Positions 1 to 64,000 of a stretch of 64,000 nt of DNA are shown in pieces. The position numbers and the translations under genes are program-made. The stretch comes from Strigamia acuminata. Lineage: Eukaryota; Arthropoda; Chilopoda; Geophilomorpha; Linotaeniidae. The notes beneath the pieces are model-generated. The model did not search any database. It was not told where the DNA came from and saw nothing but the letters and a program-made list of their open reading frames with translations. The stretch's first letter is position 1; every line of letters begins with the position of its first letter. The stretch covers positions 56,491,369 to 56,555,368 of the forward strand of contig OX442314.1 of NCBI GenBank assembly GCA_949358305.1, written 5' to 3'.

Positions 1-248
1 CGTTTACCTACTTACTCATTTACTTATTTATTTAGATCCAGTTATTTTATTCATTCGCCCGTTTCTTTCTCCTCACCGCCGTCAACATCATCGCCGACAT
101 GTCGGAACACCACGGGGACGACGCGGGATGGGGTAGAGTGGCTCACGGTCGTCGTTCATAAGTTTCGAGATTAGATAGTTAATTAATAAACCAGCTAACT
201 AACTAACCGATTTTCTTCTATTTTATTTTTATTTTTTATTTTTTTAAG
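1..248. other. AT-rich flank with no assignable gene
   Basis: T-rich tracts and TTTA repeats surround a short GC-richer patch at about 70-160. A T-rich stretch ending in AAG at 246-248 could be a splice acceptor for the GC-rich segment that follows. I see no recognisable protein here. Confidence 0.3.
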
Positions 249-560
249 GACTCCACCACCACCACCGCCACGCGCCATGGTCGAATGGAATTTAACCGTT
301 GGACGGGGCAGGGCGGCCCGATACGTCGGTCGCGCGGCCTGCGGCTACCCGTGAGTACCGTAATCAATCAATTACTCGTGGTATTTATTCATTTATTTGT
401 TTATTTATTTATTTAGAATTCCACCGCCACCCATCACGCCGGTCACGGAGGTGATCGGCGCGGCGGTGGAAGCGGCCGGTTGCTCCGCCGCGACGAGCAG
501 GGCGGCCGAGGAAGTCGCCTACGGTCCCGGAGGTGGCCGTTGTTGGGTTATTCCATAACT
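249..560 (+). CDS. Possible two-exon GC-rich small ORF, unassigned
   Basis: I do not recognise this. A GC-rich exon-like block (249-350, ATG at 277) ends in a GTGAGT donor at 351. A second GC-rich block begins after TTTATTTAG at 416 and stays open to a stop shortly after 555. Joining the blocks keeps one frame, giving about 70 codons that are Pro-rich and then Ala/Gly-rich. The intron would be 66 bp, like others in the window. Against a real gene, it is short, low in complexity and has no recognisable domain. It could equally be the 3' end of a gene whose earlier exons lie outside the window. Confidence 0.2.
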
Positions 561-810
561 GTTGATCGGTTATAACCGTATATAATCGTGCGCGTTTACG
601 GTTTAGCGCATCTGTAACGATATGGATTACGGTGCAGTGCTGCGCCACATTGTTTCGTGTCTGTGTGATTGTTAATGCCAATGTGCCTGAAGAAAAAACA
701 TAAATATTATTATGAGGTAAGCACACATAAATTTGACTCCATACAGTATGATGAAAGTTTGCCTAGCTGCTCAAGTATTCTACTTATTAAATTATATTTT
801 GAAGCATAAT

Positions 811-1432
811 CAAACGCCGCATCGACGCAACCCCCGAAAAAGAAATTGAAGACGGCCGCAAAGAGCGTACGCTCTCAGCCACAGTCTACTTCTGCCGGCG
901 CTACAACGCAAAAAACCGAAGCGTCAACGTCGCGAAAGGTTCTTCGTCCGCCACGAAGGCTGCTTGTGCCTAAAAATCTGACTGCCAAGAAGACGAAGAC
1001 GACCGTATCTAGTACCGTCGTCCAAACTTCTCAACAACCACCAACCGTCAATTCAAACATGTCGCAAGAATTGTTGGACATGCGACGACTTGTGGCAGCC
1101 GAACAGCCCACGTGGAAAGAGAAAAATGTGAATATCGAAGCTAAATTTCGATATAGAGCACAGAAACACGCAAACCACAAGGCGCGAATGGCGATACGAG
1201 ACGCCGAGAGAGCGGCCCGGCAACAATCAAGTGCGACATCGACAACTATCACTTCGAACGCACTCGTGGAAATCGCAACACGTACGGAGAAAACTCCCGA
1301 TGAATTGCGAACAGCTTGGGCGGGACAGTTTGGCACTAAGCCACCCCAATTGACATTAAGTCTTGTCCCAACCAAAGCCACGGCAGCCGCAATCGCTTTT
1401 CCTACGGAATTCCAAAACTCCAACGATGCGAT
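811..1432 (+). pseudogene. Relic of element-B-type ORF3, 5'-truncated
   Basis: The translation aligns closely with the middle of element B ORF3 (53953-55218). Shared landmarks include KSVRSQP, KVLRPP, LLDMRRLVA and EKTPDELRTAWAGQ, and a PTKATAAAIAFP block near the end. The zinc-motif N-terminus and the C-terminal third of ORF3 are missing, and no LTR, gag or pol flanks it. It is therefore a fragment of an older relative of A/B. Similarity stops at about 1405-1432, where the sequence passes into an unrelated acidic coding-like stretch. Confidence 0.8.
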
Positions 1433-1730
1433 CACGGCATTGTCAGCAATCCTAAAAGCTCAAGTGATTACACCGTCTCACTGGAATGACAATGTCTACA
1501 ATGATGTACTTCTTGCTGGCGATGGATTGTATAAAACAATTCGCATGTCATCGCAACCTATCCCCTGTTCATGACCTCATGTGGCATCAGTAATTCACAG
1601 GATGGAACTGAGAATGACGCCATTTACAACAGTGAGGACGACGATCTTGATAGTAAGGATGACGATGACGACAACTACACTGAAGACACAATCCCGGATG
1701 ATGAGGAGGAAGAATTTTTTGGATTTGAAT
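1433..1730 (+). pseudogene. Coding-like acidic tail, unassigned
   Basis: Downstream of the ORF3 relic the frame continues into a segment with PSHWND and LAGDGLY-like patches, stops at 1574, and resumes in another frame with a run of Asp/Glu codons ending at a stop near 1731. AATAAA-like sequence follows. The patches vaguely resemble the non-catalytic part of large transposon-encoded proteins, but I cannot assign a family. It looks like the 3' end of a different gene fused to the relic by insertion or deletion. Confidence 0.3.
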
Positions 1731-1802
1731 AATTATGTTTTAAATAAATAAATTTTACTAACTTTGCAATTCTCGTGCGACCAGTAAATTCTCAATTGCT
1801 AA

Positions 1803-1905
1803 CTCGGCTTATACCCGCAATCTACCATTTATTAGCAAAATGATGCCCCAGAATGGGGGATCGGCTGATACATGGGTTGGCTTATACCCGAGGTTATATA
1901 CGGTA
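1803..1905 (-). mobile_element. Fragment of the 57-kb TIR element family
   Basis: The reverse complement of this stretch matches the left part of the TIR element at 57057-57420. It starts TACCGTATAT, has the repeated TATAAGCC motif, then a CCCCCATTCTG..GGCA..CATTTTGCT..ATAAATGGTA block. Only one end is present, so this is a truncated or one-ended copy. Confidence 0.7.
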
Positions 1906-2032
1906 TACAGTGTGAAAACTGGCGTTTTACTGTTCACATTCCCTTTAATGTGTTGATTTTATTTGTTATTTTGTATTTTTATCCTACATTTAATATTTGT
2001 GTATTTTTACTTCCTTTGATGTAATATTTCAG

Positions 2033-2194
2033 TAGGTGCATTCAATAAGTCTAAAACGTATGCAAAACTCGTTTCATGTTTGCACGTGACGTCATTCCCA
2101 TTGAATAACATGTTGTTCAATGGGAACGGGAACGACGTCACTTGCAAACACGAAACGAGTTTTGCATACGTTTTAGACTTATTGAATGCACCTA
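2033..2194. mobile_element. Foldback (palindromic) element, 162 bp
   Basis: The two arms are near-perfect inverted complements for about 75 bp each, starting TAGGTGCATTC and ending GAATGCACCTA. There is an indel near the ACGTCA tract. The centre is a second nested palindrome, CCATTGAA..TTCAATGG. The outermost TA dinucleotides fit a TA target duplication, as in Tc1/mariner-type MITEs, but they could also be part of the arms. No coding capacity. Confidence 0.8.
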
Positions 2195-3115
2195 GTGTCA
2201 TTCATTTCATTTTATATTTCCTAACTTGATAACTTTGCATTGGTGTTTGTGTATTTTTTATTCAATTGTTCTAGTATTTTAATGTCATTTTATTTGATTT
2301 ATATATTCCGATTTGGATATATTCCTTTTAATGTTCTATCGTTTATTATTCTGTGAAACTTAATTTAATATTTTGTATTCAATTTTAACATGTTTATCTT
2401 TCACATTTGGTGTCATTAACCTTTTATTTAAAGAGGGTTGGATTATTGTCACATGACCTGGCTTCAGCTCTCCTTCTAGGAATGCAGCTGAAGCCAATTA
2501 TCGGATTAGTGGTGCTCCAATAGGAGCGTTTTTGTATATATCTTTTTGAAGACAATAAAGTTTAACCCCAGTGAGTGTACAAAATTCATGGTGGAAGCAA
2601 GCTGCAGATTTATTTCAACATTTACACTTAAATTACAAAGAAGCCAGAGACTTTAGAAATACCAACTAAAAGCGATTGGAAACTACATACAGTAACTAAC
2701 ACGCGTCGGGGTGGGGATATCGTTAATATGCTGTCCCATTTGTTATGTACAGCAGTGATGTTCAGGGGCTGCCACATTTGCATGCGACACCGGCAATGAA
2801 AACCCTACAATTTGTAGTGACCCCACTGGGGTGGGTCGAAACTGGAGCATTTTCTCCGTGGCTGTAGGGGAGTCGCGGTGCACTGACATCTAGTCAATGG
2901 ACAGATGTTTGCCCTAAGGGGATGTGAGTGACTCCGATTACCTGTCACCCAACTTTTGTGCAGAGGAATTTGCCTCAGCAAAGAGCGTCAGAACCAACAC
3001 AAAAAATCGAACTGAACACACGTATATCCAATCGTCCTACAAGATCAAGCCTATGCCACAAAGATAAGGAGTGATCAGGGACTAGGAATACTTTTACCAT
3101 AAGTAAATTCAACTT
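2195..3115. other. Non-coding; possible LTR-like remnant
   Basis: No gene is visible. A perfect 10-bp hairpin (2460-2469 with 2486-2495) is followed by AATAAA at 2554-2559, an arrangement seen in the LTRs elsewhere in this window. I found no second copy or target duplication, so calling it a solo LTR would be a guess. The 2700-3000 stretch has no open frame of interest. Confidence 0.25.
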
Positions 3116-3832
3116 GTGTCAAACCTCCCTAGTGTTAGCTACGCATCAATTAACCACATCGCTTTAGCACACCAGCTAGAAGCGATAAAACCACCACATT
3201 TAGTGAGTTGCGACGATAAACGGTTCCGTAAACCACGCCGATCTTCCCGCTGCTGTGTGAAACGCCGGACAACCACAAGCGTGAGCCCAAGAGACCAACC
3301 AAAGAATGACGAGGCTGCCACACCGAAAGACGTCGCCACACCGGAAGGACGAGACGCCATTTCCCATAAGGCAACTTTTAAGGCAATTTCGGAGGGCCCA
3401 TACGACGCTACAAAGGCAGAAGAATTTGTGACAGAATTGTCATTATGTCTCCAATTTGATTTTGCGATCCCATCGTGGAAAAAGAATGAATTTTTGCAGG
3501 GCAACAAATATGTCAATGTTACTTTCAATGTAACACTGCAAACAATGCTTATCCAGGTTATTGAAGAGCATCCAGAAGAAGCTATTTTTCAGACAGTTTT
3601 GGCTTATAATTGTGCGAACGTGGGGAAACCCCAATTAGGTTACTACACAGCCATGAAGGTTCTAGATTTAAAATTAGTTTGTGATGAAGCAACATTCTTT
3701 GCCTCAAGAGCAATTATGGTAGGCGCTACGTTTGCGGCAGCGCTGAACATGATGTTATTGAAAGAGACAACAGATGAAGTTATAGATAGGATTTTGAGTA
3801 GTCTTATGATTATCCCCATAGAGTCATTTTAG
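3116..3832 (+). CDS. Unassigned ORF, about 238 codons, probably a relic
   Basis: A long open frame starting at a GTG rather than an ATG, so the true start is unknown and may lie in another exon. The first third is basic and Arg/Pro-rich. The rest looks globular, with helix-like stretches, an NVTFNVT patch and Cys residues. I do not recognise a family and see no catalytic motif. It lies in the repeat-rich part and is followed by imperfect CTGCAGCAGTC repeats and by a segment that recurs at 8.9 kb, so an origin in a decayed transposon gene is more likely than a host gene. Confidence 0.3.
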   Translation: MSNLPSVSYASINHIALAHQLEAIKPPHLVSCDDKRFRKPRRSSRCCVKRRTTTSVSPRDQPKNDEAATPKDVATPEGRDAISHKATFKAISEGPYDATKAEEFVTELSLCLQFDFAIPSWKKNEFLQGNKYVNVTFNVTLQTMLIQVIEEHPEEAIFQTVLAYNCANVGKPQLGYYTAMKVLDLKLVCDEATFFASRAIMVGATFAAALNMMLLKETTDEVIDRILSSLMIIPIESF

Positions 3833-3838
3833 AATTTG

Positions 3839-3918
3839 CAGCAGTCTCACCTGCAGCAGTCTACGCCTGCTTACCTGCAGCATCTGCAGCAGTCAAAGCC
3901 AGCTTACCTGCACCGTCT
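3839..3918. repeat. Short imperfect CAGCAGTC/CCTGCAGCA repeats
   Basis: Several imperfect copies of CTGCAGCAGTC and AGCTTACCTGCA lie in tandem. In one frame they encode Leu-Gln-Gln-Ser and Pro-Ala-Tyr-Leu units. No function assigned. Confidence 0.5.
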
Positions 3919-4191
3919 ATGGCATCAGTTGTCAACCATTTTGCACCTAAATTAATCGCGTTGAGCATAATTGGCATTACCCACAGGATTTATTTGGCGG
4001 CCCTGTACATGAATGAATATGTCCAGAAAAACCAAGAATGTACAAAAGATGGAAAGTTGTGCTACAACATAACTTTCCCAAAGTATAAGTATAAAAAAGG
4101 AAAAGTGCTGTTTAAAAAAACTGACTTGGTGCAATGTGTCAAAGATTTTGGACCTATTTGTGCTTTCTGGTTGTTTAATTTTGAGAGGTAA
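3919..4191 (+). CDS. Unassigned 90-codon ORF; partly duplicated at 8.93 kb
   Basis: Open from ATG at 3919, with Lys-rich and Cys-containing stretches (YKYKKGK, LVQCVKD). The ends of this segment recur at about 8925-9024, where roughly 100 internal bases are missing, so the sequence belongs to a dispersed repeat. The product is not recognised. Confidence 0.3.
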   Translation: MASVVNHFAPKLIALSIIGITHRIYLAALYMNEYVQKNQECTKDGKLCYNITFPKYKYKKGKVLFKKTDLVQCVKDFGPICAFWLFNFER

Positions 4192-4199
4192 CTGACTCA

Positions 4200-4640
4200 T
4201 TTTTCTGCATTGTTAAAACAGTAGATACAATGACATATTAGGCAATAAATTCACAAATAATTGCAACATTTGATCACATATTCTAAAAAAAAATTCTGAT
4301 TGATGTGCACGTACATGGTCAGTGCAATTTAGATGTTCTATCTGAATTTGAAGAAGTATTAGCATCCATTTTTCAAGACAGCTAGCGTGGATCTGTAATG
4401 CCCACAGAGTCTACAAACTTGTATCAGTATAAAAATATGGCAGAAGGACAATTCCCGATCTATGAAAATGATTGGTCACTTGAATCTATTTCAAGTTATA
4501 TCACTTTAAATAAGTCAAGTAACATCACATTTTCTTTAGATGATCTCAATTTGCTAAGGGGCATGCATCAATATCTATATAATAATAATAATGAGAACAT
4601 TTTTATTTTCTGAAATATAAGATATATAAATTTTAATTTT
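4200..4640 (+). other. AT-rich stretch with one small ATG ORF (4398-4613)
   Basis: A 71-codon ORF opens with ATG at 4398, contains an SLESISSYITL-like helix and ends in an Asn-rich tail encoded by an AAT repeat. It is not recognised and may be an exon of the unit that follows. The remainder is AT-rich with no feature I can support. Confidence 0.2.
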
Positions 4641-4725
4641 TTTTAATTAGAATTCATAGACAGTATCAGTTAGATTATACGGCCAACCAGGCAAGAAAAG
4701 CCCTCCAGACAAAGGTGGCAACTGA

Positions 4726-5740
4726 ACCACTTGCCAAACGGGATATAGTGAACAGGGGGGATTGTCGCATAGCCAGAATGTGGCAAGGTCCAAATACAGA
4801 ATAACTACCTCGTCAGAAATTGCTGCGAATACCCTGACCATTAGAAACCTGGAAAAGCAGTCTGAACCAATTGAATCAACCGAATCAACTGAAGCAATTA
4901 AATCCAAAGTTCACTTAATTAAGATTGCAGAATCACTCAGTCATGACATTGATTCTGAATTTCCACACTTGGACTTTTTAACACATTCTGCAAACGACCG
5001 AAAGACAGTAAGAGATAATTGGGGACATTTCCAGACCAAATCAAGAGCACGTGCTCTCGCAGAAGAGTAAGCTTTCAATTATTATTTATCTGCATTTATA
5101 AAATAATTCTTTATTTATTTAGATTCAAACGAAGAAAACAAGTTCCAACTGAAAAAGAAATTCAAACCCAAATGAGATTAAAAAATTGGGTTCGAAAAAA
5201 TTTAGTTAGGTTACCGGTAACCATTCGGTTTTGGAAAGAGAATGTAAGTAAATCAAACCAATTGACTACATTACATTAATTTAATTATTTTTTCCATAGC
5301 AAAATAACATTAAGATGATGACAGAACCTACAGCCATTGAAAAAATAGATACCGGTAAGTATCTTAAAGACAGTTGGCCAGGCCTAGTTGAGGCAGAATG
5401 CAAACTGTGTGCTGGCAAAGGAATCTTCACGACACTGAACTTTAAAAAAAGTATGTTAGCTTGTATCATCTATTCAATTTTATATAATCCAATCTTTTTT
5501 TTAGATGACAGAAAATAATAGTTTGAAGAATGAAAACAAAAAACTAAAGCAGTTAATGCTAACTGGTAAGTGCTTTTTTTATTTTTTCTGTTTAGGTCTT
5601 TTTTAATGTTGTTTTCAATTTTTAGATACTCCGGAACTCATCACACAGATTAAGGAATTGATCTCTAAATGGACACCAGTGACCACTCCGATGATGAATC
5701 CTCGGAGATGGAACATGTACCCACCGACCTTGACCATATG
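4726..5740 (+). pseudogene. Multi-exon unassigned gene relic
   Basis: Exon-like blocks with good splice sites follow each other: about 4726-5066 (GTAAGC donor at 5067), 5123-5243 (TTATTTAG acceptor, GTAAGT donor at 5244), 5300 onward (TTCCATAG acceptor; donors at 5355 or 5451), 5505-5563 (GTAAGT donor) and a last block after TTTTTAG near 5625. The first two junctions keep one frame; the middle of the chain does not join cleanly in my reading. The first block ends in a helix-rich, charged segment (VRDNWGHF, RARALAEE) and the fourth encodes a Lys/Asn-rich coiled coil. The end of block 1 with its donor is repeated in degraded form at 12.66-12.76 kb. A GC-richer ORF (5669-5869) overlaps the last block in another frame. 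Confidence 0.4.
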
Positions 5741-5892
5741 GATGTAAGCGTTAACGGTCATCATATTACTGCTGGTTTGGTACGATTGCCTGCCGGCATG
5801 GAAGAGCCGCCTCTTCCCGACTATTTCGAGTATTCCTTCTTCCCGGCGTCACGGAATAAAACAAAGTAAAAAATACACACATGCTTTAAATG

Positions 5893-6030
5893 TTTAACGC
5901 CACCCCGGATTTTTGGCAGGATTAGTGACAAAATGCGACGTGACAAGGGGGGTGGGGGGTCACACCATCGTGTTCAAGAGTGTGACGTATGGGGGAGGGG
6001 GGGGCTATAAAAGAGGATTTTGGGCGTTAC
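5893..6030. mobile_element. G-rich, GTGAC-containing repeat-like segment
   Basis: The segment has repeated GTGAC/TGTGACG motifs and two long G runs (GGGGGGTGGGGGG and GGGGGAGGGGGGGG), then a TATA-like CTATAAAAG at about 6005. This mix resembles short non-autonomous DNA transposons, but no terminal repeats can be fixed. G-quadruplex formation is possible. Confidence 0.25.
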
Positions 6031-6048
6031 GTACTAAATGGAAGCTCC

Positions 6049-6132
6049 CTGACTGACAACGGACAGCGTTACATCATTGATGCAACATTGGATGATAATT
6101 CTTTTGGCCGTCGCATTAATCATCAAACCTAA
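6049..6132 (+). pseudogene. SET-domain fragment (KMT5A-like)
   Basis: The translation contains an IDATLDDNSFGRRINH stretch followed by a stop. This matches the SET-domain core where a DAT/DAS..GR.INHS motif forms part of the AdoMet and knot region, most like KMT5A (SET8) proteins. Only about 27 codons are recognisable. A second diverged piece of the same motif lies at 13042-13125. Confidence 0.5.
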
Positions 6133-6248
6133 AACGGTCATGTGTCATGTGTCAAAATGAACCACATACATTTCTTTGCCTACACAGACATTGCTGTAGG
6201 TCAAGAATTAGATAGAAGTTGTAGAGTCTAACAATTCTATCAGGCCAT

Positions 6249-6706
6249 ACGAGTCCAGTGAGTCTTCCGCAGTCGCCTATACTGATTGTTCCAAACGATG
6301 ATGCCAGCTCAGATTTGGAAGAAGTTGATCGAGATACACCAACACCTTCTATTGGAGTCGCGATTCTTGGAATAACGTGCCATTGGATTTCTGACCAATG
6401 GACACATTGTGAGATGTTGTTAGATTTTGTGCCTCCTAAAGGCAAGCACACCGGATCAAACCTTGCAGACGCGTTTTTTCAGTCGTTAGAGTACTTTGAG
6501 TTGGAGAATAAGCTTGTTGCCGTAACAACCGATAACGCGTCTACTAGTAATAATGGTACATTTTTTCAAGAACTCATCAAGCGGTACGCGAATGTCAACA
6601 ATACTGCAATACAAATAACAAACAGTAATCGGGTACAGTGTTTCGCATATATCATGAATCTTGCGGTGCAAGATTTGTTGAGCAGTTTAATGATTAAAAG
6701 ACAGAC
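6249..6706 (+). pseudogene. hAT-family transposase fragment
   Basis: An open segment carries hallmarks of the RNase-H-like core of hAT transposases: ITCHWI, LLDFVP, a KHTGSNLADAF helix, AVTTDNAS (catalytic Asp context) and a RVQCFAYIMNLAVQD block, where hAT usually has RC.AH..NL.V. The His of that block is replaced by Tyr. The N-terminal BED finger and the C-terminal dimerisation region are absent. It fuses directly to element-C-type integrase sequence at about 6705. A related upstream stretch recurs at 9405-9530. Confidence 0.75.
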
Positions 6707-6925
6707 TTTACACCACTTTCGACAGTATCACGAACCCGTGACTTCTCACCGGCCTTTCTCAATTTCGCCCGAGAATTAAGGATGCCGTGGGATCCGCGAA
6801 TCGCCGGGTCGATAAATGTCATGGACCCGTCAAATCCACACGTTTGCCGACTAGAACAAACAATCTCCGACACGTACCAGGATTTAATGACCCATATTTT
6901 TTATATGAGAGAATACTAGTTTATC
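6705..6925 (+). pseudogene. Integrase C-terminal relic of an element-C relative
   Basis: The translation aligns with the C-terminal integrase part of element C pol (about 40370-40590): TRDFSPAFLNF, ARELRMPWDPRI, a DPSNPH block and a TYQDLMTH block. The frame is broken by a stop at 6777 and by small indels. It marks an older insertion from the same lineage as element C, sandwiched between hAT and A/B-type sequence. Confidence 0.75.
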
Positions 6926-6939
6926 AACTTTGGTAGGAA

Positions 6940-7172
6940 TGGTCATGGTTGCGCATGGAAGGAGCATTACTCCTCTGCCTTACATCAAAGCAACATTGAA
7001 TGGATTAAAGGTCACTGCTCTGATGGATACTGGGGCTACCCACATATACATCAGTGGTAGAATGCTTAAAAAGTTAGACCTCCTTCGATTTATGACTCCA
7101 TTTTTAAAAAATAGAGTCGTGTACACTGGCGATAGACCTACATGTCCAATTGGGACCATCACCATGCCGCTT
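6940..7172 (+). pseudogene. Protease relic of an A/B-type pol
   Basis: The frame encodes an aspartic-protease segment nearly matching element B pol around its catalytic Asp86: KATLNGLKVTALMDTGATH, YISGRMLKKLDLL and a TGDRPTCPIGTIT block. Similarity ends abruptly near 7172. The DTGA triad is still intact, but nothing else of the element is present. Confidence 0.85.
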
Positions 7173-7833
7173 AACACTAGAACGGCCGGAATTTCGGCCT
7201 ACCTAGAAAGGCCAAAACCTTCCATAATGACCGGTTACGTTAAAATGTCGTTTTCATCCATTTTTAGCCAATGAAACAATTCCAAATTGTTTCCTCGGCC
7301 CTGCTACATTGTTTCCTCTGCCCTGCCACGTGTTTGTTCGTTCATTATTTGCTTTTTCCCGTTGTAAACCAGCACTAGAAGATGAATTGTACTGCAGTTG
7401 CCGAATTAAAAGCTGAATTTGAAGCAAATAGGTATGGAATTTCTATTTTTTGTCCTATAATATATTTCTAGCACAGAATAAATACATTAATAATGCTTTT
7501 TATTATAGCTATTCATTGCCACAAAGATTGATTCACCTTGTCATGCACCAACCAAATATGACCATGGGGATGAAAAAACACGCTCTAAAATATAGACAAT
7601 AGAGAAATCTTCTTCATTCTGAAGGTAATTTAATAATGACTCAATAAATATTGTTATATTTTGTTACATTATGTTTTTTTATACTGTTTGTGCTAAGTCC
7701 ATTGTGGTGTCAAAAGTCTGTTACTCAAAAACTGTTGCTGGGATGTTGATGAAACTTACACCGAGAGCTTTTACTAAAGTATAAAAACTATGTTTTTCAC
7801 ACACCTGGCTCTTGCTGTGTTTGTGCTAAGTCC
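7173..7833 (+). other. Mostly non-coding; possible spliced mini-ORF 7382-7602
   Basis: A 48-codon reading frame can be made from 7382-7431 (GTATGG donor at 7432) and 7509-7602 (TTATTATAG acceptor at 7508). It joins in frame from ATG to TAG with a 77-bp intron. No domain is recognisable. A duplicated phrase, TGTTTGTGCTAAGTCCA, occurs at about 7687 and 7818. The rest shows nothing I can name. Confidence 0.2.
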
Positions 7834-8203
7834 ACTGTGGGATGTTTTCCAGACCTCAAGATGGATATCGAGTTGACGACTACAAGACCGCCAAATTTAC
7901 GACGATATCAGTATTCGGCGGCTCAGCAGAAAGAAATCGATAAAATGGTTCCAGCATTAGAAAGAGCGAGATTCGTAACAAGATTGAAGAGTCCATTCAA
8001 TAGTCCAATCGTAATGGTACGCAAGAAAACCGGCGAGTGCAGGATCTGTATCGACTTTCGATCGCTTAAACAGATTACGGTAAAAGAGCATTTTCCACGT
8101 CCGAGAATGGAAGAATTGCTGGACGGGATGCACGAATGGCGAGTTTTTCTAGTGTTCGATTTGGCGTCAGGTTATTACCAAATCGAATTAACAACCATAT
8201 ATT
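7834..8203 (+). pseudogene. Reverse-transcriptase fragment, Ty3/gypsy, lineage 4
   Basis: An open segment encodes the N-terminal half of a Ty3/gypsy RT: the PFNSPIVMVRKK..ECRICIDFRSLK fingers motif, then a FPRPRMEELL helix and DLASGYYQI. The sequence differs from A, B and C, so it is a different family. It ends just after GYYQIEL and is joined out of order to the next RT fragment, before its own YLDD box. Confidence 0.8.
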
Positions 8204-8686
8204 AGTCATCCAGTGATTGTAGCTAAACCAAACGGCACCTACCGTTTGTGTATTGATTATCGGTGGTTGAACGGAATTACTGAAATCAACGCGATACAAA
8301 TGCCTAGTATCGATTTATTACTACATCACACTAATCAGGCCAAATATTTCACCTCTCTTGACCTCACCAAAGGTTATTATCAGGTCAAAATGGATAAGGA
8401 AGACAAGCAGAAAACTGCTTTTTATACTCCAAAAGAAAATTTTCAGTTTAAACGAATGCCTTTTGGTTTATGCAATGCTCCGTGCACTTTTCAATTCTTA
8501 ATGGATCGTGTCATGAGGGAGGCCTTATATAAACATGCTTTAGTCTATCTAGACGACGTTATAATCTTTTCCAAAACTTGGGATGACCATCTAGACCATA
8601 TTCAAGATGTATTGAAGCGTTTAGATGAAGCCAATTTATCTGTGAATAAAGAGAAGTCCAAGTGGGTGAATGGAAAAACTCTATAG
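8200..8686 (+). pseudogene. Reverse-transcriptase fragment with YLDD, Ty3/gypsy
   Basis: The open segment runs from HPVIVAKPNGTYRLCIDYRWLN through DLTKGYYQVKM, MPFGLCNAP and the catalytic YLDDVIIFS box, ending in the thumb. It is close to, but distinct from, the A/B RT. It begins at an earlier point in RT than where the preceding fragment ends, so the two are separate pieces spliced by rearrangement. Confidence 0.85.
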
Positions 8687-9404
8687 TAAACCATCTAAAA
8701 TGGTTGTCGCTTGTGAACCATCTGCACAACATTCACGAAGGACATGGACGAGCCTTTATTTCCAGTGTGCCTCCATTGTCTAGTGAAAGAAACAGAAAGA
8801 GTGAAACCGCATTCGAAATTGTCTGAAAAGTCACTGATTTAATTACAAATCAATTTCTAAAGAAAGATGTGCAAAATGATGAGTATTCATTTTCAGACAT
8901 TTAGAAATGAGTCATTTCAAGCAGTTGTAAACCATTTTGCACCTAAATTAATCGTGCTACAACATAACTTTCCCAAAGTATAAGTATAAAAAGGGGAAAA
9001 GTGCTGTTTAAAAAAACTGACTGGCCTTTTAAGCAAGAAGTACCAGGAGATCAAAACTTGGAAAGTGGTGATTCGATGGAATATTAGGGGGGGGGGAGGG
9101 GATGAAGGAACAAAATTTATTTGCCGTTTAGTTTATTCATTCGTTCAGTTCATTCATCTATTTATTTATTTATTTGTTTCGCAATTGTTTCATTTCACTG
9201 CACCAGTGTGTGTTTTTCTCTTTTGTTTTTTCAAATTGTGGAAAAAGTTTGTACAATTTTATTTTCATTCAGTCCATTAAACTAATGCATTCGATCAATT
9301 CAATGTAGCACTTTATTAAATTTGAATAATTAAATAATTTTTTAGCTCTGGGATGTAGCCAGAGCATTGCAACATTATACCAGCCATATAATGAAGAGGT
9401 GGTG
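8687..9404. other. Non-coding stretch with a deleted repeat copy
   Basis: Positions 8925-9024 repeat the two ends of the 3919-4191 segment with the middle removed. A G-run (about 9088) and TTTA/TTCA repeats (9120-9180) follow. No gene is seen. Confidence 0.4.
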
Positions 9405-9530
9405 ATAGAAGTGGTAGAATCTGGCAATTCTACATTCATTCAGTATTCCGGAGTCGCCTTTACTAATTCTTCCAAATCCTGATGATGCCAGTTCAGATTT
9501 GGAAGATATTTATCGAGATATAGTTTCACA
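9405..9530 (+). repeat. Second copy of the sequence upstream of the hAT relic
   Basis: This stretch matches about 6210-6335 with moderate divergence: TAGAATCTGGCAATTCTA, AGTCGCCT..ACT, and GATGATGCCAG.TCAGATTTGGAAGA. It shows that the hAT-associated unit is repeated in the region. Confidence 0.6.
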
Positions 9531-9820
9531 CACACCTTCCATAGGCAGGAAGAAGTATAGGACCTTTAAAGATTCACTGGAGGAATCAAAAACACCAAAA
9601 GCTTCAACTTTAGGGAAGTTTAATGTTATGTACCAGGCTAAATGCGATTCTAAAGTAGAAATCGCAAACATGCGTTTGCAGTTTGAGCGAGAAAAACTGA
9701 ACGAGATGAAGGAGCTGGCCAGTGAGGTAGAATTAAGGCGCATCGCTTTTGAAGAAAAAAAAATTAGAGTTTGAAATTATGAAGTTTAATAAATTGTAAA
9801 ATTTATTTTTTTAAGATTCA
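9499..9820 (+). pseudogene. Coiled-coil ORF fragment, unassigned
   Basis: A 91-codon frame whose second half is a charged alpha-helix (MRLQFEREKLNEMKEL, VELRRIAFEEKK). Such tails are common in Myb/SANT- or MADF-type transposon accessory proteins, but the DNA-binding part is not visible here. After an A-run at about 9760 the coding pattern appears to continue briefly in another frame, suggesting a frameshift. Confidence 0.3.
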
Positions 9821-9873
9821 GTTAGAATATTTTATTGCATTATTATAAATAACTAAATAAATTACTAATATTC

Positions 9874-10566
9874 TTGTCTGATTTTGATTACAGTTTTTTC
9901 AGAGATACAATGCCCAAAAAAGTTGGCAAGAAACTGGGGGAAACCAACGAACAATATCAAGAAAGACTCAGGATTCAACGAGAAAGGGCTGCAAAATGCA
10001 GGGCCAACAAGAAGGTAACTTTATTGCTTCGCCAGGGAACTGCATTGCTGCACTAAACGCCCAGCGGATTGAAATGCCCGCTGCTGTGTACGCGCTTATA
10101 TTATACTGTGTTAAAACAATGTAAGGTTGTCAGGACGTTCTCCCCTGACAACCAACACAATAAAGCCAACAGTCTTAACTAAAACCTCACCTTGTCACTT
10201 CTCGGGCCTGAGTTCCTTTTGGGACTCAGGCCCAACCCAATACGAATTAATCATTGATATGAAGTCATATCACCCGCAAAGAAGGAAAAGCGTTCGGACG
10301 TGAGTGAAGAAGCCACGTTACTACGACCTGCCGAGGTTCATTACAACAAGTGGTTTTTTGCTGTTCCGCAACAACAGCTACAAGAAAACGCAATGCAGCA
10401 AATAATCGCAAAAGCATATAATGAACATCGACAGGTCTTAGTTCAACTGCAAACTGATATTGTACCAAATAATACTGCACCAATAAATGATTTTTTAAAA
10501 ATAAATGCTTTTAAGTCACCTACTCCTACTCCACAAGAATCAACAATTGCTAACAATCCGCTGTAG
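9874..10566 (+). pseudogene. Basic-region ORF split by an inserted sequence
   Basis: The first part (9874-about 10020) encodes FRDTMPKKVGKK followed by a charged basic helix, QERLRIQRERAAKCRANKK, reminiscent of a bZIP-like basic region. From about 10278 a second coding-like block starts KKEKRSDVSEE and runs to a stop at 10564-10566 with Gln-rich helices. Between them lies non-coding sequence with two perfect hairpins and AATAAA (10029-10270). The two blocks may be one gene interrupted by an insertion, or two exons. The family is not identified. Confidence 0.35.
10029..10270. repeat. LTR-like insert with two perfect hairpins
   Basis: It contains a 10-bp perfect hairpin at 10125-10134/10144-10153, AATAAA at 10159-10164, and a second 10-bp perfect hairpin at 10204-10213/10224-10233. 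The composition and hairpins resemble the LTRs of A and B. Ends and target duplication could not be fixed. Confidence 0.3.
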
Positions 10567-10639
10567 GTTGATGTGACCAATCCAGATGTTCAGCTTAATA
10601 CTAACAACATTTCTCGCTTGGTTCGAGCCCCTCCCCATC

Positions 10640-10813
10640 TTAGGTTTCAATATTTCTTTTTAAATCCCCACTTTGAACACAAGAATAAGCACACAAGTCA
10701 CACTGGAATTGTTTTTCCCTTGCATGGGTTGCAATATGACTTTTTAGTTGCCCACTTGTAATACAGGAATAAGCACACAGATGGCACTTGAATGGTTTTT
10801 CCCGGTATGAGTT
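10640..10813 (-). pseudogene. C2H2 zinc-finger exon relic (two fingers)
   Basis: Read on the minus strand, this 57-codon frame encodes tandem C2H2 fingers with a classic linker. There is a REKPFKCHLC start, a SCITSGQLKSHIATH half, then FQCDLCAYSC and SGDLKRNIET. The second finger has Asn where the first zinc His should be, and the frame then hits a TAA at 10640-10642. It therefore looks like a decayed piece of a poly-zinc-finger gene. It is too short to appear in a standard ORF listing. Confidence 0.7.
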
Positions 10814-11344
10814 ATGGCTAACATATGCTTAACAACCAATCAAATCTCCTTAAATAGCGTGTGGCTAACATACGTTGACTTATTTAAACACTATCATCAG
10901 CTATATTTTGATTATAATCATTTTCGCTGAATAAAATGGACGCCGTCAAATCAAGATCAACGAATTGCGAAGGGACCAGGCGTAAAGCACCACATGACAG
11001 AAGTTTGTTTGAATTTTCTATTTTCTAATTCGAATTTTTTTAAATTAATTAATTTTTATTTGTTCCAGACATTCAGTCGACCAAAAAGGCGCTTGAGGAA
11101 ACGAAAAATTAACTACAAACGTTGACCAGTGAGTATGATGAAGGTATGTTAATATAACTAATTTTTTAAATTTTGTGACCGATTATCGGCCACTGCAAGC
11201 TAATTAAGTTCACCTTAGAACGAGATTAGAACAAGATCTTAGGGCTCTTCTGATTGGCTGTCAATACTTCCACCAATCATCTTCAGATTCCCTAGTATAT
11301 AATGACCAATCTGAACTACCAGAATCATTATTCTCTGATCAAGC
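10814..11344. other. Non-coding spacer
   Basis: AT-rich sequence. An ATG-initiated stretch at about 10935 (MDAVKSRSTNCEGTRR..) is too short to call, and its sequence breaks off into poly-T. Possible splice-like signals occur at 11040-11150 but no gene can be built. Confidence 0.25.
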
Positions 11345-11930
11345 CATGGATCAACAAGCTACTGTTTCCAATAAAACCATCTGCTAAAAAGACTCAATGG
11401 CCGCGATTAAGAATGCGAATAACGGAAAGGATGGTAGTGAAGGCAACGCAGAAAAACCGACTCGCAATCCACTCAATAAATGGATTGATTGTCCGGTTTG
11501 CAAGAGGACAAAGAGTAATTTTTTTACCCGAAAATATGCAGTCATTGTGCGGCAACTGTTTGGGTCATGGTGTGGTTTATGGTTTGGAGCCATTGGAACG
11601 CTGGTACAGAATAAACAGAGTGTCCCGCGGTAGTCAAATCACTCCAGGGACGTGGATGTCCATCACACCTTGGTTTGCAAGAGCAAAGCCAACCGGACAT
11701 CGCGTGGACCATCAACCAAAGAGGACCACCCCAACCAACACCCAAATCCACACGAGCGACAGAAGGTGCGATTGGACTTCCCAAACCAACACCATCGACA
11801 TCGAGTTCAAAGCCAGTCGAGGACAGGGTTACCATAAGCAACCCAAAGCCCAAAAATATGAATGAGGAGCTGACGACGACCAGCAACCGGGTTCCAAAAA
11901 GCAGAAAGTGTTGGCCGTGATCCCTATTGA
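11345..11930 (+). pseudogene. Divergent, frameshifted relic of an A/B-type ORF3
   Basis: ATGGATCAACA at 11345 resembles the start of element A ORF3. About 45 codons on, the frame encodes CPVC. A second zinc half, CGNCLGHG, appears in the +1 frame. The distance between them is 46 nt, i.e. 15 codons plus one extra base, most simply an extra T in the T7 run near 11520. A and B both have exactly 15 residues between their CXXC pairs. Downstream the sequence stays Pro/Thr/Lys-rich like ORF3, in overlapping frames. I therefore read this as a third, older ORF3 lineage, inactivated. Confidence 0.6.
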
Positions 11931-12083
11931 TTTTAGTTAACTGCTGAACAAATTCTAAATGGAACTATGAATTTATATTTTGGTCACACATTTCAGCGAG
12001 AGATTTACAGTGATTCGGATGGTTATGTCACTGAGCCTCAATGGTTAGTGCTTGACGGATCTAAAAATGCTTCGGAATTCGTG

Positions 12084-12400
12084 TGAACAGCATTGGTGTA
12101 CTTGTTCGACGAGGATATCCTGCTGGAAAGCAATTATAAAAGTGGAAAATCCACAACAGGTCCAAATAAAAATAACCCACGGACTGCTTTGGATCCAAAA
12201 ATAATGAATGCCATTGGAAGTAACGGTCAATTATTTTAAATCTTTTAATTAATATTCATGTATTATTTTTAATTTTTATAGATGCAATGAAACTTAAATT
12301 TCGAAAAGCAACTGTTAGCAACCTGGGAAATTACACGAATAGGAAAATAAGTTACGATATAAAAAAAAAACCAAGGGAGCCCCGTAAAGACGGTTGCTTG
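12084..12400 (+). pseudogene. Possible BEN-domain fragment in two exons
   Basis: Exon-like block 1 (to 12225) encodes VYLFDEDILLESN, then a loop, then RTALDPKIMNAIG, which resembles the first half of BEN domains (helix, loop, LDP..I..I). A 56-bp intron follows (GT at 12226, TTTTTATAG ending 12281). Block 2 starts DAMKLKFRKAT and is basic. The phases match (G|AT). Only one domain is seen, and stops lie upstream, so it is a relic or a single exon pair of a larger gene. The BEN assignment rests on pattern memory only. Confidence 0.4.
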
Positions 12401-12479
12401 TTCTATTTATTGTTAGTTTTCAATCAGACTTTGAATAAATTATCAGTTCATGATAATCTGATATCAGACAAGTGTTGAA

Positions 12480-13041
12480 CCTTACTTTAATTGTCATATC
12501 ACAGTGTCTCACAAAATGCTAGAACTTCGGGAATTGCAAATCAGAAGTGCAACACTACCACTACCAATCATGAATCATACAGCCAACAAAACATTAGTTT
12601 TCTTCCACAATTACAAGTCATTCAGATTGCTTGTCCTTCCAAACACTTATAAAGGACATGAAAAGGTGCTGCATTAGCAATTCCAGACAGCAGTTAGAGG
12701 TAATTGGGAGCATCTTCAGACAATAGTTCAAACTGAAGAACTAGCGGAACAGTAAGCAATTAAATTTTGTAATGTCTAAATGAATTTAAAATAATTTTAA
12801 AAAAGAAGAAAAAGAAGAAAATTCTAGAAAAGATGATTGAAAGAGAAGGAAATACCAAAGCTAACCCTTCGCAGGTTACATAATTTTTAAAAACAAATTT
12901 TTAGAAAGCTGAAATGACCCTTAGTAAACCAAAGTAAAGAAGAAAAGCAATATCGGATAAACTATTACCAGAAAAGGTAGACCTGGCGAGGACTTTTAAC
13001 CGAATTTCACGTGACAACGGCAATTGTGTGTACCACAGAAT
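12480..13041. other. Degraded copy of the 4.7-5.1 kb exon and spacer
   Basis: Positions 12662-12760 match about 4985-5075, including the GTAATTGGGAGCATCTTCAG-like core and the GTAAGC donor. Stops interrupt the coding frame. The rest is A-rich with no clear feature. Confidence 0.4.
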
Positions 13042-13125
13042 AAGTTTGTCGGCGATGCGACAATAGACGACGGCTCATATGGAAGATTAATTACCGTTAA
13101 TCACAATAGAAAGGAAAAAATCTCA
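13042..13125 (+). pseudogene. Second SET-domain fragment (KMT5A-like)
   Basis: The frame encodes KFVGDATIDDGSYGRLI, then an extra dipeptide before NHNRKEK. This matches the same SET core motif as 6049-6132 (DAT.DD.S.GR.I..NH). The insertion before the NH and the broken surroundings mark it as a relic. It follows a degraded copy of the same exon that precedes the first SET fragment, so both belong to one repeated unit. Confidence 0.5.
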
Positions 13126-14465
13126 TTTTTAAACTGTGCGAATATTTAAATAGACCCATATCTCATATTTATCGCCTTAAATAATATTCCTGTTGGTGAG
13201 GAAAGGAATGTGAATGGATAAAAATGTTAAAAATATTCATCCTTTCACCGCAACTTAATTAATTGATGTTTAATTAAGTAGAGCAACTGTTAATCGCTAA
13301 GTGTTTAGATATTGATGGATACCTTGTTACAATTGCTTCATGCTGCATTCATAGAATGGAATACAGTCTTATAAGAGCAATATCATGGATTTGGTAAACG
13401 CTACACCCATAAACTAGAATGCAGGCTAACAATACCAAAGAATAAAATTCAAATTCAAAACACTTGACCAGAGCTCTCATTCAGCACCACTGGAATAAAT
13501 AACTGACCAGTGGCCCAGGGGCAACCACGAGGAGGTAGAGAGTTGGATTTCCTGCCCCCAATTCACTAAATAAAATATCTTCGATGAAACGAATCAAATT
13601 ATCAAATTACGCCCATGCGGCTGGCTAGAAATTACACAATGGCGGCGGCAAAGAAAAATCAAAATTGTGTCCACATACCTCCTTGATTGAACACCTACCA
13701 ATGTGAACAGCTTGTAATTAAATAAATTTGAAAAAATACCTGAGTAAAAATATCTTTCTTGAATTTCAGCCAGGCGAATCAAACAGGGCGTTATCAACTC
13801 GGCACCAATTTAGAAAAGGTTGCGAAATCAATCTCGAAAATATTTCAAACACCACCACCAACCAGAAGTTGAAAACCAGACCATCTAGAATAAAAATACT
13901 CGCAATGTAACTGAAGAAAAATAAAACAACTTGATGAGAAAGCCAATCGAGAATGCGACGAGTCGAAAACCAACGTACCGCTTGGCTCCATTGTGATAAT
14001 TGTGCGACGGGGTTCACATTTCGAACAACACGACCATTTTCTATATACAGAAACAATCCAATGACTGATTTATTCTTTTCGACCGATTGTGTGGAATTGA
14101 TTACTGCAAAAATTAAATTATTAACCTAAATAAATTTCCCCCAATTCACAAATTATCAAATTACGCCTACGCGGCTGACTAGAAATTCTACAATGGCGGC
14201 GGCAACGACCTGGTCAATTAAACAAAGACAATAATCAAATTGTGTCCATACAACTCCATGATTGAACCTTGGACGAACAGATTGAACACCGACCAATGTA
14301 AAAAGCTTGAATATATACCCAATGACGACGATAAACCAGAAAACGAAGAACGCGTGACCACTGACGGAAGGAACAACATCCCCGCTCCACGGTAGTGCTA
14401 CGAATACAAAGAAATGGGGTATATCAATTCGCAATTAGCCAATCACAGAGCGAGTTGGCTAAAAC
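13126..14465. repeat. Non-coding region with a diverged direct repeat
   Basis: Positions 13596-13652 and 14150-14205 are direct copies (AAATTATCAAATTACGCC, then GCGGCTG.CTAGAAATT and CAATGGCGGCGGCAA). Their downstream sequences remain partly similar (GTGTCCA.A.., GATTGAAC). They may be ends of an old element. No gene is visible. Confidence 0.4.
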
Positions 14466-14805
14466 GTCATATTGTGGCCCGCCAGACCGTGCACGCCATA
14501 CAACAGCATACAACAGCAACACAAAAAACATTCGAATTTAGTTTTATTGAGTTTTTTGATGTTTAATTGACATTTATTGATGTTTTTTGGACTTTTTTGA
14601 TGTTTTAATGATTTTTTTTTTGTTTTATTGATTTTTTATTGCTTTTTTTCAATAACCAAGGCGAGTTACGCCGTCCAATGTAAGTTTTATCCTCAATTTG
14701 CAAACTGAAGGAAAGAGATTTATATTTTTAATACCGCAAAGGCTCTCATTGAGCACGGGAAGCTAATTGAACGCGGTATCCTTTACAATGCGGGCCTAAA
14801 TTGAC

Positions 14806-15052
14806 TGAAACGACTAAATTCAATGTGTAAATTGATCAGAACGTCTAAAATAAATATCTAAATTGATCAAGAACAGTAAAATAAATGTGTAAATTGATCA
14901 AGAACAGTAAAAGAAATGTGTAAATTGATAAAGAACACTAAAATAAATGTCTAAATTGATCAAGAACACTAAAATAAATGTCTAAATTGATCAAGAACAC
15001 TAAAATTAATTTTTAAATTGACCGTACCGATTGAATTCAATATGTAAATTGC
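14806..15052. repeat. 31-bp minisatellite, about 7-8 units
   Basis: The unit TAAATTGATCAAGAACACTA plus AAATAAATGTC repeats with a 31-base period, best preserved at 14850-15010 and more diverged at both edges. It lies inside the P element, between its left end and the transposase stop, where transposase or host binding sites often sit. Confidence 0.85.
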
Positions 15053-15508
15053 GAAGGAAATCTGTTTTCTATTGCTGGGTGTTCTGTTGGAGCATTTACG
15101 GTACATATATTTATTTGTTTATTTATTTATTTATTTATCTATTTAATAAGAAGAAAAAAAACTAATATGTTGAGAATTTGGGTCAGAAGTAATGACAGCT
15201 TAGCGGCCCAAAATTCATGTAGATAAAACCATAAATAATAGATATATATCTCAGTTTAGAATTAGCTACTTGTATCCAGGTACATCGATTACAAATCATT
15301 TTTTTTTTCAAATACTCATTTCCGACATTTTATTTCATTTCCCGATTCGAAACGATTGAAGGAATGGCGCAAAATCCGAGACGAAGCTGCGAAGCGAGAT
15401 CACCGCAAAATTAATAGTTAGAATTAGAAATAATATTTAATAATTAAATAAGTAAAGAAATAATAATAAATATATTATAATAAATGCATGTTTTTAATTT
15501 CAAGAAAA

Positions 15509-18507
15509 TTAAATATTTCCACTTAATACAGCTGATGTCAGTCTTTGCTGTAATTCAGCTTTTTTACCAGATGTAGGTAGGTGGCGAGCTTTCAACTCCC
15601 GTTTTAGTTCCATAACCTATAAGAAGAGAAAAAATATATTGATAAACATATTACAATCAATGCTAATTACAATGTGTGATTACTTTAAGACTTTGAAGAG
15701 TTTGAAGTGACATATCTCCTTGGATTGCTGCTGTTGGTTCAGTGTTTGTGACTTCTATCATCTGATGTTGTATTGGTTGACTGCTGTTAACTTGGGAATT
15801 TGCAAACTGTTTTCTTTTTCTTTCGGCTCTCTTTTCACGTTGCATTTTTTGAAGAGTGGTGTTTATGTGGCGAATTCGAATGAAAGTTCGGGTTCTGACG
15901 TATATTTTGATGGCTTGCTTGTGTATATTTGGATATTTCCCTTCTAGTTGGTCACGTAAAGTTGCCATTACGTTGTAGCAGTGATTGACGCATTTTCCAT
16001 GGAATACTGTGAAATAAAATAAATTATTAAAAATTAGGAATAAATGATTTACACACTAATTAACTTACGGGCAAATGATACTTCAAATTGCTGCACTGTA
16101 AACGCCCAGTCTCTAGATGGCACTAGTAAGCCCCCCCTAGACAGGGCCTGTATCCATCCAGTATTATCCTGGACAGGTTCTAGGCACTGGTCAGTTGGTG
16201 TGCCGAGTGTACGGTCATATGAGCGACAACGAAAAGCTACATAGCCAGCAATGTAACTAAGTGCTTCCTTTGCACAATCAATAGACTTGTCATTTTTACA
16301 AATTTCTGCTGCATGACCCACCGGCCCAACATTTTGGTCACCCATGATGTCTTTCATCCCATCATCTTCAGCAATGTCTTGTCCACTGTCCACGTCTAGG
16401 CCAGCAAACAGGTCATGTGTTAAGAACTCCATCTCATCTTCAGTATTCTGTACTTCATTAATTGGCTCCTGAGAGACAGATGAGTTCTTTGAAATCTGTA
16501 TTTCTCCCGCACAAGAGCTCAAAATTAATAGCCTGATACGGTGTCTCACCTGTACAGGTTGGGGATGGTCATTAAATCCACCAAGTGACCTTATTCGTGA
16601 GAAAAAGTTCTCCAGACAGTCTTGGTTTAGACGTGAAGTCAGGAGATAAGTTCCACCAAGGGCTTTGTAATCACGAAAAAGACCGCGAAGTGACTCAATG
16701 CTTTTAATCATTCCCTCTTGAAATGGTAGAAGGCGGCCATTTGAACCTACCACTTCCATGAAGAAAATTGCTGTCTTCATTTTTTCCAGAGCCTCGTTTT
16801 GGATGTCAAATGCCATTCCAAATGCACCCTTTTTGACTTCATTTTCTACTGGAATCCGTGAATTCAGAACATCAAAGCCATCGTTAATTGTATGGAAGAA
16901 TTCTGAAGCTTCAGCATTCTTCAAAAGGTACCCAATTGCTGTTGCAGTCCTGTTGGAGAATACCTGGGCAGCCAATCTCACATTTTGACGCCCTCTCCCT
17001 GTAACATCTAAATGGGTTTGACTGAGATGAAAGTTTAGTCTCACTTCTATGCTGTCGTTATTAAGAATTGCATTCACAATTCCCTTATTTATTATTGTTC
17101 CATCTTTTAGTTTCAAGCCTTGGTCCAAGAAATGATTTCTCAGCAACTTCAGTAAGTGTGGTACGTCATAAAAAACCCAAATCCTACGATTGTCGTCCAC
17201 GGGATTCTTAAAAAAGGTTTTCGATAACGTGATATCGCATTCATTCCACACTCTCTTATTCTTCCCTCCCATGTCGTTTACAACAGCAACAACTTTCAAT
17301 CCAATCTTCTCAATTGCAGCAATGATTTCAAAAAGAAGGTCCTTCGTCATTGTCACGTCGAAATCGTAGTAAACAGGCTGTTTCCAACTTTTTTCTAGTC
17401 CTCTTGCCATCACCACCTGAACGTTGCTGTGAGGCCCAAAAATTCTATCAAAGGTCGAATCGTAACAAACTCTAGAGTCGATATTCATTTCGTCAAATGA
17501 CAGAACGCATAGGCGTTCACGATCTGTGAGGTTGGTGGTTCGAGGCTCCAACACCTTTAAAGTATTGAATATTTTAAAATTAAAATTTTTACCTTAAAAT
17601 TTAAATAATACAATACCTTTAACACTTCATGTAAAATGCCAGGTTTACATACAAAACTTCTAATCCACCGTGTTAAAGTTGTTATCCCAGGCAATGGAAG
17701 GCCTTTGCGGCGAAAATGTTCATAACTTCTCCTTGACACTGCCCTGTCTGCTAATGCGGATGCAATATCTTCATTTGACCAATGTACCCGTTTTGCATTC
17801 TTCTTGCGAGGACTTTTCAACATATATCGGACTTGCCCAGGGGTAAAAATAGTGCTTATCCTAGTTTGTAGTCTTTTTAATTTTCCCGAATGCTCATTTT
17901 TCAATCTGGCTTCCAGCAATTTTTTTTCTTTCTCAAGTGTTTTATTTTTTTTTTGCATTTTTGCATAATTTCTAGAGGCTGTTTCCGCTGTTGTTCTTGC
18001 TTTTCGAACCAAGTTCTTCAACAATTTATTTTCCTGCTTGAGAACTTTATTTTCTTCGTCAACAAAATCCGTTTCTGTGGCCTGATCATAATGAGTTTTC
18101 TTTGGTGAGATATTATTAACGATGATACGTCTTTCTTCCTTTTCAATTCGTGATTTATAACGCTGCTGTCGTCCACTTTCTTCTAAGTGTCCAAGCCCAT
18201 CGTCGTCCATTGGTAAATCATCTTTGTCAAGGTTTACATTGGGAACAGCAGTTGATTTTAACTTTCGCCTGGGAGGCAAGTTGAGTAACTCATTCCTCAG
18301 GTCTCTCTGGTAATCATCGACTGTGAAATGTTGGGAACAAATGCGCCCATCATTGGGGTTGAAGAAATCTGCTCGCTTGCATTTGACAATCCACAGTCTC
18401 CGTCTCGTGACATCAGATGGAAAGCCATGCCAAATGATGTTTTTCCCTTTGCTATTTTTTCCAGTGTTTTTGCAGCTGGCAATGGCACAGACAGCATGAT
18501 GCACCAT
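15509..18507 (-). CDS. THAP9/P-element-type transposase with SAP tail, four exons
   Basis: Exons 18507-17617, 17554-16069, 16006-15684 and 15616-15509 join in phase (0, 1, 0) with GT..AG introns of 62, 62 and 67 bp, giving 935 codons without a stop. Residues 1-90 are a THAP DNA-binding domain: C7, C12, C57 and H60 (C-X4-C-X44-C-X2-H), Trp26, and an AVPN box near 88. A Lys/Glu-rich coiled coil follows (about 150-205). The large central exon carries the P-element transposase core (LSFDEMNI, NDMGGKNK, VFYDVPHLLK, GGTYLLTSRLNQDCLENFFSR, YIAGYVA). Exon 3 continues the conserved C-terminus. The last exon encodes a SAP-like motif (ELKRELKARHLPTSGKKAELQQRL), a DNA/chromatin-binding helix pair. The start is ATG at 18507. 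It may still be active or domesticated; I cannot tell which. Confidence 0.85.
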
Positions 18508-20129
18508 GTCTCCTAAAGGATTGTATGTACCGGTATATTACTTAATTAATTAAAATCAGTACAGTATACGAATTTCAAATTTATGGTCATTTTTTGTCTA
18601 TAAGTTGCTTTGTTTACTTATTTACTTACTAATTATTTTAATTTATTTCTTTACTTATTTGCTTATCTAGTAACTAATTGTTTTAATTTATTTCTTTACT
18701 TGTTTACTTATTCCACTTTTGACCATCTTTTGGTTATTTAAGCCAAGAAATAAAAATAATGAAGAGTTTCCTGCATAAAATTCATTACTGATTAAAATTC
18801 TGAAAAAATACACAGTAATCTGTTGCATGCCCTGCTATTATTACGGTCAACTAATTTCCATTTATCAAGTCATTTATCAATTGAATTTATAAGCATCTAA
18901 AACGGGCTTTGCGTATAATAATAATAACAAATAAATAAATAAAAAATAAAAATCATTCAATATACAGTATATGCTTTTAAAAAATGATAAAAATGATGAA
19001 AATGATATAAAATACCTTTAACTTGAGAAATTTCCTTTTTTTAAATTATTTTTTTTTAAGTTTATACAAAAAAATTACCTTTAGAAGTCCTAATGCATAC
19101 ATTTTTCATTTTTCAAGCTTAGCTAAAGTAAGTAAAATATTTTTTCCATTTGAAAGACCCGTGTTCATGCAAAAGTCCCATCAAACCGGTAATTTTCACT
19201 CCTACATGAACGCACAAAAAGTCACTAACTGTATTTCTTATTACAACGAATATAACAAAGTCTAATGATTGTCTGTGTTTTATTACTTTTTTGCCATGTT
19301 TTTTGCTAGTTTTAATGTTCTAATTACGAGTGCATACTTCGTTGAATTGATACCAAATAAAAAAGAGAAGAACTGATCGAGTTTCATGGTAAAAAATATA
19401 CATATATCCTACACATTAGTCTCTCTTTTATTTGGATAAAAAAGAAAAAAAAAATTGATTGAAAGCTTACCTTCTGTCTTTTACTTCTTCTGTAGTTTGC
19501 ACCACACTGCGTATCTTCTTTAATTTTGTTTCCTGTCTTCAAAGTGACTTAACCTCTCGAAGGGATCGATGTTTTCGATGTTTTCGACCAATTGATAGCT
19601 ACATTTGAGGAATTGAAAATAGAAGTTTAATTTTTTGAAATTTGAGTGCATATTTTTAACAAAACCAATTTTCAACATTCTTACCAATTTTCAACCAATT
19701 TTTTACTGATTTTTGCGATAAAATTCCAATTTTTAGAGATTCTTATCATAAAAGTTTTTATTTTTTGTTCATAAGTTGCTTTGTTTACTTACCAAATGTG
19801 ATTGATGTTACTCAAAACTTCGAAATTAATACATCAAATGATCCCAGGATTTCTGATAAGAATTAATCAGACTATTAGTTGTTATAAGTACAAACTTCAA
19901 ATTTATTTGGTCATTTTTTGTTTACATTTTTTGTTTACTTACCAAATGTGATTAATGTTCCTCAAAACTTCTAATCTACTGCATCAAATGATCCCAAGAT
20001 ATCTGATTATAATTAATCAGACTATTAGTTGTTATAAATACATTCATTATTAATTAAAACACTCAAAACTTACACTAGTGCACCAATTGTTTTGCCGCTA
20101 CGTAGCCTTGTTCTGTTCGCGCCTTTCTT
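18508..20129. other. P-element 5' non-coding region
   Basis: About 1.6 kb of AT-rich sequence upstream of the transposase ATG, presumably holding its promoter. A 79-codon ORF at 19023 is low in complexity and not believable. The noteworthy content is the direct-repeat pair described separately. Confidence 0.5.
19781..20040. repeat. Two 110-bp direct repeats, 150 bp apart
   Basis: 19781-19890 and 19931-20040 align along their whole length: TTGTTTACTTACCAAATGTG, then CTCAAAACTTC, CATCAAATGATCCCA, and AATTAATCAGACTATTAGTTGTTATA. They lie just inside the right end of the P element. A shorter related phrase (ATAAGTTGCTTTGTTTACTTA) occurs at about 18600. Confidence 0.85.
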
Positions 20130-20206
20130 GGGCCACAATATGACATCATGCGCGCATAATGGCGAAACTGGTTTTTCGACGCGCACCCCCTATTGGTCTT
20201 ACCTTC

Positions 20207-20840
20207 TGTGACCAGCTGCCCACTCATGCTGTGTCACTTCACTGCAACACACGGCGCTTTCCCAGCTCTCGCGCACCTCGTGTGTTTCTCGTGCGCGACC
20301 TGGCGCGGTCCCCCGCACCAGGTGGAGCTGTTGGTCATTGGCTCCGGCCAATTGGGAACCGGAAGTGCCCCTTCCGGAAGTGGTGGGCCCCGCAGAAGCC
20401 CGACAGTTGATTCTTGACCAGCATGGCGAACGGTCGCTTTCCGACCTTCTTCGCAATGCCGATCATAGTTGAGACCCGAAGGACCGACGCAGCAATGCTG
20501 TCGCCGGTCGGGACCTGAGCGTCCAACACGCCGTGTTCGCCGCACGTTTCTAAAGAACGTCGCGACGACGCGGCACAAACTGCGATAACCGATCTCACGT
20601 GTCATGGCGATCTACCGATTGCCGTGCCACGTGGTCGAATCAGGAATAGCGGCAAAACCGCTATTACATTTGGGAAATACACCTTGAGACACCATATCAT
20701 ACCCCTAGACAACAATAAAGCAATAACCAAAACCTAAACTTGTGTCTCTGTTGTATTTCGTGGATTGAATCATCGTGTGTGTTGCGTCCAGCGCCTCGCG
20801 GTCCTCCCCAGACCACGTGGCGTCCGTCCGAACACTCACA
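20207..20840 (+). repeat. 5' LTR of element A (634 bp)
   Basis: Begins TGTGACCAGC and ends ACACTCACA. GC-rich with several hairpins: CCGGAAG/CTTCCGG, CATGGCGAT/ATTGCCGTG at about 20603-20626, and AATAGCGG/CCGCTATT at 20645-20665. Polyadenylation signal AATAAA at 20714-20719. Matches 30339-30972 base for base as far as I can read. Confidence 0.95.
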
Positions 20841-20842
20841 AT

Positions 20843-20860
20843 TGTGGGCCCGTCCGAGAT
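20843..20860 (+). promoter_or_regulatory. Primer-binding site, tRNA-Pro-like
   Basis: The 18-mer TGTGGGCCCGTCCGAGAT starts 2 nt after the LTR. It matches 15 of 18 positions of the tRNA-Pro-type retroviral primer site TGGGGGCTCGTCCGGGAT (recalled from memory). B and C have similar 18-mers at the same spacing. Confidence 0.65.
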
Positions 20861-23171
20861 TTTGAACTCTCTGGCGAAAAATTTTTGTTTACTGATGGTG
20901 CAAAACACCATATTAGACAAATCTCCTTTCTTTCAAAAGAGGGGGAAACTTCTTTGGTCATGGTTGTGACAGGGGGTCAGCAAGCGAAACGGCCGCTAAT
21001 CGCTGACCATTGGACCCTGATTTGACAAAAATTTTTGGCTGTGCATGTCCAGCTTGCCTGGGTAATGGCAAGCAGGGACTTACACTAGCCATACTTTCCA
21101 AAAGTCTCCTATTTCTCTCTAGCTCAGCTTAAACAACTGGGTGGTTGGGAGGGGAATATGATTCTGAACCTTGCTTTTATTTTTATTTTCTTGGTGCGAA
21201 GCCCATGTAAAGTAATGGCACTATAACTGCAGAGTTTTTGAACCTGATTAGAGGAGGAGGCGCGTTGGTGGCCACCAACAAGCCAAAACCCACAGGGGAT
21301 AGGCGGTTACGCTAAAACCAATGCGGGCATAATCCAATTGCCACACTGCAGCCAATGGTTCCATTATGGGCCGGGCGAGGAAGCGTTGCAATGAACTGAG
21401 CTTTGAGCACAAGACCTTTTGAAGACTGGGGTATTACCCGGTATCCAGGTCGCTACTACGGGGAAGTTGCCTTGACTTACTCAGGATGCACTGAGCGGTG
21501 GTCAAATAAATTGGATCTGGGTAGCGGCGAAGTGCTGGCAAGCATGGGAAAACTGGCTTGGAGGTTGCTGTGGCGATTCATTAGCTCTGAATTGCCCTGC
21601 GGTCACTCAAAGTGCTGGAATACCAAGTTCATTCCGTTCTAATTCCTACCCTGTCCCAGGTACTGGTCAGAAACAGTTGCAAGTTGTTGCGCACAACCCA
21701 AGAACTGTGGAGACTGGGACTTGGACAGCGGGGCGGGCTGCCGGAGGTACGGGGATACCGATGGTGAAGTGCCCGAATGATACAGAGAGCTCGTTAGGGC
21801 GTAGGAACGATATCTGTATATTCAGGTAGCTACCAGCTTTGAAAAAAGACTGGGAATCTAGCCTGTAACTTTATTTTCAATATTTTATTCACCTTTTTTT
21901 AAACTTTTCGAGTTGTTACTGGTTGTGTAGAGACTGTGCTCGAACCACAGTTTTAAAGCAATCTTTGCAATTTGGGAACTTTATATTTTTACTTACACTT
22001 TTTTCATTTTTCTTTCTCTTCAATTTTTACTTCTCTATCTATTATTTTCATGGTTTCCTTGGACTCCACACCTGACAGTAGATATCATTGCAATTGAATA
22101 CAAGTATTTCATGCCGGGCGGTATACAGCACCAAATGGAAGGTGATATGGCTTCGAGATGGCAGCTGAAGGGTGGGACCCAGGGAGACTAGGGACAACAG
22201 GTGTGTTTGCCTTCTACTTTTAAAATATATCTGATTGTCCCAAACAAACAACCACTTCATTGGGATGAGCAGACATTCCAGTGTAGGCACGTTTCTGTCG
22301 AGAAGGCAGCCTCGTGCAGACTGAGGTGAAGGCCTCAGCGTAGGCGAGCGGGCGCAATTGCTATTTTCTTGGGGCAGAAGGAGAGAACTAGTAATATCCC
22401 TGTTTATTTCTGCAGACTTCTGCTAAAAATTGTAAGTTTTGGGGTGATTTTCTTGGGAACTTCACACATCTTTTATCATTTTTTCATTGTATTTTTTCTT
22501 GTCTTTCTTCTTTTTAAATTGTGAATTCTACTTCTTTGTTGCAAAACAATAAAGTTGTGGGGTTATTTTGTGTATTCTACTTCTTTGTTGCAAAAACAAT
22601 AAAGTTGTGGGATTAATTAACGCTTTTGCGTGTCACTTTACCGTTGTTTTAACAATGGTAAAAACCATTCGTTTGGTAATGTCGAAGCTTTTGGGACATG
22701 ATTTGAGTGCTTTTACAAAGTACAAAAGTCATGTTTCTTTGGAATCAGACCATTTATGATCTGGTTCTATGGCTTCTAGTACCAAACAAATCACCTTCTG
22801 TTGTTTTCGAAAAGTTGGTTTTTCTGCAAAAACAGAAAAATCAGATCTTTTTGTGGTCAAAATTCTTGATTTTTTTCAAAAATCAAAGATGGCGACCCGG
22901 AAACAATAGGAAAACCATGTGGAAACCTAAGATTTTTCCAGAAATTCTGGAATTTCGAGAAACTAAAGTTTTTTGGAACTCTGGGAAATAACTTCTGAAA
23001 ATTTCGAACCAATCACGTGATTTATGGGGATAATGGGGGGGAGTGACATCACTAATCCCTCCCCCATGAATGGCTAAATTTCACAACGTTGCTGATCCGT
23101 AATTGGTCGCAAACTAATCCTTTGCATCCATTTTGTTTTCTGCGGACCTGTTCTCCGGCACATTGTAGTCA
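20861..23171 (+). other. Element A leader, 2.3 kb, non-coding
   Basis: No conserved ORF: the longest frames here have no counterpart in element B. The sequence is recognisably similar to the B leader (46196-48395). The best-conserved block is a nested hairpin at 20972-21018: GGTCAGC (20975-20981) pairs with GCTGACC (21002-21008), and the apex holds the palindrome CGGCCG (20990-20995). This is a candidate packaging/dimerisation region. The last 150 bp contain a second conserved block (GGGGGAGTGACATCACTAATCCCTC-like). Confidence 0.6.
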
Positions 23172-24797
23172 ATGCCATACACGAGGTCAGGCAAGAAAAC
23201 GGTGGAGTCACCGGCAATTAAAACTTCTGCAACAAACGAGGATTCCGACAACGATTTCAACAATTTATCATCTGAATCAACAATCGAAGAAGAAATGACG
23301 GATGAAGGTAATAATAAACCGTTGGATCAAGCAATGCTTGAGACGACATGTGAAATTTTCGATCTAAAAATTGAAAATATTACCACGTACGCTGTATGGG
23401 AAAGCGCGCTGCTTGCAGTGGCCAACCGTACAGTGGAAATCGAGCACGAAGCTGGTGTTTTTAAGCAACAATCAGCAGAATTCAACGCGGAAAATGACGA
23501 CCTAACCAGCCGTCTTAAAGAAGCGGAGGTAACAAATCGAACGCATTTGCGATCGATAAAAACATTGTCTGATCTGTTAACCCAACAGAAGTCAGTCATG
23601 GACAACGTAACAGCGGCGGGCCATGCAATGGTCGAAGCCGATAGAGTGGCGAAAGCTGCAAAAACAGCTGTATCGCACACGCATTCAAACACGCCAGTTA
23701 TTGTGAACGGCAATACGCAAAACGTAACGCCACAAGCAATTACTATGGATCCGACTTTCTTGGCCTGGGGTAACACCATCGGTCAGGAAGTGGACGAACC
23801 ATTGGGTGATTTTAAACCCAAAGATGCGATTGATTTGGCAAAACATATCAACGCAATTGGAATGGAAGCTTTTCACGGGGAAAAAACAAAAGCGAAGGCT
23901 TTTCTTACCGACCTGAAGAAAGCTTTGAAATATGTAAATCCTTACATAAACCAGGTGCTTCAACACCATCTATTCAAATTCTTTAGAGGCGAAGCGGGAA
24001 CATGGTTCTCGTCAGCTAATAAGGAATCTTGGCAGAAATTCGAAAACGAATTTATAAGACGATTTAAGCCAAGCGACACTGCGTTGCTGGCTGAAATTGA
24101 AAAAGTAAGACAAGCATCTTACGAATCGGCCGCGGAGGTGGTCAACAGACTTGAGAAGCTGTACCAACAGCTTACTATACCGGTGCATGAAAGCCAGCAA
24201 ATTCGGAAAGTGCTGTCAATTCTGCGACCAGCAGCTAAAGACATGGCACGAGCCGCTTTGCATGCTAACAACTCGTGGGCATCATTAAAACATGCCTGCG
24301 AAATCACCGAAGCTTCTGTCCTTAACGAAGAGACAGTAGTTTCAGCAACTCCATTGGTAGAAAAGACAGAAACTGTTTTTCCACCAAAACAAACTCCGCA
24401 GCAATCGGTAACACCTGCGACCGCCACTGCTGCAGAGAAACCAAAAACATTTGTTCCTTTTGGGATGAGAAATCTCAATAACCGAACACTATTTCCCGCA
24501 CCAAAAAATGCTGCTGTAGCAGCAACCAAAGGCACGGAGAATACAGACCGATCGCTAGTCCCCAGCAATAAGCTGAAGGACTATGCAAACAAACCACGAA
24601 CCGGCGGTTGCTGGGGATGTGGAGGCCCTCATTTTGAGCGACACTGTCCGCACAAGGAGGAATCCGCCAAGGCAACCATCGAGTTGATCGAGGCAACCAA
24701 ACTTCATCTGGCACAACAGATGTTTATGGCCAATGAATTCGGTTGGAATTCGGCAACGGGAAACGAGGAGTCGCAGTCGGAGGAGACTTTAGAGTAA
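23172..24797 (+). CDS. gag: Element A Gag polyprotein
   Basis: 541 codons from ATG at 23172. The element B gag starts at the equivalent ATG. An acidic, Ser-rich N-terminus is followed by a predicted coiled-coil/helical part (about 60-150), the Ty3/gypsy capsid domain (about 195-375; FLTDLKKALKY, HHLFKFFRGEAGTWF, WQKFENEFIRRF, VNRLEKLYQQL) and a single nucleocapsid zinc knuckle with C480, C483, H487 and C492. The knuckle spacing is CX2CX3HX4C, one residue shorter than the canonical form. Gag assembles the particle and packages genomic RNA. The frame ends 33 nt after a slippery heptamer that leads into pol. Confidence 0.95.
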   Translation: MPYTRSGKKTVESPAIKTSATNEDSDNDFNNLSSESTIEEEMTDEGNNKPLDQAMLETTCEIFDLKIENITTYAVWESALLAVANRTVEIEHEAGVFKQQSAEFNAENDDLTSRLKEAEVTNRTHLRSIKTLSDLLTQQKSVMDNVTAAGHAMVEADRVAKAAKTAVSHTHSNTPVIVNGNTQNVTPQAITMDPTFLAWGNTIGQEVDEPLGDFKPKDAIDLAKHINAIGMEAFHGEKTKAKAFLTDLKKALKYVNPYINQVLQHHLFKFFRGEAGTWFSSANKESWQKFENEFIRRFKPSDTALLAEIEKVRQASYESAAEVVNRLEKLYQQLTIPVHESQQIRKVLSILRPAAKDMARAALHANNSWASLKHACEITEASVLNEETVVSATPLVEKTETVFPPKQTPQQSVTPATATAAEKPKTFVPFGMRNLNNRTLFPAPKNAAVAATKGTENTDRSLVPSNKLKDYANKPRTGGCWGCGGPHFERHCPHKEESAKATIELIEATKLHLAQQMFMANEFGWNSATGNEESQSEETLE

Positions 24798-24809
24798 TCG
24801 ACGACTGCG
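24758..24809 (+). promoter_or_regulatory. -1 ribosomal frameshift signal of element A
   Basis: Slippery heptamer G GGA AAC (24758-24764) lies in the gag frame exactly as X XXY YYZ. After a 7-nt spacer, CGCAGTCG (24772-24779) pairs perfectly with CGACTGCG (24802-24809). The stem may extend by AGT/ACT across a bulged C. Pol is open in the -1 frame through the whole overlap and has no ATG of its own. Confidence 0.85.
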
Positions 24810-27800
24810 CACTTTCAACAATTCTAATGCCATCGGAAGAAGACATGTATGATTCTCTGTTTGATGATAAATCATCAGAAGAACCAAACCCATGCATTGT
24901 TTTCTCATCAAAACCAGAAACTGACCAAGTCAATGTTGCGTTGAAAACAGGAAAAAGCATTTCACCAATGCCCTACCTCAACACAACTTTGAATGGTATT
25001 AAGGCAACCGCTCTGATGGACACTGGGGCAACTCATAAATACATCAGTGGTGGAATGCTTAAGAAATTGGACCTTTTCAAGTACATGACTCCATTTTTAG
25101 GAAATAGAGTTGTGCTAACTGGAGACCGACCAACTCGACCAATGGGAACCATCACTATACCATTTAAGTGGCGAGGTGGTGAATTTCAAGAAAAATTTAC
25201 AGTACTTCCATCAGCTTCTAAATTTATTTTGTTAGGCTGTTCTTGGATAATAAAAAACAGGATTATTCTTAACTTGATAGAGAAAGAATATTTCCATATT
25301 GACTTTCCTGCTGAAACTTTTCCTTTTGATGATCCCCCATTAGCGGAAGATTTTGGGAATGCTGTAATAGATCAATGGGAAGCTTTGATTGCAGAATCGA
25401 AAGAATCTGCAGTTGATACATTGACTTTGGAGGAGCAACTCTTATCCAAAAGTCACTTATCAGCAAGACAAAGATTTCAAATCACAGCTCTTGTGAAAAA
25501 ACACAAACATGTGTTTAGTAGCAAAGCTGGCTGTCACCCAACATTGGAACATCCAATTCCAACGGGCGATGCACCAGCATTTCGATGCAAAGACCGGCCT
25601 ATGAATCCGAAAAAAGCAGAGCTTTATCGAGAATTGGTCGCGGAATTGTTAAGAGATGGTTGGGCTGAACCATGCGAAGGGAGCTATAAAAACCCTCCTG
25701 TGATTGTTGCCAAAAAAGACGGTGGATATCGCCTGTGCATCGATTTTCGCTGGTTAAACAAAATTACAATAAAAGATGTCTATCAAATGCCATCAATATC
25801 AATGATCTTGGCTTGCTTGGGTGGGAAAAAATTCTTTTCCACATTAGATCTAACCAAAGGTTATTATCAAATCAAGCTCAAACCAAGCGATAAAAAGAAA
25901 ACCGCTTTCTCTACATCTGACGGAACATACCAGTTCACTCGTATGCCCTTTGGATTATGTAATGCACCGAGTGCATTTCAGAGAATGATGGATAAAGTTC
26001 TTGGTACTGCTCAGTACAAATGGGCCCTCGCCTATTTGGATGACATTATCATTTTTAGTGATTCTTTTGAAGAACACTTGCAACATTTAGACGACATCTT
26101 GTCAAAACTAGATGAAAGTAAATTGACGGCTAGTCCTTCAAAATCATTTCTCTGTCCAGAAAACTTACATTTTCTTGGATTTACAATGAACCAAGGGAAT
26201 TACAGCCCAAACGGTGATAAAGTGGAAGCCATCGTTAAATATCCGACACCTTCCAGTATAAAACAGCTTCAGCGTTTTATTGGAATGGTGGGATTTTACG
26301 CTGCATTAATTCCAAACTTGAGTATAACTCAGAAACCATTCTTCGCACTTTTAAAGAAAGATATGAAGTGGAAATGGACAGAAGAGTGCAATAACGCATT
26401 CGAGATTCTAAAAAAGCAACTTGCAGAAGGAATTATGCTGCCTTTGCCCGATTTTTCCCGCAACTTTACCATCCATACAGATGCAAGTGGCGGCGGGCTT
26501 GGTGCAGTCCTTATGCAAATTGACGATCATGGGGCTCTTAGACCTGTTGCTTACGCTAGCAGAACACTGCAAAAAGCAGAGAACAACTATAGCGCCACTG
26601 ACTTGGAATGTTTAGCTGTGGTTTGGGCTGTAGAAAAGTTCAGGCCATATATTGAATATTCCGAATATGAAGTTGAGACTGACCATCGTGCTCTGAAATT
26701 TCTGATGACGATGGAAAATCCAACTGGCAGATTAGCAAGGTGGGCAATGAAATTACAAAACGAGAATTTCACCATTAAATACAGGAAAGGCACCGACAAC
26801 CAAGTTGCAGATGCTTTATCCAGAGTCTCCCTCGATAATGTTAATCCATTAGAGGAAACAGCGACATTGAAAGAAATCACAGAGACTGACGCTCTTACAT
26901 TTCTATCTTATGAAGTTGATGATTCCATGTCTTTTGAGAACATCACTTTAGAGCAAAAGAAAGACAAACATTTGTCCGTTCTGATGGAATGGTTGGAATT
27001 GGACGAGGAACAACCTCGCCCTGTACTACCTAAATTTCTAGAAGACAGACAATATGATTGTACACTCACAAGAAAAGGTATGCTTATTATATATGCACCT
27101 TTTAAATCAGATCTTTTTGCTGAAGAATCAGATTTAGGAACTGGATTTAAAATCTTTGTTCCTCCATCTCTCAAATTGGCAGCACTTCAGTTAGTTCACG
27201 ACCACCCAATGGCTGGTCATGGGGGAATTGAGGCGACTTTGGAGAGATTGAAAAGAATCTACTTCTGGCCCAATATGCAGAAAGATGTAAAAATACACGT
27301 GGCTAGCTGCGATCGCTGCCAACGTTGTAAACCAATTCAAAGGAAGCCGAAAGGACTCATGATTCCAACTTCCCCAAAAATTGGACGTTTTGAAAAAGTA
27401 GGAATAGATTTGATAGGTCCATTACCTCGAACTCAAAACCGAAATAGATTTATCCTAGTTGTGGTGGACTACGCCACGGGTTGGATGGAAGCTTCACCGC
27501 TGAGATCAGCCAAAATGAATGCATTAGCACCCATTTTGAAACGATTTTTTAGCGCTCATGGGTGCCCCCGCTTTATGCTAAGCGATAATGGCCCCCAATT
27601 CATTTCAGATGTTTATGAGAGACTTTGTGAAGACGCAGGGGTTGTTCCCATCAAAACAACTCCTTACCATCCACAAACTAACCTCACGGAACGGGTGAAT
27701 AGAAACATTAAAATCATGCTTCGAATTTTCACATTTGAACATGACCAATGGGATAGATGCATAGAACAAATAAATTTTGCTCTGCGCTCTGCACCAAACT

Positions 27801-28486
27801 CATCTACCGGATTTACACCAGCAATGATGACATACGGTAGAGAACTACGACCTTTTTGGGACAATCGAGACGTATCTTACGATGCTCCTTTTGACCCAGA
27901 GAGGCCATATGATGCAGTCAGAATGCTGATTGCAAGACATACAATTTTGCTTGCTGCAGCTCTTAAAAACAAGACTTTAGCACAAACAAAGCAAAAAGGC
28001 TATTATGACAAACATCGTAGCGATGATTTTTTTGAAGTTGATGATTTAGTTTTGCTAAAAACCCATCCTCAATCAAAAGCAGCCATTCGTTACGCTGCGT
28101 CACTCGAAGATCGTTTTGAGGGACCATACGTAGTAACAAAAGTACACAGTACAAACGTATATACTCTTGCAAAACCAATAACTTTGCAAACAAGAGGAAC
28201 ATACAACATTGTGAAACTCAGGAGATTTATCCCCTCAGAAGGAAACGCTACATGGCCTATTCCAGATGAAGGAGATATAGAAATCCCTGAAAACCAACCA
28301 AGGAATGCTGAATTGACAACAAAATTGCCAATTTCAACACAACCATTGAATATTTTGAACCAAAATGTGGTTTTGCCTCTGCCAAATGTAATTTCAAAAC
28401 AAACTACAAATATTTGGCCAAAACCACAACAAACTTCCGGTCGACCTCAAAGAATTCGACGAACACCGGCAAGATTACTCGATTAA
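24764..28486 (+). CDS. pol: Element A Pol (protease, RT, RNase H, integrase)
   Basis: About 1240 codons in the -1 frame relative to gag, numbered here from the frameshift. Aspartic protease with D86 in MDTGA. Reverse transcriptase with the YLDD catalytic box at 424-427 plus MPFGLCNAP and DLTKGYYQIKL. RNase H starting HTDAS at 571. Integrase with an HHCC zinc finger (last Cys pair C849/C852, CDRCQRC) and catalytic triad D882, D941 and E976 (D-58-D-34-E). The tail is basic and Pro/Thr-rich without a chromodomain. All catalytic residues are present and the frame is uninterrupted, so the element looks competent. Confidence 0.95.
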   Translation, partial: RGVAVGGDFRVIDDCALSTILMPSEEDMYDSLFDDKSSEEPNPCIVFSSKPETDQVNVALKTGKSISPMPYLNTTLNGIKATALMDTGATHKYISGGMLKKLDLFKYMTPFLGNRVVLTGDRPTRPMGTITIPFKWRGGEFQEKFTVLPSASKFILLGCSWIIKNRIILNLIEKEYFHIDFPAETFPFDDPPLAEDFGNAVIDQWEALIAESKESAVDTLTLEEQLLSKSHLSARQRFQITALVKKHKHVFSSKAGCHPTLEHPIPTGDAPAFRCKDRPMNPKKAELYRELVAELLRDGWAEPCEGSYKNPPVIVAKKDGGYRLCIDFRWLNKITIKDVYQMPSISMILACLGGKKFFSTLDLTKGYYQIKLKPSDKKKTAFSTSDGTYQFTRMPFGLCNAPSAFQRMMDKVLGTAQYKWALAYLDDIIIFSDSFEEHLQHLDDILSKLDESKLTASPSKSFLCPENLHFLGFTMNQGNYSPNGDKVEAIVKYPTPSSIKQLQRFIGMVGFYAALIPNLSITQKPFFALLKKDMKWKWTEECNNAFEILKKQLAEGIMLPLPDFSRNFTIHTDASGGGLGAVLMQIDDHGALRPVAYASRTLQKAENNYSATDLECLAVVWAVEKFRPYIEYSEYEVETDHRALKFLMTMENPTGRLARWAMKLQNENFTIKYRKGTDNQVADALSRVSLDNVNPLEETATLKEITETDALTFLSYEVDDSMSFENITLEQKKDKHLSVLMEWLELDEEQPRPVLPKFLEDRQYDCTLTRKGMLIIYAPFKSDLFAEESDLGTGFKIFVPPSLKLAALQLVHDHPMAGHGGIEATLERLKRIYFWPNMQKDVKIHVASCDRCQRCKPIQRKPKGLMIPTSPKIGRFEKVGIDLIGPLPRTQNRNRFILVVVDYATGWMEASPLRSAKMNALAPILKRFFSAHGCPRFMLSDNGPQFISDVYERLCEDAGVVPIKTTPYHPQTNLTERVNRNIKIMLRIFTFEHDQWDRCIEQINFALRSAPNSSTGFTPAMMTYGRELRPFWDNRDVSYDAPFDPERPYDAVRMLIARHTILLAAALKNKTLAQTKQKGYYDKHRSDDFFEVDDLVLLKTHPQSKAAIRYAASLEDRFEGPYVVTKVHSTNVYTLAKPITLQTRGTYNIVKLRRFIPSEGNATWPIPDEGDIEIPENQPRNAELTTKLPISTQPLNILNQNVVLPLPNVISKQTTNIWPKPQQTSGRPQRIRRTPARLLD

Positions 28487-28740
28487 ACACCAGGGGGACA
28501 CCCCTGAACTCAAGAAACCGATTTTGGACCAATCACAGATCGTCTAGAAAACGTCTGCGGTACTTTCCAAAATACGCCATTTACACGTGTACGAAATTCG
28601 TATATTTAACGAGCGCTGATTCGGTCTACAAATCATTCTGTTCACCAACAGCGACCGACCACCACAGTTCTCACATTCAAACGATTCTCGAAGGAATCCC
28701 GATATTCATTGTTTCCGAAATCGATAAGTTTTGTTGTAAA

Positions 28741-29967
28741 ATGGATCAACGATTGTTGTCGACACACACGACATGCACAGTATGCATGGGCGGAGGACTC
28801 ACGCACTACCCGAATTTGCAGGTAACAGCATGTATGAACTGCAACGGAAAAAAGATAGTTTATCTTTATCGACCGGTGGAGAATTTTTTTAAATTTTTCA
28901 TGCGGCCAGAACATTTGCTTCCCGATCACAAACGCGTCTTGACGTGGGGGAAAGTTCGAAGCGAAGCCGACAGGGAAAGGGACGCGAAAATCTACTTCAA
29001 GGGACTTTCCGCATCCTCTACCCCAACGCAACCGCCAAGAAAAAAGGCGAAGATGTCGAACAAAAATTCGTCATTTGAACCACAAACACTAGTAGAGGCC
29101 ACGAGCAACAACTCGACGGTCGATACAAACAAAACGGCGAAGCAATCGAGCAAAAACTCGACAGCCAAACCAATATTAAAAGGAAATGGTCCAAAGACTT
29201 CTTCCGCAACAACAAAACAAATGGGTATTTCCATGGAAACTAACATTTCCGCGGAGCTACTGGAGCTTCGGTTGGCTGTTCGTACGGAACACCCAACTTG
29301 GAGTGAGAAAGAAGTAAAGGACGAAGCCATGAAGCGTCGTCAATTACGAAAAGCGGCCGATTACCAACGGCACACAAACGCCATCGCCAATACCACGTCG
29401 AAGACACCGGCGGCGGCAACGATCACGAGCGAGACAGCCAAGACTGTTTCACCAAAAATAATGCGGACGGAGAAAACTCCGGAAGAACTGAAAGGGGTTT
29501 GGAGTCAAATATTGCCTGCCCCGCTCTCTTCTTTGTCGTTGACAGCTTCTACCAAAGCTGGAACCACCACAAACTCGTTCGTTTTTCCTACGGCGAACGC
29601 ACCGCTGCAACCAGCAAGCGAACTGTCCGCCGCCGCACCAGAAACATCGACAGCCGTCGTGATGCCACCAATATCCGGCGACATTCCGACAAATCTTGTT
29701 TTCGGCAGTGAGACCGAAGTCACGCCGATGATCATCGAGGATGCGGACACGACGGTCCAAACCCCAAAAGCCGAGGAAGATATCACGTCGAATCCGAGGC
29801 CGAAATCGAAATCAGCGGATAAGAATCGGGAAAAGAGAGCGCGCCGCCACCAGACGAAAACGCAACGAGGTCTGGCGGAGAAGATGTCGCCAATTCGCCA
29901 GGAGGAAATGGATCAACTCGACGAATTGCCAGTGACGCCCGGAAAGTCGTTGGAGCCGAAAGAGTGA
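28741..29967 (+). CDS. Element A ORF3: zinc-motif protein in env position
   Basis: 408 codons from ATG at 28741, 254 bp after the pol stop. The open frame continues upstream without an ATG. Residues C12, C15, C31 and C34 form CX2C-X15-CX2C, identical in spacing to element B. A conserved block follows (VENFFKFFMRP.., WGKVRSEADRERDAKI), then a long Ser/Thr/Lys-rich region that looks disordered, a helical basic block (LLELRLAVRTEHPTWSEKEVKDEAMKRR) and a TEKTPEEL motif. It has no signal peptide or membrane segment, so it is not a typical Env. The nucleic-acid-binding look (zinc motif plus basic tail) suggests an RNA/DNA-binding accessory protein, but the function is unknown. Probably made from a spliced subgenomic RNA. 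Confidence 0.8.
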   Translation: MDQRLLSTHTTCTVCMGGGLTHYPNLQVTACMNCNGKKIVYLYRPVENFFKFFMRPEHLLPDHKRVLTWGKVRSEADRERDAKIYFKGLSASSTPTQPPRKKAKMSNKNSSFEPQTLVEATSNNSTVDTNKTAKQSSKNSTAKPILKGNGPKTSSATTKQMGISMETNISAELLELRLAVRTEHPTWSEKEVKDEAMKRRQLRKAADYQRHTNAIANTTSKTPAAATITSETAKTVSPKIMRTEKTPEELKGVWSQILPAPLSSLSLTASTKAGTTTNSFVFPTANAPLQPASELSAAAPETSTAVVMPPISGDIPTNLVFGSETEVTPMIIEDADTTVQTPKAEEDITSNPRPKSKSADKNREKRARRHQTKTQRGLAEKMSPIRQEEMDQLDELPVTPGKSLEPKE

Positions 29968-30338
29968 AAGCAAAGAGTCTCGTCCAGGTCTTTTTAGACC
30001 TACAACAAGTTTTTTATTGTATATTTACAAGTTTTCACATTCATTTCATTTTTATTAAATAACCACGAGTTATAAGTTTAAAATTCAAAATAGCATTTTT
30101 ATTCATGTTCAAAAAATTACAAAGTGTTGTTACAAAGTGTGTTTTTATTTTATTATACAGTGTATTTCGAATTTTTTTCTGTTTCCATCCTGGGGGTAAG
30201 TGTGGTCCTTGAGTGTGTGTTTCCCGCAGTGTTTCCTATAAAAAGAGAAGTAATAAACAATTAACTTTTCAAACCACTTTCGTGAAGTGTGTTGTCAGTT
30301 CTCCTCTCTAAGAATTACCTCTTTTTAGGGGGGGGAGA
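29968..30338 (+). promoter_or_regulatory. 3' untranslated region with candidate intron and polypurine tract
   Basis: ATCCTGGGG/GTAAGTGTG at about 30188-30204 is shared exactly with element B. A T-rich acceptor, CTCTTTTTAG, ends at 30328. The candidate intron 30196-30328 would end at the first G of the polypurine tract AGGGGGGGGAGA (30327-30338). The tract directly precedes the 3' LTR. Confidence 0.55.
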
Positions 30339-30972
30339 TGTGACCAGCTGCCCACTCATGCTGTGTCACTTCACTGCAACACACGGCGCTTTCCCAGCTC
30401 TCGCGCACCTCGTGTGTTTCTCGTGCGCGACCTGGCGCGGTCCCCCGCACCAGGTGGAGCTGTTGGTCATTGGCTCCGGCCAATTGGGAACCGGAAGTGC
30501 CCCTTCCGGAAGTGGTGGGCCCCGCAGAAGCCCGACAGTTGATTCTTGACCAGCATGGCGAACGGTCGCTTTCCGACCTTCTTCGCAATGCCGATCATAG
30601 TTGAGACCCGAAGGACCGACGCAGCAATGCTGTCGCCGGTCGGGACCTGAGCGTCCAACACGCCGTGTTCGCCGCACGTTTCTAAAGAACGTCGCGACGA
30701 CGCGGCACAAACTGCGATAACCGATCTCACGTGTCATGGCGATCTACCGATTGCCGTGCCACGTGGTCGAATCAGGAATAGCGGCAAAACCGCTATTACA
30801 TTTGGGAAATACACCTTGAGACACCATATCATACCCCTAGACAACAATAAAGCAATAACCAAAACCTAAACTTGTGTCTCTGTTGTATTTCGTGGATTGA
30901 ATCATCGTGTGTGTTGCGTCCAGCGCCTCGCGGTCCTCCCCAGACCACGTGGCGTCCGTCCGAACACTCACA
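30339..30972 (+). repeat. 3' LTR of element A (634 bp)
   Basis: Same length and sequence as 20207-20840. Followed by the target duplication CTTC. Confidence 0.95.
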
Positions 30973-30976
30973 CTTC

Positions 30977-31904
30977 TATTATTCTACTTACCTTGTGAAT
31001 GACTGATCAACGCTGCGTGGCGGCGATTGCTTGAAACTGCGTCATTCCTTATGCATAAAAACTAACTTGAAGTATTTGTTATGACGTAATAAAAATGAAA
31101 TCGCAATCATTGGTTAATATATCAAGTTTCACAAAAACCCGAAACGTGGACAACGGAATATCAGAAGTGAAAAATAAAATTGAAAAATAAAATTACCAAA
31201 ACATTATAAACAAAGTGCATGAATATTTACTGAAAATAAATAAATAAATAAATAAATAAATAAAATATTTTTTTCTTCCAAAAATTTACAATTACGTAGA
31301 AAATAACGATAAATATGAAACACATACCAGCACCATAAGATGGCGCCATCAACCGCCGCTCTCGAAACAACCGGCCAGCTCTATCTATTTTGGGCAACAG
31401 ATGGCGCCAAATTTGAATCACGAAAAATGAATTTATTGTGAGAATTGCTAACCTATTCTAGCAAATTTCGCCGGATACAAAACGTCATCATCAGCTTTCC
31501 TTTTAACGGTATTCCACGGCGATAAAACATTCATTTTCAACTTAATCCACACCTTTTTCAATATGTCGTATATGTGGTGAAAGCAATTGAAGTTGCCACG
31601 TGTTTATTACGTATTCTGTTACTCGTGGTTACATATTCGCGACATGCCTCGCTCGTTTGCACAACGTGAATTGTTAGCTGAAACTGAATTTTTTAGACAA
31701 AGTATGGGAGTTTTGGGGTTCAAATTGAGTTTTTTTCGTAAAATTGAAGCTGTTTTGGCTAAAAAACAAGTTTTTTGTCTATACACGCAGTTTTGTCTGT
31801 ACGTACAGTTTCTTGCAGAATAACAAAGTTTTAAATTTTGCGCCTAAAAATAAAGCTTTATATAACTATTAATGAAGTTTTATACAGGTAGGCCCAATTT
31901 TAAT
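30977..31904. other. Spacer between elements A and C, no gene seen
   Basis: AT-rich DNA with an (AAAT)n microsatellite at about 31234-31264 and a direct pair of ATGGCGCCA sites near 31340 and 31391. ORFs here have no recognisable content. Confidence 0.5.
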
Positions 31905-32610
31905 TATATTTGCAACGGATGTGGCCAGCAGCATGCCAGGGCCATTTGTCTTCACCGGGAGGCCATCTGACGGTTCTGTGGCAAAGTTGGTCATTTGGCA
32001 AGGGTTTGTAAGATGGCCACACAAACCCAAGCTGGGCCTAATCGAATTGTAACCAATTTTACACCAAGAAGTCCAATTCACTCTTCAGGGCACGCAGTGC
32101 AAGCATCTACAGCATCTCAGCCTCGCTTTAGGCAAAGGATTGCACCAATGAATTGCATGGATGCACAGGCAAGCAAGTTACCATGGAGTTCAGCTGCCCT
32201 GTCAAATGCAAAAAATTCTATAACCAAACATTACCAACTGCAAATAATTTCTTAGAGTCCATGACTTTCCTGGTAGACACAGGCTCTGAATACACAGTCA
32301 TGGGAGAGGACAAGTATCAAATGTTAAAAGATAAGTGTTCATCTTACATCAAAGTGTACACATCGAACATCAAGTTGTATGCTTACCCCATAATTTAGTA
32401 TCACTTTGGGGGTCATACTGGTCATAATGACCATTAACACAATATCTTTAGAAACTCCAATAATTGTGACAGCTACCACTAGGATAGCGCGCTTTGCTGT
32501 CCTTCCCGGTTTTGACCATTCTGCAGGTGGTCAACACTGTGGGCATACAGTACTCTCATTCATCCATATCTTTCATCACACAAGATGCAAACAGGTAAAG
32601 ATAGGTTAAT
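31905..32610 (+). pseudogene. Mag-like Ty3/gypsy gag-protease relic
   Basis: Two zinc knuckles in tandem are visible. The first (C.GCGQQHARAIC) is intact. The second (RFCGKVGHLARVC) is preceded by TGA exactly where its first Cys codon should be. Two knuckles followed shortly by a protease is the layout of Mag-type Ty3/gypsy elements. Downstream, in another frame (32153-32398), is a protease segment with the catalytic FLVDTGSEYTVMG. Stops and frame changes are frequent. No LTRs were found. Element C inserted about 160 bp further on. Confidence 0.75.
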
Positions 32611-32767
32611 ACCTGACTCTAGTGTTATGACCATGGTAGAAACTTTGGTTTCTTCTACAAATAGACCCATTACTCCTGACACAATATGCAACCATGTGTT
32701 ATGGGTCAGTCTTCAGGATGGGCGAAGGTAGATTTATACCGCCCCACCTGTTGTGGGAATTGCTAAC
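32611..32767. other. Short spacer before element C
   Basis: Degraded sequence, possibly the continuation of the Mag-like relic. It ends in TAAC (32764-32767), the left target duplication of element C. Confidence 0.5.
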
Positions 32768-33855
32768 TGTGGTGACCTCAAATATTCCTATTTGAGTGCG
32801 CACCATATTTCCAAATTGTCTTTTAAACATATTCAACAAGCCTATATGTTTTATTTCAATGTAAATTGAAATAAAACATACATTAATAAAATATAAAACA
32901 AGACACAATATTACCCAAATAATATTGTGTTTTGCAGCAAGTTTTGGCCCAGCAACAGCGTCAACCAATCGCGCTGCAGCGTGCATTGCTTTGATGATGC
33001 TGCTAGGCGTGTGCCTGGGCGGAGCATCCCTTCCCCTCGCGCGTGCCCGGCTCAATTGTTGCACACGACCCGAAGGCGGCCGTGTGTGATCTTTGTGCAA
33101 CTCGTCATCTGCGCAGCTTTTCTGAGCAGATTTAGAAGTGAGCCAAACGGTTTTGGCCCACTCTTCCCGCATTCTTGATCCTGCTTCCAAACCTTTCACA
33201 ACCGTGTCAAACTTATGCCCAAACTCGCTAAGTGTGATCTGTGATATTGGAAGAATCGAGATTCATTGCTGGTCTGTACCAACTGTACAGAATAGCGCCC
33301 TTCTGCTTGAATTACTACACGTAATTTAAGCCATTTCTGTGTGTGAATTGACATTGAGCTTGCTCTGTCAATTTGAAGGCTTTGTGTCGAGTTTAACTCC
33401 GCAAAGCGAACTGTGTTAAGACGGATTGTTACGTCGAGCTTGCTCCGTAATAATCAAACCGCTGTGTGCAAGACGTGTTCTCGTGTTGAGCTTGCTCCGC
33501 GAGGATTTTGGTATATTTTAGCAACGTATTTTAGCGTCGAGTTTACTCCGCTAAAATCCCGCGCTCACACAACGCCATCGACGCCATTTTGGAGCCAACG
33601 GTCAACTGTGAGTGTCCAAGTACAAAGAGAAGCCAGATCGACCCAGTCATTACATTACTATTATTATTTCCCCTTTGCATCTATCAAGTGTATTTAGAAC
33701 GATTAAAACAATCTAATTTTTCCTTTTACTCTTCGTGTAAAAATCATTCCCCTAGACAACCATTTAGCCACAGAGTAGAAGTCCTGTACGGCATCTCACC
33801 GACGATTGCTTGTTAAATTTACATAATTTAATAAGTAAAAACCCGGATTGCCGCA
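32768..33855 (+). repeat. 5' LTR of element C (1088 bp)
   Basis: Includes a self-complementary stretch at about 32848-32884 (TATGTTTTATTTCAATG with CATTG..ATAAAACATA), a GC-rich block, and the hairpin array at 33273-33557. Compared with the 3' copy I see three substitutions, two of them between the fourth hairpin and 33575 and one six bases from the end. Confidence 0.95.
33273..33557 (+). promoter_or_regulatory. Array of hairpins with conserved bulged tips in the C LTR
   Basis: Two simple hairpins (33273-33291 and 33306-33330) precede five bulged hairpins at 33346-33373, 33379-33407, 33424-33455, 33478-33505 and 33528-33557. Each of the five reads: lower stem, 5'-side bulge TT or TC, GAGC or GAGT, short T-rich loop, complementary GCTC or ACTC, lower stem. 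The lower stems (AATTGACA, GCTTTGTG, GATTGTTACG, TTCTCGTG, ATTTTAGCG) differ completely, yet each pairs with its own 3' arm over 8-10 bp, using G-U wobbles in three cases. The array is repeated in the 3' LTR (first bulged hairpin at 45112). An RNA element recognised by a protein is the natural reading; DNA dyads are the alternative. Confidence 0.85.
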
Positions 33856-33857
33856 CT

Positions 33858-33875
33858 TGGGGGCCTGGCCGGGAT
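33858..33875 (+). promoter_or_regulatory. Primer-binding site of element C, tRNA-Pro-like
   Basis: TGGGGGCCTGGCCGGGAT starts 2 nt after the LTR and matches 15 of 18 bases of the tRNA-Pro-type site. The mismatches sit in the middle. Confidence 0.6.
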
Positions 33876-33947
33876 AGTTTTGATTGTTAAAATCCGATTT
33901 TTGCGAAAAAATCCTTTATTTCCATTGTTCTTTTTCAATTTGACAAA

Positions 33948-36842
33948 ATGGCGACGCCAATGCAAATTGTAAAACGACAGCGAGGTCGACCAAGCACTCA
34001 GAAACGAGCAGCGACGGTTTTGCCGGCTCTCGAGCCTGAAATGCTTATGGAGAAAATTATTTCCGAGGAAATAACACCAGTTCCAGATCCGAAACAACTT
34101 AAGGATGCTGAAAATGAAGTTGCTAGAGCATTAAGCGCTTCAAGTGCGAGTTCTAACGACCAAGAACTCCCGCCACTTCCACTGGAGGAAGTGGAAAATA
34201 CGTTACGTGAAATGGAAAGTGAATCGTCTCACGAATCACCTCCTCGCATGACCATGCTGGATGCTTTGAGAAATCAAGCACGCCAGGATGGCGCCCAAAT
34301 AACAGACGACATGACGGTGGAAGAGATTCATCGCGCCATGATACGACTTCACACTGATCGTGCCGTTTCAAATTTACAATTTGAAATGGAACGAAAAGAA
34401 GCTGAGCTTCAACAACAAAAAACGGAGGTTGAGCTCCAACACATGGAACTCAATCGACAAAATGAGGAATTTCTAGCCCAAAAAGCTAGAGAATACAGAT
34501 TAAAAGGTGAAGTGGAAGATCTTTCTAAAATGAACGCTAGAAATGAGCTTTCAATTCGCTCACACCAAGAGGCGCGAAGACAGCTCGAGCTTACCAAAAG
34601 TAAACTGGAGCAGAAAAATAAAGAACTGATTGATTTGGCAGACCACTACCAACGCAATCATAATCAACTAGTGAGATATGCTGCTGAATTAGACACACGT
34701 GCTAAAACACAGCGTACTCGCGAAAGCAAAATAGCTAAGCGTGAAGATGAGATTTTCCACTCGCTGGATCAACCCAGTACGAGCGGACAAGTCAAGTCTA
34801 GCGACCCTGCTAAGCGATTACAACCAGAAGAATCGCAAAATCAAATAAATGAGAATGAAATTCTCCGAGCTGATTTGTTGCGCGCTCAAGAAGAGCTTGC
34901 AGAAATGAAAGATCGTTTGCAAGCAAGGAATTATACTGACCAATTGGTGCAACCAGAAATGGCTGCGCCAACTGTCCCTATTTTGACTCCCGAAACAATA
35001 ACAATTTCTGTTGTTTCAGAGTTAAGTAGCCAATCTGGATTATCGAGTGATGACGACCAACGTTCGCGTCGCCGCCATCGCTCAAAAAGAAAACGTCCTT
35101 CAGATTCCGAGGAAAGGAGAGCTGATCGCAATCCACTTCCTGGTAATCGAAATCCTATTTTTCACAACAGTGACCGACTGTTGGGGATGGTAGACGATCG
35201 AAATAGACGGCATGAAACTGGTATTCATGTTACTCGAACGATACCACTGGCTCAACAGCAAGACTCGTCAAAAAGAAGTCGACGAGACACGAATCCAGCA
35301 CGCGAACCACCCGACGGACATGAAAGCCCGCCAGGTGGGGGTCAGTATAGAAGAAATCCACCAGATGGAGGAAATCCAGATGGACACGGAGATGGACCAC
35401 CTGGAGGTGGACGTCGACCGCCAGACGATGACGGCGACCCACCCGACCCACCTGAGACACCACATTTTAACACGCCTTCAAATTCACAATCTGATTCAAG
35501 GTCGGATTCTGATGTGAATGCGCAACAAGAACGCGATAATCGACATCGATCTCATCGACGTCGACATCGAGGCCATTCTTCTCGGCGTAATACACATTAT
35601 TACACTGCTGAAGAAATTGATCGATTATTAGCTGATCGTCGATCTTCCGATCGATCTGACGCTACTGCCGATAATGCTGACATCGCATTACGACAGAAAA
35701 TTGCCCAATATACTGCAATCAACTGGACACACGATCTAGTTGACGAAAGAACTATTAGATGGGATCACATCAAACCCGCTTTATTCGATGGAGAATGGGA
35801 AGCTGGATCCACTCTTTTAGATGAAGTTTTACGAATTTCAAGGTTGAATGGCATTGCATGTCACACTGCTTTGAAAAGAGTAGTACCAAAAGCTCTTATA
35901 GACCGAGCTGAGAAATGGTTTTATTCAAAACAATTTCAAAATTGGAATCACTTTGTAGAAGAATTCATGACTGAGTATGGAGAGTCAAGTGAAGACTTAT
36001 TACAAATGTGGGATAATCTTTCTCAAAATAAAGGCGAAAGTCTTCGCTCTTATTTAAGAAGGACTGAGGATTTATTGGTCACTCTCCCTTATACGATGGG
36101 AGACGCAGCCATTGATCGTCAATTCCGTCGTGGATTGACAGATTATTCAAAGAATGTTCTACTTTCAGTACGAGCACCTTATCCGGGTGGTTTCGCTGAA
36201 TTAGCCAAATTTATGCGAGCCAATCAAATAAGGATTGACGAAAATTATAAAGCTTATCTACCAGCTGATGAAAAGGTTGCGTACGCTAAGCGACAGCAAC
36301 GGAGAAAGGAATTAGCTAAAGATACACGTTTTGCTAATACCCCTCTTTTGCAACCCCCAAAACGAGGAGATTTTTTGGCAGAGACTGCTAAGGAATCTAA
36401 AAAGGGATCGGATGGAAAAAATCCTCATCCAACCCCTAAAGCTCACTTAGCCGAAGTGACTGAAATGGAAACTGTTTCTGAACCAGAGAAATCTGACTCG
36501 GAACCAGAAAGCGAGGCTGCAGCTGCTTTATTAGCCCGTAATAACGCAGTAGCTCGAAAATTTGGACCAAAGATGGCACCTAAAAACGTTACTTTTGGTT
36601 CACCAAAGACAGACGCGCTCAGTAGATCGAAGTCGCCGACCCCTAAAAAGGACGAAGCCAAACGTTCAAGTTCGCCTTCGCCAAAAGTCGCAAAATCGCC
36701 TGCTACTGACCCGTGCAATATTTGTAAGAAATTGGGACATTGGGCTAAAGAATGTCCTGACAGAAAATCGAGCAAAGACAAGATTATAGAAGAGTTCGAG
36801 AAATCGATGAAATCAATCGGCGAACTTCTAAAAAACTTGTAA
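33948..36842 (+). CDS. gag: Element C Gag polyprotein (964 codons)
   Basis: Starts at ATG 33948, only 92 bp after the LTR. Unusually long for Ty3/gypsy Gag. The N-terminal 350 residues are acidic and then strongly coiled-coil (Glu/Gln/Arg heptads, about 125-270). A basic, RS-like stretch follows (about 370-400), then a Gly/Pro/Asp-rich segment (about 445-510) and a second Arg/His/Ser-rich block (about 530-560). The capsid domain (about 590-770) has IRWDHIKPALFDG, AEKWFYSKQFQNW, FVEEFMTEYG and SLRSYLRRTEDLL. A single canonical zinc knuckle lies near the end: C923, C926, H931 and C936 (CX2CX4HX4C). The stop is two codons after the frameshift heptamer. Confidence 0.95.
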   Translation: MATPMQIVKRQRGRPSTQKRAATVLPALEPEMLMEKIISEEITPVPDPKQLKDAENEVARALSASSASSNDQELPPLPLEEVENTLREMESESSHESPPRMTMLDALRNQARQDGAQITDDMTVEEIHRAMIRLHTDRAVSNLQFEMERKEAELQQQKTEVELQHMELNRQNEEFLAQKAREYRLKGEVEDLSKMNARNELSIRSHQEARRQLELTKSKLEQKNKELIDLADHYQRNHNQLVRYAAELDTRAKTQRTRESKIAKREDEIFHSLDQPSTSGQVKSSDPAKRLQPEESQNQINENEILRADLLRAQEELAEMKDRLQARNYTDQLVQPEMAAPTVPILTPETITISVVSELSSQSGLSSDDDQRSRRRHRSKRKRPSDSEERRADRNPLPGNRNPIFHNSDRLLGMVDDRNRRHETGIHVTRTIPLAQQQDSSKRSRRDTNPAREPPDGHESPPGGGQYRRNPPDGGNPDGHGDGPPGGGRRPPDDDGDPPDPPETPHFNTPSNSQSDSRSDSDVNAQQERDNRHRSHRRRHRGHSSRRNTHYYTAEEIDRLLADRRSSDRSDATADNADIALRQKIAQYTAINWTHDLVDERTIRWDHIKPALFDGEWEAGSTLLDEVLRISRLNGIACHTALKRVVPKALIDRAEKWFYSKQFQNWNHFVEEFMTEYGESSEDLLQMWDNLSQNKGESLRSYLRRTEDLLVTLPYTMGDAAIDRQFRRGLTDYSKNVLLSVRAPYPGGFAELAKFMRANQIRIDENYKAYLPADEKVAYAKRQQRRKELAKDTRFANTPLLQPPKRGDFLAETAKESKKGSDGKNPHPTPKAHLAEVTEMETVSEPEKSDSEPESEAAAALLARNNAVARKFGPKMAPKNVTFGSPKTDALSRSKSPTPKKDEAKRSSSPSPKVAKSPATDPCNICKKLGHWAKECPDRKSSKDKIIEEFEKSMKSIGELLKNL

Positions 36843-36877
36843 GCGCGCATCCAGACGGTCTAGTGGATGCGACGCCT
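36830..36877 (+). promoter_or_regulatory. -1 ribosomal frameshift signal of element C
   Basis: A AAA AAC (36830-36836) lies in the gag frame as X XXY YYZ, two codons before the gag stop. After a 6-nt spacer, GCG-CGCATCCA (36843-36853) pairs with TGGATGCG-a-CGC, an 11-bp stem with one bulged A and a 10-nt loop. Pol has no ATG near its start and is open in the -1 frame from before the heptamer. Confidence 0.85.
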
Positions 36878-39800
36878 ACCGCCTCGGAAAACGAACTAAC
36901 ACCATCTCAAATTTTAGATGAATTTTTAAATAAACAGATTAAATTAGAATTAGAAAATAATTTAATATTTCCAAAAATTGATATTTCCAGTTTAAGGCTT
37001 GTGCTAAAAAATGAAAACATCACTGAGGAATTTTTTAAAGAAAAAGTTCAACAAATAAAAGTTGATTGGGAATCTAAAATAAAAGATGCTGTTACTTTAC
37101 TAGATGGAAAAGCTAGGCCCACACCTGAAATCACTGAAGGATCAGATAAAATTGATTTACCTGGTCTTGATGAATGTATTGAAAAATTACTGGCTACAAC
37201 ATTAGTCACTAATGATTTATTGGACGAATTACCATTGGATCCGCCGATAGAAATTAAGCCACCGCGACGTTTTAAGTGCAAGTACGCGGACATACCAAAC
37301 AGCAATGATTTGCCGACGATTCGATTGCAGACGGCAAACGGTATGATAACAGGGATGTTAGACTCTGGAGCTAATCGAAGCTTCATGGCCTACTCCGTAG
37401 TAATTTCGCTGAAACTGGAAGATGAAATTCGACCAATTGGACCGGATGTGAGAGTTACGACTGCTTCAGAAGATGTAGTCCCTGAAGGAACTCTCCTACT
37501 TTCTTTTGCGTGGACACACGGGATGTTAAGTCATCCATTCATAATTTTAAGAAATAAATATCCTATTGTTTTATTAGGATGTGATTTTATGAATCGACTC
37601 AACATACAACCAAATCCTAAGACAATGTCTTGGAATTTTGTCAAGTCTTTGAAAGAAGATTTACCTTTTGTTCCTCAAGCGATTCTTGATCGTTATCAAG
37701 AGTTCCTTGATCCACCCGAAGAAATCATGAAACGCGACTTTATTAAAGCAAATCACATGAAAGCTGGTTCCGCCACTGCATGTCAAGCTAAAGTTGCCGA
37801 TGAAGAAAATATAGTACAAAGACTTGTTAGCGACGCTAATTTGTCAATGGAAAATAATGTAATGCTTGAAAGAGTATTAAAGAAACATGAAAAGATTTTA
37901 TCTCGCCGACCAGGTAGAACACACCTTGTTAGGCATGAAATTAAACTGGACACTAAGGTTCCAATTAGAGTTCCGTTTAAAAGCGTAAATCCACAGAAAC
38001 GTGAAATTATCCGTCAAATCTGTCAAGATATGTTGGATAATGGGTACGTTGAACAAGCCACTGGGGACTATGGGATGCGAATAGTTCTAGTGATGCGTCC
38101 GGATTGTGATCCGAGACTCTGCATTGATTTTAGACCACTCAATGCACATACATTATACGATCCTCCTCAAATGCCGAGCATTGAGGAAATCTTGCGAGAA
38201 CTCGGAAGATTTGAATGGGTCACAACGATAGATTTGTCAAAAGGCTATTGGCAGATAGAGGTTCATCCGAACGACCGTGCTAAAACTGCGTTTTGGAGCC
38301 CTTTGGGTCGACTACAATTTCGAGTCATGCCCTTTGGTCTCGTAAATGCGCCGTCAACTTTCCAAAAGTTGATAGAAAAGATTTTGGGGGACGCCTATCG
38401 AAAATTCGCATGGGCATACCTCGATGATATAATTATAATATCAAAAAATTTTGAAGAACACATGATGCATCTGGAAGAAATTCTGAGTAAACTTGAAAAT
38501 GCAAATCTTCATGTTCATCCAGAAAAATCAAAATTTGGCAGAAAAGAATTAACTTTTCTTGGTTACAAGTTAAGTGTTCAAGGAGTTAGTGTCGACCCTA
38601 AAAAAGTCGCCGCCATTAAAGAAATGCCAGCTCCTTCAAATTTGAAAGAGTTGCAAAGAATTTTGGGAATGGTGAACTTTTTTCACCGATTACTCAAGAA
38701 TCTGGCAGTCATGACGGAACCTCTACGTCCTTTGCTCAAAAAGGATGTGGAATTTATTTGGTCAGAAATTCATCAAGAAGCTTTTGATCAAATAAAAGAT
38801 GCTTTGACGAATGCAGAAACAATGGCCATGCCTGATTTGACAGAACCATTTATTGTGCATACCGACGCCAGCAGAAAAGGACTTGGCGCCGCGCTTATGC
38901 AAATGAGGGAAATCGATGATCAAAATATCGAAGTGCCTTGTGTTTATGCCAGCAGAAGTTTGCAACCTGCTGAGATAAATTACAGCGCCACAGAATTGGA
39001 GTGCCTAGCGGTAATCTGGGCATTACGTAAATTTCGACATTACTTGGAATTTACAACATTCATAGTAAGGACTGACCATCAAGCACTAAAATGGTTGATG
39101 CAGTTAGACGAACCTGCCGGAAGGTTAGCACGTTGGCAAATGGAGCTAATGCGCTACTCTTTCGAAATACAATATATTAAAGGTCCACTAAATGTTTTAG
39201 CGGATGCTTTATCCAGATCACCGATTGATAAACCGGAAAATCCTGAAGATGATGGAGATAATGATGAATTATTATCTTACTGTCCATCACCACAACGAAA
39301 TTGGAAAATGGGAAAATTTCATGAGCTTCCTGTCTCCACGCTGGAGGAAAAGGAAGATCACGAATTCGTCAACTATTGGACTAAAATCTATGACCCCTCT
39401 GAGGAATCAGATGACGTCATAAGAGCGCAAATTTCAAGGAAATTCCAAGTTCCTTCGTCAAATGTTTTAATAAAAGCATTTGTCGCCAAAATTGTAGAGC
39501 GTCTTGATTGTGAACCCCCCACAAGGGAAGACATAATCAAGGCCCAAAAAGAAGATAAAGTTTGCCAATTAATGCGTAATTTTTTAAATTGTAATCAATT
39601 TCCGCCTGACGTCACAACGCGACTCCAGAGGAAACAATATAGAAAACACGCAACCACCTTCTTAATTGAAGATGACTTATTAATGCAATTTCATCCCACA
39701 ATGTCTGATGAATTGGGGGAGGATGGGAGAGCACTCAAAGTTTTTGTACCTCAGACATTGAAGTATAAAATTATTTGGCTAATGCATGGCCACCCACTTT

Positions 39801-41311
39801 CTGGCCACCCAGGAATTGCAAGGACTCTTTATCGAGCACGCCGAATTTATACCTGGAAAGGCATGAAATCGGACATTACGAGATTCATTCGACATTGTGA
39901 GCGTTGCCAAGCTTGCAAGCCTCGAACGAAAGGACAAATTGAAGCAGCGCAAATGGGTCCTTACAGCCCATTTGACTGCCTAAGTGTTGATTTGACCGGC
40001 CCGAAACCTCGGACGCGCAAAAACAACACACATATTTTAGTCATACTTGACGTGGCAACTCATTGGCCAGAATTATATCCAATGTGTAACCCCACTGCTG
40101 GAAAAGTAGCAAATTGCATTTATCACCTTTCCATGAGCATGGGATTCCCTCGTAAAATTATTTCTGACAACGGCCCGCAATTTCGTGCCCAAGTCTTTAA
40201 AAAATTTTGTGAAAAGTTCAAGATGGTTCCAACACCAACTTCAACATATCACCCACAAGCTAACCCGGTTGAAAGGGTTAACCGTGACATCAAATATTTG
40301 GTTGCAATTTATTCATCTATTCATTCCAAATGGGACGAATATTTGCGTGAATTTGCATTTAGCTTGAGAACTACAGTGACGAGAGGAAGAGACTTCTCTC
40401 CCGCATTTCTTAACTTTTTTCGCGAACTCAGAGTACCTTGGGATCCAAGAATACCTGAAGGAATTTTGGTCGTAGATCCAAAAAACCCACATTTATACGT
40501 GCAAAAATTAGAAGCCGTTATCGCCGAAACATATCAGCACATGATGTCACACGTGTTAGATTTGCGTAGACGAGTAAATCTTAAAAAAGAAGGTGAGAAG
40601 TTCTCCAATTTTAAATTAAACGATTTAGTTTGGAGAGATTCTCATGTTTTGTCGAGCGCTGCCCGCGGCATTGCAGCTGGCATCGCTGATAAAAGAACAG
40701 GACCTTATGTAATAACCAAAGTATTACAGGGAGGATCCGTAGAATTGAGAAAGCTAGAAAATAACGAAATATTTCCAGCTGTCCATTCGTCTGAATTAAC
40801 TCCGTATTTCCCGAGTTTCGACCAGGAAGTATGGCTAGAAGGTGAAGAAGTCGGTCAAAAAACTGAAAATATAATTAATACGTTAGATGACGATGAATTA
40901 AAGAAAATACCTGTCGATAATTCATCCAAACCACAAATGGAGTCAGACCTCGTGAATAACGACGTTGAACTTCGTGACAGTTTCAAAAAGCTTGAAATTG
41001 CTAAAAAATTAAATAAAAAGGTGTTTTTAGAAAAGAAACAAAAAACATCTGAAATAAAAGACTCATCTGACTCAGTCTCCGATGACAATGAAGACGGCGA
41101 TTTAAATACAATAAATCCCTCGCCGACAAAGAGATATAATCTTCGGACTCGTAAACCGAGAGGAAAAAACAACATGTGTCTTCTCCCCTCGATAACCTCG
41201 AGATCCAGGGATCAGCCTTATGACGTCAGGAGCAATTCCTCGAGCCCTAAGGTAACCAATCAACCAATGAGATTGGATGACGTCGCTAACAGCGACGTTA
41301 CCCAAACGTAA
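36836..41311 (+). CDS. pol: Element C Pol (protease, RT, RNase H, integrase)
   Basis: About 1491 codons counted from the frameshift. A 150-residue acidic/helical lead precedes the protease, whose catalytic site is LDSGA (D176). RT has YLDD at 528-531 with MPFGLVNAP and DLSKGYWQIEV. RNase H starts HTDAS at 675. Integrase has an HHCC finger (CERCQAC, C1021/C1024) and triad D1052, D1111 and E1146 (D-58-D-34-E, same spacing as A/B). A roughly 170-residue tail after the integrase is Lys/Glu/Ser-rich. It belongs to a different lineage from A/B, as shown by the DSGA protease and different motif wording. Fully open. Confidence 0.95.
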   Translation, partial: LVSAHPDGLVDATPTASENELTPSQILDEFLNKQIKLELENNLIFPKIDISSLRLVLKNENITEEFFKEKVQQIKVDWESKIKDAVTLLDGKARPTPEITEGSDKIDLPGLDECIEKLLATTLVTNDLLDELPLDPPIEIKPPRRFKCKYADIPNSNDLPTIRLQTANGMITGMLDSGANRSFMAYSVVISLKLEDEIRPIGPDVRVTTASEDVVPEGTLLLSFAWTHGMLSHPFIILRNKYPIVLLGCDFMNRLNIQPNPKTMSWNFVKSLKEDLPFVPQAILDRYQEFLDPPEEIMKRDFIKANHMKAGSATACQAKVADEENIVQRLVSDANLSMENNVMLERVLKKHEKILSRRPGRTHLVRHEIKLDTKVPIRVPFKSVNPQKREIIRQICQDMLDNGYVEQATGDYGMRIVLVMRPDCDPRLCIDFRPLNAHTLYDPPQMPSIEEILRELGRFEWVTTIDLSKGYWQIEVHPNDRAKTAFWSPLGRLQFRVMPFGLVNAPSTFQKLIEKILGDAYRKFAWAYLDDIIIISKNFEEHMMHLEEILSKLENANLHVHPEKSKFGRKELTFLGYKLSVQGVSVDPKKVAAIKEMPAPSNLKELQRILGMVNFFHRLLKNLAVMTEPLRPLLKKDVEFIWSEIHQEAFDQIKDALTNAETMAMPDLTEPFIVHTDASRKGLGAALMQMREIDDQNIEVPCVYASRSLQPAEINYSATELECLAVIWALRKFRHYLEFTTFIVRTDHQALKWLMQLDEPAGRLARWQMELMRYSFEIQYIKGPLNVLADALSRSPIDKPENPEDDGDNDELLSYCPSPQRNWKMGKFHELPVSTLEEKEDHEFVNYWTKIYDPSEESDDVIRAQISRKFQVPSSNVLIKAFVAKIVERLDCEPPTREDIIKAQKEDKVCQLMRNFLNCNQFPPDVTTRLQRKQYRKHATTFLIEDDLLMQFHPTMSDELGEDGRALKVFVPQTLKYKIIWLMHGHPLSGHPGIARTLYRARRIYTWKGMKSDITRFIRHCERCQACKPRTKGQIEAAQMGPYSPFDCLSVDLTGPKPRTRKNNTHILVILDVATHWPELYPMCNPTAGKVANCIYHLSMSMGFPRKIISDNGPQFRAQVFKKFCEKFKMVPTPTSTYHPQANPVERVNRDIKYLVAIYSSIHSKWDEYLREFAFSLRTTVTRGRDFSPAFLNFFRELRVPWDPRIPEGILVVDPKNPHLYVQKLEAVIAETYQHMMSHVLDLRRRVNLKKEGEKFSNFKLNDLVWRDSHVLSSAARGIAAGIADKRTGPYVITKVLQGGSVELRKLENNEIFPAVHSSELTPYFPSFDQEVWLEGEEVGQKTENIINTLDDDELKKIPVDNSSKPQMESDLVNNDVELRDSFKKLEIAKKLNKKVFLEKKQKTSEIKDSSDSVSDDNEDGDLNTINPSPTKRYNLRTRKPRGKNNMCLLPSITSRSRDQPYDVRSNSSSPKVTNQPMRLDDVANSDVTQT

Positions 41312-41520
41312 CTTCCGGTATTTGAACTGATCACTTCGCGTCTGAGTTCACTTCGATCTCACACGTGTGCTAAGTGCTCATCTCCCAAAAAACCAAAAGC
41401 GACAACCGGATTATTTCAACGAGATTCTTCAATTGTAAGTAGTTTTTTCTTTGGAATTTTCCAAGGAAAAACTAATAAATTAATTTTCGTTTTTCTTTTC
41501 CATTTGAATTAGTCGTTCAA
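41312..41520 (+). promoter_or_regulatory. ORF3 5' leader with a 78-bp candidate intron
   Basis: GTAAGT at 41435 follows CAATT. The acceptor TTTGAATTAG ends at 41512, eight bases before the ORF3 ATG. ACTAATA at about 41471 fits a branch site. If used, this is a 5'-UTR intron of the ORF3 message. Confidence 0.6.
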
Positions 41521-44357
41521 ATGGAAGGAGAGGAACCGAAAGAAGGAAGCGAAGCCGGCGCCAACAGCCTCGAATTAGAGACAAATTCGACGCTGCTTGG
41601 TTCCGCAAACACTTCGAATACGTCCGTGGATGTCACCGAAGAGTCCGCCGAAGCGTCCGCCGAAGCTCAAGCCGCTCTGGCCGACGCTGCTACCCGTTTG
41701 CCAGTCGCGCCGCCCCGACCACAACTTCGAGGAGGCCTATTCGCCGATCCAAACGGCGAAACTCGTGCACAGAGACACGACCGGGTAAATAAATTAAAAT
41801 AAAATTACCTTTCAGTCATGAAAAGTAATTAAAAGTGCATTTTCACTCGGAAAAAGCGAAAAGTTCGTTGGTAACGCCTTCGCAAGAAGGCGCCGCCATT
41901 TTTATCATCAGATGGCGCTGTGTCTCATTTTTGAGGCGTTGCTATGGTAACGCTCCAAACACTGAAACATAGCCGTCAGAAACAACGTTTTTCACGATTT
42001 TTCAAACATTTTGAAAAATTTAACGAATCTAAACTGTCGAATGAAATCTCACCCGTGATTTTATTCACTGAAAATTCGGAAATAATTATTTTACACGAAA
42101 AAATAGATTTTAATTATTTCTTCGAATATTTTTACAGATCATCCAGCTTCGGGAAACGCATCTCGAACTGCACCCCGATGTTCCAACAGCTCCTGGTGTC
42201 TGGCGACATGCATTGCCGCCAGAAATCATAAAGTCTAAAGGAAGACTGACGTTTTGGGCGGCCCGACACAAATTCTCCAAGGCCTTAAACAAGCGATGGG
42301 GAACGAAGTTTCGGATCGCCTATTTAATCGATGGATTCGGTCATCGCGACGCCCTCGAGTGGGCAATGAAGCGCGACACCTTCGGACCACTGCGAAACGT
42401 GTTGCTCGACTTCGCCTTCACAGTGATCAATCAAGAAACGCGAGACCATCGCCGTTACTTCAACGCTCCTGCGTGGGAGCGTCGACAGATTTTGGAGGAC
42501 ATTTTCCAACGCTTGGACCAAACCAAGGCCGAGGTTGTACGCCTCTACCACGAATCCTTCCGTGTGACTACAGACGGAAAGAAACGTTGGGTGCCGACAT
42601 GCCAGTCGGAAATGCATCAGCTAGCCATGGGCGGATGTTTCCATGCTGATTTCGTGCCAAACCCGTATCCAGAGCCTGAGCCCCGGGTACAGGTCGCTTC
42701 CACCATCCACGTGGTGCCGCCGCGCTCCACGTCGAGGTCACGATCATCGAGGTCGCCCTACAGTGGCCGTCGCTCCTCCCCAACACAGTCGTCGGGGGAA
42801 GGCGCCATTGGAGAGTTACCTCCACTCCAGAAGGCTCGTCATCGCTCGCATCACCGACGCGAGTCGACGCCGCCAAAAAGACATTCGAAGTCCGTGTCGA
42901 GACCCACATCCCGAAGCCGACCTCGAGTGCAATCGCGCCAATCTTCCACGAGGAGTTCTCTCTCATCGCGTGAAGAAAGGTCCAACGCTTCACAGCCTAG
43001 CGCTTCCTCCTCCGGCCGAATTGACTGGTCGGACGAGATAGCGAAAGAAGATCGACGCATCGCCGCATTGCAAGCCGGTCAAGGAGACGTCAACACCTCT
43101 TTGCCGTTCGCTTGCCGTCCAGTCACCAGCGACATGCGACCAGACCCATCGGTGCCCGTGCCACAAGTGACATCGGTCATCCGTTTTGAGGGATACGTCT
43201 CTCAAGAACCATTTCCCGCACAGGAGTGCGCTGATCTCTGGAGGCGATTCTCATCGTTTCCCGAGACAGCCCAAACGATGTACCTCGCGCATCTGGACGA
43301 ATACCAACTCGCTCAGATCCGCGAAGGTGAGAAAGAGTGGCAGTGGCTTGCGCGAGAGCTTGCGTCGTGCAAGTCCGACAAGCAACTGCAACGGACGCTG
43401 CAGAAAATGAACAGGAAATTGTCGGAGGGACTGCTTCGAATCCTATTCCAAGGAGTCTTTCCCGACCCACAGATTGCTCTGGCGGCCGCCACTCGATTGT
43501 GGACCGTGCCGTTAGGGCTTCCACGAGCCTTGCTGGACGATTGGGAGTCAGTTCGCCCCGATCCTCCAACGATGCTCGCCGAATTGACGCAACAAGCCGA
43601 GGCGACTGGCGAAACTCCGGCTGGATCCGCCATTCGACTACGGCAGGAATGGGCTGCGCTGAAGCAGCGACGCGCAGCAGAACGAGCTACCGCCCGTCCC
43701 GCTGGCGCACCACCGTCATCCGCAGCTCCACTCCACGCTGCCATCACGGCAACGTCGAGTGTTTCCCGTGCAACCGAGGCACCGAGTTGCAACATCTCGT
43801 CTCCGATGGAATGGCTCGACAGCGACGATCGCGAGTTCGTCGTGCCTGTGGCCTGCGGTGCCAGACCAAAGACGCGCACCCCGGCTTTGCGCAGATCCAG
43901 ATCCCTCTCGATCTGCAAAAAGTCGCCGCCACCGCCGCCTCCTCCAAAGGATTCGCCGCCAAGAGATAGGGGATCGAGTATGGCCACCCACCTCACCGCC
44001 TATCAACGTTTGCGCTCATTATACGCTTTTTGCTACATAACGAGCGCGACGAAAACGATTCTCCAGAACAGCGAGGATTTATGCAACCGAGTCCTCGCGT
44101 GGCTGGAAAACCACATCAAGGAACAGCAGCCGTGGATCCTGCATCAACGCCTGGTGTTCGCTCGAATTACGCCTCAAGACCCGCAGGAGTACTTCGAGAT
44201 GGGTTTTGGACGAAGGGATGGTGTGGACCGCATAAAGCAAGTGTGGCTCCACATCAACCCTGGCTTCCGGTCAGGACCAAACGCCGGCCGACCTTTGTGC
44301 ACCGTCACAGAGCACAAAGATCCAAACGATCACTCAACGGACATGTTGCCTAAATAA
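41521..44357 (+). CDS. Element C ORF3: spliced RS-domain protein in env position
   Basis: Exon 1 is 41521-41784 (ATG to CGG, donor GTAAAT). The intron is 41785-42137 (353 bp, acceptor TTTTTACAG). Exon 2 is 42138-44357. The junction is phase 0 and both sides are open, giving 827 codons; without splicing the frame stops at 41802. Exon 1 is Glu/Ala/Ser-rich. Exon 2 starts with a globular block (KGRLTFWAARHKF, GTKFRIAYLIDGF), then an Arg/Ser-rich domain (about residues 255-350, with many RS/SR dipeptides), a second helical block (ADLWRRFSSFPE, WQWLARELASCK, LQKMNRKL), a Pro run and a C-terminal globular block (LCNRVLAWLENHI). No signal peptide or membrane anchor. RS domains act in splicing and RNA export in cellular SR proteins; a role on the element's own RNA is an inference. 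Much GC-richer than gag-pol. Confidence 0.75.
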
Positions 44358-44533
44358 TTGGGGAACATGCCCATTCATTGAAAATAATTCCTTTTTTTAT
44401 TTTTTTTTACTGTAATAAAAAAGAATAAATATATATCCTGTTCCATTTTACTTTGAAACCTTGTGTATTTATTCTCATACTTACCTGTCTCTTTTTGGAA
44501 AAGAATAAGATTCTTTCTTAAAAGGGGGGGAAG
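44358..44533 (+). promoter_or_regulatory. Element C 3' untranslated region and polypurine tract
   Basis: T- and A-rich sequence with AATAAA-type motifs (about 44423). It ends in AAAAGGGGGGGAAG (44520-44533), the polypurine tract next to the 3' LTR. No conserved intron donor like that of A/B is seen here. Confidence 0.8.
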
Positions 44534-45552
44534 TGTGGTGACCTCAAATATTCCTATTTGAGTGCGCACCATATTTCCAAATTGTCTTTTAAACATATTC
44601 AACAAGCCTATATGTTTTATTTCAATGTAAATTGAAATAAAACATACATTAATAAAATATAAAACAAGACACAATATTACCCAAATAATATTGTGTTTTG
44701 CAGCAAGTTTTGGCCCAGCAACAGCGTCAACCAATCGCGCTGCAGCGTGCATTGCTTTGATGATGCTGCTAGGCGTGTGCCTGGGCGGAGCATCCCTTCC
44801 CCTCGCGCGTGCCCGGCTCAATTGTTGCACACGACCCGAAGGCGGCCGTGTGTGATCTTTGTGCAACTCGTCATCTGCGCAGCTTTTCTGAGCAGATTTA
44901 GAAGTGAGCCAAACGGTTTTGGCCCACTCTTCCCGCATTCTTGATCCTGCTTCCAAACCTTTCACAACCGTGTCAAACTTATGCCCAAACTCGCTAAGTG
45001 TGATCTGTGATATTGGAAGAATCGAGATTCATTGCTGGTCTGTACCAACTGTACAGAATAGCGCCCTTCTGCTTGAATTACTACACGTAATTTAAGCCAT
45101 TTCTGTGTGTGAATTGACATTGAGCTTGCTCTGTCAATTTGAAGGCTTTGTGTCGAGTTTAACTCCGCAAAGCGAACTGTGTTAAGACGGATTGTTACGT
45201 CGAGCTTGCTCCGTAATAATCAAACCGCTGTCTGCAAGACGTGTTCTCGTGTTGAGCTTGCTCCGCGAGGATTTTGGTATATTTTAGCAACGTATTTTAG
45301 CGTCGAGTTTACTCCGCTAAAATCCCGCGCTCACACGACGCCATCGACGCCATTTTGGAGCCAACGGTCAACTGTGAGTGTCCAAGTACAAAGAGAAGCC
45401 AGATCGACCCAGTCATTACATTACTATTATTATTTCCCCTTTGCATCTATCAAGTGTATTTAGAACGATTAAAACAATCTAATTTTTCCTTTTACTCTTC
45501 GTGTAAAAATCATTCCCCTAGACAACCATTTAGCCACAGAGTAGAAGTCCTG
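44534..45552 (+). repeat. 3' LTR of element C, left part
   Basis: 1019 bp matching 32768-33786 with two substitutions. Contains the second copy of the hairpin array (bulged hairpins from 45112 to 45323). Ends at CCTG (45549-45552), the target site of element B. The remaining 69 bp resume at 56344. Confidence 0.95.
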
Positions 45553-46175
45553 TGTGACCAGCTGCCCCTGCGCACGGGTCGCTGCACTGCAACGGCAATG
45601 CACTTGGCGCAGCTCCAGCGCCTCTCGTATCTCGCGCAGCCTGTTGCGGTCCCCCGCAACCAGGTGGAGCTGCGGGCCTTTGGTCAAGCAGGATCGGGCC
45701 CCGGAAGTCGCCCTTCCGGAAGTGGTTGGTCCCCGTAGGGACAAGAGAGTTGTTGATCAACCAGCAAGGCGAACGGTCGTGTTGCGACCGCCTCCGAAAC
45801 TGGCTATTGAGATAACCCAAACTATCGGCGTGGCGATGATATCGCCCGCCGGGACCTGAGCGTCCAGTTGCGCCACGTCCGCCGGACGTTAACCGTAACT
45901 TCGGCGGCGTGGCCCAAAACCGATTACCGACCTCGTGTGTCATGGCGGCCGATGGCCGCCGTGCCACGCGGTCTGATTAGGGACGGTTCGAAGGAACCGC
46001 CGCCTTGGGAAATACACTATGGGACACTACAATCATACCCCTAGACATCCAATAAAGCCATAACTAAAACTATATTGTGTCTCCGTGTATTTCGTGGTTT
46101 GTTTTATCGTGTGTGTTGCGTCCAGCGCCTCCGTGGCTCTCCCCCGACCACGTGGCGTCCGTCCGAACACTCACA
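45553..46175 (+). repeat. 5' LTR of element B (623 bp)
   Basis: TGTGACCAGC to ACACTCACA. It retains the A-type hairpins with altered stems: CATGGCGGCC/GGCCGCCGTG at 45941-45963 and CGGTTC/GAACCG at 45984-45999. AATAAA at about 46051. Identical to 55717-56339 in my reading. Confidence 0.95.
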
Positions 46176-46177
46176 AT

Positions 46178-46195
46178 TGTGGGCCCGTCCAGGAT
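46178..46195 (+). promoter_or_regulatory. Primer-binding site of element B, tRNA-Pro-like
   Basis: TGTGGGCCCGTCCAGGAT, 15 of 18 matching the tRNA-Pro-type site, again 2 nt after the LTR. Confidence 0.65.
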
Positions 46196-48395
46196 TTTGA
46201 ATTCTCTTGCGAATACTATTCTAATTTACTGATTGTGTGAAGCACAATATTAAATGAATTTTTTCTTTCAACTAGAGGGGGAAATTTCCTTGGTCATGAT
46301 TGTGATAGGGGGTCAGCAGGCGAAACGGCCGCTAATCGCTGACCATTGGACCCTGATCAGACAAAAATTGGTGGCTTTGCATGTCCAGCTTGCCTGGGTA
46401 CTGGCAAGCCGGGACTTACACTAGCCACACTTTCCAACGGTCTTCTATTCCTTTCTAGCTTAGCCTAAAAAACTGAGTGGTTGGGAGGGGAATATAATTC
46501 CAAACCTTCTTTATTATTTCTATTTCTTGGTGCGCAGCCCAAGTAAAAGTAATGGAACAGTCTGCAGCGTATTCAAACTCGATTCGTGGAGGAGGCGCGC
46601 TGGTGGCCACCAGCAAACCAAATCCCACGGGGGAGAAGCGGTCATATTCCAGGTGCCACGCTGCAATCACTGGTTCCATTATGGGCCGGGCGAGGAGGCG
46701 ATGTTGAACTGAGCTTTGAGTGACATCAAATTTCTTGTAGGACGTTTAGTCGCTTGGATGCAGGTTGCTAGCTTAGTGGTCGCTGGCGCGGGAACAGTCA
46801 CGTGCGGTGAGTTGGCGTGTAGTTGGACCCGAGTGGCAGCGAAGTGTCCGCACACATGGGAAGACTGCCTTGTTTTTTGTTGCGACTCATAATTTATGGG
46901 TTGCGTTGTGGCTGCTCAAGGCGCTCATCCGGGTTCACATCGGTCATAATCCTACCCTGTCCCGTGTACTGGTTGGTAGGCAACTGCAAGTTAACGTATT
47001 TAACCCAAGAGTTGCTGAAATTGGGACACGGACAGCAGGGAGAGCTGCCGGAGGTACGGGGATACCGATGGTGAAGTGCTCAAATGGCACAGAGAGTTCG
47101 TTAGGGCGTAGGAACGATATCTGTGCGTTCAGGTAGCTACCAACTTTGAAAAAAGATTGGGAATCTAGCCTGTAACTTTTGTTTCTGAATTTTATTCACT
47201 CTTGCTTGATTTCTGGGCTACTGCAGTTTGTTAAAGGACTGTGCTCAAACCACAGTCTGGAGCAATCTCTGTAATTTGGAAATTAGTTGTTTTTACATCT
47301 TTTTCATTTTTTACTTTTTCTCTAAACTTCCCTATCTATGATTTTCATGGTTTTCTTGGGACTCCACACCTGACAGCGGTAATAATCACCTCAAATGCCG
47401 GGTTGTATACAGCGTCAAATGGAGGGCGATATGGCTTCACAATGGCGGCTGAAGGGTGGGACCCAAGGCGACTAGGGACAGAAGATGCATTTCCTTCTTA
47501 CTTTAAGTGCAACTGACTGTTCCACAAAAAACACCATTTCATTGGGATGAACAGACATCTCAGTGTAGGCACGTTTCTGTCGAAAGGCAGCCTCGTGCAG
47601 ACTGGAATGAGTCTCCGAAAGGGGTGAGCGGGCGCGTTTGTTGGTCTCTTGGGGCAGAAGAAGAGATTGCAACAATATCCCCGTAGTGTAAATATCTGCG
47701 AAAAACCTTCTGCTAAAAATTGGAACTTTTTGAGTGTCTTTTAGATTAAAAAACACCCAGTATTTTGTAATTTTTTATTTTTTATTTTCTTATCTTTCTT
47801 CCTCTGTTTCTTCTTGCGAGGCATCAAGAATCGGTTTGTCTGCGCGCTAGCGCGGTTTGATTTTGTTATTTGTTGCCAACAATGATAAAATTAACTGGTT
47901 TGAAAATTTCGAAGTTCTACAGACATGATTTCGTGCTTTTTTAGAAAAGCACAAAAGTCATGTTTTTGTGGAATCAGACCATTTTGATCTGGTTCAGAAC
48001 TTCTAGTTCCAAACAAATTTCTATTTGCTTTCAAAAAATGTTGTTTCTCTTCAGAAATGGAGAAAATTCGGCATTTATATTGGTCAAAGTTTTATTTTTT
48101 GTCAAAAAATCAAGATGGCGACCTGAAAACAATAGAAAAACATGTGGAAATCTCGGAATTTTCGAGAATGATTGGAATTTTAAATTTTGACATTTTCTTG
48201 GAACTCTGGGAAATCAATTCCATGAATTAATTTAATTTTTCTACCAATGGGAAACCAGGGGGGGGAAGTGACATCACTAATCCCTCTCCCAAGAATGGCT
48301 ACTTGAGCCTAATCTCCTGTCTCCTCATTGGTCGTGACTTAATTCCACTTGTTCACCTTGCAAGCTGCGGTCCTGCTTTTGGTCACATTGTGTCA
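46196..48395 (+). other. Element B leader, 2.2 kb, non-coding
   Basis: Homologous to the A leader along most of its length, with many substitutions. The nested hairpin is conserved nearly exactly: GGTCAGC 46311-46317, GCTGACC 46338-46344, apical palindrome CGGCCG 46326-46331. ORFs in this leader differ from those in A, so none is supported. Confidence 0.6.
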
Positions 48396-49997
48396 ATGCC
48401 AGCGACCAGAACTGGTAAGACCACGTGGGACTCTCCTGCACCTAATTCTTTCACACCCGCAACGGATTCAGATTTGAACGACTCGGATAACAATTCGATT
48501 GCTTCTTCAAACGACAATATGTCAGTCCCTAAAGTTAAATTGTTGGATCAAGCGATGCTTGAAACGACTTGCAACGTCTTTAATCTAGTTATCGATGATA
48601 TGACAACCTACGAAGTGTGGGAAGACACGCTTCTGAAAGTAGCCGATCACTTGGTGGAACTCCAAGACAAATCGGATAGCACTATGCGTCAATTAACGCA
48701 AACGCGCACGGAATTCGGTGATATTAGCGACCGGTTAACTCATGCTTTGCAGGAGTTAGACTCTGCGAAATTATCGAATGAAAGCTTGTTGAAGATGATA
48801 GCTAGTCAAAAAGCTATCGTTGACAGCGTGGTGGCGGCTGGACAATCGAATTTGAGAGCACAATCTGCAATCTCAAACACGATTTCTCCCACCGTGACAA
48901 CACCAAACTCTGGATCCAGCACAGGCTCAACGCCTACGACTGGAAATCCTCTTTTTCTGGCTTGGGGAGAAAAGTTTCTTCACAAAACTGACCAGGCTAT
49001 GCCTGCTCCCAGGCCAATGGATGAAGTAGAGCTAAGTAAACGAGTCAAATCCATTGGAATTGAAGCGTTTGCAGGGGACAAAACGAAAGCTAAGTCTTTC
49101 CTTATTGATTTAAAACGTTCTCTACGCTTTGCTTTGCCCTATCTGAACCAAGTGCTTGCTGAGCATTTGTTTAAGTTTTTCCGAGGAGATGCGGCCACAT
49201 GGTTCTCTTCTCATGCCAAAACGAATTGGGAGGAATTCGAACATGAATTTATCACCCATTTTCGTCCGAGCGATGCGCTGCTTTTAGCAGAAATTGCTAA
49301 AACACAGCAACTGTCTCATGAGTCTGCCACCCAAGTGGTGATAAGACTCGAGAAGTTATACGCTCAATTGACTATTCCTGTGCACGAGAGCCAGCAAATT
49401 CAAAAAGTGCTGGCAATTCTGCGCCCAGCGGCCAAGAACATGGTCGCAAATGCCATTAATTTGGAGAACACTTGGGCGTCGCTCAGGAAAGCTTGCATTG
49501 CTACGGAGGCCGCGATTATAAATCAGGAAACTGTGACAAATGCAGCAATCATCGAGGCGGCAAAAACAGAAACTGTTACGCCAATTCAAAAATCCAACCA
49601 GCAAATGGTAACAATACCAAATGCTGCGGGTGGAGATAAACCGAAATTTGTTCCGTTTGGATTGAGAAATCCAAACAATAGAACACTGTTCCCTGCGCCT
49701 AAAAATGCTGCGATAGCAGCAACAAAGGCCGCAGAAGGCAACGAGAAGGCGCTAGTCCCGAGCAATAGGCTCAAAGACTATGCGACCAAACCAAGAGTTG
49801 GCGGTTGCTGGGGCTGCGGTGGCGCACACTTTGAAAGGGATTGCCCCCTTAAAGTGGAAGCCGCTAAAGCAGCAATGGAAACAATCGCCGCTGCCCAACA
49901 CAGCATGATGCAGGCTATGCTTGCAGCCAATGAATTTGGTGGCTGGCCTGACATGGCGGGAAACGAGGAGTCGCAGTCGACAGAAACCCCCGAGTAA
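48396..49997 (+). CDS. gag: Element B Gag polyprotein
   Basis: 533 codons from ATG at 48396. An upstream in-frame TTG at 48303 is not needed because the A gag begins at the equivalent ATG. Same domain order as A: acidic/Ser-rich N-terminus, helical region, capsid domain (FLIDLKRSLRF, EHLFKFFRGDAATWF, VIRLEKLYAQL) and one zinc knuckle starting at C471 with the short CX2CX3HX4C spacing. Ends in the overlap with pol. Confidence 0.95.
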   Translation: MPATRTGKTTWDSPAPNSFTPATDSDLNDSDNNSIASSNDNMSVPKVKLLDQAMLETTCNVFNLVIDDMTTYEVWEDTLLKVADHLVELQDKSDSTMRQLTQTRTEFGDISDRLTHALQELDSAKLSNESLLKMIASQKAIVDSVVAAGQSNLRAQSAISNTISPTVTTPNSGSSTGSTPTTGNPLFLAWGEKFLHKTDQAMPAPRPMDEVELSKRVKSIGIEAFAGDKTKAKSFLIDLKRSLRFALPYLNQVLAEHLFKFFRGDAATWFSSHAKTNWEEFEHEFITHFRPSDALLLAEIAKTQQLSHESATQVVIRLEKLYAQLTIPVHESQQIQKVLAILRPAAKNMVANAINLENTWASLRKACIATEAAIINQETVTNAAIIEAAKTETVTPIQKSNQQMVTIPNAAGGDKPKFVPFGLRNPNNRTLFPAPKNAAIAATKAAEGNEKALVPSNRLKDYATKPRVGGCWGCGGAHFERDCPLKVEAAKAAMETIAAAQHSMMQAMLAANEFGGWPDMAGNEESQSTETPE

Positions 49998-50009
49998 CTG
50001 ACGACTGCG
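49958..50009 (+). promoter_or_regulatory. -1 ribosomal frameshift signal of element B
   Basis: G GGA AAC (49958-49964) in the gag frame, a 7-nt spacer, then CGCAGTCG (49972-49979) pairing with CGACTGCG (50002-50009). The heptamer, spacer and both arms are identical to A, while the loop sequence differs. Confidence 0.85.
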
Positions 50010-53000
50010 CTCTCACTATTGTGTTGATTCCAATGGAAGAAGACATGGAGGATGCGCTATTTGATGACATTTCATCCACAGAGCCAGATCCTCGCGTGGT
50101 TTTTTCCACAGAACCTGAAATCGATCATGTTAACGTTGCTTTAAAGACAGGAAAGAGTATTACTCCCCTGCCTTACTTCAAAGCAACACTAAACGGCTTA
50201 AAAGTCACCGCTCTGATGGATACTGGGGCAACCCATAGGTACATCAGCGGAGGAATGCTTAAAAAGCTAAACCTCTTGCACTTTATGACTCCATTTTTAG
50301 AAAATCGAGTTGTATACACTGGCGATAGACCAACACGTCCAATCGGAACAATCACATTGCCACTCAAGTGGCGGGGTGGTGAAATCCCTGTGACATTTAC
50401 TGTTCTTCCATCAGCTTCCAAATTTATATTATTAGGTTGCTCTTGGATTATCGAAAATAGGATTGTTCTCAATCTAACAGATCGAGAATATTTCTTTCTT
50501 GATTTTCCACATGACACATTTCCCTTCGACGACCCACCATCGCCTGAAGAACTTGGAAATGCAATAATGGATCGATGGGATGCTTTGGTTGCAGAATCAA
50601 AGTCACCTTCTGTCTCCACGGCTGATTTGAGCCAGAGACTGTTAGCAAAAAGCAATTTGTCACCAAGGCAGAGATCTCAAATCTTAACTCTTGTAGAAAA
50701 ATACAGACATGTGTTTAGTGACAAAGCTGGCTGCCACCCCACGTTGGAACATCCAATTCCGACTGGAGATGCACCTTCATTTCGATGCAAAGACCGACCA
50801 ATGAATCCCAAGAAAGCTGAGATTTATCGCGAATTGGTTGCTGAATTGCTGAGAGATGGTTGGGCCGAACCTTGCGAGGGGAGTTATAAAAATCCCCCCG
50901 TGATTGTTGCAAAGAAAGACGGAGGGTACCGCCTCTGTATTGACTTTCGCTGGCTAAATAAGATCACAATTGAGGACGTCTACCAGATGCCCTCAATTTC
51001 TATGATTTTGGCCTGTTTAGGTGGAAAAAAGTTCTTTTCTACTTTGGATTTAACTAAAGGTTATTACCAAATAAAACTTAAATCAAGTGACAAGAAGAAA
51101 ACTGCTTTTTCTACTTCTGATGGAACATACCAATTTACTCGTATGCCCTTCGGACTGTGCAATGCACCCAGTGCATTTCAAAGAATGATGGATCAAGTTC
51201 TTGGAACTGCACAACACAAGTGGGCACTCGCTTACCTCGATGATATTATCATTTTTAGCGACTCATTTGAAGAACACCTTCAGCATTTAGATGACATATT
51301 GTCAAAATTAGATAAAAACAAATTGACAGCGAGTCCGTCAAAGTCATTTATTTGCCCAGAAGAACTAAATTTTCTTGGTTTCACGATGTCAAATGGGAGT
51401 TACAGCCCAAACAACGACAAAGTGGAAGCAATTTTAAATTATCCGACCCCTTCCAGTATAAAACAACTTCAGCGTTTTATTGGAATGGTGGGTTTCTATG
51501 CTGCTCTAATTCCAAAATTGAGTATTACTCAAAAACCATTCTTTGCCCTTCTAAAGAAAGATACAAAATGGGAATGGTCTGAAGAATGCAATGTTGCCTT
51601 CGAATATTTGAAAAATCAACTTGCAAAAGGAATTATGCTGCCTCTGCCTGATTTCGCACGCAACTTCACCATCCATACAGATGCTAGTGGCGGCGGGCTC
51701 GGAGCTGTCCTCATGCAAATTGATGACCATGGTGCTTTAAGACCAGTTGCGTACGCCAGCAGAACTCTGCAAGGCGCGGAAAACAACTACAGCACCACCG
51801 ATTTGGAATGTTTAGCTGTGGTTTGGGCGGTTGATAAGTTCAAGCCATACATTGAATATTCTGAGTACCAAGTTGAGACTGACCATCATGCTCTGAGATT
51901 TCTCATGACAATGGAAAATCCAGCTGGAAGACTGGCTAGGTGGGCAATGAAATTGCAGAATGAAAATTTCACCATCAAGTACCGGAAAGGCACCGACAAT
52001 CAAGTCGCAGATGCCTTATCCAGAGTCTCTCTTGATAATGGCAATCCATTAGAAGGGAAAGCAACTCTAACTGAGATTATAGAGCCTGTTGCTCTGGCAT
52101 ATCTCACCAATGAGACCGATTACCCGATGTCTTTCGAGAACATTATATTACAGCAGCGTGCAGATAAACATCTTTCAAAACTAATCGAATGGTTGGAATT
52201 GGATGATGGACAACCTCGACCAGAACTTCCTAAGTTCTTGGAAGAAAGGCAGTACGACTGCACACTCACTAGAAAAGGAATGCTTATTATTTATGCACCT
52301 TTTAAAACTGATTTCTTTGTGGAGGAAGAGGATTTGGGAATTGGATTTAAAATCTTTATTCCACCATCTCTGCAACTCGCAGCACTTCAACTAATTCACG
52401 ACCATCCGATGGCTGGTCACGGAGGAGTTGAAGTAACTCTAGAGCGATTGAAAAGAGTTTATTTCTGGCCTGGCATGCAAAAAGAAGTAAAACTTCATGT
52501 AGCAAGCTGCAATCGCTGCCAACGCTGCAAACCGATTCAGAGAAAACCAAAGGGATTGATGGTCCCAACTTCTCCAAAAATTGGTCGTTTTGAGAAGATA
52601 GGAATCGATCTAATAGGTCCATTACCTAGAACCTCGAACAGAAATCGCTTCATTCTAGTTGTGGTGGATTATGCCACCGGCTGGATGGAAGCTACACCGC
52701 TGAGATCCGCTAAAATGACTGCAATTGCACCAATTTTAAAACGATTTTTCAGCTGTCATGGGTGCCCTCGTTTCATGTTGAGCGATAATGGCCCCCAATT
52801 CATTTCTGACGTGTTTCAGACTCTCTGTGACGATGCAGGGGTTGTACCAATTAAAGCAACGCCTTACCATCCCCAGACTAACCTGACTGAACGCGTAAAC
52901 AGGAATATCAAGATTATGCTTCGAATTTTTACATTTGAGCACGATCACTGGGACAGATGCATTGACCAGATAAATTTTGCTTTGCACTCTGCCCCAAATG

Positions 53001-53731
53001 TGTCTACCGGTTTTACACCAGCAATGCTGACGTATGGCAGGGAATTACGACCATTTTGGGATAATCGAGATGTGTCTTATGACACCCCATTCGACCCAAA
53101 TAGGCCCTACGACGCTGTCAGAATGCTAGTCGCTAGACACCGTACTCTGATTGCTGCAGCTCTTAAAAATAAGAGTCTGGCCCAAGCAAAACAGAAAACT
53201 TACTACGATCAACACCGCAGCGACGATAAGTTCGAAATTGGAGACTTGGTTCTACTAAAGACCCACCCATTGTCCAATGCTGCTAATCGATATGCTGCGT
53301 CCCTTGAGGATCGCTTTGAAGGACCTTATGTAATAACTAAAGTCTTTAACAACAATGCGTATGCCCTTGCGAAACCAATAACTTTGCAAGCGAGGGGTAC
53401 ACACAACATTGTAAAACTCAGGAGATTCATCCCCTCAGAAGAAAAGGCTGAATGGCCCATTTTAGATAAGGAAGATGAAGAAGTTCTTGAAAACCAACCT
53501 GTGGACACTGGAACAGCAACGATATTGCCAACTCCAGTGCAACCAACGGAATCTGGTATCGCAACTAAGTTGCCAACACCAGTAAAACCTTTTGGGAAAC
53601 CAAAAAGAATAAAACCCTTGCTGTTGCCACAAGTGGATTCACAAAAACCCACGACGGCTCGACCAAAACCAAATTCGGACTCAAATAGACCTTCGAGAAA
53701 TCACGTTTTACCGATCCGATATCGGGATTGA
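49964..53731 (+). CDS. pol: Element B Pol (protease, RT, RNase H, integrase)
   Basis: About 1255 codons from the frameshift, with no ATG at the start. Protease D86 (MDTGA), RT YLDD 424-427, RNase H HTDAS near 571, integrase zinc finger (CNRCQRC) and triad D882, D941 and E976, all at the same positions as in A. The C-terminal tail is longer than in A and contains a repeated LPTPV.P phrase. No disabling change is seen. Confidence 0.95.
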   Translation, partial: RGVAVDRNPRVTDDCALTIVLIPMEEDMEDALFDDISSTEPDPRVVFSTEPEIDHVNVALKTGKSITPLPYFKATLNGLKVTALMDTGATHRYISGGMLKKLNLLHFMTPFLENRVVYTGDRPTRPIGTITLPLKWRGGEIPVTFTVLPSASKFILLGCSWIIENRIVLNLTDREYFFLDFPHDTFPFDDPPSPEELGNAIMDRWDALVAESKSPSVSTADLSQRLLAKSNLSPRQRSQILTLVEKYRHVFSDKAGCHPTLEHPIPTGDAPSFRCKDRPMNPKKAEIYRELVAELLRDGWAEPCEGSYKNPPVIVAKKDGGYRLCIDFRWLNKITIEDVYQMPSISMILACLGGKKFFSTLDLTKGYYQIKLKSSDKKKTAFSTSDGTYQFTRMPFGLCNAPSAFQRMMDQVLGTAQHKWALAYLDDIIIFSDSFEEHLQHLDDILSKLDKNKLTASPSKSFICPEELNFLGFTMSNGSYSPNNDKVEAILNYPTPSSIKQLQRFIGMVGFYAALIPKLSITQKPFFALLKKDTKWEWSEECNVAFEYLKNQLAKGIMLPLPDFARNFTIHTDASGGGLGAVLMQIDDHGALRPVAYASRTLQGAENNYSTTDLECLAVVWAVDKFKPYIEYSEYQVETDHHALRFLMTMENPAGRLARWAMKLQNENFTIKYRKGTDNQVADALSRVSLDNGNPLEGKATLTEIIEPVALAYLTNETDYPMSFENIILQQRADKHLSKLIEWLELDDGQPRPELPKFLEERQYDCTLTRKGMLIIYAPFKTDFFVEEEDLGIGFKIFIPPSLQLAALQLIHDHPMAGHGGVEVTLERLKRVYFWPGMQKEVKLHVASCNRCQRCKPIQRKPKGLMVPTSPKIGRFEKIGIDLIGPLPRTSNRNRFILVVVDYATGWMEATPLRSAKMTAIAPILKRFFSCHGCPRFMLSDNGPQFISDVFQTLCDDAGVVPIKATPYHPQTNLTERVNRNIKIMLRIFTFEHDHWDRCIDQINFALHSAPNVSTGFTPAMLTYGRELRPFWDNRDVSYDTPFDPNRPYDAVRMLVARHRTLIAAALKNKSLAQAKQKTYYDQHRSDDKFEIGDLVLLKTHPLSNAANRYAASLEDRFEGPYVITKVFNNNAYALAKPITLQARGTHNIVKLRRFIPSEEKAEWPILDKEDEEVLENQPVDTGTATILPTPVQPTESGIATKLPTPVKPFGKPKRIKPLLLPQVDSQKPTTARPKPNSDSNRPSRNHVLPIRYRD

Positions 53732-53952
53732 CCGCTAGGTGACACTTCAAATCGGGAGACCCATTTGGACCAATCACAGACTGTTTACAAAACATCTGCG
53801 GTCCATACGCCAATTAAACGTTCGCGAAACGTCTTCCGGTTCTATACTTAGCCACCACCATTCGTTGTCCAAATCACTTATTCGCTGCGATCGCCACTGA
53901 CCAGTCGTGTGGAACTTCTCTGGAAAATCGAAACGAAAAGATTGGAAAAACG

Positions 53953-55218
53953 ATGGAAAATCACCGAAACAACGAATGGGTTCAGTGCCCAATCTGTAAC
54001 GGCTTCGGCTACATCACGCTGTGGAATCTATCGCGGATCCCGTGCATGAACTGCGGCGGAGACGAAATCGTTCTGGCGGACCAACCACTCGAGGAATGGT
54101 TTGTCATGTTCATGACGCTGCCCGGTCAGCCGATTCCACAACATCACCGACAAATTAACTGGATGCGCGTCCGATCGCGCACAGACCGCGAAAGGGAAGT
54201 CGCAGACAGGGAACAAGCGAGTGCGGCGAATGCCACACCGACGGAACCCCCAAAGAAAAGACAGAAAACGGCAACAAAGAGCGTACGCTCTCAACCGCCG
54301 CCGACTGCCTCTACCAATATTTCTACGAAGAAACCCGCAGCGACGACGTCGCAGAAGGTTCTTCGTCCGCCACATAAGCCATTTGTGCTTAAAAAGAAGG
54401 CTGCCGAGGAGACAAAAGCGACCGTACAAAGTACCGTCGCCCCAACTCCTCACCAACCACCGACCGCCCGTCCAAACATTTCGGAGAAATTGCTGGAAAT
54501 GCGACGACTTGTGGCGATCGAAAATCCTACGTTGAGTGAACGAAGCGTGAACACCGAAGCAAAAATTCGGTACAGAGCGAAAAAACACGCGGACCATAAG
54601 GACCGAATGGCGAAAAGAGACGCCGAGAAAGCGGCTCATCAGCAATTGACTGCGCCATCGGCCACAATCACATCGAATGCGCCACGCGCACTCGTTAAGA
54701 AAATCCCAGCTCAAACGGAAAAAACTCCCGATGAGCTACGAACAGCTTGGGCGGGACAGTACGGTCCTCAACCAATCCAAGGTATTGTGAACCTGATCCC
54801 GACCAAAGCCACGGCGGCCGCAATCGCTTTTCCAGCAGCCTGCCAACTACCGCAAACGATGTTTGGTGCCAATACAGCGGCGACGCCGGCTGTCATTATG
54901 CCGCCGATGGTTGGAGAACGCCCGACGAACGTCGTGTTCCAGGGATTCGCGGATCCTCCACCAGTTTGCGACAACAATGTAGTCGCCACCGAAGCAACGA
55001 TCGAGACCGCGATGCAGATTGACGGCGCACCGAACGAGGAGTCGCACACGCCGCCACCACCACCGCCAGTCGTTCCCGAGCCCAAAGCTACCGCCGTGAA
55101 AAAGAAGTCGAATAAGAAGTCACGCAAGAAGCTAGCAGAAGAATTCGTCGACGACAAAACTGAAGAAGAGCCAAAAACCGACGATACGCCACCCACACCG
55201 GGGAAATCGCTGCAGTGA
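53953..55218 (+). CDS. Element B ORF3: zinc-motif protein in env position
   Basis: 421 codons from ATG at 53953, 221 bp after the pol stop. C12, C15, C31 and C34 give CX2C-X15-CX2C. The first half reads CPICNGFG, a CXXCXGXG signature like the zinc repeats of DnaJ; the second is CMNCGG. Then comes LEEWFVMFMTLPGQP, a RVRSRTDREREVADRE helix, a Lys/Pro/Thr-rich stretch, the helical LLEMRRLVA block, EKTPDELRTAWAGQ and an acidic, Pro-rich, Lys-rich C-terminus. No membrane segment. GC-rich relative to pol. The relic at 811-1432 is closest to this copy. Confidence 0.8.
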   Translation: MENHRNNEWVQCPICNGFGYITLWNLSRIPCMNCGGDEIVLADQPLEEWFVMFMTLPGQPIPQHHRQINWMRVRSRTDREREVADREQASAANATPTEPPKKRQKTATKSVRSQPPPTASTNISTKKPAATTSQKVLRPPHKPFVLKKKAAEETKATVQSTVAPTPHQPPTARPNISEKLLEMRRLVAIENPTLSERSVNTEAKIRYRAKKHADHKDRMAKRDAEKAAHQQLTAPSATITSNAPRALVKKIPAQTEKTPDELRTAWAGQYGPQPIQGIVNLIPTKATAAAIAFPAACQLPQTMFGANTAATPAVIMPPMVGERPTNVVFQGFADPPPVCDNNVVATEATIETAMQIDGAPNEESHTPPPPPPVVPEPKATAVKKKSNKKSRKKLAEEFVDDKTEEEPKTDDTPPTPGKSLQ

Positions 55219-55716
55219 AGTTTTCGCCGCCGTTTTAAAGGAGATTTTGGCCAAGCCTGTTAAGACTTTTATAGTGCCAGAAATAATTTTTTTTTATTGT
55301 CAAAACAAGTTTTTTTTTATTATTAATTATTCCAAAGTGTTAAAATTAGCATACTTACCTTTTAATGTTAAATGGATTCAATAACTACAAATGTTAGATT
55401 TTAAAGTTCAAAAAGTGTTTTTTATTCATATATATTTTTAAATTACAAGTGTTATTTTACATTTTTATTTTTCAATAGTGTTTAAATTGTACAAGTTTTC
55501 CATCCTGGGGGTAAGTGTGTGTGTGTTCCTTTGTAGTGTTGTTATTTTCCCAAGTGCATTCCTACCGGTGATCTTCGTTCTAGCTGATGGCTCGTCCGAA
55601 ATATGGTCATCTGATAATCTGAAAAAAGAAAAGTAATGCGATGTGTTAACTTTCAACAACCACTTCAGTGATTGCGTTGTACCCCCTCGTACTTACCTTT
55701 TTCCAGGGGGGGGAAA
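55219..55716 (+). promoter_or_regulatory. Element B 3' untranslated region with candidate intron and polypurine tract
   Basis: ATCCTGGGG/GTAAGTGTG at about 55503-55519 matches element A, while the flanks are diverged. The acceptor CCTTTTTCCAG ends at 55706, so the candidate intron is 55511-55706 (196 nt). The tract AGGGGGGGGAAA (55705-55716) directly precedes the LTR. Confidence 0.55.
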
Positions 55717-56339
55717 TGTGACCAGCTGCCCCTGCGCACGGGTCGCTGCACTGCAACGGCAATGCACTTGGCGCAGCTCCAGCGCCTCTCGTATCTCGCG
55801 CAGCCTGTTGCGGTCCCCCGCAACCAGGTGGAGCTGCGGGCCTTTGGTCAAGCAGGATCGGGCCCCGGAAGTCGCCCTTCCGGAAGTGGTTGGTCCCCGT
55901 AGGGACAAGAGAGTTGTTGATCAACCAGCAAGGCGAACGGTCGTGTTGCGACCGCCTCCGAAACTGGCTATTGAGATAACCCAAACTATCGGCGTGGCGA
56001 TGATATCGCCCGCCGGGACCTGAGCGTCCAGTTGCGCCACGTCCGCCGGACGTTAACCGTAACTTCGGCGGCGTGGCCCAAAACCGATTACCGACCTCGT
56101 GTGTCATGGCGGCCGATGGCCGCCGTGCCACGCGGTCTGATTAGGGACGGTTCGAAGGAACCGCCGCCTTGGGAAATACACTATGGGACACTACAATCAT
56201 ACCCCTAGACATCCAATAAAGCCATAACTAAAACTATATTGTGTCTCCGTGTATTTCGTGGTTTGTTTTATCGTGTGTGTTGCGTCCAGCGCCTCCGTGG
56301 CTCTCCCCCGACCACGTGGCGTCCGTCCGAACACTCACA
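55717..56339 (+). repeat. 3' LTR of element B (623 bp)
   Basis: Identical in length and, as far as read, sequence to 45553-46175. Followed by CCTG (56340-56343). Confidence 0.95.
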
Positions 56340-56343
56340 CCTG

Positions 56344-56412
56344 TACGGCATCTCACCGACGATTGCTTGTTAAATTTACATAATTTAATAAGTAAAAACC
56401 CGGATCGCCGCA
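56344..56412 (+). repeat. 3' LTR of element C, right part
   Basis: The last 69 bp of the C LTR resume after B. One substitution relative to 33787-33855 (CGGATCGCC for CGGATTGCC). Followed by TAAC, the right target duplication of C. Confidence 0.95.
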
Positions 56413-56577
56413 TAACTTAGGGGGCAAGGGTGAATATTTATTTATTTATTTAGTTTGGATATTTATTTATTTATCATTCAATATTTATTTATTTATTTAG
56501 TTCGAATATTTTTTTTATCATATAATATTATTATAGAATTGATAAAAGTTACTTTGGAAAGTTGATATCACTGGATT
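56413..56577. repeat. TTTA-rich low-complexity spacer
   Basis: Three similar blocks of ATATTTATTTATTTA with short spacers (about 56432-56505). No gene. Confidence 0.6.
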
Positions 56578-57918
56578 TCATCTGATGTCGCGTGGATTAC
56601 AAATGAAAAACACACAGGACACACTATCACTCACGACAAAAATAAGACAAATTGAATCCTGCTGTTCGACACGAACGTCAAAATGGATTCCTCCATCATA
56701 ATTTGTTGGCGTCTTGTATTCATTCACTTTGGTCATTGTGTTCAACGAATACACATTGTACGCCACGTCTGTTTTTGAGAATATCAGGCAGTCATCGTCG
56801 TAAGGGACATACAGAAACACATCACCGTCGATATTCAGCGACGAAACAACGCTCCAGCAGTCACTTTTGACGTCGTAAATTAACAAACTGCGATTTGGGA
56901 TTTTTTGAACAAAAATCAACGTTTCAGAAGAATATATCACTTGACTTTTACACATGACGCTTTGCCAATTGCCCGGTAATTTATCTTTCGTTTCACACGT
57001 TTTCGAATCCAAGTTAACAATCTTTATGCGCGTCTCGTCCACATCGAAATAATACCTACCGTATATCCCCGTGTACAAGCCGACCCGTGTATAAGCCGAC
57101 CCCCCATTCTGAGGCACCATTTTGCTGATAAATGGTATTCCCGCATATAAGCCGAGTACGTCAAAATGTGGTGAAATTTAGTCGAAAATTGATGAAATTG
57201 ACTACAATTTTGTTAAAAATTGATGAAATTGACTATAATTTTTTCAAAAATGGATGAAATTGACTGATTGTTTGATGGTTGGTCGATACAAAAAGGAACG
57301 AACGTTGTACGTACGTTTTTTTTTTTTTTTTTTTTATTTCGCGCGTATAAGCCGACCCCCCCAATCAGAGGTCCAATTTTTGGACAAAAACCGGAGGCTT
57401 ATACACGGGGATATACGGTATATTCTTTATCGACAAAAGTTACCAAAAGCAAAGATTTGCAATTCGAGATGTCATCTTGAAAATCGATGATATCCCATTG
57501 AAAAGCTGAATCAAAACACAAATAAGTGGAATTTGTGCGTCTAAAGTAGGCGACGGAACAATCTGAAGTTTCACAAGATAAATCCATGGCAACTTCCTCG
57601 TGTCGTTCGAAAGTGTCATTCGTAGTCACTTCAGTGTCATTCGTTTCGATTGCAATTGCTTGAAGTCCCAATCGGTTTCGCCTGAGAGTCACGCCAACAA
57701 ACTGTTCCCCATCCAAAATCATTGGAAGCCAATTCGTTGCGGCGCAGCTGCGATGAGGCCGCTCGATCCAAGTATTCCACGCCTCGTGGTTTAAATTTGA
57801 ATATTTCACGGTGCACCTTCCACTCGTAACTTCAAAAACATAAATTTCAACTTTCCTCATCCAATAAAGTTCTGAAACTCTCGAATAGATAATGCTCCCA
57901 TGTCGAATATTCTCATTT
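56578..57918 (-). pseudogene. Beta-propeller (Kelch-like) gene, interrupted by a TIR element
   Basis: On the minus strand, coding sequence begins upstream of the ATG at 57860 (an open frame with YSRVSELYW continues back to about 57915). It reads through VEIYVFEVTSGRC, a LDGEQFVGVTLRRNRLG blade, a CFDSAFQWDIIDF blade and TFVDKEY at 57421. Element 57057-57420 then intervenes. Coding resumes YYFDVDETRIKIVNLDS and continues through SLLIYDVKSDCWSVVSSL and YVPYDDDCLIFS to a stop at 56578. The repeated four-strand pattern and CW./VYSLN phrases resemble the Kelch part of BTB-Kelch proteins, but the GG doublets are missing, so the family is tentative. Removing the insert with one TA does not restore a single frame in my reading. 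Confidence 0.55.
57057..57420. mobile_element. Short TIR transposon (about 360 bp) inside a gene
   Basis: Starts TACCGTATATCCCCGTGTAC and ends with its inverted complement (..ACACGGGGATATACGGTA), with about 25-bp terminal repeats and one mismatch. TA lies at both extreme ends, consistent with a TA target duplication. Inside are repeated TATAAGCCGACCCCCC motifs and a T20-type homopolymer (about 57317-57336). No coding capacity: a MITE-like element. A truncated copy is at 1803-1905. Confidence 0.8.
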
Positions 57919-58176
57919 TAATCAATATATTGACTACAAAGGACTCCGGATTTAGAATGAAAAAAAAAACACATTGATTCTTTTGAAAATGAATTGTCTC
58001 TTGCAGAATTCATTGCTTTGGAAGTGGAAGTGGAAAATTTTCATTTGACAGCACATACAGTAATTCTTGGATTATATTGACAACTTTCACAACTGTAATG
58101 TTGTATGTACTAGCACTAGATAGCGCAAAATAACGGGCTAAAAATGGTAAAATCAGTCAGGGAGAGGGAGGAGCGA
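57919..58176. other. Intergenic spacer
   Basis: AT-rich, no feature supported. A splice-acceptor-like TTTGTAG on the minus strand (about 57940) might precede the propeller gene's first visible exon. Confidence 0.3.
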
Positions 58177-60492
58177 TCAAATGAGTTGTTTCTCCCAAGG
58201 ATGTTTTTTCGATAACATCCTCAACTGTTGGGTCATTTGGGCCTTCATTTGAAACAACAAATCCTCGCCTAAATTGTGTCTAAACACCTCATTCACAAAC
58301 CGGATTTTGCCTTCACCTTTAAGTGCTGGACCCCACACATAGTTCAGCACCAAAGGTGTCAGAGCGTCGTAATTCTGGTCTATGGAAAACCGATAGATTG
58401 TCGCTGCACTAATCGAGCTCACTTTTCCAAGCCCAAACCTCCGTTTAAACTCTTCGCAAATATTCTCCTTCAAATGCACCAGCAACAATCTATCGGCCAT
58501 GCCAGCCACGTCGAATAGTGAAGCGAACCCCATTCTTCGCAAAACCAAACACGAAGAAGCTTTGCATCCGTGCAGGAAATGCAGAATAAAATTCATGCAG
58601 TTTACAGAGGCGTTGCCGAACTTGATGTCAGTTTGCGACGCCTCTTTGAACCGTCCCGTCAACATTGCGGCGAATACGTCCGACGATTCTGCGAGAATGG
58701 AGCGGTTAGCCAAGAGCTTTTCACCGCCGTCTAGAACGAAGCAAACATCCTTGTCGATGCCGTCACCCGTACAATTGCAACTCCCCTTTGATGTCGATGT
58801 CGACCTAGCTTGCCCGCACATTCGAAACAAACTAAGCACGCCCGATTCGAAGTTCGCTTCGCCCGGGCTCTTCAACGCGTCGAAAATCAACTCCAGGCTT
58901 CCATATTGGAGAAAGACCGACTCCCGAAGCCTGTTTTGGAGTATGACGTAGGGGAGCGAGAGGGCCACGAGTTGCCTCTCCGCACGGCTCTCCCTGGACA
59001 GCGCGGATCGGATGGTTCCACCACCGAAACCAGTTTCCGCCTGCGTTACCAACGCGCTCAAAAGCGTCTTCCTCAAAGGGGCGTCGAGCGCCAGTGTTTT
59101 GCGAGGAAATTGGTGAAGCAGCATCGAGCAAAGACAAAATGGATTCGACGCCAATCTGAGGAGAATCGTAGCGGCGGCGTTGGTTTGCAAGTTGTCTTTG
59201 TCCGTCGCCAGTTCCACGAGGAAGTCCAGGGTGGTCAAGCTCGCCAGGTCGTAGTGTCCGAAATCCAATGACAAGCGGAATAGTAAAGTCATGATGTGGT
59301 ACACGCAATTCGGATCGACTTTTTCTTCCGGTTCGACGTCGTCGCAGCGAATTTTCTTCGCACAATTCGATCGCTCGTCGTCGTCTGTTGTTTCGCAATT
59401 CCTTTTCCGTTTGCCCACAGAAGAATTTCTTAATAAGAATTTCTTACTCCTCCATTGCTGCGTGCAGACGGCCATCTTGGTGGCGATCGCCGTCAAAAGA
59501 TTGCATTTGAGCAGAATGACCAAACTGGCGTCGTCGTTCACGAAGTTGGCAATCGTCTTCAGAATGGCGTCGTGTCGTTTTTCCTGCTTCGGTTCGACGA
59601 GAAACGACATGAGAGTCTCCAATCCGCCGTTTTCTCGCACGCGAGCGCGATTGTTGGCTGCGGTGCTGTACAAATGCAAAGCCGCCAGATATTCGTCCAC
59701 AATTTCGTCGTTTTCGTCCGACACTTGATTGAGCTTGTTGATGAAGTGAGGTATCGCGCCGGCGATGCTGACCATTGGAGGAATTTCGTTTTGACGTAGT
59801 AGGTTAATCAACACTTTGACGCACCCTCGTCTGATCATTTGGTCGGCGTTTTCGAGGTGGCCGACGACGAGGGAAATGTGTTCGCAGTTGAGTGGACAAT
59901 TGCGAGTCAAGCGACGCAACGCGTGCACCGCACTTACTAAGATGGCATTCTGGGTGGAGTTGAGGTGCGAAGCGACCTCGTCGACACCTTTTTGGTCCAT
60001 TATTTCGCGACAGTGGTTGGCGGTGTTTGCCAGACGTTTGATCACTTTGATCGCCGCTTGTTGACTCGCTGGGTTGGTCGTGGTTTGCAGGAATTCGAGT
60101 ACGGTCACGACCGCGCCCGCACTGTGCATTGTGGCGATTGTGGCGTCGTCCGGGCAGAGGTTGGCGAGGATGCGACAAGCGCGGTCACGCATTTCTTCGC
60201 TGTCGATTGATTTGAGTATGGAGATTAAGGATGAAATCGTTTGCGGGTTTGACATGAGTTGACGACTCTCGGCTTCCGCGCAGCATTTCTCCGCGATGCT
60301 GAGTGCGAGGCGGAGCTTTTTCGCGTTCGGAGTGCCGAGTGTCGCTAGTAAGTTGCGCAAACCGCCGTTTTCGCGCAGTTTTTTCACCGATTGCAGCGAA
60401 TATGAATTGAAATATTTTGTCCGCAGTCCAATTAACGCTTTTAATACGGTTTCGGACGATCCGCTGCTGAGTGAATTGACCAAATCGTTCAT
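58177..60492 (-). CDS. ARMC5: ARMC5-like armadillo-repeat and BTB protein
   Basis: 771 codons in a single exon, ATG at 60492. Residues about 1-330 are armadillo-type helical repeats (GGLRNLLATLG, ACRILANLCPDD, AIKVIKRLANTA, AVHALRRLTRN, CVKVLINLLRQN, NNRARVRENGGLETLMSFL). A basic/acidic linker (KRKRNCE, ERSNCAKKIRCDD, about 355-385) may hold a nuclear signal. A second helical block follows. A BTB domain starts about 590 (CFVLDGGEKLLANRSILAESSDVFAAML..GRFKEA), then a short BACK-like helical tail. This ARM-then-BTB order is that of ARMC5, known in mammals as a CUL3 ubiquitin-ligase adaptor acting on RNA polymerase II. At 771 residues it is somewhat shorter than human ARMC5 (about 935). The absence of introns is notable. 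Ortholog status is inferred from architecture. Confidence 0.75.
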   Translation of the reverse strand: MNDLVNSLSSGSSETVLKALIGLRTKYFNSYSLQSVKKLRENGGLRNLLATLGTPNAKKLRLALSIAEKCCAEAESRQLMSNPQTISSLISILKSIDSEEMRDRACRILANLCPDDATIATMHSAGAVVTVLEFLQTTTNPASQQAAIKVIKRLANTANHCREIMDQKGVDEVASHLNSTQNAILVSAVHALRRLTRNCPLNCEHISLVVGHLENADQMIRRGCVKVLINLLRQNEIPPMVSIAGAIPHFINKLNQVSDENDEIVDEYLAALHLYSTAANNRARVRENGGLETLMSFLVEPKQEKRHDAILKTIANFVNDDASLVILLKCNLLTAIATKMAVCTQQWRSKKFLLRNSSVGKRKRNCETTDDDERSNCAKKIRCDDVEPEEKVDPNCVYHIMTLLFRLSLDFGHYDLASLTTLDFLVELATDKDNLQTNAAATILLRLASNPFCLCSMLLHQFPRKTLALDAPLRKTLLSALVTQAETGFGGGTIRSALSRESRAERQLVALSLPYVILQNRLRESVFLQYGSLELIFDALKSPGEANFESGVLSLFRMCGQARSTSTSKGSCNCTGDGIDKDVCFVLDGGEKLLANRSILAESSDVFAAMLTGRFKEASQTDIKFGNASVNCMNFILHFLHGCKASSCLVLRRMGFASLFDVAGMADRLLLVHLKENICEEFKRRFGLGKVSSISAATIYRFSIDQNYDALTPLVLNYVWGPALKGEGKIRFVNEVFRHNLGEDLLFQMKAQMTQQLRMLSKKHPWEKQLI

Positions 60493-61702
60493 TATTTTAA
60501 GAAATAAAAAACTGCTCGCGTAGCAAAGTCAATCGTGGAATGATCTCATGCTTGGCAGATTGACTTTTTATCGGGAAAACCCAAATTTTATTTGATACGT
60601 TCGTGCGACGTATTCTGAAAAGTGGGTTTCCGGAAAACCCGAAATGTACTTGATACCTTTTAATTAATCCTTCGTGCATCGTATGTGTTATTTACTTTAG
60701 ATGGTGCTTATTGCTGGTTATAAGTAATTTATAGTTGAGCCTACATTTTTTTTGTATTCATGGAGTTTTCTTGGCACTTGGATTAATTTTTAATTAATTA
60801 AGTTCAATGAGAAGCGCTTTAAAAAATAAAGGACTTATCTGCCGCGCATGAATACAGGGAGAGTAATGCACTCATTTTCTCTTTTCTTTTTCATTCAGAA
60901 TTGCTAGCTACAAGTATTGTTTTCAAGTGCTTCTTATTAAATTGATTATTTTAGTGTTCATCTAACTAGGTGTAATATTCCTTCTTTAAGCTTGTTGCTA
61001 TAAAAGTTTCTGTTTCCTAACCTAGATACGTGCCCTTTTCTTTTCCAATTGGCATGGTAACTGAACCTCCTTTGCAATTGAATTACTAATCAAATTGAAT
61101 GTAGGATGAGTGTGTGCTGTCCGAGAAGGAGTTGCTAAATATTTTCAAATAACTAAAATAAAAATTTTAATTTTTGCATTCTAAATTCAACTGGAAATTG
61201 TTAATTACTCTTTTTTGGAAAATTTTTCTTTTTTTAAAAATGAATTTTTTTTTTGGCAATTTTCCTTTTTTTTTAACAGAAAATAAAAATTGTAAACCAT
61301 TTTGCTCTGTACGCAGATTCAGTTTGCTCACAAAAATCGTTCTCTCTAAAAAGTCAACACATTAAAAATTAAAATGCAGAAAAAACCAATAATTCTTACT
61401 TTGAGTATTTGACGATATAATTATATCCACCTTTTCATTATTTTGACATTTAATTTGCAAATAATTTGTATAAAACTTAATTGAACCGACAAATTGCTAT
61501 ACTAGCCATGTCAACATGTACTGTACAGTATATAATTTCCTTATTACTTATTCCATTAAACCGTCTCCTGTCCATGCAATTTTCAAACTTCCATACAAAA
61601 GAAATGGAAACACTGTCGCACGCAAACCTCCGCATAAACTAGAACAACAGCAAGTTTTCAACCTTTTAAAAACGGAAAATTCTTTCTTCTTGTGTTTGCA
61701 AA
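60493..61702. other. Intergenic region, about 1.2 kb
   Basis: AT-rich with no supportable gene. The first part should contain the ARMC5-like promoter (minus strand) and the end the promoter of the channel gene (plus strand). A 78-codon frame at 61516-61752 overlaps the channel start in another frame and ends in a Cys-rich stretch; I treat it as chance. Confidence 0.4.
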
Positions 61703-62511
61703 ATGAGGATTGTAATGAGAAGGAATGCAGTTGCAGCTGCGGTAAAGTATAAAATCCGTAAAATTATACAACAACAAATGCCGCGACTTTACATGTTTGA
61801 GAAGTCATTTCCCGAATTGCAAACGTTAATTGATCCCATGAAAAGCTTTAAAATCAAAATCGTTTGGAGTTTACTTTTAACGAGCTGCCTCGTCACCTGT
61901 TGCTATCAAACTGGGCAGAAAATCAAATATTTCTTTTCGAACCCCATCGTTACTGACGCTTATACGAGAGTCGCAACTGAGATGTCATTCCCAGCTCTGA
62001 GTGTGTGCACGGATGAAAACACATACGTACGAAACGCTTGGAAAAAAATTTTAAACTCAACACCAACAAGTTTGGTCCAGTGTGATGATATTCTGGTGGA
62101 TTTATTTGAAAATGAGAATGTCAACATATCTGCATTATGGGATATTGATTTCCCTGTATTAAATAAAACGGAATTTATTTCGGTAAGAAAATCTTGATTT
62201 ATTTTGACAACTGAGCTGTAAAACACTACCAGACTTCTTACAGAAATCTACGGACAAACCAAATATTCAAATAAGCAAAGAATTGTCCACATATGGAACC
62301 TGCGCTGTGATAACGGTTGGTAAGTAATGATCAACCATTAACTGCAATAGACTTCTACTATGGAGTCATTTGTTGTTTTCTAGAAAATATTACGGGTTTT
62401 AATTTATATGGCAAATTGAAAATGTGGTTCAATCGACCAGAATTTTGTCCCCCAGGCATACTTTACGTAAATATGTTAACTACAATGACAAAAGCAAATT
62501 TCAAACATTAA
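61703..62511 (+). CDS. DEG/ENaC channel, N-terminal exons, truncated
   Basis: Exons 61703-62182, 62244-62319 and 62384-62511 join in phase with 61- and 64-bp introns (GTAAGA/TTCTTACAG and GTAAGT/TTTTCTAG). ATG at 61703. A cytosolic Lys/Arg-rich N-terminus is followed by a first membrane helix (IVWSLLLTSCLVTCCY, about 53-70), then the post-TM1 pattern of this family (FFSNPIVTDAYTRV..EMSFPALSVC) and, in exon 2, STYGTCAVITV, which matches the usual YG.C.TFN region. The frame stops in exon 3 after FCPPGILYV, so the Cys-rich ectodomain, pore and second membrane helix are missing. The stop could be bypassed by further exons (for example after TTATAG at about 62530), but I could not build them. Probably a pseudogene or a partial gene. 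Confidence 0.65.
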
Positions 62512-63060
62512 AATTTATTAAAATTATAGGTGTCAAGCCCAATTCCAGGTAGATCTGTTTTATCAGTCAGTGAAAGTTCAAATGAAGCAAAAAGAAAGAA
62601 ATTTAGTTTACAAGAGGTATTTACCATCACCATCTCATTAATTCCCCTACCATCTCTCCCAAGATGGTACATTAAATACATTTTATGAGTACAGTATGAT
62701 ATTTGTTAAAAGAAATGACCAAAAAAAGTAAAAATGTAGGAAAAATAGTCAAAATGTTGAAGAAAAAAAACAGATTTTAGATCCTGACAAGCAATGTTAC
62801 ATCCCCTCTCCCATCCAGACAACTTAATGGGAACCGTCCTATGTCCGGTCTACAGAGTACAGTCATGAACTAAGGATAGCATGTTCAGAGTGTTTTGTCA
62901 CCAATGGCGCGACATAATCTATACAGTATAGCCACACTGTACTTTAGAATCCTACCTCAGCTCCAACCTGTTATCCCAGGCGTGAACACGAGTGGTAACA
63001 GCTTGTTCAGCAACCCATTCGCCGACCTCCATTGGCACCTACGCATCCTGAACCACGGTG
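62512..63060. other. Non-coding spacer with possible leftover exon
   Basis: A short open segment (about 62549-62625, LFYQSVKVQMKQKERN) could be a further channel exon but lacks convincing homology. The remainder is AT-rich with no feature. Confidence 0.25.
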
Positions 63061-63660
63061 TCAGTTGATGCGTTGTCCAGGACAACCTTGGGCTAGAGGT
63101 CGGGTTGCAGTTGAGAGGTGATCCGTTGCAACTTAGAAGCGCCCTTGGCTTCCGCTATGGCTTTCTTCTTTGCCGCTTTCGATCGTGCCCTCCTCGCGTG
63201 CTTACGAATGCGAAGTTGCACTCTCTGGGATTCAAAGTCAGCCTCCAACTGACTGGCGAGAAGATGCGTATCCCACCAGTCGGCCACGGAGGTGTTGAAC
63301 TTCGCCTCCTCAGCTTCGCCCCACTTACTAGAGTGTGGATTCGTTCGTTGTCATTTCGGGGCGGGCTGAGACAGCCCAGCCTCTGAACTGGAACGCGTTG
63401 GTGACACGCAGCCAGTTGGTTGACTCGCTCGCTCGCTGATGGTCCGGGCTGTGGGTTGTTTAAGTCCGCAGTTTGGAGCACCTACCGAAAACGTAACTGG
63501 CTAAAGCCAGCGTGCACCAGATGTCGCTTGCGAGTCTCCCAACTTTGGGTGGTCATCCACGTTACTTCAGGGCGGATGCGATCCCGATCACCGCCTGCCC
63601 TTGCTTGGTATCGCTCAAACCAATGTTGTAGGGGAAAGGCTGCTGCGATCCGGGTTTTAT
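63061..63660 (-). CDS. Coding-like minus-strand segments, unassigned
   Basis: On the minus strand, 63650-63490 reads as a plausible exon (WFERYQARAGGDRDRIRPE, WETRKRHLVHAGF) ending near a GTAGGT donor. At 63345-63093 another open stretch encodes KWGEAEEAKFNTS, then a Lys/Arg/Ala-rich helix (RKHARRARSKAAKKKAIAEAK). The GC content is higher than in the surroundings. I do not recognise either part. They could belong to a retroelement or a host gene continuing beyond the window. Confidence 0.3.
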
Positions 63661-64000
63661 CACACTAAATTCTAGTAATATAGCGTGAAACCGCAGGTGA
63701 ATGCTATAAAAAGACTTATATCGCGGCCGAAAATTATCTAGGGTTAATTTTATAAAGAATAAAAGACACAGTTTTATTAATTCAAATGCACACTTTTTAT
63801 TTATCAACTATACAATAAAAAACACTATTAAAATACGAGAATATTGAGAATCAAAGCGACAAGTTGCAAAATAATGAGTGAAAGAACAATGGTAAGTCTC
63901 GTAACGACTGTTACGAGACAAAAACGTCAAAATGGCGCTTTACAACTCAAAGTTGTTAGGAAGACGGTTGCCTTCCTCGTAACTCACAAACGATGGTCCT
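63661..64000. other. Window end: AT-rich with perfect short hairpins
   Basis: TCTCGTAAC/GTTACGAGA near 63896-63920 and ACAACT/AGTTGT near 63943-63957 are perfect inverted repeats. No gene seen. Confidence 0.35.

What the first reader, a model, noticed from the sequence alone, without database searches (positions are those of the whole stretch)
33273..33557. Five consecutive bulged hairpins with invariant tips and covarying stems in the LTR of element C
Seen directly: five hairpins in about 210 nt share the apex TY-GAGY-TT-RCTC, including a 2-nt bulge (TT or TC) always on the 5' side, while the 8-10 bp lower stems are unrelated in sequence and still pair. Three of the stems use G-U wobbles, as expected for RNA. 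Both LTR copies carry the array. Two ordinary hairpins precede it. Repeated bulged hairpins suggest a multivalent protein-binding RNA, comparable in principle to TAR/RRE-type elements, or a structured 5' UTR. I know of no LTR retrotransposon described with such an array. A candidate partner is the element's own RS-rich ORF3 or its Arg-rich Gag.
Basis: partly seen in the sequence, partly recalled or inferred. Interest (0 to 1): 0.88.

Follow-up and report, generated by a model that had tools for sequence, protein, structure and literature searches.

The report
Bulged RNA hairpin array in retrotransposon LTR
A jumping gene carries a row of five (in some copies seven) small RNA hairpins whose stems are kept paired by matching mutations while one bulge base and the bases above it hardly change, looking much like the docking site that HIV uses for its Tat protein, which suggests a multi-site docking platform.

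Summary
The LTR of Ty3/gypsy element C carries five hairpins in 214 nt (33344-33557), each with a 2-nt 5' bulge under G-C, A-U, G-C, Y-R. Across 73 distinct hairpins from 66 arrays of the same genome, 617 of 639 lower-stem cells pair (39-48% when slid), with Watson-Crick double changes at 8 of 61 pair positions. G-U outnumbers A-C 67 to 7, marking sense RNA as the folded molecule. In 29 distinct arrays found without using the motif, the first bulge base is T in 145 of 145 hairpins and the A-U pair is kept in 145 of 145, while the second bulge base is T 90, C 55. Two of 56 distinct LTRs have seven hairpins, from a two-hairpin duplication that diverged with pairing kept. The fixed bases are those contacted in the published arginine forks of HIV-1 TAR. 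The best ligand candidate is an arginine-rich stretch of the element's own Gag (residues 372-383), not ORF3. The transcript ends are unresolved, so whether the array sits in the 5' leader, the 3' UTR or both is open. RNA-level function is well supported; arginine-rich recognition is inference; the step served (packaging or export) is a guess.

The parts
32768..33855 (+). 5' LTR of element C (TG...CA, 1088 nt); target-site duplicate TAAC at 32764-32767 and 56413-56416
   Evidence: 3 differences from the 3' LTR
33273..33331 (+). two ordinary hairpins before the array (33273-33291 and 33305-33331)
   Evidence: fold
33344..33375 (+). array hairpin 1, bulge TT at 33354-33355
33379..33407 (+). array hairpin 2, bulge TC at 33387-33388, one-base longer loop
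33424..33455 (+). array hairpin 3, bulge TC at 33434-33435
33477..33506 (+). array hairpin 4, bulge TT at 33486-33487
33528..33557 (+). array hairpin 5, bulge TC at 33537-33538
32892..32898 (+). TATAAAA, present in 54 of 56 distinct full LTRs; would place a start near 32920 (inference)
32870..32890 (+). two AATAAA (32870, 32885); at least one in this part of 51 of 56 LTRs; if used as poly(A) signal the RNA would end before the array
33702..33707 (+). ATTAAA, candidate poly(A) signal downstream of the array, in 53 of 54 aligned LTRs
33743..33758 (+). ATCATTCCCCTAGACA, in 56 of 56 LTRs; a near-identical motif is in the LTRs of elements A and D; candidate initiator/R region
33858..33875 (+). candidate primer binding site just after the LTR
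   Evidence: sequence; tRNA partner not tested
33948..36842 (+). Gag ORF, 964 aa (Retrotrans_gag, CCHC knuckle)
35061..35096 (+). Gag residues 372-383, arginine-rich stretch (9 of 12 R/K), candidate ligand of the array
36863..41311 (+). Pol ORF (RT, RNase H, integrase)
42213..44357 (+). ORF3, RS-rich, no Pfam match
45110..45323 (+). second copy of the array in the 3' LTR (LTR 44534-45552, interrupted by element D, resumed 56340-56412)

Best explanation
The array is a cis-acting RNA element of a Ty3/gypsy LTR retrotransposon. The sense transcript folds into a row of five to seven hairpins, each presenting the same bulge: a fixed U plus a free second base below a G-C, A-U, G-C, Y-R stub. Shown: the stems are held by selection on pairing in the sense RNA, and the bulge U with the G-A-G/C-U-C stub is held by sequence. 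Inferred: this is an arginine-sandwich/arginine-fork site (U over the A-U pair as cap, Gs read by arginines) repeated for avidity, and its ligand is an arginine-rich stretch of the element's own Gag (residues 372-383), so the array serves to pick or retain the element's RNA, most likely for packaging into particles, possibly also for export. Overall chain, including the Gag step: 0.4. RNA-structure step alone: about 0.95. Arginine-rich recognition: about 0.55.
For: Pairing: 617 of 639 cells against 39-48% slid; above all 1000 within-class shuffles for paired cells (617 vs 603 +/- 2.6) and covariation (156 vs 54 +/- 16). Tree counts on 54 LTRs: 23 WC-to-GU, 10 GU-to-WC, 9 double WC-to-WC at three pair positions, 3 WC-to-unpaired; lower-stem changes 52 of 52 transitions against 41 of 84 in linkers. 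Sense strand: G-U 67 vs A-C 7 cells; array folds at -64.0 on + and -49.2 on -. Apex: bulge base 1 had 0 events at 5 sites, base 2 had 18; motif-blind subset T 145/145, A-U 145/145. The loop-closing pair covaries, C-G 42, T-A 30, C-A 1. Two-hairpin duplication with compensated divergence. TAR/7SK contacts: PMC6189040 passages and section 9. Gag residues 372-383 identical in 9 of 9 copies.
Against: No binding was tested. The Gag copies compared are 96-99% identical, so an unchanged 12-aa stretch says little. The base triple cannot be shown by sequence. TAR's hexaloop, engaged by the CycT1:Tat:AFF4 complex, is absent. Packaging signals of retroviruses lie in the 5' UTR (PMC5454406 passage), and the array may be only in the 3' UTR. 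A-U kept in 73 of 73 is partly built in by the pattern used; the motif-blind 145 of 145 is the fair number. Eight of the nine double events are at hairpin 1, where the variant is the diverged duplicate, so they may be one or two events; arrays are related copies of one genome. By distinct pair, G-U against A-C is 10 to 3, one-sided p 0.046. Hairpin 5 alone is slightly stabler on the - strand (-10.4 vs -9.7). Sliding-window z over the array is modest.
Confidence: 0.4

Rival explanations
1. The array is bound by a host RNA-binding protein and governs RNA fate (nuclear export, stability or localization of the element's RNA), as viral response elements or hairpin localization signals do.
For: If the ATTAAA at 33702 (53 of 54 LTRs) is the poly(A) signal, the array is in the 3' UTR of every transcript. 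[quoted passage not shown] I factor retrotransposon RNA carries a bulged stem-loop bound by Egl-BicD (PMC13186709 passages).
Against: Egl signals need 3'-strand bulges to bend the helix; here the bulge is on the 5' strand, so Egl itself is unlikely. No host protein with the right specificity was identified. The AATAAA at 32870/32885 could end the RNA before the array.
Confidence: 0.25
2. TAR-like control of transcription: nascent hairpins recruit an elongation factor, or mimic 7SK RNA to capture P-TEFb/HEXIM.
For: Bulge and stub match TAR and 7SK pseudo-ASM3 in the bases involved. TATAAAA at 32892 in 54 of 56 LTRs could start the RNA upstream of the array.
Against: The array would begin some 420 nt after that start; the loop part of TAR is absent; the motif shared with elements A and D at 33743 suggests a start downstream of the array. 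The search for host 7SK did not complete.
Confidence: 0.08
3. DNA-level array: repeated binding sites for a DNA-binding protein (as the Su(Hw) site cluster of the Drosophila gypsy 5' UTR, recalled) or cruciforms.
For: Five near-identical 12-14 bp motifs in one LTR; possible U3 position.
Against: Lower stems of unrelated sequence stay paired and change in a compensated way; G-U exceeds A-C 67 to 7, which DNA pairing does not explain.
Confidence: 0.06
4. Mutational artefact: palindromes kept by template switching at quasi-palindromes during reverse transcription or repair, without selection.
For: Could produce compensated doubles.
Against: Templating should remove wobbles, but WC-to-GU is the commonest change (23 of 45 events), and the unpaired first bulge base stays fixed while its neighbour changes (0 against 18 events).
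Confidence: 0.03
5. Real, selected RNA structure with another role: shield against silencing or nucleases, translation control, or dimer formation through the tips.
For: The structure is selected.
Against: The two-base tip offers little for kissing and varies; no reason for a fixed bulge U.
Confidence: 0.18

Closest known systems
HIV-1 TAR RNA with the Tat arginine-rich domain
   Same: 5' bulge whose first U sits below G-C, A-U, G-C; in TAR U23 caps via A27-U38 and arginines 52 and 49 read G26 and G28 (PMC6189040 section 9). The same bases are fixed here.
   Different: Two-base bulge, two-base tip closed by a Y-R pair instead of a hexaloop, five to seven copies, retrotransposon LTR, position relative to the start unknown, no Tat.
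7SK RNA stem-loop 1 (arginine sandwich motifs; HEXIM)
   Same: The U40U41 bulge has U40 on A43-U66; several such motifs in one RNA (PMC6189040 passages; PMC10083321 passages).
   Different: There stacked within one helix, here one per separate hairpin. No Rfam match.
HTLV-1 RxRE / HIV RRE type export elements
   Same: LTR or genomic RNA structure read by a viral export protein; RxRE in the 3' LTR of all transcripts (PMC7551171 passages).
   Different: Array of like units; no Rev/Rex-like protein identified.
Egl-BicD localization signals, including the I factor ILS
   Same: Bulged hairpins, one of them in a retrotransposon RNA; number of elements matters (PMC13186709 abstract and passages).
   Different: Egl signals need 3'-strand bulges; here the bulge is on the 5' strand only.
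Packaging regions of Ty1/Ty3 and retroviruses
   Same: Structured terminal RNA with several hairpins; Ty packaging sequences not precisely defined, Ty3 RNA structure uncharacterized (PMC4974528 passages; PMC5454406 passages).
   Different: Retroviral packaging elements are in the 5' UTR; no array of like bulged units in the passages seen.

Membership tests
Arginine sandwich motif (TAR/7SK type) | Bulge pyrimidine placed to form a triple with a base pair above | tested here: met
   First bulge base U in 145 of 145 (motif-blind) and 72 of 73; A-U two pairs up. Position only; the triple itself not shown.
Arginine sandwich motif (TAR/7SK type) | Watson-Crick pair directly before the bulge as base of the sandwich | tested here: met
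   G-C 45, A-U 20 of 73; G-U 5, unpaired 3
Arginine sandwich motif (TAR/7SK type) | Triple forms and an arginine intercalates | not testable with these tools
   needs NMR or crystal structure
TAR element | At the 5' end of the nascent RNA, close to the start | tested here: inconclusive
   two start models; neither puts the array at +1
TAR element | Apical hexaloop engaged by the CycT1:Tat:AFF4 complex | tested here: not met
   four-base loop (five in hairpin 2), tip TT, GT or CT
Egl-BicD localization signal | Bulge on the 3' strand that bends the helix | tested here: not met
   5' bulge only in the window's five hairpins
Known Rfam family | Match above gathering score | tested here: not met
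   0 matches in the whole window; best E 3.4 over 32768-33947
Ty3/gypsy LTR retrotransposon (the element carrying it) | LTRs with TG/CA ends, short target duplication, gag, RT-RNase H-integrase order | tested here: met
Rev/Rex response element | An element-encoded export protein binds it | not testable with these tools
   basic stretches of Gag and ORF3 noted only

The most novel reading that the evidence does not exclude
A Ty3/gypsy retrotransposon has independently evolved TAR-type arginine-sandwich sites and strung five to seven of them into a valency-tunable RNA platform that its own arginine-rich Gag reads to single out its RNA; arrays grow and shrink by unit duplication while the units keep their bulge.
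Probability: 0.3. Interest if true: 0.9.

Novelty: new variant of a known kind. Interest (0 to 1): 0.76.

Why it matters
How LTR retrotransposons choose their own RNA is poorly defined; a review states that Ty packaging sequences have not been precisely defined and that the structure of Ty3 RNA is uncharacterized (PMC4974528 passages). Here is a compact, covariation-supported RNA with a clear binding hypothesis and a natural copy-number series (5 and 7 hairpins), testable with short RNAs and a peptide. If the ligand is arginine-rich, it is a case of convergence on the TAR/7SK recognition rule outside lentiviruses.

Tried and rejected
Rejected: DNA-only binding array and cruciform (G-U bias, compensated stems). 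Rejected: Egl signal (bulge on the other strand). Rejected: any Rfam family. My first idea that the array lies in a long 5' leader (TATA model, note) was weakened when the CCCCTAGACA motif was found in all three LTR families; a later note that the array is in the 3' UTR of every transcript was too strong, since AATAAA also stands before the array. Structure prediction of ORF3 and identification of the host were not attempted.

Rows dropped before counts: 6 partial of 105 loci, and duplicates (99 full, 56 distinct); the two 7-hairpin LTRs (54 used); one false row of 74. Hairpins of the ten diverged arrays too far from the seven class references were not counted; 3 of 10 arrays showed four instead of five. 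The four LTRs with four strict apices have five with a relaxed apex.

Full report
Setting. The window lies in a 237.5-Mb genome of an unnamed organism (host not identified). Element C is a Ty3/gypsy LTR retrotransposon: LTR 32768-33855 with TG...CA ends and a TAAC duplication, Gag (964 aa, Retrotrans_gag and CCHC knuckle), Pol (RT, RNase H, integrase) and an RS-rich ORF3 with no Pfam match. The two LTRs differ at 3 positions, so the insertion is young. Its 3' LTR is split by element D.

The observation. Five hairpins stand at 33344-33557. Each has a lower stem of 8-10 bp, a two-base 5' bulge (TT or TC), then GAG/CTC, a Y-R pair and a two-base tip (hairpin 2 has one more loop base). The region folds at -89.9 kcal/mol, better than 200 of 200 shuffles, though in 150-nt windows z is only -0.5 to -3.0. 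The apex pattern is confined to the two LTRs in the window and to the + strand. In the genome, adjacent pairs of the apex occur 235 times, reversed control 0.

Homologues. Similarity search gave 40 scored arrays at 94-100% (270 candidates, so a lower bound). With pattern hits, 105 loci were read; 99 hold a full LTR, 56 of them distinct. By strict pattern 50 of 56 have five apices, 4 have four (five when relaxed), 2 have seven. The seven-hairpin LTRs carry a duplicate of hairpins 1 and 2; the duplicates differ by compensated changes. A pattern chosen to exclude most of the common types found 54 further places (control 0), including diverged arrays; ten were read.

Selection on pairing. On a tree built outside the array from 54 LTRs, stem events were 23 WC to GU, 10 GU to WC, 9 double WC to WC at three pair positions, and 3 WC to unpaired. 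Eight of the nine doubles are at hairpin 1, where the variant is the diverged duplicate, so they may stand for one or two events. All 52 lower-stem changes are transitions against 41 of 84 in the linkers (Fisher p 5e-12). With 73 distinct hairpins, classes kept apart, 617 of 639 lower-stem cells pair; slid controls give 39-48%; 8 of 61 positions show WC-to-WC double changes. Paired cells (617 vs 603 +/- 2.6) and covariation (156 vs 54 +/- 16) exceed all of 1000 shuffles. G-U cells are 67, A-C cells 7, which marks the sense RNA as the folded molecule. Event counts are not independent; by distinct pair the G-U against A-C count is 10 to 3, one-sided p 0.046.

Selection on the apex. In 54 LTRs the first bulge base changed 0 times at 5 sites, the second 18 times, all transitions; upper stem 2 events at 30 sites, loop 10 at 21, linkers 84 at 61. 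Some loci were found by a pattern that asks for T, so the fair set is the 29 distinct arrays found by similarity: T 145 of 145, second base T 90 / C 55, A-U 145 of 145, no unpaired cell among 1762 (gapped cells set aside). In diverged copies the second base can be A or G; the first is C once. The tip varies (TT, GT, CT), so the tip is not the fixed part; the bulge U and the stub are. A genome-wide count of apices without the bulge U was asked for many times and never answered (onwards).

What it looks like. In the solved Tat-TAR complex the bulge U23 caps on A27-U38, A22 is the base, arginine 52 reads G26 and arginine 49 reads G28; 7SK has the same layout at its UU bulge (PMC6189040: passages, section 9). 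The fixed bases here, U-N-G-A-G with C-U-C opposite, are that set. This is a match of determinants, not proof of the triple. TAR's hexaloop is missing, so P-TEFb recruitment is not implied.

Candidate ligand. Gag residues 372-383 hold 9 R/K of 12 and are identical in 9 of 9 copies; a second basic stretch at 532-547 varies in four of the nine; the densest ORF3 window has 5 of 12. Since the Gag copies are 96-99% identical, this is weak evidence.

Where in the RNA. TATAAAA at 32892 is in 54 of 56 LTRs and would start the RNA near 32920. But LTRs of elements A, C and D share ATCATWCCCCTAGACA some 105-140 nt before the LTR end, in A and D followed by AATAAA, which fits an initiator and R region and would start C near 33744. 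After the array the only AATAAA/ATTAAA hexamer of the window's LTR is ATTAAA at 33702, kept in 53 of 54 LTRs; if it is the poly(A) signal the array is in the 3' UTR, and with the TATA start also in the 5' leader. AATAAA also stands before the array (51 of 56 LTRs); if that one is used the array is in the 5' leader only. None of these was settled.

Judgement. That the array is a selected sense-RNA structure is close to settled for this family. That it is read by an arginine-rich protein is the best reading of which bases are fixed. The literature listings seen showed no such array in an LTR retrotransposon.

Noticed in passing
window 45553-56339: Element D (LTRs 45553-46175 and 55717-56339, 100% identical) is inserted into the 3' LTR of element C with a CCTG duplication; a recent nested insertion.
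   Followed up: partly
window 20702, 30834, 33749, 45515, 46038, 56202: The motif ATCATWCCCCTAGACA is shared by the LTRs of elements A, C and D; in A and D it sits in the loop of a 7-bp hairpin that also holds AATAAA; looks like a shared initiator plus poly(A) hairpin.
   Followed up: partly
window 32843-32934: Two long AT-rich hairpins at the LTR start, with the strongest folding z-scores of the LTR (about -7.4), largely conserved in the aligned copies.
   Followed up: no
window 16049-18507 (-): THAP domain ORF beside a TNP-like RNase H transposase ORF: a P-element-like DNA transposon.
   Followed up: no
window 28414-29967, 42213-44357, 53953-55218: All three LTR elements carry a third ORF without any Pfam match.
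   Followed up: no
window 33948-36842: Gag is unusually long (964 aa) with an RS/Arg-rich middle before the Retrotrans_gag domain, and is better conserved between copies (96-99% protein identity) than many LTRs (down to 91%).
   Followed up: partly
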